In this document: one piece after another, positions 1 through 39,370 of the stretch
How the letters are laid out: each line of letters starts with the position of its first letter
Position numbering within the stretch: the stretch's first letter is position 1
Virus record (IMG/VR): IMGVR_UViG_3300026382_000035
Span: 1-39,370 of that record
Direction: 5' to 3' (one strand)
Origin: a virus
Length of the DNA stretch: 39,370 nucleotides
The notes under the pieces: generated by a model
Database searches by the model: none
Told to the model about the DNA's origin: nothing
Seen by the model: the letters and a program-made list of their open reading frames with translations, nothing else
Made by a program: the position numbers and the translations under genes

Positions 1-765
1 ACTAGTATCACCACTTTCTTTCTTCTTATTCTCAAAATACTCTTGTCTAATAGCTGAATAGTTATTTTGTATAGTTGTTGGTTTAAATAATTTTCCTTTC
101 CAAAAACTGTGTTTGTACATATACCCTAACACTTCTTTTACTTCTTCTAATGAATACATGGATATAAGACCTGATAGTATTGATATGTATTGTGTTTCGT
201 ATCTTACTATACCAGGGTCTTCTTTTTTTAGAAACTTTATTGTTTTGATTATAAAGTCTTTTGTTTTATCTTTTTCTTCGTTAGATGGAGTTGTAGAAGG
301 TTTGTTTTCTTTTTTTTGTTCTTTTTTTTCTTTTTTATTACTTTTTAGTGTTTTGTTTTTAGTATTACTTATCTGGTTACTGGTCTGGAAAATACCATCT
401 TGGTAGTTACCATTTTGGGTAGTTCCAGAAACCAACACTTCTGATTTTTTGAAATTAGATGGGTCAATATATTTCTCTAAGTCTTCTTCTGTTGGATTTA
501 TTATCCATTCCCAGCCATTAAAATTATTTCCATCTTTTAATGGTATTCTTAGTAACAATTTTTCATTAACTAATTCTTTAACCGCGCTTCTTATGGCTTT
601 CTCTCCTTCTTTTAATTGATGAGATAGTCCATTGTATGAAAAATTCCAGTCATTAGGTTTACTACACAAAAAAGCATATAAACCCTTAGCCTTTAAACTT
701 AAATTTACATTGTTTAAGACAGAATTGTCTATTACCGAAAATTTACCTTGTAGTCTGTTAATCAT
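1..765 (-). CDS. Replication-organiser-like winged-helix protein (partial)
   Basis: Minus-strand gene starting at the ATG complementary to 765-763 and reading open for 255 codons to the window edge, so its C-terminus is missing. It is preceded on its own strand by AAAGGA. The first ~85 residues (start MINRLQGKFSVIDN, then LSLKAKGLYAFL, SYNGLSHQLKEG and IRSAVKELVNEKLL) read like the winged-helix DNA-binding domain of phage replisome organisers of the DnaD/HTH_36 type. A low-complexity Asn/Thr/Lys linker follows (~residues 115-160). A second helical region (from DKTKDFIIKTIKFL) resembles the C-terminal part of these proteins. Family knowledge suggests it opens the origin or loads the helicase; that role is inferred. 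It diverges from the structural genes, which suits an early gene facing away from late genes. Confidence 0.7.
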   Translation of the reverse strand, partial: MINRLQGKFSVIDNSVLNNVNLSLKAKGLYAFLCSKPNDWNFSYNGLSHQLKEGEKAIRSAVKELVNEKLLLRIPLKDGNNFNGWEWIINPTEEDLEKYIDPSNFKKSEVLVSGTTQNGNYQDGIFQTSNQISNTKNKTLKSNKKEKKEQKKENKPSTTPSNEEKDKTKDFIIKTIKFLKKEDPGIVRYETQYISILSGLISMYSLEEVKEVLGYMYKHSFWKGKLFKPTTIQNNYSAIRQEYFENKKKESGDTS

Positions 766-803
766 AACATTTCCTTTATACTTGTTTTCGTGGTATCTAT
801 ATT

Positions 804-830
804 ATTGTAGTTATAGAAGTGTTAAAAAAA
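804..830 (-). promoter_or_regulatory. Candidate promoter for the leftward replication gene
   Basis: On the minus strand a T-run (complement of 824-830) is followed about 14 nt later by TACAAT (809-804), some 40 nt upstream of the start codon at 765. This matches the T-run plus -10 layout of the other promoters in the window. A second minus-strand TATAAT lies at 1041-1036; a transcript from there would carry the inverted-repeat element at 838-949 in its leader. Confidence 0.4.
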
Positions 831-837
831 GTAGATT

Positions 838-949
838 GTCACATTTACAAATTTAAACACTTTATAAGACAATAAAATACCTTTAACAAAGCCACCAAGA
901 AAGGTGGCACAGTGTTTAAATTTGAAGGCTGTGACGGGCCTTGTTAAAG
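838..949. repeat. Interleaved inverted-repeat element (pseudoknot-type)
   Basis: Four pairs of arms are visible. GTCAC 838-842 pairs with GTGAC 931-935. CAAATTTAAACACT 848-861 pairs perfectly with 911-924. GCCACC 891-896 pairs with GGTGGC 903-908 around a 6-nt loop. CTTTAACAA 881-889 pairs with TTGTTAAAG 941-949. The last pair crosses the first two, which is a pseudoknot topology if the region is transcribed. Direction of transcription and function are unknown. Confidence 0.65.
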
Positions 950-1085
950 ATATTTTTTTAAAAAAGTTCTATGTAGAAAGACATTTTACTAAAATAAGAA
1001 TAAGAAGTCAACTCTTTTAATTAAAAAAAAGAATAATTATACTATACAATTAAAAAATCTAATGTATTAAAAATATGGATAGAAG

Positions 1086-1106
1086 GCTAGAACATAATGT
1101 TCTAGC
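1086..1106. promoter_or_regulatory. Perfect 10+1+10 palindrome, likely operator
   Basis: GCTAGAACAT (1086-1095) and ATGTTCTAGC (1097-1106) are exact inverted copies around A1096. It lies about 70 bp upstream of the -10 box of the first structural gene, in the divergent region. The length and perfection suit a dimeric repressor or activator site. The core GAAC-N5-GTTC is close to, but one base longer than, a Gram-positive LexA box. Which protein binds is unknown. Confidence 0.5.
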
Positions 1107-1177
1107 TGAATATATATAACTTATTTTCTATAAAGTTTTTGTAATTAGGGATTTTAGGTAAAACAAGTTTAATTTGT

Positions 1178-1183
1178 TATAAT
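1178..1183 (+). promoter_or_regulatory. Promoter -10 for the coiled-coil virion gene
   Basis: TATAAT preceded by AATTTGT, about 92 nt upstream of the ATG at 1275. The expected transcript starts near 1190, so both hairpins at 1212-1254 lie in the mRNA leader. Confidence 0.55.
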
Positions 1184-1211
1184 TTGATAATCGTTGAAGA
1201 TGAATATAAGC

Positions 1212-1254
1212 TTTCGTCCTATACGAAAAATACTTATTTCGTCCTATACGAAAA
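1212..1254 (+). repeat. Tandem 18-bp hairpin repeats in the mRNA leader
   Basis: The 18-mer tttcgtcctatacgaaaa occurs exactly at 1212-1229 and 1237-1254, a 25-bp period. Each copy is itself an inverted repeat, TTTCGT-CCTAT-ACGAAA. They sit between the promoter and the AAGGA site at 1264-1268. They may stabilise the message, or form two turns of a cooperative protein-binding site. Confidence 0.65.
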
Positions 1255-1274
1255 TACAAAAAAAAGGATATAAC

Positions 1275-2219
1275 ATGGCAAATGTTACAACAGAAGAATT
1301 ACAAAAACAACTAGAAGCTTTAGCTGAAGGTATGGGAACAAATGTTCGTGAATATGTACAATCACAAGGTTTTGCTGATGAACAAGAAGTTCTAAGTAGG
1401 TTTAATGAAGTAAATAAAAAAATTGATGCAATTACTGAAATGGATGACAATGGTGTTGAGTCTTTAGCAGAAAAAATTAAATCTTTAAAAGATTTACTTG
1501 CAAATGAAGATGGTGTTGTTCAAGGTTTAGTTGACAAAATTAATGCTAACGCAAAAGGAATTGAAGATATTAAAGCTGGTACAGACACTAATTTTAAGAA
1601 ACTTCAAGATGCTTTAAATGCTAATGGTGTTAAAATTGATGATGCTTTAGAAAAAATTGACAACTTAAAAGTTTCTGTTTCTGATTTAGATAAAAAAATT
1701 GATGAAAAAATTGCTGAAACTAAAACAAGCGTTGAAAATTTACAAAGTGAAATCGATACTTTAACTGGTGATGCTACAGTTGAGGGGTCAATTGCAAAAC
1801 AAATTGCTGATGAGTCAAACAGAACAAATGTTTCTATTGAGCAAGCAAAACAAACAGCTATTGATGAAGCAAAAAAATATGCTGATGATAAAATTGAAAG
1901 TTTAGATTTAGCTTCAAATGAAGAAATTTCTAAATTAAAAGATAGAACTGCTTCTGTTGAATCAGTTTTAAATGATTCTACAGATGATAATGGTAACCTT
2001 GTTAAAGGTTTAAAAACTAAAGTTGAAGAAACTTCTACAGGTTTATCAAAAGAAATCTCTGATAGAGTTGCGGCTGTTGAAAAGGCTTTAAATGATGCAA
2101 AAGCTTACACTGATGCTAACACATTAAAAGCTGATGATGTAGATGTTAAAGTAGTAATAGATAAGTTTGCTAATGCATTATTAGGGAAAACTACAACAGA
2201 TAATGGGGAAGCGCTTTAA
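1275..2219 (+). CDS. Coiled-coil fibrous virion protein
   Basis: A 314-aa acidic protein. The ATG at 1275 is chosen because AAGGATA sits just upstream and the upstream in-frame extension runs through the leader hairpins. After a short globular-looking start (MANVTTEELQKQLEALAEGM), nearly the whole chain shows heptad-like spacing rich in Lys, Glu, Asp, Ile and Leu with no Cys. Patterns such as IDNLKVSVSDLDKKIDEK and AVEKALNDAKAYTDAN resemble trimeric tail-fibre or neck-fibre shafts. I recognise no enzymatic motif. It has its own promoter, paired leader hairpins and a strong terminator overlapping its stop codon, so it is a single-gene transcript and probably abundant. A tail or head fibre is my best guess; a scaffold-like protein cannot be excluded. 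Confidence 0.6.
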   Translation: MANVTTEELQKQLEALAEGMGTNVREYVQSQGFADEQEVLSRFNEVNKKIDAITEMDDNGVESLAEKIKSLKDLLANEDGVVQGLVDKINANAKGIEDIKAGTDTNFKKLQDALNANGVKIDDALEKIDNLKVSVSDLDKKIDEKIAETKTSVENLQSEIDTLTGDATVEGSIAKQIADESNRTNVSIEQAKQTAIDEAKKYADDKIESLDLASNEEISKLKDRTASVESVLNDSTDDNGNLVKGLKTKVEETSTGLSKEISDRVAAVEKALNDAKAYTDANTLKADDVDVKVVIDKFANALLGKTTTDNGEAL

Positions 2220-2246
2220 GCGTAATCTCCTTTTTTTCTTTTTTTT
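2205..2246 (+). terminator. Rho-independent terminator overlapping the stop codon
   Basis: GGGGA 2205-2209 pairs with TCTCC 2226-2230 (one G-U), with an inner CGC/GCG pair, followed by T7-C-T8. The stop codon TAA is inside the hairpin. The T-run also provides the T-rich stretch before the next -10 box. Confidence 0.75.
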
Positions 2247-2250
2247 ATGT

Positions 2251-2256
2251 TATAAT
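2251..2256 (+). promoter_or_regulatory. Promoter -10 for the structural operon
   Basis: TATAAT directly after the terminator T-run (ATG then TTATAATTATG), 24 nt before the ATG at 2280, so the leader would be only about 15 nt with AAGGA inside it. Confidence 0.65.
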
Positions 2257-2279
2257 TATGCTAAAAACAAGGAATTAGC

Positions 2280-5200
2280 ATGATTGAACCTCCATACCTA
2301 CTTAATACGATAAGTTCCTATAATTTAACGTTACCTTGTGATATATTAGAAACAAATTTATTTAAAATTAAACGTAATTTAACGGATAAAAATATAAGTG
2401 AAAATTTTAATGTAAACACAAATGGTATAAGTTCTAAATTTTACATTAATAGCGAATTTATAACAATTATTTCAGATACTAATATTTTTGTTGAGCATAT
2501 AAAAAATAATACCAAAAACAGTAATATATTGAAAGTATTTGAAATAAGTGATTATATGAAAGAAAATGGGTTCTTAACAATTTTATATGAATTTAAAGAA
2601 ACTGTTGGGAGTTACTATTTTAATAATACAAATATGATTAATTACGAAGAGATAAGTGAAAAATGTATTGCTAAAGGAGACGAAGTTTTTTTCTCAAATG
2701 TTTTAATATCTAATTACAATATGGATAGTAATTCTATTGTTAATTTTTCAAACATAAGTGATATGTTCTTTTTTAGAAATAGCTCTTATAATATATCCGT
2801 TGTCAATTTTAAATTAAATAATATTAAGTCTAATAATATTTATATTGGAACACTAAATGTAACTAGTGATGATATAAAAACAGAAAATACAATATTGCCT
2901 GTAAAATATTGTGAAAATAATTTTAAGCAACAAAAAGATATTGATAGACTCAATATTATAAATATGAGATTAAATTCACCAATAAATTACAAGGCTTTTA
3001 AAAATAAATTAAGTAACTATGTAAAAATAGATGGGACTTTTGATAGTATTTCTGTTAACAACTATTCTGTGTCTTCAAAAAAAATAATAAATAACAATAC
3101 GTTGGTAAAGCTCATAAATTCTAAAATAAATACCAAATCAATAAATATAAAAAATTTCAATGATTTTAATATTTTTCTATCTGAATTATGCCCTATTGAA
3201 TATTTAAAAAAAGACATGATTGTCAATGGGGAGGCTTTTTTTTGTTTAACAAATAGGGAATCATATTATTCATATGTAAATAATTCTGAATTATTAACTT
3301 TTGTTAAAAACAAAGGTGGGTTTGATGAATTTTCGTTGGTAGACAATGAAAACTATTATTTTTCAGAATATGATTACGAAAAAAAAGCAATTTTAATAAA
3401 TGTAGCTTCAATATATGATATAAATTTGGACTTTTCAGCAAATAGTTTCGGACAAACTTTTTCTGATATAATGGATTTAATATATAATTTAACGTATTTA
3501 GATGCAGATAAAATAAACGCAATAATAGGTTTTGATGGAAAAGTTTCTAATATAAAAGTTGTGAGTAATACGTTTTTTATTGTTCCACCAGTTGTTATTG
3601 TTGACAGTTTTACACCTACCATATTTAGTTTTGTTAATCCTGTATATAATAGAATAAGTAGAACTATGCAAATATATGCTGAAAATATATTGACACACTC
3701 GTTTGTTAATAAGAATATAATTTTTGTTAACCCTGTGTATAACAAAGATTCAAGTTTGAATAGTATGAATATACAGCAACCTTATTTTTATATAGAAAAA
3801 ATGTCTAATGTTGGTCATGCTTATATAGTGAAACCAATACACAACAAGATAGTTAAAAAAATACCGGCACTAAATCAAACATTAGTATTGCCATTTGATA
3901 TTCCTACAATTACATCAGATTGTATAGAAACTAAAGTTTCCGAATTGTCTGAAAAAGACAAAAGAGAATATATTTTGTATGATGGCTTTTCTTATAAAAA
4001 AGAGGATTATTACAGAATGTGTATTATGAAAAAAATAAGTAACTCAATGAGTAAAATACCTTATAATATAAAAATAAATGAAGAAAATGTTTGTCCTAAT
4101 GCTAATACAAAAAATAATAGTAACCAGGGGTCCAACAATAAATCAGTATGTCCAATTAATATATATTGTTGTGAGATGAGTGAAGAATGTTCGGATAACA
4201 AAGACAACGAAGACAAATGTATGGAAATACCTAAACTACCAGAAGAGTTAAAAGATATAAAGTGTTGTACTGATGAAGATACAGGTATATATTATAATCC
4301 TAATTTTTCTTGTAAAGATAACAAATTTATAAGTGATAAAGATATTTACATAGCGCCAGAATGCGAAACTGAAATGTCCGTTGATAGTTTTAAAAAATTA
4401 AACAACAAAAAGAAACAATTTTCTTATCAAGGCGACTCAATGTTGCTTTGTAGTGTGAATGATAGTGATGTTACTTTATATTCTAATACAGATATTAAAT
4501 TTGCACAAGAAGAAGTTGATGGTAGAACGAAAATAAAATGGGGTAATAATTCCTTTTTTATAAATAAAACTTCTTTAAGTATATCGTTTAAGAAATTGTG
4601 CTTTAGTTTAGGTAATTTTTTATTATTAGAACTATTAGAAGCTTTATACAACACAACATTTGATGAAGATGGGAATAAAATAACAATAAATTACAATGAC
4701 CTAACACAAGAAACTAAAAATATAATAGATGCTTTGTTAGATGAACTAGACAGGATAAAAAAAATAGAAGAAGCAATAAAGAAACTAAGAGAAGATAGAA
4801 TAAAATATCCTAATTTATATCCTGATTTTGAACCTATACAACCATATACAGCATTTAATGGTGTAAATATGAGTGAGCCATCGTTTGGGGTAAGTGAAGT
4901 AATACATTACACTCCAGATGAAATACAAAACCCATCTTCTGGAGGTGGTGACGCTAGTGATATCAGCTGTATTTTAAGGGACTCATGTGAGCCGATTGAT
5001 ATAGATGCAGAAAATATATTTTCTTCAAATAACTCTTATGACGAAGAAAATTACAATGGTGATGAAAACGGGATTCCTGGTGTGTATATCGGGACTGTGG
5101 ATATAGAAGCATTTGCAGACAGGATTTCTACTGATGAAGAAACAGGTGATGAAATAAGAACACCTGTTAATGTATTAATAAAAATAGATGTTGTAATGGG

Positions 5201-5636
5201 CGGAATGAAATCTTTAATAGATGATGACGGCAATGATATTTTGTCTGTATGTAAGACATCAGAATGTATTAGTAAAAATGTATCAAATTATAAAGATAAA
5301 ATAATACCAGAAAAAATAAATAGTATAGGGTACGAAAAAGATGGTAGCAAATTCGTTATTCCTGTGTTAGATGAAATAAAGAAATATACTTTTAAGGATA
5401 AAAACAATAATGATATTGTTGTAAATAAAACTAGAAATGTTAAGATTGGAGATTTTGGTAAAGTTGTTGTTAAATCTTTTACGGGTGATGATAGAACACC
5501 TTATTCAACTATACCAGTAGCTTCTGATATGGTTTGTAGATCATCTTATAACACAAAAGATGGTAAATTAGAAGTAAGTATAGTTAAAGAATTATTTTTA
5601 GCTAAAGGACAAGGCAAAAGAATAACAATTTATTAA
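2280..5636 (+). CDS. Large virion-associated protein with Cys-rich segment
   Basis: A 1118-aa protein just upstream of the portal gene; AAGGA lies 6 nt before the ATG. I recognise no family. The first ~550 residues are rich in Asn, Ser and Ile and look like beta-rich repeats. Around residues 450, 480 and 517 a short motif recurs in degenerate form: FVNPVYNR, FVNPVYNK, IVKPIHNK. Residues ~605-690 contain a dense Cys cluster (CPINIYCCEMSEEC, then KCCTDEDTG, FSCKDN, PECET), unlike the rest of the virion block. A charged helix (~residues 815-850) and an acidic segment follow. It could be a tail spike, fibre or head-decoration protein; the location supports virion assembly but not a specific role. 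Confidence 0.5.
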   Translation: MIEPPYLLNTISSYNLTLPCDILETNLFKIKRNLTDKNISENFNVNTNGISSKFYINSEFITIISDTNIFVEHIKNNTKNSNILKVFEISDYMKENGFLTILYEFKETVGSYYFNNTNMINYEEISEKCIAKGDEVFFSNVLISNYNMDSNSIVNFSNISDMFFFRNSSYNISVVNFKLNNIKSNNIYIGTLNVTSDDIKTENTILPVKYCENNFKQQKDIDRLNIINMRLNSPINYKAFKNKLSNYVKIDGTFDSISVNNYSVSSKKIINNNTLVKLINSKINTKSINIKNFNDFNIFLSELCPIEYLKKDMIVNGEAFFCLTNRESYYSYVNNSELLTFVKNKGGFDEFSLVDNENYYFSEYDYEKKAILINVASIYDINLDFSANSFGQTFSDIMDLIYNLTYLDADKINAIIGFDGKVSNIKVVSNTFFIVPPVVIVDSFTPTIFSFVNPVYNRISRTMQIYAENILTHSFVNKNIIFVNPVYNKDSSLNSMNIQQPYFYIEKMSNVGHAYIVKPIHNKIVKKIPALNQTLVLPFDIPTITSDCIETKVSELSEKDKREYILYDGFSYKKEDYYRMCIMKKISNSMSKIPYNIKINEENVCPNANTKNNSNQGSNNKSVCPINIYCCEMSEECSDNKDNEDKCMEIPKLPEELKDIKCCTDEDTGIYYNPNFSCKDNKFISDKDIYIAPECETEMSVDSFKKLNNKKKQFSYQGDSMLLCSVNDSDVTLYSNTDIKFAQEEVDGRTKIKWGNNSFFINKTSLSISFKKLCFSLGNFLLLELLEALYNTTFDEDGNKITINYNDLTQETKNIIDALLDELDRIKKIEEAIKKLREDRIKYPNLYPDFEPIQPYTAFNGVNMSEPSFGVSEVIHYTPDEIQNPSSGGGDASDISCILRDSCEPIDIDAENIFSSNNSYDEENYNGDENGIPGVYIGTVDIEAFADRISTDEETGDEIRTPVNVLIKIDVVMGGMKSLIDDDGNDILSVCKTSECISKNVSNYKDKIIPEKINSIGYEKDGSKFVIPVLDEIKKYTFKDKNNNDIVVNKTRNVKIGDFGKVVVKSFTGDDRTPYSTIPVASDMVCRSSYNTKDGKLEVSIVKELFLAKGQGKRITIY

Positions 5637-5665
5637 AAAAATAAATACATAAGAAAGGAAAGTGA

Positions 5666-7474
5666 ATGTTTACTAATAATGACTTAGATTTAAGAAGTAT
5701 GTTTAAGAAAAACCCAATTTTATCTAGCTTTAGTTCGTATATACCAACTAATATAAAAGATATTTTTAATTGGTCAGAATTTATAATTACTAATGTGCCT
5801 GTAGCAGCAGCTGGGGTAAAAAAAATTTCAGAAACACCAGTTACAAATTTTAAATATGATACAGGTGGCGATTTTAATGAAACTGATTCAAATATAATGA
5901 ATTCATGGAGAAATATAATAGAAAAAGATTTGAGATTAAAAGAAACATTGCTAGATATATCAAACAACATAGAAACATATGGAAATTGTTTTATATCACT
6001 ATATATTCCATTTGTAAGACTTGTAAAATGCAAGGTTTGTGGTAGAATTTCTGATATATCTAATGCTTCAAATCTTAAAGCTAGCATAAAAAAAGAAAGT
6101 AAAGAAGATACAATAGATAACGAGAAAGAAAAAAATGATTTTGATTTAACATCAAAATTAAAACAAAAGAAAACAAAAGAAAGTAGAGTTAAGTTCGTTT
6201 GCATGTGTGATAAATGTAAGTCGACTCAAGAACATATAGTTATAGATAAAACCACAAAAGAAACCAAAGATATGAATGTAGTTATATGGAATCCACACAA
6301 TATGGAAATAGAGTATAACCCTGTTAGTAATACATATAATTATTATTATACACCGGATAGTAATATAAGTGCTGGTATTAAGAAGAATAATAAATTTTTT
6401 TTAAGCACAACACCTATGGAGATGATAGAAACAATACTGGATAACAAAAAATTTAAGTTTGCAAAAAATCAAATATATCATGCTAAAAAAAACAACATTG
6501 CTGGAATTAGTTCAGCTTGGGGTATTCCTAAGTTAGTAGCAGCAATCCCGTCTGTTTTAACATACTTAATATATAATAAAGCAAACGAAAAAATAGCTAT
6601 GGATTATTTAGTTCCATTAAGGTTAATATATCCTGGAGATGCTTCGGGAGAAATGTTTAATTTTATGAGTGGTTCGTCGTTAGCTTCAAAACTTACAAAC
6701 ATTATAGACAAATGGAAATTAGACCCGTCTGGAGTGCAAGTAACACCTTTCCCTGTTGGAACAGAACAAATACTGGGGGATGGTAAAATGTTAAATCTTG
6801 ATGGTGAACTACAACAAAAAGAAATCAATATAGCATCAGCACTAGGAGTTCCTATTGAATTTATTAAAGGTGGTTTAAGTTATACTTCACAAGGTCCATC
6901 TTTAAGACTATTAGAAAACCAATTATCTAAAATAAAATATGATTTAGATAATATTATAGATTTTATTATATCTAAAGTGTCGCATGTTATAGAAAAACCA
7001 AAAATCAATGTATCTCTTATGCCATTTAAAATTATTGATGATTTACAAGAAAAAGCTACTATTGTTCAACTTGCAGCACAAGGAGGTGGTGTTATTAGTA
7101 ATGGTACTCTTATGGAGATATTTAATATGGATGCTCACTCTGAAAAACAAAGAGTAATGGAAGAGCAAAAATTACAGGTTAAACAACAACTTGAAATGCA
7201 AAATTACCAACAAGAACTTCAAACATCATTAGAGCAAAAAGCAAAACAAGAACAAATTATGAACCAAAGTTCTTTCGAAAAACTAAATCAACAAGCTCTA
7301 ATGCAAGAAGCACAACAATATGTTCAGCAGCTTAGTCAAATGGATGAAGGTTCAAGAAAATCTCAACTTGATCAAATGGCTAAAACAAACTATATTATGT
7401 ATGGTGTTGTTAGTTCACTACTTGAAATGCAAAAAAGAAAACAAATGTATGCAGCAGGAAAACAACAACAATAA
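5666..7474 (+). CDS. Portal protein with a Cys-rich (zinc-ribbon-like) insertion
   Basis: A 602-aa protein, the usual size for portals, preceded by AAAGGA. Residues ~270-430 hold the portal-type core: GISSAWGIPKLVAAIPSVL, then DYLVPLRLIYPG, then ASALGVPIEFIKGG and a long helix beginning LLENQLSKIKYDLD. The last ~110 residues are Gln-rich coiled coil, as in many portal C-termini. The portal forms the dodecameric DNA gate at the head vertex. Unusual is the pair Cys122/Cys125 and Cys179/181/184, separated by a very charged linker; together they look like a split zinc ribbon not normally present in portals. The assignment rests on pattern memory, not on a search. Confidence 0.72.
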   Translation: MFTNNDLDLRSMFKKNPILSSFSSYIPTNIKDIFNWSEFIITNVPVAAAGVKKISETPVTNFKYDTGGDFNETDSNIMNSWRNIIEKDLRLKETLLDISNNIETYGNCFISLYIPFVRLVKCKVCGRISDISNASNLKASIKKESKEDTIDNEKEKNDFDLTSKLKQKKTKESRVKFVCMCDKCKSTQEHIVIDKTTKETKDMNVVIWNPHNMEIEYNPVSNTYNYYYTPDSNISAGIKKNNKFFLSTTPMEMIETILDNKKFKFAKNQIYHAKKNNIAGISSAWGIPKLVAAIPSVLTYLIYNKANEKIAMDYLVPLRLIYPGDASGEMFNFMSGSSLASKLTNIIDKWKLDPSGVQVTPFPVGTEQILGDGKMLNLDGELQQKEINIASALGVPIEFIKGGLSYTSQGPSLRLLENQLSKIKYDLDNIIDFIISKVSHVIEKPKINVSLMPFKIIDDLQEKATIVQLAAQGGGVISNGTLMEIFNMDAHSEKQRVMEEQKLQVKQQLEMQNYQQELQTSLEQKAKQEQIMNQSSFEKLNQQALMQEAQQYVQQLSQMDEGSRKSQLDQMAKTNYIMYGVVSSLLEMQKRKQMYAAGKQQQ

Positions 7475-7514
7475 AAAAACTACAAAACTAACCCTAAAAC
7501 ACAATCACTACAAC

Positions 7515-7545
7515 ATATCAAGTCAATCTTTTCTTTGCTTGATAT
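7515..7545 (+). terminator. Hairpin downstream of the portal gene
   Basis: ATATCAAG 7515-7522 and CTTGATAT 7538-7545 form a perfect 8-bp stem in the 288-bp gap after the portal gene. No long T-run follows, so it may be a processing or stability hairpin rather than a true terminator. Confidence 0.35.
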
Positions 7546-7602
7546 ATTATTATTGTTTACAAACAGAAAAAATGTGCACTTTTATGTAATAAAATAACAG
7601 AA

Positions 7603-7667
7603 TTTGCATATTTTTTGCAAAACAGCAATTAAAATAATTAAAAAAAATAAAAAAATATGCAAAACAG
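7603..7667. repeat. TGCAAAACAG direct repeat with hairpin
   Basis: TGCAAAACAG occurs at 7616-7625 and 7658-7667, 42 bp apart (four helical turns). The first copy also pairs with TTTGCA at 7603-7608. It lies upstream of the promoter for the tagged membrane-protein operon and could be a protein-binding pair. The rest of the 7475-7762 gap shows nothing else. Confidence 0.35.
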
Positions 7668-7733
7668 TATTGGTTATTTTTAACAATTTTAATGTAAATT
7701 ATTAAGTTGATGGTATATTGAATATTTTTTTGG

Positions 7734-7739
7734 TAAAAT
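7734..7739 (+). promoter_or_regulatory. Promoter -10 for the tagged-protein operon
   Basis: TAAAAT preceded by a T7 run and GG, 24 nt before the ATG at 7763, the same geometry as the promoter at 2251. AAAAGG lies between. Confidence 0.5.
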
Positions 7740-7762
7740 ACAAATAAAAAGGTTTTAATTCT

Positions 7763-8062
7763 ATGGAAGCTAAAAGATTTTTATTAGTAAAACAATCTTC
7801 CGATGATACAAATATAGGACTTCCTGCTGCTTCAACAATAGGTGGATTGGGAGTTGGTGCATATAACACACATAGGTATTTTAAAACATTGGGAGATTAT
7901 AAAAACAAAGACAATTTGCCAGAAAACTTGAAATCTAATGCTAAATTTAATAGAGCCAATAAATGGTTAGCTATAGGTGGACTTGGTTTTGGGTTGTATA
8001 ACGGTGTAAAAACATTGAATAATTTTTCTAATAAAACAAAAAATTTTGAAGGAATAGTATAA
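7763..8062 (+). CDS. Small tagged glycine-rich membrane protein
   Basis: A 99-aa protein that begins MEAKRFLLVKQSSDD, the first example of the N-terminal tag found on several proteins here. Two glycine-rich hydrophobic segments follow (ASTIGGLGVGAY at ~24-35 and LAIGGLGFGLY at ~71-81), separated by a polar stretch, so it probably forms a two-pass or hairpin membrane protein. Its stop codon overlaps the next start (TAATG), implying translational coupling to the 1771-aa protein. No family recognised. By position, after the portal and before tail-type genes, an internal or ejected virion protein is a reasonable guess. Confidence 0.55.
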   Translation: MEAKRFLLVKQSSDDTNIGLPAASTIGGLGVGAYNTHRYFKTLGDYKNKDNLPENLKSNAKFNRANKWLAIGGLGFGLYNGVKTLNNFSNKTKNFEGIV

Positions 8063-11000
8063 TGAGCAATATAAACAACAATAATAATAACAATAATTTG
8101 GAATTATCTTCAACAGCGCCTTATAGTTTTGCTGCAAAAGTAGGTGGGCTTGGTTTGCTTGTTGGACTTGGGAGCAAATACTCCAAGTTATCAAAAGGCA
8201 TAGGAGAAATAGTTTCAAACGGTGTAGTGCGTACACCTGAAGAATTTATATCCAATAAGATGAGTAATCTTAAATCTAAAATGAACTTATTAGAACACAA
8301 TGGACAAATTAATTCTGAAGAATACAAAAATATTAAAAATGAGTTTGATAAATATAATTCTCATATGTATTATAGAGCTGCTAATGATTACGGAGATGGT
8401 GCTAAAGCAGCTGAAGAGTATGCTAAAAAAAATAATATAGAGATGAAACCGTTATCTAATGAAGAGATTAGTTCAATTGAAAAAGAATTGGAAGAAAGAA
8501 AAAGAAATATAGGTAATGAATATGCCCAAAAAGCAGAGTCAGTAATAAATAAAGGCACTATTGGAGCAGGAGCTTTAACAGTTGGAGGTGCCGCAGGAGA
8601 ATATATAGTTAATAAGAAAAATAAGGAAAAGTTTAACAATTATGCTTTAACTAAAATGTCATCAATATTAACTGGTGACACAGAGGATGAAGAAGATAAA
8701 TATGATGATGGTATTGTTACAGACTTATCTAAAAATAAAACAGGGTCTTTGGTTGGATTAGGTATGGGTTCTTTAATAGGTTCTTATGGTTTAAAACATG
8801 GAGCCAAAATGATGGAAACACAAGGTAAGGTAGCTGGTAACTATGTGAAAAATTTAGCCAATGAATCCAATAATATGAGTAGGGAAAATGAAGCCCTATT
8901 AGAAAGATATGGAAAACCTAGTAATATGCCAGAAGATGTTTTAAAAAAGTATGAAGAAAATAAAACTAAAATTAAGCTAAATTTAACTAAACAGGAAGTT
9001 GCTGCTGCTAGAACAGCATTAACTAACTCATCTTTAGCTTCTTGGGCTGAAAAATTAAAATGGTTTTCTGTTGCTCCATTAGCAGTAGGAGCCGCTGGAT
9101 ATTTAAACAAAAAACTAAATCCTTCTAATCCATCTTTAATTAACAATGATGACACTGCAGAAACAATATCAACTATAGGTAATATTGGTAGTTTGGCAGG
9201 TTTAGGGTTGATAGCTGCAGGTTCTCATAGACCATTTATTAAACCTATGTTAAACACATTTAAAGCTGCTAGAAAAGGAAATAAAGACATTAATTTAGAA
9301 GATTTATATGAGGGAACATCTTTTTCTCAAGCTAAAGATGTTGACAAAATAAAAGAAGAGATAGAAAGTAAAAAACCAGAGGACTTTTTAACTGAAGCTG
9401 GTAGAAACGCCGCTAAAGATGAAGCTGCTAAAGATATTGAAGTAGCTAAAAAATCAATAGAAGATGTTCCATTTAAAAATGATTTAAGAGCTGTAGGTAT
9501 TGGGTCAGGATTATTTGGAACTGGTGTTACAGCGAGCAGTATGACACCAAATCAAAAAGAAATAGATACTACTCAAGATAGAAGAGATACATTAAGAAAA
9601 ACATTACTTAAACAGTCTAGCGAGTTAAGATTATCTAATTACTTATATAAAGAAGCATCTCTTGGTTCAATGTTGAGAAATGTAGTTGATAAAACTAAAA
9701 ATGTTGGTAAAAATATTAAAAATGTTGGTAGTAAAGCCAAAAAATATGCTGAAACTGGGACTAAAAAGCTTGACAATGTAAGTTTAGCAACTAAATTGGG
9801 TATAGGTGGTTTAGCAGGAACTATGGGAACTGGAGCAAACTTAGCAAGTAAAGCTGCAGAACACTTTAATTTAGGAGCATTAGGAGAATTAGGAATTCCG
9901 TTAGGTGCTCATGTATTACAAAATATATATATGACTCATTTAGTAAATAATGGATATGTGGGTAGAAAAGCATTAGAGTATGTTAAAGCAGGTAATAAAG
10001 GTAAATTTAATACTACAAAAATAGGGCAGTTTTTAGAAGGTTTACACCACGGAACATTAGCTCCAGATATGAGTGTTGTAAGAAAAGAAGCATTAGAATA
10101 TGGAAAGATGTTTAAAGAGAAAGGTATAGATTTTGAAAATCTTGATCCACACGATAAATTATTTTTAGAATCGTACTTAAAAGGTGATATAAAAAAGATG
10201 CTTGATTCTATGCATAACTCAAAAGTAGCTAGTGTATTAATGTCTAAAGTTATGGGTTCAAGCAAAAAAGCATCAGTAATACAAGAAGCTATGCAAAGAG
10301 CAAAACAAAGCCTTACACCTGAAGATGAAGAAGCTATAAGAAATTCATTAAAAGACTCATCTTTCCATCATTTAGCTGAAGCAATGGTAGGAAAAGATAC
10401 ATTAGGAAGAAAGCTTAATGTTAATAGTGATTATTCAGGAGAAGTAATAAGAAAAGCTTTTGATAATAAAGTTGGTAGATTTTTTTCAGACAAAATGGCA
10501 ACTCCTAAAAAAGTAATTGATAAGATTTTATCTAAACACAATAAAGAAATGGATATAGAAGAAGCCGAAAGAATAAGAACAGGTGGACATATAACTGGTG
10601 GATTAGGTACTATGCTTGTAGACCCACTTGTTGGTGGATGGAATATGGTTAAACCATGGGTTTCTAGCACACCTATTGCTGAAAAATTAACATCTGCTAT
10701 ACTTGCTGGAGATGCTAGTAGAGAGATATTAGGGCAATCAACAAAAGGTGGAATGGTAAGCGGAGCAGCTTCTTCGTTATTATTATCACCTACTTTTTCA
10801 TTAGTTACTGGTGGAGCAGGGCTTACAGGTAAAACTATTAATGAAATAATAAAAAGAGGGCTAACAAAAGAGGAATACAATAAAATTATTAACAACAAAG
10901 ATTTACAGGAAACAGCAGCAGCTCCTGTAGCAAAATTATTTAATGGTTCTATAAATGCTATTGCTAAATTAAAAGGATTGAATAATTTAGAAGCAAAAAT

Positions 11001-13377
11001 AGAAGCACCAAAAGAAAGATTAGTGGATAAAGCTGTAGGAGATGTTAAAGATGTTTTAGGAGAGGGTATTACTAAAGGTCATATAGATAATGAAAAATTA
11101 GCAGATTTAGCTGATGCGTATGGTGAAGAAGCAGGTAATGCTGTTGTAGATGCTTCTACTAAAGCAGCAAATAAATTAAATAATCTAAATCTTAATGCAG
11201 GGTTAAATAGAACAACTGAAGCTAGTGAAGCGTTAACTCATAAATATGGGTTACCTGGGACAATAGCAGGAGCAGCATTACTTTCAACACCAGCGCTTTC
11301 TAGTTCTTATAGAGACTACAAACAAAGAAGAAGAGAAGCATTACAAAAAACAGCAGAATATAATGATGATAATACTCAACCAATGTCTCAAACAAGTTCA
11401 TTATTAGCAGGAGGTGTTGCTGGTGGTTTATTTGGGTATGGTAAAGAGTTAATTAATACTTCTGTTGCACAAAACAATATGAAAGTGGAAATAGAAAATC
11501 TTAAACAACTATTTAAAACAAATCCAAAAGAAGCAATGAAGATTTTTAATGAAGTTAAAAACAATCCAGCTAATAAAGGGTTTGTGAATTCTAAAGAATT
11601 TAAAGATTTAGAAAACCATATAACAGATTTTCATAATAAATATATAGATATTGAGACTAATAGTGATGAGGTTAAAAAACTTAAAGCATTAGAAGAAAAA
11701 TTCAATAAAATGAAAATACCTACTAACCAAGAAAAAGGGTATTTTATTCCTACTCTAAAAAGTTTTTACCATATGGCATCTAATAAAGAGGCTATGGATG
11801 AATTAAATAAAATAAAAGAAGCAGGAATAGATACATCAGAAGTGGATAAATTGTTAAGTAGTTTTTATGCTAAAAAGAAAAAAGTGATTGATGAATTTAA
11901 AGAGAGTGGTGCTGTTCATGGAAAAGGTAATGCTCTATTAAATAAAAATATAGAAAATGCTACAAATGTTATAAAACCAAGCTTAATGAAAGTATTAGGT
12001 AAAACAACATTAGGGGCAGGTATTGGTGCTGGAGCAGCGTATTTAGGTAATAAATTATATAACTCTTCTGCTAGAACACAATATAAAGATGGTGAAAATT
12101 TCAAAGAAGAGCCTATAACTGATAAAATAGGAATAGGTACAATATTAGGGACTGGAGCAGGTATAGGTTTTATGAAAGGTAAAAATAAAATCATATCTAG
12201 TTTAATAAACAAAACTCTTGATGATCCGTATATAAGTTTAGAAGCAAAAAATTCATTACTTAACTCACTTATTCCATCACACAGAGGTTCAACTGATTAC
12301 TTAGGAGAAACAATAAAACATAAATTATTTGGTGGGTATGGTGCAGATGCTGAAAAAGCTACAAAACATGGTATAGCTAAGCCTTATATGGATTTAGATG
12401 AAATTAAAAATAAAATACATGTATCGCAAAAAGCTGGAGAAATGGATGATATAGTTTCAGGAAGTATAGCAGGTGGTTCTATGGGAGCATTAGCAGGTGG
12501 ATATATCGGTATGCAGTCTAATGCAAACAAAAGAAATGATTATGCTTTAGTGAATAACCCTTCTTTATTATTAAAACAATCAAATTTTAATGCCACACAA
12601 CAAATGCAACAACCACAAGAAAATCACGATAATGCTATAATTGCAGCCCCTTTAATTGCTGGTGCAGGTACTGGAGGAGCTATAGGGTGGCAAAGAAGTG
12701 GTTTAAAACAGCTTACTTCACAATCAAGATTAGATTCTTTAAAAGAAGTTAATAATACTTTTAAAGATATAAATAAAGACGATTTCCATAAAGTATTTAA
12801 AAACCACCAAGTAACTTCTGATGTTATAGAGAATTTACAAAATTATAACGCTGGTAAAAAAGTTTTAACTTCTCAACAAATAAAAGAATTTAATGAAGCT
12901 AAAGCAAAATTAAATGAATTGCTAGAAAAAAAAGCTCCATTAGAACTTAATTTAGCAGCATATAACGCAGCAAAAAGCCAAAGAAACGAATTGTTACATG
13001 GTTCAAAAGCAGAATTAGCTGACGGAATGGGAGATTTAATTTCTAAAAACATACCTAAAGACCTTATTGATACATCTCTAGGGGAACATGCATTAATAGA
13101 TCAAACTGACCCTAAAGTAGAAGAATTTGTTAGAAAGAATCAAGAGGAATTGTGGAACCATGAACAAGAAATAAGTAAACATAGAGATATAATTAATAAA
13201 CATAGTAAAACAATATTAGGTTCATTAGATGAAGTATTGCCTGATATAGAAAGAGAACATAAACTTATTCCTTTAAAAGGAACACTGAAAGGTGCAGGAA
13301 TAGGTTTAGGAGTGGGAGCATTAGGAAGTGCATTACTTGCTCACGATTTACATAAAAACAATAATATAAATCAATAA
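8062..13377 (+). CDS. 1771-aa multi-module glycine-zipper membrane protein
   Basis: The largest gene. It starts with an Asn-rich stretch and then alternates glycine/alanine-rich hydrophobic segments (for example VGGLGLLVGLGS, LVGLGMGSLIGSYGL, LGAGIGAGAAYLG, AGGSMGALAGGYIG, AGIGLGVGALGSALLA) with long charged helices. Sequences like the N-terminal tag of neighbouring proteins recur inside it: LLKQSS (515-520) with YLYKEAS (527-533), LQKTAE (1094-1099) and LLLKQS (1502-1507). Each follows a glycine-rich segment and a basic linker, exactly as the end of one tagged gene is followed by the start of the next further downstream. It therefore looks like about four tagged proteins fused. An ejected, membrane-inserting internal virion protein is inferred; a tape measure is less likely given so many glycine zippers. 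Confidence 0.6.
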   Translation: MSNINNNNNNNNLELSSTAPYSFAAKVGGLGLLVGLGSKYSKLSKGIGEIVSNGVVRTPEEFISNKMSNLKSKMNLLEHNGQINSEEYKNIKNEFDKYNSHMYYRAANDYGDGAKAAEEYAKKNNIEMKPLSNEEISSIEKELEERKRNIGNEYAQKAESVINKGTIGAGALTVGGAAGEYIVNKKNKEKFNNYALTKMSSILTGDTEDEEDKYDDGIVTDLSKNKTGSLVGLGMGSLIGSYGLKHGAKMMETQGKVAGNYVKNLANESNNMSRENEALLERYGKPSNMPEDVLKKYEENKTKIKLNLTKQEVAAARTALTNSSLASWAEKLKWFSVAPLAVGAAGYLNKKLNPSNPSLINNDDTAETISTIGNIGSLAGLGLIAAGSHRPFIKPMLNTFKAARKGNKDINLEDLYEGTSFSQAKDVDKIKEEIESKKPEDFLTEAGRNAAKDEAAKDIEVAKKSIEDVPFKNDLRAVGIGSGLFGTGVTASSMTPNQKEIDTTQDRRDTLRKTLLKQSSELRLSNYLYKEASLGSMLRNVVDKTKNVGKNIKNVGSKAKKYAETGTKKLDNVSLATKLGIGGLAGTMGTGANLASKAAEHFNLGALGELGIPLGAHVLQNIYMTHLVNNGYVGRKALEYVKAGNKGKFNTTKIGQFLEGLHHGTLAPDMSVVRKEALEYGKMFKEKGIDFENLDPHDKLFLESYLKGDIKKMLDSMHNSKVASVLMSKVMGSSKKASVIQEAMQRAKQSLTPEDEEAIRNSLKDSSFHHLAEAMVGKDTLGRKLNVNSDYSGEVIRKAFDNKVGRFFSDKMATPKKVIDKILSKHNKEMDIEEAERIRTGGHITGGLGTMLVDPLVGGWNMVKPWVSSTPIAEKLTSAILAGDASREILGQSTKGGMVSGAASSLLLSPTFSLVTGGAGLTGKTINEIIKRGLTKEEYNKIINNKDLQETAAAPVAKLFNGSINAIAKLKGLNNLEAKIEAPKERLVDKAVGDVKDVLGEGITKGHIDNEKLADLADAYGEEAGNAVVDASTKAANKLNNLNLNAGLNRTTEASEALTHKYGLPGTIAGAALLSTPALSSSYRDYKQRRREALQKTAEYNDDNTQPMSQTSSLLAGGVAGGLFGYGKELINTSVAQNNMKVEIENLKQLFKTNPKEAMKIFNEVKNNPANKGFVNSKEFKDLENHITDFHNKYIDIETNSDEVKKLKALEEKFNKMKIPTNQEKGYFIPTLKSFYHMASNKEAMDELNKIKEAGIDTSEVDKLLSSFYAKKKKVIDEFKESGAVHGKGNALLNKNIENATNVIKPSLMKVLGKTTLGAGIGAGAAYLGNKLYNSSARTQYKDGENFKEEPITDKIGIGTILGTGAGIGFMKGKNKIISSLINKTLDDPYISLEAKNSLLNSLIPSHRGSTDYLGETIKHKLFGGYGADAEKATKHGIAKPYMDLDEIKNKIHVSQKAGEMDDIVSGSIAGGSMGALAGGYIGMQSNANKRNDYALVNNPSLLLKQSNFNATQQMQQPQENHDNAIIAAPLIAGAGTGGAIGWQRSGLKQLTSQSRLDSLKEVNNTFKDINKDDFHKVFKNHQVTSDVIENLQNYNAGKKVLTSQQIKEFNEAKAKLNELLEKKAPLELNLAAYNAAKSQRNELLHGSKAELADGMGDLISKNIPKDLIDTSLGEHALIDQTDPKVEEFVRKNQEELWNHEQEISKHRDIINKHSKTILGSLDEVLPDIEREHKLIPLKGTLKGAGIGLGVGALGSALLAHDLHKNNNINQ

Positions 13378-13389
13378 AAAGGATAAAAA

Positions 13390-13716
13390 ATGAGATCAAA
13401 TGAATTTGTTTTATACAAAATGGCAGAGGATGCAGCATATGATACTAATGATAATGAAAACTTAGGTATAGATTTAAAACAAGGTTATCAATTAGCACAA
13501 GACAAAGGATATATTCCTGCAACTGTATTAGGTGTAGGGGGAGTTTTGTCTGGTAAAGGTTTTAAAGATAGAAGTATAAGAGGTCTTGCAGGTGTAGGAG
13601 CTGGATTAGTTGGAACTATAGCTGCAAAAGCAGGGGTTGATGTTTATAAAAGACATAAACACAGAGCTGAAGCAGAGAAGAAATTAAAAGAACAAATGAT
13701 ATACGGAGAAATGTAG
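13390..13716 (+). CDS. Small tagged glycine-rich membrane protein
   Basis: A 108-aa protein with AAAAAGGATA upstream. It begins MRSNEFVLYKMAEDA, matching the shared tag. Residues ~50-85 are glycine-rich and hydrophobic (ATVLGVGGVLSGKGF and GLAGVGAGLVGTIAAKAG), followed by a basic C-terminus (VYKRHKHRAEAEKKLKEQ). Organisation is tag, acidic segment, membrane hairpin, basic tail. It is in the same operon as the giant protein, 12 nt downstream. Likely an internal virion or membrane-active protein; no known family. Confidence 0.55.
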   Translation: MRSNEFVLYKMAEDAAYDTNDNENLGIDLKQGYQLAQDKGYIPATVLGVGGVLSGKGFKDRSIRGLAGVGAGLVGTIAAKAGVDVYKRHKHRAEAEKKLKEQMIYGEM

Positions 13717-13717
13717 A

Positions 13718-15610
13718 ATGATTTTTCCGATCAGTGTTTTTGAGGCAGCACCTATTTCTGATTTTTGGAAGAAGAAAAAAAATATAAGCAAAGGTGTGTC
13801 TGCTACATTTGATGTAAAAGAATGGAGTATGGCAGATGATGATGTGTTAATGGATGTATTAGCTGAAGACAATGAAGTTTACATTATGCAGTATTCTGTT
13901 GATAAAAAAACAATACTAAAAAAGTTTACACCTACTAAAACATATTTTTATCATCTGGGTTGGTTCCCTTCTTATTTCTTTTCAGGGGCAAAAACAAGTT
14001 TCGGTGTTCTTAAAAAATTATCTCAAACAATGATGGTGTATGGACCATTGTTAATAGACTTAAAGAATTTCGCGTTAAGTATGTATTGTAACCCAATGAA
14101 AGTTAGGTTTAAATATTTCGCAGATAAAGGAATGTCTATTTTTGATGTTAGCACTGTAGTGTTATCACCTACTAGTTGGATATATATAGAAAGCTTTCCT
14201 TATGGGTCTAAAGGTTGGAAACAAAGAATAGCACTATATCAGTTTACATCACCAATGAATTGTTTACCATGTGATACAATAAAAGAGTTATTAGAATTAT
14301 CAGGTAAAGATACTAAGGCATTTACTTGTAAGGTAGAAGAAGATAATTATGCAAAGGTAGACTACTTATGGAGAGACTGGGTTTCTGAACAAGATACAGA
14401 CAATTTGAAATCAATGTCTATAACTGAAGGAGCATTAACAAAGGCCAAGCCTATACAATTCACTAATGACACAAATAGATGTATTACACTTATGAAGCAG
14501 GTTATGAATATGGTTGGGTCAAAAGTAGTTACAGCTAGGTCTGCTAAAATATTTGAAGATTATTATACAGAGTGTGATATAGGAAAATTAAATTCTTTTG
14601 TTTCAGTTGTTACAGCTAATAAAAGAGCAGAACAGATAAGACGTAAGAATATAGATTTGGATAACGTAGATTCCCTAAGTAAAATAAATACAGATCTAAC
14701 TGCTGTATACACTGACATTATCAAACTAATAAGAGATGTTAAGAAATTCTCAAATGATGATGATGATACATTTAAGTTTATAAAAGGTGTATTGGCAGGG
14801 GAAGCAATAGATATTATTAAAATGAATATAAATATGAGAGATGTTTACGATAAAGTAGAACAAGGAGAAAATGCTTGGGATGTTGTAGGAACGTATAATG
14901 ATAGTATGATTAAACATCTGATACAATCTATACCTAAACCTACAAATGAACCATCTATTGATTACCAAATGGTAAAAAGAAAAGTCTCAACCTCAACTCG
15001 ATTTTCACAAGATATTAGTTATGTATGTATGGGACCATTAGGGTGTATAAAAGAGATAGAGTTTGGGTATATTAAGAATGTATTTGATACTATAGTTAGG
15101 GCTGATGTAATAGATGAAGATAATATACTATTGTGGGGCTTTGAAGACTTAAATGCTAAACATTTACCATCGATGCATACTTGTCAATATAATAAACCAA
15201 TATATGTTTATCATATATATCTATTAAATGTATCAACCAAAAAAGCTAAACATATTAAAACATTTGATTTAGAAGATGATTTTGTTCCATTAGATACAGG
15301 TTCTATAGCTGTAAATGGTGTAATTAAAAAAGATTATTTAATATTTAGAGATTATTATATAGCTTCTTTTTCTTTGTCAGACCCAAGTGGAATAGAAGTG
15401 GATTACATGGAAGTAAAAAAACCATTAACCGGAATATCTTATATAAAAGAAAGTCGTTCGACATTTATTAATACAAACATAAACGTAATGTCTACTTGGA
15501 TGTATAGTATACATTACCATAGCGCTTTACCTTCTTTACCTGATGAAAAAAGAGGACCGAAAGATATAAGCTCTGCTGTTTATGGTAGTGATTGGTTATC
15601 AACAAAATAA
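13718..15610 (+). CDS. Predicted tail or baseplate structural protein
   Basis: A 630-aa protein starting 1 nt after the previous stop codon, with GGAG about 9 nt upstream of the ATG. It is not glycine-zipper-like: it is rich in aromatic residues and beta-forming stretches (for example PTKTYFYHLGWFPSYFF, STVVLSPTSWIYIESFPYG) and has a charged helical middle (~300-400). I recognise no domain. Size, composition and the following receptor-binding-type gene suggest a tail, neck or baseplate component. There are no obvious signal or membrane segments. Confidence 0.45.
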   Translation: MIFPISVFEAAPISDFWKKKKNISKGVSATFDVKEWSMADDDVLMDVLAEDNEVYIMQYSVDKKTILKKFTPTKTYFYHLGWFPSYFFSGAKTSFGVLKKLSQTMMVYGPLLIDLKNFALSMYCNPMKVRFKYFADKGMSIFDVSTVVLSPTSWIYIESFPYGSKGWKQRIALYQFTSPMNCLPCDTIKELLELSGKDTKAFTCKVEEDNYAKVDYLWRDWVSEQDTDNLKSMSITEGALTKAKPIQFTNDTNRCITLMKQVMNMVGSKVVTARSAKIFEDYYTECDIGKLNSFVSVVTANKRAEQIRRKNIDLDNVDSLSKINTDLTAVYTDIIKLIRDVKKFSNDDDDTFKFIKGVLAGEAIDIIKMNINMRDVYDKVEQGENAWDVVGTYNDSMIKHLIQSIPKPTNEPSIDYQMVKRKVSTSTRFSQDISYVCMGPLGCIKEIEFGYIKNVFDTIVRADVIDEDNILLWGFEDLNAKHLPSMHTCQYNKPIYVYHIYLLNVSTKKAKHIKTFDLEDDFVPLDTGSIAVNGVIKKDYLIFRDYYIASFSLSDPSGIEVDYMEVKKPLTGISYIKESRSTFINTNINVMSTWMYSIHYHSALPSLPDEKRGPKDISSAVYGSDWLSTK

Positions 15611-15620
15611 TGGAGTTAAA

Positions 15621-17423
15621 ATGATTAGGAATGCATTAGATGTTACTAAGTATGGATTTTACAAAGACCCTGAACTAAGATTACCTTTGGGGCAAGATAA
15701 TTTATATGACCAAATAGATACAGATGGGTGGGTTAGTTTGTATTATGGGGGACACAGTATTTTCATTCCTCAAATAGGAGACTTTAATACTTTTGTGTTT
15801 TGTAACACAACATTCTTTTGGGATATAATGGATGAAAATAATAGAAGAGTTAAAACAGGTGTTAAGCAATTGTTTATCAGTAGAAATGTGAATAAAAAAG
15901 TATGGTATGGAGATTTAATTCCTTCATCTCCAGAAGAAGTGTTTGATTATTATAGTCCTGATACAGCAGCACCTGAAGATGTTCCATTGATATGTTCTAA
16001 TATATGGTTCTACAATAATTTATTTTTAGATGAATATTATAGATACAACTTAATAGTGCTACATAAAGACTATGAATGGCCAGATGATAACAATGCTGTA
16101 ATATTACCTATGAATGATAGGCTACATTTACCAAAAGACCATTACATTGTTGGATATAGACCAAAACCAGAGTATTTGTTTAAATTAGCTGTAATGCCTA
16201 GAATAAAGTCTGGTAAGGAAAACGCAATACATTTTAGAATAAAGATGGATATAGACTTTTTAAATAAACATCCAGGTAGTTATAGACAATTAAGAATATT
16301 TGCTATGACTAATGACTCTCCACAATATATGATTTACCCTGAAGTGCCAGAAGATATTATTTGGGATAACTATCACCACTTATATGTGCCAGAATACAAA
16401 AGATACTTATTAGAGTGGGGAATAAATGGTAATTTACCAGGAGAAGCTGCTTTACAGCAAATATATAAGAAAAAAGAGTATCTAATCAAATATAGTAGAA
16501 TATTGTCTCAATTAGATAGTTTTAATTTTAAGGATGTAGTAGATAACTATAAAAAGAAAGCCGATAAACCTAACTACAAAATGGTTGGATTACCTAAATA
16601 TTTGTATAAACCTTATAAGATATGGGAAGAACAATATACTAACGATAAACAGCCTGTAAAACAAATGGATATCCTGAATTATATCTTATTCAAGAAAACA
16701 CCTTTTAATGGTTTTCAAAGGTTATATAATGCCTTATACAATGTTAATGAACATGTAAATAACGCATTAAACACATCTGATGAAGAGATAAAAAAACATT
16801 ATATTGTAATGAAAGATGGTGTTAAGCAGTTTAATACTGAATATGTTCCAGATAATGCAAGAGGTTATCTTGATCCACCACAAGGTTATTATTATGCAGG
16901 TAACACTGGAAATGGTATGTATCTTATTAGAGTTAACGGTGTGCCTACTCCTGTATGGTGTGATATGAAGAATGGTGGTTGGATGATGTTAATCAATGGA
17001 GTTAATTTTAATTTAGATTATGTGAATTCATTGTTTAAAGAACCTGTTCCTGAAGATGCTATTATAGAAGATAAAGGATTAGCTTTTCCTATTGAAAATG
17101 GGTCAAGAGCTATGACTACTAATATAAAATACAAAGATGTTAAAGTTGGATTAGTTGATATAGCAAGTAATTGTGGTTTTATGAAATTAGAAATATTCGG
17201 AGACAAAGATAGATATGTATACAATGACCAAGGTTATACTGATGAGTGTAAATCTGTACTTATATTAGGAGATGATATAGAGTATGATGAGAACACAGAA
17301 GAAAGAGGAGATTATTACGAAGTGACAGGAAAGAAAGAAAATAAACTCTTGAATATAAAGTATACAGCACTACATGAATTTAAAAAAGTGTTAAAGTATG
17401 TTAAATTCCTTTGGGTAAGATAA
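15621..17423 (+). CDS. Tail protein with C-terminal fibrinogen-like domain
   Basis: A 600-aa protein; the ATG at 15621 is chosen because GGAG lies 6 nt upstream. The N-terminal ~400 residues look like a beta-rich tail module with many Tyr, Trp and Pro (for example QDNLYDQIDTDGWVSLYYGG). From ~415 the pattern changes to GYYYAGNTGNGMYLI, then PVWCDMKNGGWMMLI (Cys447, CDM, GGW), the hallmark start of fibrinogen-C/FReD domains, which bind sugars or acetylated groups in animals and bacteria. Two more Cys lie downstream (ASNCGF, TDECKS). A receptor-binding or adhesin role on the tail is inferred. The fibrinogen match covers mainly the first half of the domain; the second half is divergent. Confidence 0.6.
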   Translation: MIRNALDVTKYGFYKDPELRLPLGQDNLYDQIDTDGWVSLYYGGHSIFIPQIGDFNTFVFCNTTFFWDIMDENNRRVKTGVKQLFISRNVNKKVWYGDLIPSSPEEVFDYYSPDTAAPEDVPLICSNIWFYNNLFLDEYYRYNLIVLHKDYEWPDDNNAVILPMNDRLHLPKDHYIVGYRPKPEYLFKLAVMPRIKSGKENAIHFRIKMDIDFLNKHPGSYRQLRIFAMTNDSPQYMIYPEVPEDIIWDNYHHLYVPEYKRYLLEWGINGNLPGEAALQQIYKKKEYLIKYSRILSQLDSFNFKDVVDNYKKKADKPNYKMVGLPKYLYKPYKIWEEQYTNDKQPVKQMDILNYILFKKTPFNGFQRLYNALYNVNEHVNNALNTSDEEIKKHYIVMKDGVKQFNTEYVPDNARGYLDPPQGYYYAGNTGNGMYLIRVNGVPTPVWCDMKNGGWMMLINGVNFNLDYVNSLFKEPVPEDAIIEDKGLAFPIENGSRAMTTNIKYKDVKVGLVDIASNCGFMKLEIFGDKDRYVYNDQGYTDECKSVLILGDDIEYDENTEERGDYYEVTGKKENKLLNIKYTALHEFKKVLKYVKFLWVR

Positions 17424-17429
17424 ATTTGG

Positions 17430-17435
17430 TATAAT
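17430..17435 (+). promoter_or_regulatory. Promoter -10 before the lysis-type genes
   Basis: TATAAT preceded by AAATTTGG, 20 nt before the ATG at 17455, with AAAAAAGGAG between. Confidence 0.55.
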
Positions 17436-17454
17436 AAAATAAAAAAGGAGAACA

Positions 17455-17811
17455 ATGGAATACTTTTACTTGAACAGCGAAACTGGCAAGTGGAGCGTAA
17501 TCAGAGATATATACGAAGGTTTTAATCCTGGTGTATCTAAAGATAAAATAAAAATACCTTTTGGGTATAAGTTTAAAAATACATTATGTATACAAGCAAT
17601 GAAGTTTTTGTTGGATAAAAAACATTTTAACAAATTACTTATGATGATAGCATTATCAAGGGTAACATTAACACTCTCTGATGAGTTTAAAATGGAAGAA
17701 CGATACATAAAAAAAATACTAAGAGAGTATGTTAATACTTTAGATATAGCAACATGGATTAAAGTTATATTTAAAACAGCAATAACACTACAAAAAAAGG
17801 ATATGAACTAA
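17455..17811 (+). CDS. Hypothetical protein upstream of holin
   Basis: A 118-aa protein with a strong AAAAAAGGAG site 6 nt before its ATG and its own promoter. The first ~45 residues look beta-rich (MEYFYLNSETGKWSVIRDI); the remainder is predicted helical and basic (from LCIQAMKFLLDKKHF). The final hydrophobic helix (ATWIKVIFKTAITL) may be amphipathic rather than membrane-spanning. The stop codon overlaps the next ATG (TAATG), so it is coupled to the holin-like gene and may belong to the same late or lysis unit. No family recognised. Confidence 0.5.
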   Translation: MEYFYLNSETGKWSVIRDIYEGFNPGVSKDKIKIPFGYKFKNTLCIQAMKFLLDKKHFNKLLMMIALSRVTLTLSDEFKMEERYIKKILREYVNTLDIATWIKVIFKTAITLQKKDMN

Positions 17812-18287
17812 TGTTTGGTATAGCAACTATGTTAGCATCTGCAGGAGCTAATCTTGTGGCTAACTTTATTGATAAAGGTAAAGAAGAAGCGGTAGATTTT
17901 GTTAAGGAAAAAACAGGTATTAATCTTAGAGTAGATACAGACCCTGGTAGTATAGCTAAAGTTGAAAAATGGGCTAAAAACAATACAGAAGCCCTTAATG
18001 CTAAGTTAGCAGATATTCAAAATGCAAGACATATGCAAGAAATAGCATTGGTGCAAGATGATAAATTTAGCAAAAGATTTATTTACTATTTTGCTTTCTT
18101 CTGGTCTATTGTATCTGTTGCTTATATATTCTTAGTTACAATATATGATATACCTAAAACTAATCAAAGATTTGCAGATACTATTTTAGGTTTTCTTATG
18201 GGAACTATAATCAGTGGAATAATTACATTTTTTTATGGTTCATCATTAGGTAGTAAATCAAAAGACAACATTCTTGCTAAAAAATAA
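17811..18287 (+). CDS. Holin-like membrane protein
   Basis: A 158-aa protein with an amphipathic N-terminus (MFGIATMLASAGANLVANFI), a polar middle, then the segment ARHMQEIALVQDDKFSKRF followed by two strong membrane helices (~98-117 and ~127-148, FADTILGFLMGTIISGII) and GSSLGSKSK at the end. This arrangement, including the KRF-YY-aromatic start of the first helix and FADTILGFL, is a pattern I know from phage proteins annotated as holins or GTA-type 3TM holins. Such proteins would permeabilise the inner membrane at lysis. No endolysin is adjacent, so the role is inferred from sequence pattern. Confidence 0.6.
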   Translation: MFGIATMLASAGANLVANFIDKGKEEAVDFVKEKTGINLRVDTDPGSIAKVEKWAKNNTEALNAKLADIQNARHMQEIALVQDDKFSKRFIYYFAFFWSIVSVAYIFLVTIYDIPKTNQRFADTILGFLMGTIISGIITFFYGSSLGSKSKDNILAKK

Positions 18288-18289
18288 TT

Positions 18290-18322
18290 ATCAATAGGGT
18301 TATTTTGTTATTGATTTATTTT
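18290..18322 (+). terminator. Weak terminator after holin-like gene
   Basis: ATCAATA 18290-18296 pairs with TATTGAT 18309-18315 and is followed by TTATTTT. The stem is AT-rich, so termination may be partial. Confidence 0.4.
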
Positions 18323-18362
18323 AAGGTATCATTATTATCCAAATAAAAAAAAAGGATATAAG

Positions 18363-18884
18363 ATGCCAACAAGCATAATAAGTCTTAAGGACGCTGTATA
18401 CTTTGCGACAATCATTGGAGGTGTTGCCATATCTTGGGCAAAAACAAATGCTTCAGTGAAGAAAAACCAAAGAGAAATAGAAGTTCTTAGAGAAATGGTA
18501 GCTAATGAAATTAATAGTGAGAAGAGTATGGTGATACAGTCCATGAATACTATTAGTGAAAAGTTAGATGCAGGTTTTAAGAGAATTGATGAACTTAAGG
18601 TCAAAACGGAAGAGCTGGAAAAGAAGTCTATTGTTCATGTTAAGCAAAGTGACTTGAAAGCACACCCAACAAGAGAAGAGCTTCAAGATAAATTAACTAG
18701 TTTACAAAATGATGATAGAGCATTAAAAGACCAGATTACAGAATTAAAAAAAGAGATAAAAGACAAACTTCATGATTTAGATACTAAATTTGAAGACATA
18801 AAAAGCTCTCTTTTTGAACATGCTAAACAAGAAGGTGATAAATTAAATCATATTATTAATTTGATGTCGAAACATGAAAAATAA
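18363..18884 (+). CDS. Membrane-anchored coiled-coil protein, possible spanin-like
   Basis: A 173-aa protein with AAAAAGGATA before its ATG. Residues ~8-25 (LKDAVYFATIIGGVAISWA) form a single N-terminal membrane anchor, and the remaining ~145 residues are almost continuous charged coiled coil ending in KHEK. This topology (N-in anchor, long helical outer domain) is that of inner-membrane spanins, and it follows a holin-like gene. No outer-membrane lipoprotein partner with a lipobox is embedded or adjacent, so a structural or anchoring role is equally possible. Confidence 0.45.
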   Translation: MPTSIISLKDAVYFATIIGGVAISWAKTNASVKKNQREIEVLREMVANEINSEKSMVIQSMNTISEKLDAGFKRIDELKVKTEELEKKSIVHVKQSDLKAHPTREELQDKLTSLQNDDRALKDQITELKKEIKDKLHDLDTKFEDIKSSLFEHAKQEGDKLNHIINLMSKHEK

Positions 18885-18909
18885 ATTTATTTAATTCTAC
18901 TTCTTATGC

Positions 18910-18915
18910 TATAAT
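18910..18915 (+). promoter_or_regulatory. Promoter -10 for second tagged-protein operon
   Basis: TATAAT preceded by TTCTTATGC, 21 nt before the ATG at 18936, with AAAAAAAGGA between. It probably drives the chain of overlapping tagged genes to ~22.4 kb or beyond. Confidence 0.6.
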
Positions 18916-18935
18916 AAAACAAAAAAAGGACTATT

Positions 18936-19136
18936 ATGGATAGTAGTAATTTTGTTTTATTTAAGACAGCATATAATGAACATTCTCACCATGGAGCTCA
19001 ATTTGCTGCAAAAAGAAGGAGAAGCATGGGGTTTAAACCTCATGACTACACTCCAATACAAAGAAATCAATTTAAACGACAAATGAAAAGACAACAAAGG
19101 CAATATAATCTTACTGGTTATAGAGGCGGATATTGA
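18936..19136 (+). CDS. Very small tagged basic protein
   Basis: A 66-aa protein beginning MDSSNFVLFKTAYNE, a good match to the shared tag, but with no membrane segment. The rest is strongly basic and His/Arg/Gln-rich (HSHHGAQFAAKRRRS, RQMKRQQRQYN). It could bind DNA inside the head, a common property of internal head proteins. Its TGA overlaps the next ATG (TGATG). The lack of glycine zippers argues that the tag is not simply part of a membrane domain. Confidence 0.55.
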   Translation: MDSSNFVLFKTAYNEHSHHGAQFAAKRRRSMGFKPHDYTPIQRNQFKRQMKRQQRQYNLTGYRGGY

Positions 19137-20239
19137 TGAAAAGATATAGATTAATAAAAACAGCAGCAGATAGATTTAAAGATGATTTGTCAGGTAACAA
19201 AAGACTATTTGGTCCTGATGTTGATTATGAAGAAATAGAAAGAAGAATACATAATGGAGAACATGATTTAATAGGTAGGCTTCTAAATAATGCTGATGAT
19301 AAATTTCGAAAACATGGTGGAGGTTATCTTACTATTGGGAATAACAAAAGTAATGAGATACTGTATATAGATAAATTACACAATAAAGTATTTAATGAAG
19401 GTAAAGCTGGTTTACATAGAACATACGTTCAAAAAGTAAAAGAAGCTATAGCATACCATCAGTTAGCAAATGATTTGGCGTTTAATGATGCTAAAAACAT
19501 TAAGCAAATTTATGGTGATTTTGATTTATCTAAAAATTATAAATACCATCCATTGGAAAATATTGTTAATGATTATGTTAAGGGTGGTAAGAATATGCAT
19601 GGACATGCTTATAGGGCAATAACGCAAGACCCTGATTACATAAACAATATAAATCGTATGAAAAAGGAAAATTCAACAGATTTTAGTTGGTTTAAGCCTA
19701 AGTATGTAGATGAAAACAAATTACCTATTCATGAAGCAAAAGAAGCAGAGTTTAATCTGTTTAAATACACAAAAAAGAACAATAAAAAAGAAAATACATC
19801 AAATATAAAACAAGGAGAGCAGACAATGAATAATAGAATATTAAATAGCAATGAAGTTAGTAAAGTAGACCAATTTTTGTTCAATAATCATCCAGAGGTT
19901 TATTATAATTTTCATAAAAAATTAGACGAGGAAATAACTGAAGCGGCAGGAACAGATGAACCTAATGCCTTAAAGAGTTTTATTGCTACTCCAAAAGGTG
20001 TAGAGATTTACAATAAACATTACGCTAATTTATTAAATACACATTCAGACAAGTTAAAGCCTGTTTTAGGAGAAGAACATCCTGCTTTTGATAAAGCAGG
20101 GTTTATCAGTGTTCCTAACAAATCTGCATTTGAAAAACTTATGGAACATAAAGGTAAAATAGGTGCAGGAGTAGGTTTAACTGGATTAGGTGCTTATGCT
20201 TATTTAAGAAGTAAAGATAATTCAAAGGATAGAAAGTGA
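19136..20239 (+). CDS. Tagged protein with C-terminal glycine-zipper anchor
   Basis: A 367-aa protein; ATG 19136 is preferred over the in-frame TTG one codon earlier because it gives TGATG coupling. It begins MKRYRLIKTAADRF, a match to the shared tag. The long soluble middle is basic and unrecognised. The C-terminus (GKIGAGVGLTGLGAYAYLRS then a charged tail) is a single glycine-rich membrane segment. The same ending is present in the next protein, with 33 identical bases (20181-20213 and 20996-21028), which implies duplication or exchange of the anchor module. Confidence 0.55.
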   Translation: MKRYRLIKTAADRFKDDLSGNKRLFGPDVDYEEIERRIHNGEHDLIGRLLNNADDKFRKHGGGYLTIGNNKSNEILYIDKLHNKVFNEGKAGLHRTYVQKVKEAIAYHQLANDLAFNDAKNIKQIYGDFDLSKNYKYHPLENIVNDYVKGGKNMHGHAYRAITQDPDYINNINRMKKENSTDFSWFKPKYVDENKLPIHEAKEAEFNLFKYTKKNNKKENTSNIKQGEQTMNNRILNSNEVSKVDQFLFNNHPEVYYNFHKKLDEEITEAAGTDEPNALKSFIATPKGVEIYNKHYANLLNTHSDKLKPVLGEEHPAFDKAGFISVPNKSAFEKLMEHKGKIGAGVGLTGLGAYAYLRSKDNSKDRK

Positions 20240-21028
20240 AAGCAGCAAGTTATTTATTGCTAAAAACAGCAGAAAATGAGCAGCAAAGAGATATTACTAC
20301 TCCTGCCTTAATAGGAAGTGGTCTTTTAATTGGAGGCGCTGGTGGAGCAAGTTATATGCATGGCAATTCATTGGAGAATAAAAATAAATCACTTCATAAA
20401 ACAAAAGATGAATACCTTAGTAGAAAAAAAACGCCGGAGGAGTTGAAGAAATTATATGAATTAAAGGAAAGTGGAAAAGAATTTGTTACTTATTTAAAAA
20501 GACAAAAAGAAAATATAAAAAATAATTATACTCCAGAAGTAGAAAAAAACTTTAATAAATTTAAAGAGTTTCATGATGTATACAGTAAAACACCATTATC
20601 GGAAATACCAGAGGGAATAGAAAAAGCAGAACCAGGAATGCATTATACTTACGGAAAAGATGAACATCTTGATTATATGTATAAAACAATTAAAAACAAA
20701 AATCCTGAATTGTTACAAAAACATAATATAAAAAATTATGAGGACTTTAAGAAATTATATGAGAGTCAAAACGATTTTTTCCATAACACATATGGAGATG
20801 GGTATCATGAAGGATTGAAATATGCTGATAATAAAATTGATGAATATAAAAAAGATCTTAATGATATTTCCCAACAAATAAAACAGGATACTGAAATCCA
20901 ATCTAAGATCGATAATTTGTTACCTGAAATACAACAAAATGAAGAACTCGCAAAGAGATTTAAGCTTGGCGGTAAAGTAGGTATAGGAGCAGGAGCTGGA
21001 TTAGGTGCTTATGCTTATTTAAGAAGTA
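20181..21028 (+). repeat. 33-bp exact direct repeat at the ends of adjacent genes
   Basis: The 33 bases at 20181-20213 recur exactly at 20996-21028 and encode the same GLGAYAYLRS anchor end in two adjacent genes. Surrounding codons differ, so the identity looks like recent duplication or gene conversion. Confidence 0.75.
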
Positions 21029-21054
21029 GAAACAAATCAAAGGATGGAAAATGA
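20236..21054 (+). CDS. Tagged protein with two glycine-rich membrane segments
   Basis: A 272-aa protein starting at GTG inside a GTGA overlap. N-terminus MKAASYLLLKTAENE matches the tag. A glycine-rich segment follows at ~22-42 (PALIGSGLLIGGAGGASYM). A long charged helical region separates it from the C-terminal anchor (GIGAGAGLGAYAYLRS and a basic tail). The layout tag, membrane segment, helix, membrane segment, basic tail is the same as one presumed module of the 1771-aa protein. Function unknown; ejected or internal virion protein inferred. Confidence 0.55.
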   Translation: MKAASYLLLKTAENEQQRDITTPALIGSGLLIGGAGGASYMHGNSLENKNKSLHKTKDEYLSRKKTPEELKKLYELKESGKEFVTYLKRQKENIKNNYTPEVEKNFNKFKEFHDVYSKTPLSEIPEGIEKAEPGMHYTYGKDEHLDYMYKTIKNKNPELLQKHNIKNYEDFKKLYESQNDFFHNTYGDGYHEGLKYADNKIDEYKKDLNDISQQIKQDTEIQSKIDNLLPEIQQNEELAKRFKLGGKVGIGAGAGLGAYAYLRSRNKSKDGK

Positions 21055-22175
21055 AAAATTACAATTTAGTTAAGACAGCGATAGACAGAGCAACAAAAGA
21101 AATGCAAAAAGGTGAATTATCTGCTGAAGCATTAGAAAAAATGAGACAAGCAGGTATGATTAGAAGCCCATTAAGATATGCATATGGATTAAAAAAAGGT
21201 ACTGATAATTTAGCTAACAAAAATGGTTATAAAGTAGTTTACTTTACAGATAACAAAGTGGAAGGATACCCTTCTGGTCATGATATATATGAAAAAATAG
21301 GTGTAAATCCTGCTCAAATGGGAGGCGCTTTTACATATCCTGAAGCTAAAACTATTTATACTGCTCATCCATTTGTTGGAACAAATAATAATCCAAAAAT
21401 TCAATTAAATAACTCTATAGCTGCTTTTCATGAAGCAAACGAAGCATTGTATGATAGAAAAAGACAAAGAACTATAACTCTTCATCGACAACCTGCATCT
21501 AAATCTAGACTGGCTTTAGAAAAAATTCTTCAAGAGCCTGAAGAAGTAACTGAAACACAACAAAGATTAATTAATGAGAAGTATGGAAATGAATTTGACA
21601 AACTTACACCAATAGAAAAATATAGAGCAATTGAAGAGGCAAGACAACATCCTGATACGCAAAAAGTAATAAAAGATTTGCATAATCAATATGCTAACAA
21701 TAAGTTACCTGATAAACATGCTACAATTGGAATGCATGTTTCTCCACATGTATTACTTAATGAGGCAGATATGATGTCAAAAATACCTTACCAACATCAT
21801 TTTTACGGAAACCAAGCTTTATTAGGAAGTATAAGGCATGCCACAGGAGAAAATAGTTATTTAACAAGAATAACAGGTAGAAATGTTTATAGAACTGGTA
21901 AAAGACCTGGTGATGCTAAAAAATTATGGAATGAATTTAATAATACTAAAACAATACGACAAGGTAAGCAAAAATATAATATTTTAAATATGGCACCTCT
22001 GGATGAGAATAAAGTATATCACACTAAAAGAGCTGTATATGATACACCAGAAAATATAGCTAAGTATGAAGAGAATGAAATGAAAAAATTTGAGGAAAGA
22101 ATGGCTAGACGTAAAGCAATAAAGTCTAGTCTATATGGGAAATTTAAGAGCATGATTAATAAAGTTAGAAGATAA
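21051..22175 (+). CDS. Tagged soluble protein, 374 aa
   Basis: Starts at an ATGA overlap. N-terminus MKNYNLVKTAIDRATKE matches the tag. Unlike its neighbours it has no glycine-zipper segment and appears soluble, with a basic C-terminus (FKSMINKVRR). The centre contains AAFHEANEALYD, which recalls a metallopeptidase helix but has Glu where the second His of HExxH would be, and HATIGMHVSPHVLLNEADMM, a possible second His cluster. An enzyme carried in the virion would fit but is speculative. No family recognised. Confidence 0.5.
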   Translation: MKNYNLVKTAIDRATKEMQKGELSAEALEKMRQAGMIRSPLRYAYGLKKGTDNLANKNGYKVVYFTDNKVEGYPSGHDIYEKIGVNPAQMGGAFTYPEAKTIYTAHPFVGTNNNPKIQLNNSIAAFHEANEALYDRKRQRTITLHRQPASKSRLALEKILQEPEEVTETQQRLINEKYGNEFDKLTPIEKYRAIEEARQHPDTQKVIKDLHNQYANNKLPDKHATIGMHVSPHVLLNEADMMSKIPYQHHFYGNQALLGSIRHATGENSYLTRITGRNVYRTGKRPGDAKKLWNEFNNTKTIRQGKQKYNILNMAPLDENKVYHTKRAVYDTPENIAKYEENEMKKFEERMARRKAIKSSLYGKFKSMINKVRR

Positions 22176-22185
22176 AGGAAAGACA

Positions 22186-22416
22186 ATGAATGACAATAAA
22201 AAAGAAACAAGTATAGGAATTATCCCTTTGTTAGTTGGCAACCTTCGTTGGCCAACAGCACCTTTGTTTAAGTCTTCGTTTGAAAACTTAAACAAAACCA
22301 AAGAAGATGGTGGGGTGGAAAAAGTAAATCCATCTGAAATCTTGTTGAATAAAAACAGGGAAAACGGTGCTGCACCAGTCGGTGGAGTAGGTGGTCAAGA
22401 AAATGAAAACAGATGA
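22186..22416 (+). CDS. Small protein whose gene is rich in inverted repeats
   Basis: A 76-aa protein with AAAGGA before its ATG. Residues ~8-22 are hydrophobic with Pro and Trp (IGIIPLLVGNLRWPTAPLF); the C-terminus is Gly-rich and polar (GAAPVGGVGGQENENR). It lacks the tag. Its DNA contains an 11-bp perfect inverted repeat (22263-22273 with 22286-22296, 12-nt loop), a palindrome GTTGGCCAAC (22247-22256) and GGTGC-T-GCACC (22366-22376), far more symmetry than its neighbours. It may be dual-purpose: a coding sequence and a structured RNA. Confidence 0.45.
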   Translation: MNDNKKETSIGIIPLLVGNLRWPTAPLFKSSFENLNKTKEDGGVEKVNPSEILLNKNRENGAAPVGGVGGQENENR

Positions 22417-22450
22417 ATATTTTAAACCTACTACATATAAGGATGAATAA
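22403..22450 (+). CDS. Possible 15-codon ORF coupled to the next gene
   Basis: Reads MKTDEYFKPTTYKDE and ends in TAATG, sharing a base with the start of the gene at 22450. The overlap style is that of real genes in this genome, but the ribosome binding site is weak and the product is tiny, so it may only be a coupling leader. Confidence 0.25.
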   Translation: MKTDEYFKPTTYKDE

Positions 22451-23760
22451 TGAGAAGTTTTAGTTTAATAAAAGCAGCATCAAATGATTATGACTCTGTT
22501 ATCGATGGACTACTGTCTGGCGAATTCCACAGAAATGATCTTGTAATAAATGATGACGATGAGAGAACAAAGAGATATAATAAAAAAGTGATGGAAGATA
22601 AATCATATTATGATAAAGTTGAAAAAGCAAAAGAATTACAACGTAGAATGGAAATGGCTGCGTGGAAAGATGAAAAGAGAGAAGAAAGGCCATCAAAAGG
22701 TTTTTGGGGTGGCATTAAAGATAAAATAGACGATATAACAAGTGGTCCAACGGACAAATATATGGGTCTTGATGATTTCGGGAATGATAAACATATAGAA
22801 ATTTTAGAAGAATTAAGGCCACACATATCTGAAGACACACACAAAAAACATCATGACTTTATTCTAAAATCAATACAACAAAAAGCTGGTTCCATAAAAG
22901 AGAAAAAAATCGGTAGTTTTATTTCGAGATTACAAGGGTATAAACCAACGCATTTAACTGATAAAGAAGTAGAATATTACACTAAACATAAAGGCTCGTT
23001 AGGGAGTGATATTGTAAAACAAAATAATATAAATAAAAGCTTTAAACCAAAATCATCAGAAGCAGATCCATATGGAATAAGAAAATATATTCGCGGACAT
23101 AATGTTACTGGAATAGGAGTGGGAGCATTAGGTGTTGGAAGTGTTTTAAATAAGAAATTCAACAATAAAGAAAAACTTGACGGTTCAGATGCTGTTATGT
23201 TGGGTGGTTCTGCATTGGCATTAGGTGGTGCTGGATATGGTTCTGTTATGAATAAAAAATACGATGATAAGTATAACGAGGGATATAGTAAAGTAAAAAA
23301 GATAGATAGTGAAATAGAAGAAATAGAAAAGCGAATGCCTAGTGGGAGAGATATTAAACTTGAGAATATTAAATATGATAAAGAGCTTGATAGATTGTAT
23401 GATGAAGTAAATAGAATATCAGAACAAATGTATGATGATATTAATAATGCAAATAGTGGAAAAGAAATAGATAAAATAATGGCAAAATACAGAAAAGATA
23501 GTAAAAAAATAGATAACAAAATATCTGAAGTTAAAACAAAGACAAAGAAAATATTCCCTGCATTACATAAAGAAGAGGAAGTTGGGAAAGAATTGTCAAA
23601 AAAACGCGATGAATGGAAGGATGCGTTTAGAAAAACTCGTTCATTAAGAGACGGGCTTGATTTTCATAAAAAAATAACAGCTGGGACAATAGGAGCAGGG
23701 ACTCTATTAACTGCTGGTGGATTTTTGTATAATAAATATAAAAAAAGGGACAGAAAGTAA
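22450..23760 (+). CDS. Tagged protein with internal and C-terminal glycine zippers
   Basis: A 436-aa protein with AAGGA 5 nt upstream. It begins MRSFSLIKAASNDY, matching the tag. Glycine-rich membrane segments occur at ~220-232 (TGIGVGALGVGSVL), ~250-264 (VMLGGSALALGGAGYG) and the C-terminus (AGTIGAGTLLTAGGFLY followed by a basic tail). The rest is highly charged coiled coil. It has the most complex topology among the single-module tagged proteins and resembles part of the 1771-aa protein. Function unknown; membrane insertion after ejection is inferred. Confidence 0.55.
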   Translation: MRSFSLIKAASNDYDSVIDGLLSGEFHRNDLVINDDDERTKRYNKKVMEDKSYYDKVEKAKELQRRMEMAAWKDEKREERPSKGFWGGIKDKIDDITSGPTDKYMGLDDFGNDKHIEILEELRPHISEDTHKKHHDFILKSIQQKAGSIKEKKIGSFISRLQGYKPTHLTDKEVEYYTKHKGSLGSDIVKQNNINKSFKPKSSEADPYGIRKYIRGHNVTGIGVGALGVGSVLNKKFNNKEKLDGSDAVMLGGSALALGGAGYGSVMNKKYDDKYNEGYSKVKKIDSEIEEIEKRMPSGRDIKLENIKYDKELDRLYDEVNRISEQMYDDINNANSGKEIDKIMAKYRKDSKKIDNKISEVKTKTKKIFPALHKEEEVGKELSKKRDEWKDAFRKTRSLRDGLDFHKKITAGTIGAGTLLTAGGFLYNKYKKRDRK

Positions 23761-23809
23761 AAAGCATGTTTACAACTAACCCGTTAACAAAAAAATAGAA
23801 GGTGATATA

Positions 23810-24319
23810 ATGTATGATGAAAATGGTAATTTAAAACAAGAACATCAACAAGACAATGGAGAAACAGCAATTGCTATGGGTGTGCCTGTTGGTATAGCAG
23901 GTCTTTATTTGCATAGAAAAGCAAACAACGAACTGAATTCTATAAACGAATATAACTCGTTAAAAACTCAAGCTAATGACTTGAAAAATAAAATAAGTGT
24001 AAAAAAATACGAAAACCAACAAGCATACAATAAGGCTAATGAAAGATTACAAGGACTTGACCCTAATAGTGAAGAATTTAAAAGTGTAGTTAAAGAATTG
24101 CCTAATGGAGATAGTAAATTATCATCTATGGAGGATACACTTAAAAAAACTTACACTCAAATAAATAATCACCACATAAATGGTGTAACTGATATGGAAC
24201 AATACAAGAATGCTATAGATAAAACAAAAGGTAGAGCAGGATTGTTAATGGGTGGAGGAGCTCTATTAGCCGGAACAGGACTTGCTAGTCACTTTTTGAA
24301 CAATAAAGGTAATAAATAA
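23810..24319 (+). CDS. Glycine-rich two-segment membrane protein without tag
   Basis: A 169-aa protein with GAAGGTG before its ATG. The order is an acidic start, a hydrophobic segment at ~22-34 (IAMGVPVGIAGLYLH), a charged helical middle, and a C-terminal glycine-rich anchor (GLLMGGGALLAGTGLASHF) with a short basic tail. The architecture matches the tagged family but the N-terminus (MYDENGNLKQEHQQ) lacks the tag. A tiny in-frame ORF at 23766-23798 (MFTTNPLTKK) precedes it and could be a leader. Stop overlaps the next ATG (TAATG). Confidence 0.5.
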   Translation: MYDENGNLKQEHQQDNGETAIAMGVPVGIAGLYLHRKANNELNSINEYNSLKTQANDLKNKISVKKYENQQAYNKANERLQGLDPNSEEFKSVVKELPNGDSKLSSMEDTLKKTYTQINNHHINGVTDMEQYKNAIDKTKGRAGLLMGGGALLAGTGLASHFLNNKGNK

Positions 24320-26019
24320 TGAACCTGCACTGGGGATTTTTTTATGACTCTTGGTTGATAGATAGAGTTCCTAGTGTTTTACCTTTAACAATAGAAGAAA
24401 CTAACAATGGTTGGAGAATTAATCCAGCTGAACTAACAATGTATTTTGGGGCAAATCCTTATTATTTATATGGGGAAGGTAAAATGTATCATGAAGTGTT
24501 GTTTTGTGAAACAGGAATGTTTCCTATGCCTTTTATATATGGTAGACCTGGATTAGAATTTATATCAGAAATGAGTGTTTCTTTGGATAGTAGTAGAGAT
24601 TGGTTAGGAAGATATGTTGGTGAAAAAATGGTAGGTAGAGTTGAAGTTGCAGATTTTATTAAAAAATACACAGAGAAGTTCTATGGTATATCAGAAGCTA
24701 ACCCTGCCAGAATAGCCGGTGTATCTTCAGAATTGGTTGATTTTGATAATGCTTCAGCCAAATTAGCTTTTGCTCCTTCTTTTGAAACTGCTTTTGATAC
24801 TGTTGATGAATTAAGAAACTCATTTAACCCTGTAATGTATCTAACTATGTATTTAGTTGAAAATTTATATACAAAAGAGATGATGTCTGGAGATAAGGTT
24901 AAAGTTATCACTCCTTTTACAACAATATATACGAAAGAAGGTATTCTTAAACCTACAATAAATCTAAAGAATTGTAAATTAGATATAACTAAATATGCTA
25001 AAAAAGCATTTTCAGAAGACGCAGAAGAGATTACAATCTTCTTTAAAACAAATAAATACTTTTTAGGTGGGTTAGTATTCGATTACAGTGGAACGTTGCT
25101 TGAAGGGGCTTCTAACTATGGTTTTAGGCTATATTTAGATAGATTAGGATTAAAAATTGTAAGTAATCAAGGAAATAAGGAACCAGATACTTTTCAACTG
25201 CCTATTGATATAGATTTTAGAACACCAAGAGCTTTTGTTATAAATATAAAATATGGTAAATATATAAAAGTGTTTATAAGTGGAGACGATGTATACAAGT
25301 TTAACTATAAAGTGTTTAAACCTAAGTTTAAAGATATAGATAATGATACTTGTATTTTATCAGGTTTCTCAAAAAGTAAAGAATATGTTCAAACAGGTAA
25401 TTTTGAAGAGTTTGGTTTTGCTACAAAGATGATGAGTGATGATGTCCTAAATAGTTTTTTATCATTTAATCAATTATTAAATATTGCTGAATTACCAGAA
25501 GTCCCTGAATCTCCTACTCCTGTTGTTGATAACCTTATGTATAGTTTAGATAAATCTATACTAATACCAAGAGGTGTAGATGTTAAAGAAGGTATAGAAG
25601 GATATGAAGTGGACAGCATAACTCCTACTATAGATATAGCTAAAAAAGTTTATTTGAGTAATGGTAATAAAGGAATAAGAGAAGCATATTTAAGTGCCCC
25701 ATTTACACATACTGCTTCATTACCAGGGAGAGAAGATAAAAGTAAGTATTCGTTATCTGAATTAGTAATTAGACCAGGTGAATATGTTTTTGGAGCATAT
25801 GGATATCCTGATAAAGCATTTGATGATACTACAGAGTTCTTTAAGATAGTTAAAAAAATAACATCTGACACTCATATTCCTATGAAAATAAAATTTAAAT
25901 TCAAAGTGCCTAAATGGGTAACAAGACAAACAGCAGGAATGATGCAACTTAAATTAACTTCTGTCGAAGATATTATATGGTATCATTATAAAAAATTTAA
26001 GACAGGAGAATGGCTCTAA
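24319..26019 (+). CDS. Large tail or surface structural protein
   Basis: A 566-aa aromatic-rich protein (start MNLHWGFFYDSWLIDRV) of the same style as the proteins at 13.7 and 15.6 kb. Residues ~240-320 (EITIFFKTNKYF, GLVFDYSG, GFRLYLDRLGLKIVSN) resemble a concanavalin/LamG-like jelly-roll, a common carbohydrate-binding fold in tail proteins, but the match is only by pattern. No membrane segment or signal peptide. A terminator overlaps the end of the gene. A tail, fibre or baseplate role is likely. Confidence 0.45.
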   Translation: MNLHWGFFYDSWLIDRVPSVLPLTIEETNNGWRINPAELTMYFGANPYYLYGEGKMYHEVLFCETGMFPMPFIYGRPGLEFISEMSVSLDSSRDWLGRYVGEKMVGRVEVADFIKKYTEKFYGISEANPARIAGVSSELVDFDNASAKLAFAPSFETAFDTVDELRNSFNPVMYLTMYLVENLYTKEMMSGDKVKVITPFTTIYTKEGILKPTINLKNCKLDITKYAKKAFSEDAEEITIFFKTNKYFLGGLVFDYSGTLLEGASNYGFRLYLDRLGLKIVSNQGNKEPDTFQLPIDIDFRTPRAFVINIKYGKYIKVFISGDDVYKFNYKVFKPKFKDIDNDTCILSGFSKSKEYVQTGNFEEFGFATKMMSDDVLNSFLSFNQLLNIAELPEVPESPTPVVDNLMYSLDKSILIPRGVDVKEGIEGYEVDSITPTIDIAKKVYLSNGNKGIREAYLSAPFTHTASLPGREDKSKYSLSELVIRPGEYVFGAYGYPDKAFDDTTEFFKIVKKITSDTHIPMKIKFKFKVPKWVTRQTAGMMQLKLTSVEDIIWYHYKKFKTGEWL

Positions 26020-26045
26020 CCTTAAATGAAACTTAAGGCTTTTTA
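26020..26045 (+). terminator. Terminator after the 566-aa protein gene
   Basis: CCTTAA 26020-26025 pairs with TTAAGG 26033-26038 around a 7-nt loop, followed by CTTTTT. It begins the base after the stop codon. Confidence 0.6.
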
Positions 26046-26146
26046 CTGTTTTTACAGAAATCCTTAAGCAAACTTTAAGAAAAGTGTTGTTTTTCGTATA
26101 TAGAGATAAGGGTAAACCCCCCACTTTTCTTAAATGAAACTTAAAT
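26021..26146. repeat. Direct and inverted repeat cluster in a 150-bp gap
   Basis: CTTAAATGAAACTTAA occurs at 26021-26036 and again from ~26129. A perfect 13-bp inverted repeat joins 26074-26086 with 26122-26134. CTGT-TTTT-ACAG and GGG-TAAA-CCC add smaller hairpins. The 13-bp arms enclose a stretch with TTTTTCGTATATAGAG. It looks like a control region for the gene starting at 26170. Confidence 0.5.
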
Positions 26147-26169
26147 TGTTAAAAAATTGGAGTATATTT

Positions 26170-27321
26170 ATGAATTTATTAAAAGAAGCAAAAACAAGAT
26201 TGTGGAAAGAAGTGGATAGGCTGCTAAATTCAGGAACAGAAGAAGATAGAGCAAAAGCAATGTCTATTCTAAGTCAAGTATCAGTTCATACTAATAGAAG
26301 AAATTCTTTTTATGGAATGCCAACTAAAAATAGAAAGAAACTGTCTTTAAGAGAAATTAACAGTATTGTTAGTGAGAATGGTTCTAGTGAAAACTATAAG
26401 AAAGCATACAGAAAGAATTTAAAGTCAAAAGAAGATGAGTATTTTAAAGGTGGGAAAAACAGTGTTTTTGCTACTGATGAAAGAACCTTTTTGAAATATA
26501 AAAACAGACTTCCTTTGAAGACATACGACTCTATAAAAGATGAAGTATTGTTTTCCCCAAAAGATGCAGAAGATAAAATAATGTTTTTCTCAAAAGACAC
26601 TTTTAATAACCATAAGTTCAATGCTTTTAATTATTTAAAAAGCAAAAATTTATATTTTAAAAATAAAGAAGATGAAGTTAAAGCATTAGATAAATTATTC
26701 TTAGATCCAGAAGAGATGCAAAAAGAACTTCAATTGGAAAAGACTTTTGAAAAAGGACGCATTCCTTCATCTCCAGACAAAATAAATTTAATACACAAAT
26801 ATAAAAATAAAAACCCAAACAATCCTGTATTCCCTGCTTCTACAGTAGGGGTTAGTAATTTAAAATATCAGTACAAAAGAAATAAATATTTTGTTCCTAA
26901 AAATGGTAAGGTGGTTTATGGTAGAAATGGATATGCTACAGCAATAGAGCCAGGATTGTATGCTACAGACCAGATGCCATTACTGTATCAAAGATATGCA
27001 GAAAAAGGCAAATTAACAGATGATGATATAAACAATATATTATCATCAGAACATATGATGACTCATTATAGAGGTTTTAAAATGGATGATGGTGATATCC
27101 CAGCAATTATGAGGCTTAAAGGAACAAATTATTCTAAAAAATATAAGGATACTATTAAACCTGATGTAATAGACTCTGAAGATGAAGTAATTGTCCCTTT
27201 AAAGGATTATAAAAATTATAATGTAGAACCTTTTCACAAAGGTAGAATTTTAGAAGATAAAATTCATTCAAAGATAATATCTGAATTTAACACAAATACA
27301 AAAAGGAATAGAAATGGCTAA
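26170..27321 (+). CDS. Hypothetical protein, possible ADP-ribosyltransferase-like
   Basis: A 383-aa basic protein. ATG 26170 is chosen because TTGGAG lies ~9 nt upstream; the longer frame starts inside the repeat cluster. The first residues MNLLKEAKTRL loosely resemble the shared tag. Residues ~255-370 contain VVYGRNGYATAIEPGLYATD, then LLYQRYAEKG, MTHYRGFKMDD and SEDEVIVPLKDY. These recall the G-x-Y-x-T strand, YRG and ExE motifs of ADP-ribosyltransferases, some of which are injected by phages, but no clear STS motif is visible and spacing is short. I treat this as a weak hypothesis. Confidence 0.45.
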   Translation: MNLLKEAKTRLWKEVDRLLNSGTEEDRAKAMSILSQVSVHTNRRNSFYGMPTKNRKKLSLREINSIVSENGSSENYKKAYRKNLKSKEDEYFKGGKNSVFATDERTFLKYKNRLPLKTYDSIKDEVLFSPKDAEDKIMFFSKDTFNNHKFNAFNYLKSKNLYFKNKEDEVKALDKLFLDPEEMQKELQLEKTFEKGRIPSSPDKINLIHKYKNKNPNNPVFPASTVGVSNLKYQYKRNKYFVPKNGKVVYGRNGYATAIEPGLYATDQMPLLYQRYAEKGKLTDDDINNILSSEHMMTHYRGFKMDDGDIPAIMRLKGTNYSKKYKDTIKPDVIDSEDEVIVPLKDYKNYNVEPFHKGRILEDKIHSKIISEFNTNTKRNRNG

Positions 27322-28408
27322 AAACAAAAAAAACAATAATTATACAGGCTTGGGAATAGGTGTTGCTGGTGGTGGTTTATACGGACTTGGTTCATATTTT
27401 AAAAAAGATGTTGGTAGACAACTAAAAGAGAGTACAAAAACACTGCAAGATATAGAAAAAGGAATAGCACAGGAAGAAAAAGATATTAATATGGGTAAAA
27501 AGTATATAAAAGAAATAAAAGACAAATACGGAAATAGTGAGACTTTTGATACATTAAGTTTTCAATACAAAAATAAATTAAATAATAATATTATAACACT
27601 ACCTGGGTTAATTAGGGAAAATAGAGACAATATTAAAAAGTTAAAGAAAGAAATAACCCTAAAAGAAAAGAATAGTATCAGTATATTAAGAAGAGAATTA
27701 GAAACTCAAGAAAGAGAAAGAAAAATGTTAATGGATGAAATAGAAAAAATAGATAAAACCATAAAGAATATGGATAAATTAAAAAATAATGTAAAACAAA
27801 CTATGAAAAGCGTAAGTGAAGAAAAAAAGAGAATGGAAAATAGAATGATGACAGAAGCTGAATTTAATAGCTTTAAAAAGAATATAGACAAAAAAATTAA
27901 AGATAATGAAAATCTCCATAAAATAATAAAAAAAGATAGGGAGTTAATTAAGCAAAGAGATGAAACAATTAGAAAGATTAAAAAGATAGACAAAAGAATA
28001 GAATCATTAGAAAGACAAATTAGTAAAATAGGGCACAATAGTGTAAAAGAAACAGAAATAATTAATCTTAGAAGTAAGTATTCTAAATTAGAGAAAGAAA
28101 ATCTAGATTTAGTTGATAAATTAACAGATTCTAAAAGAGCACTAAGAGAGTTAGAAGAGTATTTAAAAAAAATTGAAAGCGAAGTTAATAATACTAGTGT
28201 GTTGGATGAAGAATTACTTGCTTCGGCTCAAAAGGGATTGGAATATGAAAAAAACAATACTTTACCAACTTGGCAAAAAATAGTTAAAAACAATAACATT
28301 AAAATGAAAGCTGCTGATTATATAGGTAAAGCAGGTATAGGTGTAGGTATAGCAGGCGCTTCTAAGTTTATTTATGACAAGTATCAAAACAGAAAAAAAT
28401 CCTTATAA
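27314..28408 (+). CDS. Coiled-coil protein with membrane segments at both ends
   Basis: A 364-aa protein overlapping the previous gene by 8 nt. A glycine-rich membrane segment lies at ~11-28 (YTGLGIGVAGGGLYGLGSYF), then ~280 residues of extremely charged Lys/Glu/Ile coiled coil, then a C-terminal anchor (IGKAGIGVGIAGASKFIY) and a basic tail. It has no tag. A long rod tethered at both ends could span the periplasm or fold back as a hairpin. It closes the glycine-zipper series. Function unknown. Confidence 0.55.
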   Translation: MAKNKKNNNYTGLGIGVAGGGLYGLGSYFKKDVGRQLKESTKTLQDIEKGIAQEEKDINMGKKYIKEIKDKYGNSETFDTLSFQYKNKLNNNIITLPGLIRENRDNIKKLKKEITLKEKNSISILRRELETQERERKMLMDEIEKIDKTIKNMDKLKNNVKQTMKSVSEEKKRMENRMMTEAEFNSFKKNIDKKIKDNENLHKIIKKDRELIKQRDETIRKIKKIDKRIESLERQISKIGHNSVKETEIINLRSKYSKLEKENLDLVDKLTDSKRALRELEEYLKKIESEVNNTSVLDEELLASAQKGLEYEKNNTLPTWQKIVKNNNIKMKAADYIGKAGIGVGIAGASKFIYDKYQNRKKSL

Positions 28409-28422
28409 ATAATGGGTTTTTT
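28394..28422 (+). terminator. Terminator ending the virion block
   Basis: AAAAAATCC 28394-28402 pairs with GGGTTTTTT 28414-28422 (one G-U); the stop codon is within the loop. The A-rich arm could make it work in both directions. Confidence 0.6.
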
Positions 28423-28454
28423 CTTGAAATTGTGTTATTTTTGTGATATTATTT

Positions 28455-28460
28455 TACAAT
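28455..28460 (+). promoter_or_regulatory. Promoter -10 for the DUF3310/Rep operon
   Basis: TACAAT preceded by TTATTTTTGTGATATTATTT, 22 nt before the ATG at 28482. It follows the terminator at 28394-28422. Confidence 0.45.
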
Positions 28461-28481
28461 AAATAAAACAAGGAGAAAAAA

Positions 28482-29495
28482 ATGTTTAAAAGAATGCTTA
28501 GTTTTGACCCAAGGACAAGGATCCATATGAAACAAGAACTTACAAGAGAGGCAGCGATACTTGATTTTTTAAATCATATAGATGAAATAATTGAGAGTAT
28601 AAGACAAGAAGAAAAAGAGTTTACAAAAAAAACACTTGAGACAGAGCAAGAAGAAAAAAAAGAATTTTGGAATGTTAGTGAAGCTATGACGATGTTTGAA
28701 GTGATAGAGAGAAGTAATGATAGAAAAATATCTTCTGTGTTGTTTCCTAAAGAAAATGGTCTTTTTGTAAAAGTTTCAAGAGCTGATAATGGAGTTGTTA
28801 TTGTTAAAGATAACTACAGACCTAACAAAAAAGAGATGAATGCAGCAAGAAAAGTAAACCAAGAAGAAAACAAACCGAAAATAGAGAAAAACGAACCAAA
28901 AGAAGAGAATGCACCTAAAGAATTAAGAAACTTACTTGATAAAATGATTGCACATAAGCTACCAGAACCAGATGAGCCTGTTTTTAAAGGACCGCTTAAA
29001 GGTAAGTTTAGAAGACATGATATGCATAGTAGATTATCTAAAATTAGAAAATGTAAAAGTGGAGAGTGCAAACACAATGGTGAAGTAAAATATAAACAAC
29101 CAGAACCTGCAAAAACAAATTCTTATACTTGTGAATTTTGTGGAGCAGAGAAAGAACTTTTAGATGGTATTTGTGTTTTACCAAACAATGGAGCATTAAA
29201 AACAAAAACAGTATTATGTGACAAATGTTTTAATAAGTTATTTGGAGAACTTAAGCCTGCTATTGAGAGAAGATTAAAAATGGGTGTATCAGATAAAGCG
29301 CCAGAACACTATAAAGCACTTATTCAACCAGTAGAAGCAATTAAAATGTGGGGATTAGATTTCACAATAGGTAATATTGTTAAATATGCTGCAAGAGTCG
29401 GTAAGAAAAAAGGTGTAGATCCAATAGATGATTTAAACAAAATTATTCATTATGCAGAAATTGCTAAAAAAGAAATCTTAAACAAAAGGGATTAA
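28482..29495 (+). CDS. DUF3310 (T7 gp1.7-like) protein with zinc ribbon
   Basis: A 337-aa protein with AAGGAG upstream. Residues ~268-335 (APEHYKALIQPVEAIKMWG, FTIGNIVKYAARVGKK) match DUF3310, the family of T7 gp1.7, a nucleotide kinase linked to dTMP/dGMP metabolism. Before it lies a zinc ribbon (CEFC ... VLCDKC, ~218-252) and an additional CKSGEC pair. The N-terminal ~140 residues are helical and charged and unrecognised. A fused zinc-binding region is unusual for this family. It lies directly upstream of a Rep-like gene, so a role in DNA replication or nucleotide supply is likely. Confidence 0.7.
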   Translation: MFKRMLSFDPRTRIHMKQELTREAAILDFLNHIDEIIESIRQEEKEFTKKTLETEQEEKKEFWNVSEAMTMFEVIERSNDRKISSVLFPKENGLFVKVSRADNGVVIVKDNYRPNKKEMNAARKVNQEENKPKIEKNEPKEENAPKELRNLLDKMIAHKLPEPDEPVFKGPLKGKFRRHDMHSRLSKIRKCKSGECKHNGEVKYKQPEPAKTNSYTCEFCGAEKELLDGICVLPNNGALKTKTVLCDKCFNKLFGELKPAIERRLKMGVSDKAPEHYKALIQPVEAIKMWGLDFTIGNIVKYAARVGKKKGVDPIDDLNKIIHYAEIAKKEILNKRD

Positions 29496-29497
29496 AA

Positions 29498-30394
29498 ATG
29501 AATGCTCCAGGTACAATTACAACAAAAGGTGATGAAGTATATGCGGTTCTTCCGCGTATAGTTGCTAAAGGTGCTCCACAAAAAAGAATAACAGAAACAA
29601 TCTATAAATTGGTTATGTATGTGTTTAGTTTAGTTGATATTAGAACTGATGATTTATCTGGTAAAAGAATAAAAATAAATGTTCAAGATCTAAATAAACA
29701 TATGGGGAGAAAGACGCTTTTTAGTGCTGATGTTTTGCAGAGAGCTAAAAAAAAAGATGTAATTTTTAGTGATAAAAAAACAAATGTAAAAATATTTTCT
29801 GAAATTGGAGATTTTGAAGGTAATTATTTTGTTGTTTTACATGACTCACTAATAGATTATATTCAAGAAAACAAAGATAAAGAGAATATGTTCTTTAAAG
29901 TAGATATAAAACCTGTATTACAAATGAATACAAAGAAAAATTATTACACATTAATGATGTATGTTTATCTATCTATATACCTTGAAGAGAAAGATGAAAA
30001 ACTAATTAAAAACTGTTTGTGTGAAGCAGGTGTAATTAAAGCTGCTTTGGGTGTAGAAAATTATAATATTTACTTATTAAAGAAAAATGTATTGTCTAGA
30101 ATTACAGAAATATTCAATAAAGAACCTTACTCTAAAATATTTGTTACTTATGAAATAAATGGGCATAAAGTAGAATTGTTTGTTGCTAAAAAGAAATACT
30201 TCTCTGATTATGATGATTTTTTTAATGAAACATTTAATAGAGCATACGGAGAAGGATTTAAAGAAAAAATTGCTTATATGTCAGAACAAGATAAGACTAA
30301 TGAAGATAAAAAATACAATGGTTTTGTGTTTGGGTTATTCACAGGTATATTTGTTGGTGGGATTGTTGGAGGTATTATTTCTGCTCTTTTATAA
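29498..30394 (+). CDS. Rep_3-like replication initiator with membrane tail
   Basis: A 298-aa protein, 2 nt after the previous stop, with AAAAGGG upstream. The order of secondary structure and segments such as KLVMYVFSLVDI, IKINVQDLNKHMG and NYNIYLLKKNVLSRITEIFN followed by a beta hairpin resembles the two winged-helix domains of Rep_3-type initiators found on plasmids and some phages. The match is moderate. The C-terminus is a glycine-zipper membrane segment (FVFGLFTGIFVGGIVGGIIS, then ALL), which I do not expect in Rep_3 proteins; it would tether the protein to the membrane. Confidence 0.5.
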   Translation: MNAPGTITTKGDEVYAVLPRIVAKGAPQKRITETIYKLVMYVFSLVDIRTDDLSGKRIKINVQDLNKHMGRKTLFSADVLQRAKKKDVIFSDKKTNVKIFSEIGDFEGNYFVVLHDSLIDYIQENKDKENMFFKVDIKPVLQMNTKKNYYTLMMYVYLSIYLEEKDEKLIKNCLCEAGVIKAALGVENYNIYLLKKNVLSRITEIFNKEPYSKIFVTYEINGHKVELFVAKKKYFSDYDDFFNETFNRAYGEGFKEKIAYMSEQDKTNEDKKYNGFVFGLFTGIFVGGIVGGIISALL

Positions 30395-30461
30395 ACCAAC
30401 AACTTCTTCTCCTTCTTTTTTCCTTACAAATAACATCATTTTGAATATTTGTTTTTTTTAA

Positions 30462-30467
30462 TATAAT
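30462..30467 (+). promoter_or_regulatory. Promoter -10 for the prepilin gene
   Basis: TATAAT preceded by GTTTTTTTTAA, 26 nt before the ATG at 30493, with AAAAAAAAGGA between. Confidence 0.6.
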
Positions 30468-30492
30468 TGTGTTAAAAAAAAGGAATAAAAAC

Positions 30493-30921
30493 ATGGAAAA
30501 ACGATCATTTACCTTAATAGAATTAATCTTTGTTATTGTGATTATTGGTTTATTGGCAGCAGTAGCAGTTCCTAAGTTCTTAACAACTAAAAAGAATGCA
30601 GAAACGGCTAATTTACCAAGTGTGGGACATCAAGTTGTAACTAAAGCAACAGAACAATACACTATAGTACAAGAAGAGAATTTGTCTAAAATTATAGATG
30701 AAGATAAAGACTTAAAAAGATATTATAATGAAATTAAAGATAATCCATTGTTTGATACTGATAAAAATTACGAAGAATTTAATATATCATGGCATTCAAC
30801 AGGAGAAGTGTGTTTGAAAGTGTATAGAGATACTACTGTATATAAAATTAATAAAAATGATGAAGGTATTACATACGACTTCATTGTTAAAGAATTAAAT
30901 ACATCTTGTAATGCAGATTAA
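30493..30921 (+). CDS. Type IV prepilin-like protein
   Basis: A 142-aa protein with AAAAGGA 5 nt before its ATG. The N-terminus MEKRS/FTLIELIFVIVIIGLLAA is a class III signal of type IV pilins: short basic leader, cleavage before Phe, Glu at +5 and a ~20-residue hydrophobic helix followed by AVPKF. The residue before the cleavage site is Ser rather than Gly. Two Cys (VCLKV, TSCNA) near the C-terminus could close a pilin-type D-loop. The helix resembles Campylobacterota pilins (commonly FTMIELIFVIVIIGILAA). It is monocistronic with its own promoter and terminator and no pilus machinery nearby, so it presumably enters the host's pilus or secretion system. Confidence 0.85.
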   Translation: MEKRSFTLIELIFVIVIIGLLAAVAVPKFLTTKKNAETANLPSVGHQVVTKATEQYTIVQEENLSKIIDEDKDLKRYYNEIKDNPLFDTDKNYEEFNISWHSTGEVCLKVYRDTTVYKINKNDEGITYDFIVKELNTSCNAD

Positions 30922-30988
30922 TTAAATTTTAAGTTAAAATTAAGAATTAGTTAGATATAATTCTATTGCTATGTATAATTATAGTCTT

Positions 30989-31019
30989 ACAAGTGGTTCA
31001 CCCCCTTTCCACTTGTTTT
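30989..31019 (+). terminator. Terminator after the prepilin gene
   Basis: ACAAGTGG 30989-30996 pairs perfectly with CCACTTGT 31009-31016, followed by TTT. Two TATAAT boxes (30956-30961 and 30974-30979) lie just upstream, so a very short RNA from here is also possible. Confidence 0.5.
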
Positions 31020-31059
31020 ACCTACACTCAAAAAATATCCCCCTTATGTAAAATAAAAT

Positions 31060-31089
31060 AAAAAAACTCTCTATATATAATGTTTTTTT
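31060..31089 (+). terminator. A-tract/T-tract hairpin fused to the next promoter
   Basis: AAAAAAAC 31060-31067 pairs with GTTTTTTT 31082-31089. The T-run immediately precedes GG and the -10 box at 31092, so one sequence could serve both as terminator tail and promoter T-stretch. Confidence 0.4.
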
Positions 31090-31091
31090 GG

Positions 31092-31140
31092 TATAATTAT
31101 AACAGTTATATGCTACAAAAATAAATGTAATAGCGTATAA
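31092..31140 (+). promoter_or_regulatory. Promoter and leader hairpin of the accessory operon
   Basis: TATAAT at 31092-31097 follows T7-GG. The predicted leader holds TTATATGCTA (31106-31115) pairing with TAGCGTATAA (31131-31140, one G-U), just before AAGGAGAG and the ATG at 31158. It likely drives the dense cluster of small genes to ~33.9 kb. Confidence 0.6.
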
Positions 31141-31157
31141 AAAACAAGGAGAGAATA

Positions 31158-31547
31158 ATGAGTAATTTTACTGAGCCATTAGTTGTAGAATATTTAGACA
31201 ACAACAAGTGGAAAGTTTGTAGAGAATTCAGTTACTACACATCAATACCGTATGATAATGTGATTGTTAATGAAACAAAAAACCCATATTGGATAACGAT
31301 AAAAAAAGGGTTTACTACAGATTTCGCATCTATTCCAAGAGTATTCTGGAATGTTATGAGTCCTTACGACAAACATGCAAAAGCAGCTGTAATTCACGAT
31401 TTTTTATACAAGACCAGAGAATTGCCTAGAGAAATATGCGATAAGATATTCTTGGAAGGTATGGAAGTATTAGGTGTTTCTTGGTGGAGAAGAAATTTGA
31501 TGTATGGTGCAGTTAGAATGTTTGGGAGAAGATATTATGGAAACTAG
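31158..31547 (+). CDS. DUF1353 family phage protein
   Basis: A 129-aa protein with a strong AAGGAGAG site. The core KGFTTDFASIPRVFW, then HAKAAVIHDFLYK, then a C-terminal SWWRRNLMYGAVRMFG are the conserved blocks of DUF1353, a small family found widely in tailed phages and prophages. The conserved Asp and His suggest metal or substrate binding, but the molecular role is not established to my knowledge. Full family length. The next gene starts inside its 3' end. Confidence 0.85.
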   Translation: MSNFTEPLVVEYLDNNKWKVCREFSYYTSIPYDNVIVNETKNPYWITIKKGFTTDFASIPRVFWNVMSPYDKHAKAAVIHDFLYKTRELPREICDKIFLEGMEVLGVSWWRRNLMYGAVRMFGRRYYGN

Positions 31548-31977
31548 AAGTAGAATAAATAGAATATTACCAACAAGTGAAATATTAAAACATAGTGAGT
31601 GTGTTAGTATGGATGCTTTTTTTGATGATTTGATTGAAGAGTTGTTTAGAGAGAATGTTGAAGTTTTGGATGATGTAAAACTAAGCACAGCGTTAATTAA
31701 AGATATATATGAAGAATCTGATATGAGGTTTGCAATAGAGATGATATCTGAATTGTTTCCACATGATGGTTTTTTAGTTAAAATAGAAATCCCAGTGCCT
31801 ACGAAGATAAAATACAATGCAGATATAGAAGAATATGAATGGGATGAATCGTTTTGTGTGCATAGTATTGTGTTTATGTATGTTGGCAGTTTAGATGATA
31901 TAGAAGGCAAAATTAGCGAAGTAGAAGAAAAAAAGATTAAAGCTTTTATCGAAAAAAGAATAAAAGACTCAGAGTAA
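31537..31977 (+). CDS. Hypothetical acidic accessory protein
   Basis: A 146-aa acidic protein. ATG 31537 is chosen because GGGAGAAG lies ~7 nt upstream, giving an 11-nt overlap with the DUF1353 gene. Helical start (TRSRINRILPTSEI), acidic middle, and a beta stretch (LVKIEIPVPTKIKYN) near the centre. No membrane segments and no recognised family. Stop overlaps the next ATG (TAATG). Confidence 0.5.
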   Translation: METRSRINRILPTSEILKHSECVSMDAFFDDLIEELFRENVEVLDDVKLSTALIKDIYEESDMRFAIEMISELFPHDGFLVKIEIPVPTKIKYNADIEEYEWDESFCVHSIVFMYVGSLDDIEGKISEVEEKKIKAFIEKRIKDSE

Positions 31978-32186
31978 TGATAACAGTAGAAATATTCGAT
32001 TTAAAAATAAAAAATGTGGACTATGAAATGGTGAGAAAAAGTTTTGCAGGGATTGTGTATGGTAACAGTTCTCTGCCAGGCGATGTTTGGAGTGATGACA
32101 AAACAGAATACAATGGAACCTGTTCCGATAAAGAACTTAACGACTTTTTAGAAGAAATAGGTTGTGGAAGAGTGTTTGAGGAGTAA
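31977..32186 (+). CDS. Small hypothetical protein
   Basis: A 69-aa acidic protein coupled by TAATG overlap to the gene before. Beta-rich start (MITVEIFDLKIKNVDYEM) and an acidic helical end with two Cys (GTCSDKE, IGCGRVF). No family recognised. Part of the accessory operon. Confidence 0.5.
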   Translation: MITVEIFDLKIKNVDYEMVRKSFAGIVYGNSSLPGDVWSDDKTEYNGTCSDKELNDFLEEIGCGRVFEE

Positions 32187-32189
32187 ATA

Positions 32190-32396
32190 ATGCCGTATAG
32201 TTATAAAATAAACACATGTAAAAGAGTATCCATAATGTGTGGTAAATACGGAAAAGCATGTGTTGAAAATAAAACACAGCAGAGGGCCTTTGAGGCCCTT
32301 GAAAGAATATTATGCCAAATGGCAAGAGATAGTTGTAAAAAGTACAGAAGAAAAAGAAAAGAATACAGAAACAGAAGAATGTTTAAAAGGAAATAA
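32190..32396 (+). CDS. Small very basic protein
   Basis: A 68-aa protein 3 nt after the previous stop with GAGGAG upstream. It has four Cys and ends in an extremely basic helix (KKYRRKRKEYRNRRMFKRK). Nucleic-acid binding is plausible from charge alone. Its gene contains a GC hairpin, GGGCCT-TTG-AGGCCC (32284-32298), unusually strong for this AT-rich genome. No family recognised. Confidence 0.45.
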   Translation: MPYSYKINTCKRVSIMCGKYGKACVENKTQQRAFEALERILCQMARDSCKKYRRKRKEYRNRRMFKRK

Positions 32397-32397
32397 A

Positions 32398-32952
32398 ATG
32401 AAAAAACACAAATCAAATAAAGGAAACAAAATGGAAAAAAAACATAAATCGAATGTTGAAGAAAAGTCAGGATTAATGTCTCAAGAGGAGATTGAAGCGT
32501 TATTAGAAGTTGTGGAAGAAGATGATTTACAACCTTTAAGTAATAATGGTGATAAATATAAACATAAACATGAAGATAAAATACATTGTCATATTCCAGA
32601 TAAAAAACCAATTTTTTTTGTGAATAATGTAAAACTAAAAAATACTACTGCCAATAGAATGGCGGAGATAGTTGATAGTTTTAATCCAAATACAATTAAA
32701 AAGGTAAAATTGATTTTAACTGGTTCTACTAATCATATGTGTGGAATAGGGTTGTTTTTATTAGTGGGAGATAGAGGTTATTGTGTTTCAAATATTTCAA
32801 TTAGATCATATATAGTTATAAAATCTACCTTATTTGAGAAAAATATTAAAGTAACAGAAACAATGTCTTGTTTAAAAATAGGTGATAATATGGAGATATA
32901 TGAAAGCAAAATAACTTTCAAAAACAAATTAGTAGAAAAGAGTACAGAATGA
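32398..32952 (+). CDS. Protein with a FliM-like CheY-binding motif
   Basis: A 184-aa protein. ATG 32398 follows AAAAGGAAATAAA; a second ATG at 32431 has a near-copy of the same ribosome site, so two forms may be made. Residues 27-43 read MSQEEIEALLEVVEEDD, very close to the N-terminal peptide of Campylobacterota FliM (LSQEEIDALLEVVDE as I recall), which binds phospho-CheY at the flagellar switch. A His/Lys-rich linker (~60-75) follows, then a ~110-residue globular domain that is not FliM-like. Role inferred: interference with chemotaxis or motor control. The motif is short, so a chance match is possible. Confidence 0.55.
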   Translation: MKKHKSNKGNKMEKKHKSNVEEKSGLMSQEEIEALLEVVEEDDLQPLSNNGDKYKHKHEDKIHCHIPDKKPIFFVNNVKLKNTTANRMAEIVDSFNPNTIKKVKLILTGSTNHMCGIGLFLLVGDRGYCVSNISIRSYIVIKSTLFEKNIKVTETMSCLKIGDNMEIYESKITFKNKLVEKSTE

Positions 32953-33386
32953 GTAAGTTAGCATTTGATTATGATAATTTTAAGTTCGTAAAAACAGAAG
33001 ATAAAAAAGATGAAGAAGTAAAAACACCTGTTTTAGCTTCTTTCCCTATGGCTTTAGGTAGAAGTATAGATGTAATATCTGAAGACGGAGAACTCTATAT
33101 GAAAGGCATACAGAAAATTAAAATGTCCAATATGAGAATTACTTCTATCAGATGGAATTGTTTGTTTGGTGATAAAATTAAGCAACAAATGAGTGAATAT
33201 GATAAATTATCTGATGGGCAATTATATGATGTTGTAACAATACCTGACATAAACAATGAAATAGGTTTTACATATGTGTTTGGAAATAGTGAAAGTGCAA
33301 AAATATTCATTAACTCTATGATGGATTTCGCTTCGTCTTTAGTGATAATGGGAAAAGTAAAAGAACAGGAAAGTGTTCATGAGTGA
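32949..33386 (+). CDS. Hypothetical accessory protein
   Basis: A 145-aa acidic protein overlapping the previous gene by 4 nt (ATGA). Contains a conserved-looking beta region (VLASFPMALGRSIDVISED) and ends with a helix (INSMMDFASSLVIMGKV). No membrane segment strong enough to call. Function unknown. Confidence 0.5.
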   Translation: MSKLAFDYDNFKFVKTEDKKDEEVKTPVLASFPMALGRSIDVISEDGELYMKGIQKIKMSNMRITSIRWNCLFGDKIKQQMSEYDKLSDGQLYDVVTIPDINNEIGFTYVFGNSESAKIFINSMMDFASSLVIMGKVKEQESVHE

Positions 33387-33570
33387 ATTTGAAAAACTAT
33401 TTGGGAAACAGGGTAAAGATTGGGAAACAAAATCAGACTTAATAGCAAAAATCAGAGATGACTTTTTTGAACAGTTAGAACAATTTGTTCCCGGTAGTAG
33501 TTTGGTTAGTTCCGAAGAATGTACTTTATATGCTGTATATAAAACATTGAAAGAATGTAAAAATGGATGA
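33379..33570 (+). CDS. Small hypothetical protein
   Basis: A 63-aa protein starting at ATG 33379 within the previous gene, with CAGGAAAG ~6 nt upstream. Begins MSEFEKLFGKQGKDWE and is predominantly helical and acidic. Stop overlaps the following start. No family recognised. Confidence 0.45.
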   Translation: MSEFEKLFGKQGKDWETKSDLIAKIRDDFFEQLEQFVPGSSLVSSEECTLYAVYKTLKECKNG

Positions 33571-33784
33571 TTTAAAAAAACAAAGATATTTGCAAAACTT
33601 TCAAAATAGAATAGACGAATTGGAAGAACAGAAAGGTGTTTGTAAGGACAAAGAAAGATTGAATAGGATAGAACAAGAGCTGTATGCATATAAACAAGAA
33701 ATAAGAATGCTTACAGAAACAAAAGAAGAACCTAAAAATAATAAAAAAAGGAAAAGAAGATGTTTAAAGAAGAAGATTATATAA
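33563..33784 (+). CDS. Small coiled-coil protein with basic tail
   Basis: A 73-aa charged protein overlapping its neighbours at both ends. Heptad-like start (YLQNFQNRIDELEEQKG) and a strongly basic end (NNKKRKRRCLKKK). May be a small DNA- or RNA-associated protein; no direct evidence. Confidence 0.45.
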   Translation: MDDLKKQRYLQNFQNRIDELEEQKGVCKDKERLNRIEQELYAYKQEIRMLTETKEEPKNNKKRKRRCLKKKII

Positions 33785-33948
33785 CAAAGAAAACAAATAA
33801 AATATTTGGTTTTATAGCAGGAGCTATTGTTACTGTTGTAGCTGCACAGGTTGCTTTTAATTTCCATCAAGATATAATCGGTTTTGCTTGCCTTATTGCC
33901 ACTGCTGGATTTGCTGGTGGTCTTTGGATGGAATTAAGTTTTGAGTAG
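33760..33948 (+). CDS. Small two-helix membrane protein
   Basis: A 62-aa protein starting within the previous gene, preceded by AAAAAGGAAAAG. Two hydrophobic helices (~15-31 FGFIAGAIVTVVAAQVA and ~38-55 DIIGFACLIATAGFAGGL) with a short turn predict a membrane hairpin. Small phage membrane proteins at this position often block superinfection or affect the envelope, but nothing here is specific. Confidence 0.5.
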   Translation: MFKEEDYITKKTNKIFGFIAGAIVTVVAAQVAFNFHQDIIGFACLIATAGFAGGLWMELSFE

Positions 33949-33987
33949 AATTGAGTAAAGTTGATTGAATGTATTTATTTTTTTTGA

Positions 33988-33993
33988 TACAAT
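33988..33993 (+). promoter_or_regulatory. Promoter -10 for the repeat mini-protein
   Basis: TACAAT preceded by a T8 run and GA, 22 nt before the ATG at 34015, with AAAAAAAAGGATA between. Confidence 0.55.
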
Positions 33994-34014
33994 AAACAAA
34001 AAAAAGGATAAACA

Positions 34015-34230
34015 ATGATTTCAAAAGGTTATGTTGAGTATAAAGGTGATATAGGACCAATTAAGGCTGGGTGGCCAGATTTAGGGACTTGTGGTGATGC
34101 AGGTTCAATTAAAGCTGGGTGGCCCGATATGGGAACTTGCAGTAAGATAGGTGATGGTGGAGATGCTTTAATGGCTAACACTGAATGGCCTCCTGCTTTA
34201 ATGGCTAATACTGATTGGCCACCACTATAA
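34015..34230 (+). CDS. Tandem-repeat mini-protein (WPD/WPP repeats)
   Basis: A 71-aa protein with its own promoter and strong AAAAGGATA site. After MISKGYVEYKGD it consists of two pairs of repeats: IKAGWPDLGTC and IKAGWPDMGTC, then ALMANTEWPP and ALMANTDWPP. It contains two Cys, four Trp-Pro units, and few charged residues in the repeats. Short internal duplication is clear at DNA level. I know no family with this pattern. It could be a secreted or modified peptide, a structural adhesive, or a decoy that binds one partner several times. The next gene starts 14 nt after its stop codon. Confidence 0.55.
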   Translation: MISKGYVEYKGDIGPIKAGWPDLGTCGDAGSIKAGWPDMGTCSKIGDGGDALMANTEWPPALMANTDWPPL

Positions 34231-34244
34231 GAGGAGTGATAAAA

Positions 34245-34799
34245 ATGAATAATAGAGAAAAAGAAAGAGATAGATTATCTCGAAATATTGAACTATTAAG
34301 CAATTCTATACCAGTAGGTCTTTCTATGGGTATAGGAGGATTAGCTTCTAAAAACAATAAGATGGTAGCAGCTGGTCTTGGTACTACAGTAGCAGGTGGG
34401 TTAATGACACACGCTTATTGTGAAAAAAATAAAAAGAAACTAAAAGAAATATATGGTAAAAACTTTAGTTGCTCTGGTTCTAAAGACCCTGTAACAAAAA
34501 AACACAGGGTAATTTCAGCATTAGGTGGCGCTGGATTGTCTGCTGCTGGATTTTTAGCTTCTAAAGATAATAAATTATTAAGAAATATCTCTTTAGCTGG
34601 TGGTGGTATATCTGCTATTAGATTAGGGGCTGCATTACTTGGTAATGATAGGAAACTTAACGAAAACGAAAAAGATATGGATAAAGAACTAAAAAAAATA
34701 TATAAAAAACAAGTGGAAACAGATAAAGCCTATAGAGAAAAATATAAAACATTGGAAGCATTAGACATGATAGGTGCGATTCCAACTAGTGCTTATTAA
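34245..34799 (+). CDS. Glycine-rich membrane protein outside the virion block
   Basis: A 184-aa protein; ATG 34245 is chosen because GAGGAG lies ~8 nt upstream. Glycine-rich hydrophobic segments occur at ~18-30 (PVGLSMGIGGLAS), ~38-52 (AAGLGTTVAGGLM), ~88-105 (ALGGAGLSAAGFLAS) and ~112-128 (ISLAGGGISAIRLGAALL). The ends are charged. The style is like the tagged family, but there is no tag and it lies in the accessory region with the repeat mini-protein. It could be that peptide's partner or a superinfection-exclusion protein; both are guesses. Confidence 0.5.
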   Translation: MNNREKERDRLSRNIELLSNSIPVGLSMGIGGLASKNNKMVAAGLGTTVAGGLMTHAYCEKNKKKLKEIYGKNFSCSGSKDPVTKKHRVISALGGAGLSAAGFLASKDNKLLRNISLAGGGISAIRLGAALLGNDRKLNENEKDMDKELKKIYKKQVETDKAYREKYKTLEALDMIGAIPTSAY

Positions 34800-34810
34800 T
34801 AAAAGGGATA

Positions 34811-34857
34811 ATGATAAATGAAATAATTGGGTGGTCCACCACTTAACTTAAAGTTAA
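34811..34857 (+). promoter_or_regulatory. Palindromes and possible leader peptide before 34868 gene
   Basis: An 11-codon ORF (MINEIIGWSTT, 34811-34846) with AAAAGGG upstream overlaps GGTGG-T-CCACC (34830-34840) and is followed by the perfect palindrome TTAACTT-A-AAGTTAA (34843-34857), which ends just before AAAGGATA of the next gene. Could be an attenuator-like leader. Confidence 0.3.
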
Positions 34858-34867
34858 AGGATATAAG

Positions 34868-35197
34868 ATGAAAACTAAAAAACTATACAAAGTATATAAT
34901 GTTGAAGATATTTCAGGAATTTGGAAACTTGCTGAAAAAGAACACGATAGTTCAAATTTAATTGGAGTTAGTCATTGCAGTAGTAAAGGTTTAGTAGATT
35001 ATACAATTTGGTTAGGAGATGTAAATGATTTTATTAAAGATAAGAAATATGTTAAATATCAATTTAATATAAATGATCGTCTTTCTGACAATATTGCATA
35101 TACATATAATGAATTAGAAGAAAAAGGCTTTAAAGTAAATACTATTATTGAAAACTCTCAAAATAAAGAATATCTTGATGTTTTTTATATTATTTAA
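34868..35197 (+). CDS. Hypothetical accessory protein
   Basis: A 109-aa protein with AAAGGATATAAG upstream. Mixed alpha/beta pattern with aromatic residues (KLYKVYNVEDISGIWKL, YTIWLGDVNDFI). No membrane segment or recognised motif. It precedes the G8-tract ORF by 9 nt. Confidence 0.45.
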   Translation: MKTKKLYKVYNVEDISGIWKLAEKEHDSSNLIGVSHCSSKGLVDYTIWLGDVNDFIKDKKYVKYQFNINDRLSDNIAYTYNELEEKGFKVNTIIENSQNKEYLDVFYII

Positions 35198-35206
35198 GGA
35201 AAGAAA

Positions 35207-35353
35207 ATGACAGCACAAGATTATGCAAACAACACTCCACATAAACAACAAGATAATAGTAAATTAGGAGTAGGAATGCAGATAGGGGGGGGCTGGCAAC
35301 AGCCGGAGGCAAACTTTATGATACTTTTAGAGATAAGGGAGAACAATGAATAA
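35207..35353 (+). CDS. Small ORF with a G8 tract, apparently frame-shifted
   Basis: AAGGA precedes ATG 35207. As written, the frame gives 48 aa and ends at 35353 in non-typical sequence after IGGGWQQPEANF. A run of eight G (35285-35292) lies at the switch. One more G or two fewer would instead read LATAGGKLYDTFRDKGEQ and stop at a TGA that overlaps the next ATG (ATGA), the coupling used by most genes here. The intended product is therefore likely a ~46-47 aa glycine-rich protein. The tract may be a phase-variation switch, as poly-G runs are in Campylobacter, or a sequencing error. Confidence 0.5.
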   Translation: MTAQDYANNTPHKQQDNSKLGVGMQIGGGWQQPEANFMILLEIRENNE

Positions 35354-35810
35354 AATAATCTGTTTCGATATAGATGACTGTATATTACCACACTACAATA
35401 TGTTACCTAAAGAGCATAGGTTGCAAATTTTTAAACTTAATCTTGAGCGACTCGTTCACTTGTGTCAACAAACAGAGGCTAAATTGTTTATGACTTCAAG
35501 TTGGGGGATGTTATTTAAAATAAATGACAATGGTTTGATTATTTTTAAAGATGAATTTGATTACGGAGATGAATTTGAGCAAGAAATTGTAGATGTTATG
35601 AATTCCTATTTACAACCTTATATAATAGGAGTAAGCTGTGGTGATAGGAGAGAAGATATTAAAATCCTATTATTACAAGAAGATATACTTGTTGTAGCCA
35701 TAGATGATATGGATTTGTCTGATATAAAAGACAAGAACTTTAAATATATCAATGTGGAAACTATGATTACTGATAGACAATTAAGAGAGATAAAACAATA
35801 TTTTTCTTAA
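35346..35810 (+). CDS. HAD-like phosphatase
   Basis: A 154-aa protein with AAGGGAG upstream. Motif I is FDIDDCIL (Asp8, Asp10), motif II FMTSSWG (Thr50 or Ser51), a basic RRED (101-104) and motif IV AIDDMD (Asp120/121): a compact HAD-fold hydrolase. The SSW and DD pattern is close to the HAD domain described in 'Swiss Army Knife' RNA-repair proteins and similar small phage proteins. Probable role: removal of phosphate from nucleotide or RNA ends. It is followed by a strong terminator. Confidence 0.72.
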   Translation: MNKIICFDIDDCILPHYNMLPKEHRLQIFKLNLERLVHLCQQTEAKLFMTSSWGMLFKINDNGLIIFKDEFDYGDEFEQEIVDVMNSYLQPYIIGVSCGDRREDIKILLLQEDILVVAIDDMDLSDIKDKNFKYINVETMITDRQLREIKQYFS

Positions 35811-35823
35811 TTCTACTTATTTT

Positions 35824-35864
35824 AAAAAAAACTTCTATTTATAATCTCTTTTTAAGTTTTTTTT
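35824..35864 (+). terminator. Terminator after the HAD gene
   Basis: AAAAAAAACTT 35824-35834 pairs perfectly with AAGTTTTTTTT 35854-35864 (11 bp, 19-nt loop). The right arm is also the T-run of the next promoter. Confidence 0.65.
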
Positions 35865-35866
35865 GT

Positions 35867-35872
35867 TATAAT
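35867..35872 (+). promoter_or_regulatory. Promoter -10 for the Rha/Tad2 operon
   Basis: TATAAT directly after T8-GT, 160 nt before the ATG at 36032. The long leader contains the crossing inverted repeats at 35895-35991. Confidence 0.65.
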
Positions 35873-35894
35873 TATTACTGATAAAAACATTTCG

Positions 35895-35991
35895 TTGTAG
35901 CATTTTGTTCTACAAAGAACATTTTGTGGAGGGTGGCACACTTGAGACCTACCCACCACCCTCTACAAAGTGTTTAATGTTGGTAGGTCTC
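35895..35991 (+). repeat. Structured leader with crossing inverted repeats
   Basis: TTGTAG 35895-35900 pairs with CTACAA 35910-35915. TTTGTGGAGGGTGG 35923-35936 pairs with 35956-35969 (14 bp, one G-U). GAGACCTACC 35944-35953, inside that loop, pairs perfectly with GGTAGGTCTC 35982-35991 beyond it, forming an H-type pseudoknot. AACATT 35918-35923 can pair with AATGTT 35976-35981. The G-U in place of a mismatch supports an RNA. Located ~40 nt before the Rha gene. Confidence 0.7.
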
Positions 35992-36031
35992 TTCCACACA
36001 TTCTGCACTTAATACATTTAAAGGAAACCTT

Positions 36032-36733
36032 ATGAAGCAAGAAGTTGTTAGTTTGAATGGGAAAAACATTAGGTTTGAAATAGCTACAGACAATGGTAAT
36101 GATGTTGTGTTTACAGACAGCATAACTATCGCTGATGTGTTTGGTAAAAAACATAAAGTAGTTATTAGAGCTATAGAAGATGATGTTGCTTGTAACGAAT
36201 TTTTAACTGAGCATAAAATTGTGCCCAGTGAATACACAGATAGATCAGGTAAAAAAAACAAAATGTATTTACTTGATAGAGATGCTTTCTCATATTATGT
36301 AATGGGATTTACAGGTGAAAAAGCAAAGAAGTGGAAGTTGGAATATATTAAAGCATTTAATAATATGGAAAAAACATTAAAACAAAAACAACAACAAAAA
36401 CTACCTTCAAATCCAATGGAAATATTAGAACTTGTTTTTCAAGTGCAAAAAGACCATGAGAAGAAGTTAGTGGAAGTGGAAACAAAAGTTAAAGTTCTTG
36501 AAGACACAAAAAGACTTGAAGGATGGCAAGAAAAAAAACTTATTGACTTAAAAAATCAAAAAGTATTTGCACTAGCAGGAGACAATAAAGAACTTGCTAC
36601 AAAATTACACAGAAGAGTTTGGAGTTTATTTAAAAAAAATTTTAGTTTACCTAGATATAATGAATTACCTGCGGTTAAATTCAATGAAGGTGTAATGTTT
36701 ATTAATAAAATAAAATTAGAAGATATGTTATAA
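36032..36733 (+). CDS. Rha/ORF6C-type phage regulator
   Basis: A 233-aa protein with AAAGGA upstream. Residues ~20-110 match the Rha regulator domain: FTDSITIADVFGKKHKVVIR, then SEYTDRSGKKNKMYLLDRD and YVMGFTGEKAKKWK with FNNMEK at its end. A Gln/Lys linker and coiled coil follow. The C-terminal ~65 residues (LKNQKVFALAGDN, KLHRRVWSLFKKNF, VKFNEGVMFI) fit the ORF6C domain. Such two-domain proteins act as antirepressors or regulators in many phages. It heads an operon and has a structured leader, so it may be tightly controlled. Confidence 0.85.
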   Translation: MKQEVVSLNGKNIRFEIATDNGNDVVFTDSITIADVFGKKHKVVIRAIEDDVACNEFLTEHKIVPSEYTDRSGKKNKMYLLDRDAFSYYVMGFTGEKAKKWKLEYIKAFNNMEKTLKQKQQQKLPSNPMEILELVFQVQKDHEKKLVEVETKVKVLEDTKRLEGWQEKKLIDLKNQKVFALAGDNKELATKLHRRVWSLFKKNFSLPRYNELPAVKFNEGVMFINKIKLEDML

Positions 36734-36744
36734 AAAGGATTAAT

Positions 36745-37269
36745 ATGGATGAATTAAAAGAATACAAATCTATTAAAGTAGTTAAAGCAAAACCAATGAA
36801 ATATCACGAAGCAGGTCATTGGGGATATGTTAGAGATTATGATGTGGGGAAAGACGAACAAGAAGGGTATTATGTTGAATATGAAGATGGTTACAAAAGT
36901 TGGAGTCCAAAAGAGGCTTTTGAGAAAGGTTATGTGGAGATAGAGAAAGAATCAAAAACATATGGAAATACTTGTGCTAATGCTGTAAAGAAAAATGTAA
37001 AAGATATTAAGATTTGGGGTAATGGTGATTTGTTTGAATTAATAAGCAAAGCATCTAGTGAAAGTGAAGGTTGGATGAAATCAACAAAAGCTATGGAAAT
37101 TCCAAGAATAGGAGTGGTTATTCAAGTTACTACTCAACAAGGTGATAATGTAGCTGAAGCTGTAACTTTTGTTCCTGGAGCTAAAATCGATAGAGAGTTG
37201 GAAACGGATGAGAATGGTAAAAAAATAGTTATATCAAGAAGAATTATAAAGGATTCAATGTGGAGTTAA
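36745..37269 (+). CDS. Conserved phage protein (DGY-SWSP type)
   Basis: A 174-aa protein with AAAAAGGA upstream. Residues ~5-65 hold KAKPMKYHEAGHWGYVRD and GYYVEYEDGYKSWSPKEAFE, a module seen widely in phage accessory proteins. The second half (LFELISKASSESEGWMKSTK, then RIGVVIQVTTQQGDN and FVPGAKI) is another conserved phage block. In my memory these modules often accompany a Tad2/DUF2829 domain, which here is the next gene. The molecular role is unknown. Its 3' end overlaps the next gene by 10 nt. Confidence 0.65.
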   Translation: MDELKEYKSIKVVKAKPMKYHEAGHWGYVRDYDVGKDEQEGYYVEYEDGYKSWSPKEAFEKGYVEIEKESKTYGNTCANAVKKNVKDIKIWGNGDLFELISKASSESEGWMKSTKAMEIPRIGVVIQVTTQQGDNVAEAVTFVPGAKIDRELETDENGKKIVISRRIIKDSMWS

Positions 37270-37820
37270 AACAATATTTAAGAGATGGAAGAATACACAC
37301 AGGGTTAGAAGTAACAAGATTGGATTTAGATAATCTGCTAAAGAAATATGACTTTATTGGTGTAGCAAAAGCAGACAAGCCTGCTATTGTGGAAGCGTTA
37401 TCAGGAGATGTTGTTGGTGTAATTATGGGGGATATAAATAATATAGACGAGATACATAATAATGAAGAACCTATTGCAGAAAATCCAGATTGTTGGTTTG
37501 TTAGCAACAGAGCGATGAAGCCATACAAATCATTAGATGGTGAGTTTAATATTGGTGAAGCAAAAGAATTATTGAAATTAGGTTACAGAGTGAGACATAA
37601 GCTCTGGAAAGATAGTTTTTTAATTTATGTGCCAGGAAGTAAATTTAAGGTAAACAGACCGCCTTTATTAGGTGTATTTGAAGAAGGTACGGAAGTGAAT
37701 TATGAAGCCCATATCGATGTTGTTGATATTTGTCCTATAACACAAAAAATCTTTGTTAAACCTTATGTGTTTACACAAGATGACATAATGCGTTATAAAT
37801 GGGTTATAGAGAAAGAATAA
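37260..37820 (+). CDS. tad2: Tad2 (DUF2829) anti-Thoeris protein with extra N-terminal domain
   Basis: A 186-aa protein starting at GTG 37260 with AAAGGA 6-8 nt upstream, inside the previous gene. Residues 95-186 match Tad2/DUF2829: FNIGEAKELLKLGYRVRHKL, LIYVPGSKFKV, NRPPLLGVFEEGTEVNY, HIDVVD, and a closing segment FTQDDIMRYKWVIE. Tad2 proteins bind and sequester the cyclic ADP-ribose-type signal of Thoeris defence. Typical Tad2 proteins are ~90 aa, so the first ~94 residues are an additional domain; it contains PDCWFVSNRAMKPYK and is unrecognised. The function is inferred from the domain. Confidence 0.8.
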   Translation: MELKQYLRDGRIHTGLEVTRLDLDNLLKKYDFIGVAKADKPAIVEALSGDVVGVIMGDINNIDEIHNNEEPIAENPDCWFVSNRAMKPYKSLDGEFNIGEAKELLKLGYRVRHKLWKDSFLIYVPGSKFKVNRPPLLGVFEEGTEVNYEAHIDVVDICPITQKIFVKPYVFTQDDIMRYKWVIEKE

Positions 37821-37833
37821 TTTCTTTCTTTAT
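37810..37833 (+). terminator. Terminator-like hairpin after the Tad2 gene
   Basis: AGAAAGAA 37810-37817 pairs perfectly with TTCTTTCT 37822-37829 around TAAT (which contains part of the stop), followed by TTAT. Probably attenuates rather than fully ends transcription, since no promoter is obvious before 37851. Confidence 0.45.
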
Positions 37834-37850
37834 AACTTAAAGGATTTAAA

Positions 37851-38051
37851 ATGTGCTGTGATAAAATAAAACAAATAGAAGTTGAAATAGGAATGTTGGA
37901 TAGAAGGATTGCTACTTTGGAATATCGTGAAACACAAGTAAAGAAAAATGAAAGAGAGATAGAAGAAATTAAAAATGAATTAAAAGAAACTATCGACGAA
38001 TTGTATAGATTGGGTAATGAGTTCGAAAAAATCTACAAAAAAGGAAAATGA
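37851..38051 (+). CDS. Small coiled-coil protein
   Basis: A 66-aa protein with AAAGGATTTAAA upstream. It begins MCCDKIKQIEVEIGML and is continuous Glu/Lys coiled coil, with adjacent Cys at positions 2-3. No family recognised. Confidence 0.45.
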   Translation: MCCDKIKQIEVEIGMLDRRIATLEYRETQVKKNEREIEEIKNELKETIDELYRLGNEFEKIYKKGK

Positions 38052-38107
38052 TGGAAGTTTTAGAAATTGGTGCAATAAATAATGCTTTTAATAAAAAAGG
38101 AGAAAAG

Positions 38108-38683
38108 ATGAATACAGTAAAACAATTAGAAGAATTAAGAAACAATATCTCTGAATGGGGTAGAAAAAATGGTATTACTATTAATGGTAAAGTAGAAGGA
38201 CAAATGTTAAAACTTAACAGTGAAGCAAGTGAAATATCTGAAGCTATATTAGAAGGTGATGGTTCTAAATTTATTGATGCAATTGGAGATACTTTTGTTG
38301 TAATGGTTATGGTAGCAGATATCCTAAAAAGAGAACTAAATAGTGATGAGTTAGATTTGAGAATGGTTGGGTATGATAAAACGCTTGAAGAACTACGCGA
38401 TGATATTGATTTTGTAATATTACTTAAAATTCAGGTTGAATTAGGAGAACTTAATGATTTAATTGCAAAAGGAAGATATGAAACTTCTTTTACTACATTA
38501 AATAAAATGTTAAGTGTTTTAAATGCTCTTGCAGAAGATAGTGATAATAAGTTAGTTGAATGTATTGAAGCGGCTTATAATGAAATTAAAGACAGAGTAG
38601 GTTTTTTAACTCCTGATGGGGTGTTTGTGAAAAGCACAGACCCAGAATATGAGAATGTAGTTAAGCAGTTTAAAGGCAAATAA
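38108..38683 (+). CDS. MazG-like nucleotide pyrophosphohydrolase
   Basis: A 191-aa protein. ATG 38108 is chosen because AAAAAAGGAG lies ~7 nt upstream; a longer frame starts at 38048. Residues ~25-75 (GQMLKLNSEASEISEAILEG, then FIDAIGDTFVVMVMVAD) show the MazG-like pattern ExxE ... ExxD. A duplicated-looking helical segment follows, and the C-terminus (AAYNEIKDRVGFLTPDGVFVKS) is the usual ending of phage MazG-like proteins. Such enzymes hydrolyse NTPs or dNTPs and may alter host nucleotide signalling. Confidence 0.75.
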   Translation: MNTVKQLEELRNNISEWGRKNGITINGKVEGQMLKLNSEASEISEAILEGDGSKFIDAIGDTFVVMVMVADILKRELNSDELDLRMVGYDKTLEELRDDIDFVILLKIQVELGELNDLIAKGRYETSFTTLNKMLSVLNALAEDSDNKLVECIEAAYNEIKDRVGFLTPDGVFVKSTDPEYENVVKQFKGK

Positions 38684-38684
38684 C

Positions 38685-38873
38685 ATGGAAGACATGAGAA
38701 TGAAAATAATTATGGTCTTTGTAATAGTATATGCAATGGGATATGTTACATCAATTGCTTCTAATTATGTAAAAGGAACAGTATTAAAATTATTAGTTCC
38801 TTTTCTGTCTGGAATAATAAGTGGTGCTATCATTGGATATTTTACTAGAATAATGGTTGCATCATGTATGTGA
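38685..38873 (+). CDS. Small two-helix membrane protein
   Basis: A 62-aa protein starting 1 nt after the MazG-like stop. Two membrane helices (~7-25 KIIMVFVIVYAMGYVTSIA and ~36-56 LLVPFLSGIISGAIIGYF) with a short loop. Overlaps the next gene by 10 nt. No family recognised. Confidence 0.5.
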   Translation: MEDMRMKIIMVFVIVYAMGYVTSIASNYVKGTVLKLLVPFLSGIISGAIIGYFTRIMVASCM

Positions 38874-39133
38874 TAAAAGATTTCAAAGGGACTAAATATA
38901 AAGCAAGAACTAAATTTGCTTGGTTGCCGAAACAGTTAGATGATGGCTATAAAGCTTTCTTCAGTTTTTATGTAGCCATTGAAAAACTTTGTTATCCATG
39001 TCAGGATTTGCCTTTCTGGGTTGAGATATACTCAATGACATTGCCAGACATACCAGTGGATATAAAATCTGTATTAGAAGTAGAGCTTGAAGAATGTATA
39101 GAAAAATTAAAAATAAAAGATAAGGAAAAATAA
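38864..39133 (+). CDS. Hypothetical accessory protein
   Basis: An 89-aa protein starting within the previous gene. Aromatic middle (RTKFAWLPKQLDDGYKAFF) with two Cys in ~60-65 (KLCYPCQD), then an acidic helical end. Stop overlaps the next ATG (TAATG). No family recognised. Confidence 0.45.
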   Translation: MYVIKDFKGTKYKARTKFAWLPKQLDDGYKAFFSFYVAIEKLCYPCQDLPFWVEIYSMTLPDIPVDIKSVLEVELEECIEKLKIKDKEK

Positions 39134-39370
39134 TGCTAAAAAATAAAATTGTTAAAAAAGGTATGGATGCTTTAAAAGTGGGAACTGTAGTTGTGTTTAG
39201 ATTACCTGCTATTACAAATGAAAATCATTTAGGGTATTGGCCCAAAGAAATTGTATCAGATAAAGATATAAAAGAAATAAAAAAATCTGTTGATAAGACA
39301 GAACCATTAATTGGTGTTATTAGAAGAAGAATTGAAACTGATGACGGAATGACATTTGATGTTGCGTTTT
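39133..39370 (+). CDS. Hypothetical protein, cut by the window end
   Basis: Begins MLKNKIVKKGMDALKVGTVV at the TAATG overlap with the previous gene and is open to the last base (79 codons seen). Mixed alpha/beta and basic. The 3' end and function cannot be judged from this window. Confidence 0.45.
   Translation, partial: MLKNKIVKKGMDALKVGTVVVFRLPAITNENHLGYWPKEIVSDKDIKEIKKSVDKTEPLIGVIRRRIETDDGMTFDVAF

Follow-up and report, generated by a model that had tools for sequence, protein, structure and literature searches.

In a little-known group of large phages, one short N-terminal peptide appears to send many unrelated proteins into the head. The viral DNA analyzed here, referred to as the window, is the whole stretch of 39,370 nucleotides of the IMG/VR record IMGVR_UViG_3300026382_000035, and seven of its proteins begin with this tag. 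Very probably the tag is a capsid-targeting propeptide that works like that of T4 with a different code, K-x-Ala/Ser and not x-x-Glu, although the virion content, the scissile bond, and the targeting are inferred. The window could be connected to other phages through its portal protein, which shares 63-64% identity with those of G001 and G002 and about 27% with those of Salmonella phage Arash and Vibrio phages D181, D148, and D69. The portal gene and the N-terminal tags are the following:

5666..7474, + strand: portal protein, untagged; links the window to G001, G002, G005, Arash, and the Vibrio phages
7763..7798, + strand: N-terminal tag MEAKRFLLVKQS of the 99-aa protein 7763-8062 (Gly-rich, hydrophobic)
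13390..13425, + strand: N-terminal tag MRSNEFVLYKMA of protein 13390-13716; the G002 orthologue starts with MKALELIKVS
18936..18971, + strand: N-terminal tag MDSSNFVLFKTA of a 66-aa basic protein; the G002 counterpart starts with MELLKKVAS (weak homology, E 1e-4)
19136..19165, + strand: N-terminal tag MKRYRLIKTA of protein 19136-20239; PSSM rank 3
20236..20271, + strand: N-terminal tag MKAASYLLLKTA, GTG start, of protein 20236-21054; PSSM rank 5
21051..21080, + strand: N-terminal tag MKNYNLVKTA of protein 21051-22175; PSSM rank 1; the G002 orthologue starts with MNALLKLS
22450..22479, + strand: N-terminal tag MRSFSLIKAA of protein 22450-23760; PSSM rank 4
26170..26190, + strand: eighth, related tag MNLLKEA without the aromatic residue, if the ORF called from 26134 begins at ATG 26170; GGAG upstream

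The sequence-only reading had described a shared N-terminal tag on at least seven proteins of a consecutive region. The seven tags were recovered, but "consecutive" applies only loosely because untagged genes lie between them. The motif [YF]-x-L-x-K-x-[AS] was present within residues 4-12 of all seven proteins, whose starts are ATG at 7763, 13390, 18936, 21051, and 22450, GTG at 20236, and, for the 19136 tag, an ATG immediately 3′ of a TTG at 19133. In gene order the tags read RFLLVKQS/S, EFVLYKMA/E, NFVLFKTA/Y, RYRLIKTA/A, SYLLLKTA/E, NYNLVKTA/I, and SFSLIKAA/S, where the slash marks the putative cut. When they were aligned on the Lys residue all seven fitted [YF]-x-L-x-K-[TQMA]-[AS], with Y or F exactly two residues ahead of L; Y and F together make up 8.6% of the residues, and an aromatic at that place in 7/7 cases has a chance probability of about 4e-8. 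Across the called proteins of the window the pattern [YF].L.K.[AS] matched eight times, at the seven N-termini and once inside a 1771-aa protein, and shuffling of the window proteins gave 0.04 expected N-terminal occurrences of this tight motif compared to the 7 seen. The loose motif [LIVFMY].K.[AS] tagged 7/14 proteins of the region 7763-23760 (0.75 expected, P ~1.4e-5) and 1/31 of the remaining window proteins, the latter in a pilin-like protein and judged spurious. This loose motif is too weak for single proteins, and claims were based on the tighter motif, on a PSSM, or on conservation. A PSSM built only from protease pro-sites placed window tags at ranks 1, 3, 4, and 5 of 12,276 positions. 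Codon identity among the tags was 0.54 at third positions and 0.77-0.87 at first and second positions; the variable third positions indicate selection on the peptide, so that it is the peptide, not the DNA, that is conserved.

Orthologues of the window proteins keep the tag where it is present, and the orthologues of untagged proteins likewise lack it. No significant family was found for the tagged window proteins in Pfam or PHROGs, viral scans with the 13718 and 21051 proteins detected no relatives beyond G002, and the AlphaFold model of the 21051 protein was of low confidence (pLDDT 50). Several tagged proteins contain Gly-rich hydrophobic segments, which are lacking in those at 18936, 19136, and 21051. 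The window proteins at 23810, 27314, and 34215 have a similar Gly-rich build and no tag, a fact that counts against the preferred explanation. The ORF called from 26134 probably has its true start at ATG 26170, behind the GGAG.

The contig G004 (IMGVR_UViG_3300026484_000382, 74.7 kb) is 100% identical to window positions 25807-39370 over 13,564 nt and extends beyond them, which identifies it as the same or a near-identical phage. Window and G004 together carry 16 aromatic tags, alternative starts counted, against 0.64 expected. Tagged proteins of G004 include those starting with MGANRFLLYKQA, MRSFNLIKTA, MRAFDLIKTA, and MNSKSYFLFKTA. The sequence-only reading had overlooked the eighth tag at 26170, the internal copies in the 1771-aa protein, and the nine of the 16 aromatic tags that sit on G004. 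On this contig, the major capsid protein has the sites LIKAA and LLKQA ahead of its N-arm, the prohead protease has LQKEAS ahead of the protease domain, and the scaffold-like proteins contain about five or six sites each. That the protease gene is located on G004 and not in the window itself counts against the preferred explanation.

The expectation that the tag recurs on proteins of related phages was borne out: near the protease and capsid genes of the relatives, 138 distinct N-terminal aromatic tags were found against 10.1 expected; the mature parts of these proteins represent 72 clusters unrelated to each other. These tags often read MNKYLEKIA or MKYFEKIA and are commonly found on several neighbouring genes. 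In an alignment of 46 unrelated tagged proteins, the only positions conserved at 90% or more were the K and A of the tag plus one Gly column. Information per position was high from about 8 residues before the putative cut up to the Ala (3.1 bits) and then fell to 0.6 and 0.2. This drop directly after the Ala favours a cut at that point, without ruling out one after the Lys. The tag seems to differ in form from phage to phage; in G002 it is of a MKAL type and lacks the aromatic. The proposed targeting residue is thus not universal, and G001 alone showed little excess (4 tags against 2.0 expected); both observations count against the preferred explanation. Among the tagged proteins of the relatives are SNF2-type helicases and a Gly-zipper 2TM protein; PARP-like and LigT-like proteins also occur, with matches that fall short of the Pfam cut-off. 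We infer that proteins of these kinds would be suited to delivery into a host cell.

The same site was found in the head proteins themselves. In the phages linked through the portal, L-x-K-x-A lies just ahead of the N-arm of the capsid precursor and in the pro-region of the protease, and it is repeated in scaffold-like proteins; two of those from D181 contain nine sites where 1.1 and 1.5 were expected. Across the protease pro-regions of five phages, including Bacillus phage G, the site keeps its L, K, and A without exception, in a pro-region that is otherwise variable. In 101 proteases of relatives, K and A were each conserved in 97/101, with the site just ahead of the protease domain, and in 108 capsid proteins of relatives, K was found in 92/108 and A in 94/108, with the site ahead of the N-arm. 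This distribution of L-x-K-x-A/S over the protease, capsid, and scaffold-like proteins of G004 and about 100 relatives lends support to the idea of a head-targeting propeptide removed by a prohead protease, already put forward in the sequence-only reading; all the sequence tests agreed with it. Its assignment of the phage to a Campylobacterota host could not be established: a single scan of genome contigs with the capsid protein yielded no relative and, in consequence, no host was assigned. In Arash, the site occurred in 20/53 of the proteins labelled "structural protein", a label whose basis is unexplained, compared to 20/207 of the others (Fisher 4e-6). The scoring matrix used for this comparison lacked complete independence from close relatives of Arash, and no mention of phage Arash was found in the literature searched.

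The G001 protease, 67% identical to that of G004, was modelled with a pLDDT of 84.5. The pro-region was disordered in the model, where the fold begins at residue 44 and LVKTA ends at residue 40. The closest PDB structure to the model was T4 gp21 (probability 1.00, E 1.3e-3, TM-score 0.40-0.53), and a herpesvirus protease was also present in the list at a lower rank. Comparison with predicted viral structures gave as top matches an uncultured-phage protein, gp19 of phage G, and other phage head proteases, while searching the PDB with the protease sequence brought up nothing of use. Two residues of the protease, His103 and Ser154, are invariant. Judged by the match of its model and by the conserved His and Ser, the enzyme is a protease of the gp21/herpesvirus-protease fold. 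The proposed equivalent to the T4 system cannot be called wholly unrelated to T4, as the best PDB match of the protease model is T4 gp21; the difference lies in the sequence code.

The untagged gene that follows the first tagged one encodes the 1771-aa protein, which, with its four conserved sites in the interior, has the appearance of a cargo polyprotein:

8062..13377, + strand: 1771-aa protein without a tag at its N-terminus and with four conserved sites in its interior; proposed to be a cargo polyprotein made up of about five modules
8647..8661, + strand: internal site 1, LTKMS (aa 196-200); LIKQS in the G002 homologue
9604..9618, + strand: internal site 2, LLKQS (aa 515-519); LVKQS in G002
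9643..9657, + strand: additional candidate LYKEA (aa 528-532), weaker and not conserved, within a stretch that G002 lacks
11341..11355, + strand: internal site 3, LQKTA (aa 1094-1098); LGKTA in G002; protease-site PSSM rank 2 of 12,276
12568..12582, + strand: internal site 4, LLKQS (aa 1503-1507); LLKKQS in G002

The G002 homologue is 30% identical and has the four sites at matching positions. Three other candidates (aa 673, 948, and 1621) were dropped, as the motif is missing from G002 at these places. Each internal site is preceded by a Gly-rich hydrophobic stretch and, mostly, also by a basic one. The family of module 3 is found in relatives as separate proteins with an N-terminal tag (PYLEKQSSLLAG, PYLEKSASLLAG, HLEKQSSLIAG, and, in Arash gp100, MEKQASF). 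The homology was weak with a single profile (E 0.006-0.08) and moderate in profile-profile comparison (probability 77%, E 2e-5), which is a point against the preferred explanation. The existence of module 3 as separate tagged proteins supports, without proving, that the internal sites are module boundaries. A tblastn search in phages and viral scans with the single protein or a two-member alignment found no new relative of the 1771-aa protein.

We propose that the tag is an N-terminal propeptide of 7-12 residues in two parts. The C-terminal part, L-x-K-x-[AS], would be the cleavage site of the prohead protease, most likely cut after the Ala or Ser, and the N-terminal part, here usually a polar residue plus Y/F, would attach the protein to the prohead core. 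The tagged protein would be enclosed during assembly of the shell, the protease would then remove the tag, and the mature protein would be carried in the head and probably enter the next host along with the DNA. The 1771-aa protein would be a string of cargo modules with the same sites between them. The sequences show the tag and its conservation, the site common to protease, capsid, and scaffold-like proteins, and the gp21-like fold of the protease; in the absence of virion proteomics, the cleavage, the exact bond, the targeting, the location in the head, and the ejection are all inferences. The broader version of this proposal, a portable K-x-Ala/Ser head-loading tag on unrelated cargo (in relatives, an SNF2-type helicase and a PARP-like protein) together with a polyprotein split into about five Gly-rich membrane-active ejection proteins, is in our judgment an evenly balanced matter.

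The tag could instead be a cleavage site only, marking head proteins for trimming by the protease while entry into the prohead depends on other contacts. We regard this possibility as unlikely, though still a serious one. It would account for a core L-x-K-x-A that occurs also in the protease, the capsid protein, and the scaffold-like proteins, none of which requires a cargo signal, for the untagged Gly-rich proteins, and for the lack of the aromatic in the G002 tags. Nonetheless, conservation in the relatives extends about five residues more toward the N-terminus (NKY..) than a cleavage site requires, and nothing else is common to the mature parts. Moreover, the aromatic two residues ahead of L occurs in 0/97 protease sites and 0/92 capsid sites, yet in 7/7 window tags, and its absence from the former suggests that it serves targeting. 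A related doubt concerns the bond. A cut after Lys (L-x-K/x-A) would be a formal copy of the T4 [LI]-x-E/ site with Lys replacing Glu, with the same spacing from the hydrophobic residue and a protease of the gp21 fold. This location of the cut is unlikely: the Ala two residues later is equally invariant, conservation stops directly after it, and the next residue is preferably small. Furthermore, herpesvirus proteases, which have the same fold, are generally known to cleave after Ala.

Explanations without a processing signal fare worse. The clustering of the tagged genes and their common AAAGGA-type ribosome-binding sites would be compatible with N-termini simply inherited through gene duplication or a common translation-start element and devoid of signal function, but this is hard to credit when the mature parts are unrelated, the third codon positions of the tag vary, and the same peptide is conserved within the 1771-aa protein, distant from any start. 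As for a signal for secretion or membrane sorting, the Gly-rich hydrophobic segments of several tagged proteins could suggest it, but the tag has no long hydrophobic core and three tagged proteins (18936, 19136, and 21051) have no hydrophobic segment at all; we give virtually no credence to this option or to chance, the latter being at odds with the shuffling result.

If the reading as a head-targeting propeptide is correct, sequence alone would be enough to list what the virions of many uncultivated phages carry, and a catalogue of candidate injected counter-defence proteins would be opened. It would also add a head-protease specificity without Glu, provide a second packaging tag besides that of T4 for loading proteins into phage heads, and suggest that in some phages cargo is matured from a polyprotein.

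The phiKZ-like giants (SPN3US, with gp245, and phiKZ) have numerous internal head proteins as well as multi-site N-terminal propeptides, and head proteins enter the cell (PMC5694885, PMC10052503). The head-protease sites of T4, phiKZ, 201phi2-1, and SPN3US all end in Glu (PMC5694885, PMC10052503, PMC9026906). The phiKZ and SPN3US sites are [SA]-x-E or A-x-E and their inner-head propeptides mostly exceed 100 residues (PMC5694885, PMC9026906), compared to 7-12 here. In phage P1, the first 30 residues of DarB send a foreign protein into the head; in contrast to the tagged window proteins, the Dar proteins show no shared N-terminus in BLAST comparisons (PMC9024508). A homologous protease domain is present in Bacillus phage G gp19, Rhodococcus E3 gp77, and Gordonia Stormageddon gp13; phage G has LVKTA at the same position of the pro-region, and [FV]AKAS occurs at aa 14-15 in the capsid proteins of E3, Stormageddon, and Sebata. 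No series of N-terminal cargo tags was seen in the examined regions of phages G, E3, Stormageddon, and Sebata, and a literature search covering few subscription journals found neither an L-x-K-x-Ala/Ser head-protease code nor this tag. The closest parallel is the capsid-targeting sequence of T4, a short (10-20 residues) N-terminal propeptide in which targeting and processing residues differ; it is carried by diverse proteins that otherwise have little in common, IPI-IPIII and Alt, and is removed by the prohead protease gp21 (PMC9026906, PMC3012670). The window tags resemble it as a short N-terminal propeptide common to otherwise unrelated proteins, and the prohead protease has the same fold as T4 gp21, with the site in its own pro-region. 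They differ in that T4 cuts [LI]-x-E after the Glu while in the window tags K is followed by T/Q/M/A and then A/S, with no final Glu, and in that the same site here also recurs within a likely cargo polyprotein. Propeptides that are short and target the head, and proteases of the gp21 type, are known from T4; the phages described here appear to work in a T4-like way but depart from the T4 cleavage motif.

Two motifs in Bacillus phage G (L025), MAKQAA close to the N-terminus of the portal protein (residue 16) and LVKTAA within the pro-region of the protease gp19 (residue 41), suggest that this phage may use the same putative cleavage code, L-x-K-x-Ala/Ser. The sequence [FV]AKAS, found near the N-terminus of actinophage capsid proteins (L026, L027 and L028; amino acids 14-15), is a possible variant of this site.

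Some tagged proteins of the relatives include PARP-like (below the cut-off) and SNF2-helicase domains, and it is possible that they are injected enzymes.

Tagged proteins of relatives with PARP-like (below cut-off) or SNF2-helicase domain matches
L125, 3543-4853
L075, 5126-6973
L076, 6012-7367

Three window proteins lack the N-terminal tag, but their Gly-rich hydrophobic segments resemble those of the tagged proteins.

Gly-rich hydrophobic proteins without the tag
window 23810-24319
window 27314-28408
window 34215-34799

The window also encodes a DUF1353 protein (31158-31547), homologous to gp82 of Salmonella phage Arash, which is labelled structural, and a Rha/ORF6C-type regulator (36032-36733). 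At its N-terminus, the protein at 30469-30921 carries a methylation motif resembling that of type IV pilins (Pfam N_methyl, E 5.9e-6), unusual for a phage genome, and a short protein (34015-34230) contains the imperfect repeats IKAGWPD.GTC and ALMANT.WPP. Window positions 25807-39370 are the start of IMG/VR contig 3300026484_000382, identical across 13,564 nt. This contig extends the genome another 61 kb beyond the overlap, where head and tail genes are found.

In G001 and G002, relatives linked through the portal protein, a large ORF located shortly downstream of the portal gene includes the RNA polymerase beta'-like signature NADYDGDQ, as read by eye.

Large ORFs with the RNA polymerase beta'-like signature (by eye)
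L002 (G001), 13207-17520
L003 (G002), 13297-17658

The annotation of Arash places an RNA polymerase gene at the corresponding position. In the window, by contrast, the place of the RNA polymerase-like gene downstream of the portal is occupied by the cluster of tagged genes.

Follow-up and report, generated by a model that had tools for sequence, protein, structure and literature searches.

A tagged gene downstream of the portal

The window analysed here is a 39,370-bp viral fragment from IMG/VR. It encodes a portal protein and, downstream of it, a protein of 1771 aa in which a short tag recurs (Table 1), and the upstream portal gene marks the head-gene context of this protein. Small proteins encoded nearby start with tag-like motifs such as FLLVKQSS, VLYKMAED, LLLKTAEN, LVKTAID, and LIKAASND. 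Relatives in GenBank are Salmonella phage Arash and Vibrio phage D181, and contigs G001 to G004 and further IMG/VR relatives were also compared. The 1771-aa protein had no significant Pfam, PHROG, or PDB family match in family and structure searches. Apart from a 1616-aa protein of G002, collection scans with a single sequence or a two-row alignment as the query recovered no further homologue, and no fusion of this kind was present in Arash, D181, G003, G004, or 14 further records of the clade; two fused examples are known.

Table 1. Head-gene features of the window, with the segments and tags of the 1771-aa protein
Feature	Positions	Strand	Remarks
Portal protein	5666..7474	+	27% identity to Arash portal, 64% to G001, 63% to G002
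Tagged 99-aa protein (MEAKRFLLVKQSS)	7763..8062	+	Free-standing; stop overlaps start of 1771-aa gene
Multi-tag protein, 1771 aa, putative head-internal polyprotein	8062..13377	+	ORF translation; G002 homologue, 30% identity
Segment 1, aa 1-200	8062..8661	+	aa 40-190 resemble 179-aa tagged protein of same phage
Internal tag 1, YALTKMSS, aa 194-201	8641..8664	+	G002 equivalent LIKQSSDGD
Segment 2, aa 201-519	8662..9618	+	No free-standing counterpart found
Internal tag 2, TLLKQSSE, aa 514-521	9601..9624	+	G002 equivalent RLVKQSSA
Internal tag 2b, YLYKEASL, aa 527-534	9640..9663	+	Top N-terminal-tag matrix score; absent from G002
Basic glycine-rich module of ~85 aa headed by tag 2b	9640..9894	+	Missing in G002 homologue
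Segment 3, aa 533-1098	9658..11355	+	Contains gp100-like domain
gp100-like domain, aa 612-759, GAHVLQNI...	9895..10338	+	Homologous to tagged proteins that stand alone in Arash, D181, G002, and five IMG/VR phages
Internal tag 3, ALQKTAEY, aa 1093-1100	11338..11361	+	G002 equivalent HLGKTASD
Segment 4, aa 1099-1507	11356..12582	+	Best matches: 272-aa protein (20236-21054) and G002 424-aa protein (L010:2545-3819)
Internal tag 4, LLLKQSNF, aa 1502-1509	12565..12588	+	G002 equivalent MLLKKQSSD
Segment 5, aa 1508-1771	12583..13374	+	Runs from tag through Gly-rich segment, coil, and second Gly-rich segment to basic end
Tagged 108-aa protein (MRSNEFVLYKMAED)	13390..13716	+	Free-standing
Tagged 66-aa protein (MDSSNFVLFKTA)	18936..19136	+	Free-standing
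Tagged protein (MKRYRLIKTAAD)	19136..20239	+	Free-standing
Tagged 272-aa protein (YLLLKTAENE)	20236..21054	+	Free-standing; segment 4 counterpart
Tagged protein (MKNYNLVKTAID)	21051..22175	+	Free-standing; G002 homologue L011:5880-7067 keeps tag, MNALLKLSAD
Tagged protein (MRSFSLIKAASND)	22450..23760	+	Free-standing
Weaker-tag protein, start MNLLKEAKTR	26170..27321	+	Free-standing

The end of the window (25807-39370) coincides with the start of contig G004 (IMG/VR contig 3300026484_000382), the two being identical at 13,564 of 13,564 bases, and G004 continues for ~61 kb more. This 74.7-kb contig encodes an MCP (L037:1336-2271), scaffold-like proteins, a protease (L037:10767-11432), and further tagged proteins. 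This identity shows that the phage represented by the window has a head-maturation protease and an MCP, both encoded outside the window. The protease orthologue of G001, 67% identical to that of G004, matches PHROG 18299 (head maturation protease; E value, 1e-9), and the protease has relatives in Rhodococcus phage E3 and Gordonia phage Stormageddon that are annotated as prohead or capsid maturation proteases. Modelling of the protease with AlphaFold gave a poor result (pLDDT 50), and a fold search with the model returned noise alone and no structural match, so the assignment rests on sequence profiles.

In relatives (L002:13207-17520, L003:13297-17658), the portal gene is followed by three small genes and then by one for a large beta/beta'-type RNA polymerase protein homologous to Arash gp206; at the equivalent position the window has the 99-aa and 1771-aa tagged genes. 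The window also encodes a type IV pilin-like protein (30496-30921) with an N-terminal methylation motif (Pfam E value, 5.9e-6), whose nearest N-termini come from Campylobacterota and reach 83% in Nautiliaceae, a hint as to the host. A small open reading frame at 34015-34230 contains the internal repeats IKAGWPD-GTC and ALMANT-WPP.

Internal tags and free-standing counterparts of the segments

The tags of the 1771-aa protein are each preceded by a glycine-rich hydrophobic stretch and then by a polar or basic linker of ~10 to 36 residues. These stretches (residues 167-183, 475-491, 1063-1080, and 1464-1480) have a moderate hydropathy of 1.0 to 1.7, and the Gly-zipper match in G002 is weak, its E value of 0.038 falling short of the cutoff. 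At the putative P1 position, three of the internal tags (1, 2, and 4) carry S and not A. A sequence-only reading of this DNA had listed tags at ~515-533, 1094-1099, and 1502-1507, each after a glycine-rich segment and a basic or polar linker. The three named sites were recovered (514-520, TLLKQSS, with 527-533, YLYKEAS; 1093-1099, ALQKTAE; 1502-1508, LLLKQSN), and the described order of elements held at each joint once the stretches had been mapped; the list had missed a fourth site, YALTKMSS at 194-201.

The 1771-aa protein shows no enrichment of the loose motif [LIVMFY]xKx[AS] (12 copies versus 9.0 expected, with 20 of 100 shuffles reaching 12), and counting motifs therefore proves nothing by itself for this protein. 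A scoring matrix trained solely on 25 N-terminal tags of other proteins ranked K530, K1505, K198, and K1096 as its top four sites, and the scores at ranks 2 to 4 (11.0, 10.2, and 9.1) exceeded the shuffle 95th percentiles of 8.4, 6.8, and 6.0. The G002 homologue lies on a 161-kb contig whose portal is 63% identical to that of the window. The two large proteins are 30% identical, and the tags at 198, 517, 1096, and 1505 share alignment columns with tags of the homologue (P = 3e-4 for random placement); tag 2b sits in the ~85-aa segment that G002 lacks. At the N-terminal position, tags occur in 19 predicted proteins of the window and G004, versus 5.9 expected and a maximum of 13 in 300 shuffles.

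Several segments also have counterparts as separate genes, with gene boundaries that fall at the joints. Residues 40-190 of segment 1 match the 179-aa protein by hhalign (91%; E value, 1.1e-6; score, 45.4, against 19.8 for the best of 60 shuffles), and the stop codon of this free-standing tagged gene (L034:18055-18594, minus strand, on G004) lies where tag 1 begins. The gp100-like domain behind tag 2 gives the corresponding picture for a gene start. Arash gp100 and its five IMG/VR homologues begin with M[EQ]K[QE][AS][SG] and continue directly into GGH[VA]LQN, and D181_0070 instead has GLKKEA preceding AAAAQN. A profile built from seven free-standing homologues was run with hmmsearch through every predicted protein of the window and G001 to G004; it matched a free-standing 302-aa protein of G002 (E value, 2.2e-7), the 1771-aa protein (8.9e-6), and the 1616-aa protein of G002 (3.6e-4), with the next match at 0.11, and in a separate HMMER run the domain was found in G002 at 2e-6. 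BLASTP between the 1616-aa and 302-aa proteins of G002 was not significant, the link being visible with profile methods alone. The domain directly follows tag 2 in G002, whereas the ~85-aa module with tag 2b intervenes in the window.

At tags 3 and 4 the matches are weaker. Segment 4 aligned tag to tag with its two best matches, both free-standing tagged proteins, at hhalign scores of 31.6 and 31.2 (the top two of 378), with shuffles reaching 18.8 and 24.1, and segment 5, which shares its plan and length with the 272-aa protein encoded at 20236, matched this protein and the 99-aa protein (7763) tag to tag more weakly; since coiled and glycine-rich sequences inflate such scores, the matches of both segments are suggestive. 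Overall, the comparison with related phages, in which split versions with boundaries at the internal tags had been sought, found them at tag 2 and, within the same phage, at tag 1 (a gene end); the boundary at tag 2 is a gene start (that of gp100 and its relatives). The suggestion that tagged proteins had been concatenated in evolution is borne out by these genes, and, judged from sequence, it is well supported that the 1771-aa protein is an evolutionary fusion of tagged proteins.

A motif common to the head proteins of the clade

The same motif clusters in head proteins and is shared by the MCP, the protease, the scaffold-like proteins, and the internal proteins of the clade. Arash gp218 to gp226 contain 41 copies versus 9.5 ± 2.8 in shuffles, and the other structural proteins of Arash contain 73 versus 58.6 ± 7.3. 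Scaffold-like proteins carry 8 to 12 spaced copies, a pattern that is repeated in independent Arash-like contigs. Near the N terminus of the MCP, LxKxA is invariant among the window's phage, G001 to G003, and Arash, down to 37% identity, and the D181 MCP retains it as GLTKEAGAA. In the protease, one copy lies just upstream of the catalytic region in G001 to G004, Arash, D181, and phage G; the last three have another copy downstream of that region. The consensus of 91 head sites is L-x-K-x-A-S, which is partly fixed by the search pattern itself. As far as sequence comparison can tell, the L-x-K-x-[AS] tag is a clade-wide head-protein motif, and in occurring in the scaffold, in the MCP, and around the catalytic region of the protease it is distributed as a site for the prohead protease is.

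Related arrangements were seen in other proteins. The protease relative gp19 of Bacillus phage G (L022:11704-12606) has GLVKTAA before and ILEKVAS after the catalytic region, and its neighbour gp20 starts with MSKKISRLKKTALMP; the motif may therefore reach this distant giant phage. Arash gp97 (L020:5924-7243), labelled structural, appears to be a smaller multi-tag protein in which KxA tags alternate with glycine-rich segments. A 351-aa protein of G004 (L036:14998-16053) has a double internal tag, LVKQSSAGNYLIVKTAGLS, resembling LLKQSSELRLSNYLYKEASLG of the window, and is probably another multi-part substrate.

Putative processing in the prohead and comparison with known systems

The tag behaves as a recognition motif for the clade's head-maturation protease would, and we therefore regard it as likely that the 1771-aa chain is a polyprotein, composed of head-internal and probably ejected proteins, that is cut at its tags by that protease. 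From the sequence comparisons we infer cleavage at these tags, the exact position of the cut, packaging, and ejection. L-x-K-x-A would be the recognition site of the prohead protease, probably cut directly after A or S, with S preferred as the next residue. On a single small protein, the N-terminal tag would direct its carrier to the core of the prohead and then be removed, like the capsid-targeting sequence of T4; within the 1771-aa chain, the same site would recur at every joint of the ancestral proteins. The precursor would be packaged a single time, and cleavage at about five sites would follow inside the prohead. The expected pieces are residues ~1-200, 201-519, 520-532, 533-1098, 1099-1507, and 1508-1771, and owing to the extra tag at 194-201, fragments once put at ~520, 580, 410, and 270 residues are now predicted at about 200, 319, 566, 409, and 264 aa, together with a 13-aa peptide. 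Bounded by glycine-rich hydrophobic segments, the pieces would probably leave the head together with the DNA and insert into the membrane of the host. Points against this reading are the lack of motif enrichment in the 1771-aa protein, the S at the putative P1 of three tags, the missing free-standing counterpart of segment 2 and the weak ones of segments 4 and 5, the small number of fused examples, and the poor protease model with no structural match.

The glycine-rich segments hint at ejection and insertion into a membrane, of the kind proposed for gp47 of phage SPN3US, and by their glycine-zipper-like character and by analogy they may have a channel-forming role in ejection. The full proposal, in which one polyprotein of ejected membrane proteins is cut in the prohead at capsid-targeting LxKxA sites, so that packaging and stoichiometric release are coupled to head maturation, seems to us slightly more probable than its negation.

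The main rival is a fusion that is never processed, in which the tags act as capsid-targeting or core-binding signals, multivalent binding aids packaging, and one long chain works as a single ejection protein. Such a chain would account equally well for the fusion and for the conservation of the tags, and packaging needs no cut, since most SPN3US head proteins (42) are uncleaved (PMC10052503). However, the motif flanks the catalytic region of the protease and riddles the scaffold-like proteins, where T4-like proteases cut, and the MCP copy lies near the N terminus, the site of propeptide removal in other phages; we therefore consider an uncut chain unlikely, though it deserves to be taken seriously. 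A protease-independent role of the tag in protein interaction or membrane association, for instance as an amphipathic dock on the portal or scaffold that was repeated by module duplication, is less likely still and in our view improbable: tags that are short, hydrophobic, and basic and that adjoin glycine-rich segments would suit a dock, but the copies in the MCP arm, those flanking the protease domain on either side, and the 8 to 12 spaced copies in the scaffold would be left unexplained. That a loose motif merely recurred in a lysine-, leucine-, and alanine-rich protein, as its lack of enrichment in the 1771-aa protein would allow, is nearly excluded by the matrix ranking, the four-site conservation, and the homologous genes that begin or end at tags.

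If the 1771-aa protein is indeed a polyprotein cut at its tags, LxKxA would be a readable code that marks head-internal and ejected proteins across a large clade that has been little studied (Arash-like phages and G001 to G004, with signs in phage G), and cargo would become predictable from sequence. A polyprotein strategy familiar from animal viruses is suggested inside a phage prohead, and Arash offers a cultured host for work on the motif in virions. Prohead processing and capsid-targeting tags are already known. In the open-licence literature, we found no paper on Arash, no account of LxKxA as a motif for prohead cleavage, which may be published elsewhere, and no case of tagged internal proteins joined with cut sites kept at the joints.

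Sites of the T4 prohead protease have the form LxE and end in E. The T4 internal proteins IPI to IPIII and Alt carry an N-terminal capsid-targeting sequence (CTS) of ~10 to 20 aa that is removed by the prohead protease gp21, and the same motif occurs in the scaffold, MCP, and protease (in part from PMC7411985). The likeness to our phage therefore lies in a short N-terminal tag on head-internal proteins whose motif is also present in the scaffold, MCP, and protease. In contrast to T4, where the sites end in E and the proteins have separate genes, the motif here is LxKxA and several proteins are, as known from sequence, joined in one chain.

The proposed processing also resembles that in phages of the SPN3US and phiKZ type, which have ejection proteins (gp47, gp53, and gp54). 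In SPN3US, about 50 head proteins have been described, with multiple cuts per propeptide at the motif A-x-E and a protease (gp245) that cuts itself (PMC10052503, PMC5694885), and the mature form of the ejection protein gp47 starts with a predicted membrane helix (PMC5694885). However, cleavage at A-x-E takes off propeptides and leaves no fused mature proteins parted from one another, and the motif of the 1771-aa protein is LxKxA. The N-terminal 10 to 30 residues of DarB of phage P1 direct this large internal protein into the head (PMC9024508), which resembles the role proposed for the N-terminal tags described here; unlike the 1771-aa protein, DarB has no internal repeats of the signal and is not known as a polyprotein. 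Further comparisons come from the clade itself. Arash gp100, a separate 258-aa protein, and D181_0070, likewise free-standing, start with the tag and are homologous to the domain behind tag 2, and Arash gp97, with its alternation of KxA tags and glycine-rich segments, has a profile match to segment 4 that runs from tag to tag.

Follow-up and report, generated by a model that had tools for sequence, protein, structure and literature searches.

What does a strongly folded RNA leader do in front of a phage antirepressor gene? The window (the whole 39,370-nt stretch of viral DNA analysed here) is the whole of IMG/VR record IMGVR_UViG_3300026382_000035. It carries a rha gene whose product combines Phage_pRha (PF09669) and ORF6C (PF10552) domains and has an anti-repressor as its best PHROGs match. 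A sequence-only reading had described, between a promoter at 35867 and this gene, a 14-bp stem with one G-U pair crossed by a 10-bp helix. Both helices are present in that interval, and the 14 bp (35923–35936/35956–35969) are the inner part of a 20-bp stem. Among antisense RNAs transcribed together with their own target, the classic case is C4, the "off switch" that silences the antirepressor of phage P1. Judged from its sequence, the element in the Rha operon leader probably controls antirepressor translation through a C4-type antisense/target pair. Its parts and neighbors are as follows.

35867–35872, plus strand: predicted −10 box TATAAT, preceded by T-rich sequence
35891–35919, plus strand: small 5′ hairpin with 9 of 10 pairs, overlapping the outer pairs of stem S1
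35917–35936, plus strand: 5′ arm of S1
35937–35955, plus strand: apical loop of 19 nt, containing the antisense segment and the heptamer CACTTGA common to L241
35942–35977, plus strand: possible mini-ORF a (tentative), TTG start, 11 codons, G-rich stretch upstream
35944–35953, plus strand: antisense segment GAGACCTACC, the 5′ arm of crossing helix S2
35956–35975, plus strand: 3′ arm of S1
35976–36002, plus strand: weak hairpin in the predicted fold (−5.2 kcal/mol) that can display the unpaired target
35977–36012, plus strand: possible mini-ORF b (tentative), ATG start, 11 codons, running across the target and ending before the Rha ribosome-binding site
35982–35991, plus strand: target GGTAGGTCTC, the 3′ arm of S2
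36020–36025, plus strand: Shine-Dalgarno-like AAAGGA of rha
36032–36733, plus strand: rha gene
848–956, minus strand: sibling element in the leader of a replication-initiator-like gene, with S1 937–956/874–893 (20 bp), S2 911–924/848–861 (14 bp) and inner hairpins

The main stem S1 is gap-free and lies on the Rha leader's sense strand (35917–35936/35956–35975; 17 Watson–Crick and 3 G-U pairs). Its loop is joined to a downstream site by S2, a perfect helix of 10 bp (35944–35953/35982–35991). The S2 target begins 6 nt 3′ of the hairpin on the same strand, is positioned 40 nt upstream of the Rha ATG (36032), and ends 28 nt before the rha Shine-Dalgarno, which is predicted to be base-paired within a small local hairpin whether or not the crossing helix forms. 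From the position of TATAAT, transcription would start at about 35878–35881; the box at 35867–35872 is not among the promoters listed by a sigma-70 scan that needs a −35 hexamer.

The arrangement exceeds what chance provides. We scanned the whole window, on both strands, for two crossing gap-free helices. The rha leader element has the top score of the window (44), the minus-strand stretch 848–956 is second (42), and the next unrelated place on the plus strand scores 33; some other places in relatives score 33–38. In comparison, when the whole window was shuffled 100 times in 2-kb blocks with dinucleotides preserved, the maximum on either strand was 36 (mean 30.1, s.d. 1.9). The fold of the leader also stands below its shuffles on the sense strand (z −2.97), and more weakly on the antisense strand (z −1.70).

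A second scan looked for a hairpin of at least 9 pairs and a loop of 10–60 nt, with at least 8 loop nucleotides pairing with the next 80 nt. It was applied to 203 leaders, nearly all of Rha genes, with boundaries counted from the protein match rather than from mapped starts. On the sense strand the window leader ranks first (71), followed by those of loci L241 (67), L196 (65), L185 and L064 (56 each), L193 (55) and L215 (54); the antisense strand gives a top score of 65 (L215), then 56. One shuffle per leader yielded scores of 53 or less, and none of 1000 shuffles of its own leader reached the observed score of the window, with the same outcome for L241 (0 of 1000). Every leader ranked below L241, the L196 C4 excepted, trails it by more than ten points, and these include 33 loci (L322–L354) from genomes of a Campylobacter's phylum.

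The L241 leader is the one close comparator for the window element. Rha relatives were gathered from bacterial genomes (80 of 355 confirmed kept) and from viral contigs (80 of 534 kept). Among the 80 viral-contig relatives kept, L241 (IMGVR_UViG_3300020045_006091) is the closest besides the virus's own contig, with 37% identity over residues 12–233. Its leader has a stem in which 19 of 20 positions pair and one is mismatched; the loop measures 19 nt and forms a 12-bp helix, with a single G-U pair, with a site 7 nt downstream. The two elements are alike in architecture, size and place before the Rha gene, but the stem and antisense letters are replaced, and L241 has a terminator-like hairpin just upstream. 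Their letters differ almost throughout, with CACTTGA common at the 5′ side of the loop. An alignment of the two elements is no basis for counting compensatory changes: its register differs between them, and aligning letters this diverged by their structure would be circular.

Known RNA families account for some Rha leaders and for neither of these two. The covariance-model search that the sequence-only reading had proposed, run against Rfam, matched no family: at gathering score the whole window has no match, including to C4 (RF01695), c4-2 (RF02944), sRNA-Xcc1 (RF02221), riboswitches and ribozymes, and at E values up to 5 the stretch 35800–36060 gives chance-level matches only, with no C4. 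L241 likewise shows nothing above chance at E up to 5. A possible T-box resemblance of AGGGTGGCACA was dropped, as it has no Rfam match. The claim that the element is unlike any riboswitch or ribozyme thus holds as far as Rfam goes, yet its arrangement does resemble a known system, the C4 antisense RNA with its target, which is neither of the two. Rfam was also run on 32 loci, and leaders at seven of them matched, a proportion that is not a rate because the loci were chosen partly for high scores. The matches are C4 in L196, L192 and L215, c4-2 in L205, and sRNA-Xcc1 in L214, L183 and L197; the window element matches neither of the latter two models. L196 is a curated Rfam C4 (84.5 bits), and the scan positions in L196 and L215 coincide with curated C4 RNAs. 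In L196, L215, L214 and L197 a segment of the Rfam RNA is complementary to a stretch before the Rha start; such downstream complementarity was looked for in L205 and none was seen. A similar structured leader (GTAACGTGTAC...GGCACGTTAC) precedes the Rha genes of L170, L172 and L300, of which L170 and L172 have no Rfam match.

Two further elements of related design were found outside Rha leaders. The minus-strand element at 848–956, presumably the "first" pseudoknot implied by the earlier reading, precedes a gene similar to phage replication initiators. Folded alone, its 83-nt hairpin forms a 20-bp stem that encloses two hairpins, one with the antisense letters in its 16-nt loop and the other small; in this predicted fold the hairpin resembles the C4 three-way junction. 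In the whole-leader fold the crossing helix prevails over the two inner hairpins. A search with the alignment of the replication-initiator-like gene returned only G005, G007 and one distant locus, and no such element is visible in the leaders of the relatives in G005 and G007. The other element (L064:10030–10154) belongs to a related phage, G010, with a 58% identical capsid. Here, crossing helices of 21 and 17 bp stand directly before an antirepressor-like gene (10219–10962); because of an overlap where they adjoin, the two cannot form at full length together. The gene has weak antirepressor similarity (ORF6N, E = 0.0033, below the Pfam cut-off; phrog_1726, E = 0.017). The leader fold is far below its shuffles (z −5.76), and the target can occupy the loop of its own hairpin, as the window target can, weakly.

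Most long window proteins tested have no Pfam or PHROGs match, and one large protein gave no relatives in a search. Positions 25807–39370 are identical to 1–13564 of IMGVR_UViG_3300026484_000382 (74.7 kb); by this identity the two are records of one virus, together about 100 kb. A capsid-like protein relates the window to Salmonella phage Arash and Vibrio phages D69, D181 and D148 (~180–187 kb), and its search returned 10 IMG/VR contigs besides the virus's own. Rha was found by protein in none of these 10 capsid-related contigs, by family model in one of nine (the virus's own contig only), and by family model in none of 36 more distant contigs. Because it was not found in the 10 close and 36 distant relatives, many of whose records are fragments, the Rha locus looks accessory in this lineage. 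A sequence search of viral contigs with the element arms, and likewise a first Rha search, returned only the virus's own overlapping contig. In G002, a similarity of 29 nt was taken as chance; it falls where a coding region ends.

Several other features were noted along the way. In the window, an eight-G run (35284–35293) is located in a small open frame just upstream of 35346 and could be phase-variable. Downstream of rha, 37260–37820 has a weak match, just under the cut-off, to a Tad2-like anti-Thoeris domain (PF11195), and 30494–30921 encodes what is presumably a type IV prepilin-like N-terminus (FTLIELIFVIVIIG) in a phage. Elsewhere, G005 (L041:3660–3830) contains a possible free-standing small RNA, with a TATAAT promoter, crossing helices, a terminator-like end and no obvious gene. 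G006 (L048:19500–19700) has an intergenic repeated unit of about GTACGTCTAGGCGTAGTAATG behind a promoter-preceded structured stretch.

The architecture, place, strand and loop–target complementarity of the rha leader element can be read from its letters, as can the recurrence in L241, and together they suggest how the C4-type control would work. Transcription from the T-rich promoter would let the hairpin form, with or without its release by a nuclease. The loop segment would then pair with the target, either in cis as a pseudoknot or, possibly after processing, in trans with a second mRNA molecule. This pairing would close a ribosome-loading region, possibly on a mini-ORF coupled to rha, and hold antirepressor levels down; phages or transcripts whose loop sequence differs would escape silencing. 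Since the target ends well before the Shine-Dalgarno, the block would fall on upstream ribosome entry or on a coupled mini-ORF, and the effect on rha would be indirect. Cofolding of hairpin and target in trans showed no gain (−40.4 vs −40.4 kcal/mol) with a nested-only model, which cannot pair a hairpin loop.

In both the window and L241, a candidate mini-ORF a opens with TTG inside the loop, and its stop overlaps the ATG of a candidate mini-ORF b by 1 nt at the target (TAATG/TGATG). Shuffles produce such a pair about 3% of the time per leader (60 of 2000 for the window and 63 of 2000 for L241), and one is also present in 9 of 158 other Rha leaders. As part of the control, the paired mini-ORFs are suggestive only. 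Where the window has these mini-ORFs, P1 (icd) and Gifsy-1 (orf45; PMC4825925) also use a small ORF.

The same mini-ORFs could instead act as a leader-peptide attenuator, in which translation of mini-ORF a would open the hairpin and carry over into mini-ORF b and from there into rha, with the helices doing no more than setting the switch. The overlapping TTG/ATG pair in the window and L241, at the shuffle frequencies above, speaks for this, and IsrK-orf45-anrP in Salmonella uses such coupling (PMC4825925). We nevertheless consider it distinctly improbable: the pair occurs in other Rha leaders as well, the ribosome sites are weak and the peptides are not conserved. A purely cis pseudoknot, bound by Rha or another phage protein that shuts off its own translation, would have a precedent in the T4 gene 32 leader, where gp32 shuts off its own translation. 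The T4 pseudoknot lies 67 nt upstream of the start (PMC3014915). Both share an H-type topology upstream of the ribosome-binding site of a phage gene, and the pseudoknot loops of the window element (7, 2 and 6 nt) would permit the fold if outer A-U pairs open. However, the T4 structure is bound by the ssDNA-binding product of its gene, whereas the window gene encodes a Rha regulator with ORF6C, which is not such a protein. Letters bound by a protein should also be kept, and the window and L241 share little beyond CACTTGA. This explanation is therefore unlikely.

The remaining alternatives leave more unexplained. The strong fold near the predicted 5′ end might simply protect the mRNA or serve as a processing site, with no antisense role; the exact complementarity between loop and downstream site, present in different letters in the window, L241 and G010, makes this very unlikely. 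We give equally little weight to an element acting as DNA (an operator, origin or cruciform), for which the intergenic inverted repeats and the repetition of CATTTTGT and TCTACAAAG could be cited. Its interleaved arms would be mutually exclusive as cruciforms, and all 12 G-U pairs in four elements are on the strand reading into the gene, whereas the opposite strand would have mismatches at these positions, an argument weakened, being partly built in, because three of the four elements were picked on their better-scoring strand. A ligand-sensing riboswitch would fit a compact pseudoknot located in a leader, but it is extremely improbable given the lack of an Rfam match and of a conserved core between the window and L241. 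Of the three roles that the sequence-only reading had offered, control of Rha translation is best supported (by location, strand, the L241 element and the match to C4 logic); ligand sensing and protection from RNase J have gained no evidence of their own.

Comparison with known systems places the C4-type reading in context. In Salmonella prophage Gifsy-1, IsrK (RF01394) is a leader RNA that pairs with antirepressor mRNA and acts via a small coupled ORF in the IsrK-orf45-anrP leader (PMC4825925). IsrK activates and ends at a terminator, whereas a terminator scan found none in the window leader. The literature searched on phage antirepressor pseudoknots and Rha antisense leaders yielded no report of the window element; c4 and sar are treated in PMC12197685, and further literature is PMC2864571 and PMC8546580.

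C4 itself offers the closest parallel. In the P1 authors' annotation, c4 RNA (48343–48419) is followed by a2 (48423–48429), b2 (48452–48459), icd (48470) and then ant, with icd noted as apparently required for ant. As a positive control, our scan of the P1 leader (minimum loop pairing lowered from 8 to 7; the match has 14) gave a match of score 70 whose stem coincides with c4 and whose target falls on b2. The experimentally studied C4 and its target therefore look, to the scan, like the window element (70 vs 71). Like C4 of P1/P7 (RF01695, a2/b2 targets), the window element is located upstream of an antirepressor operon on the same strand and transcript, with a long stem, an antisense segment in the loop (10 of 10 pairs) and a target a few to tens of nucleotides downstream. 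There are also differences. The C4 three-way junction, a long stem closing two hairpins, is replaced by a single hairpin with a 19-nt loop, and the a and b targets by one 10-nt target. No second copy of the target (a1/b1-like) was found upstream in the window, where the best complementarity is 8 nt with one G-C pair. The target ends 28 nt before the Shine-Dalgarno, and the C4 covariance model does not match. As a possible counterpart of icd, the short coupled ORF between the C4 target and the antirepressor, a candidate 11-codon ORF runs across the target (13 codons in L241). We read the element as probably working like C4 while not being a member of RF01695, given the missing model match, the single hairpin and the absence of an upstream second target.

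That this logic recurs, with a simpler fold and without sequence in common, upstream of rha in two distant phages suggests that the control of antirepressors by antisense RNA arose or was rebuilt more than once. It also provides a search signature, a hairpin loop complementary to a near-downstream site, which finds RNAs that covariance models may miss because their letters turn over. More speculatively, large and mostly uncharacterised phages may have a new class of C4-like antisense leaders built on a single hairpin. In this class the architecture would be kept while the loop changes in step with its target, so that every phage has an immunity specificity of its own, and one genome would use such leaders on both its antirepressor and its replication-initiator (848–956, minus strand) switches. 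As far as its sequence tells, the rha leader element looks like a new version of the antisense antirepressor switch of P1.
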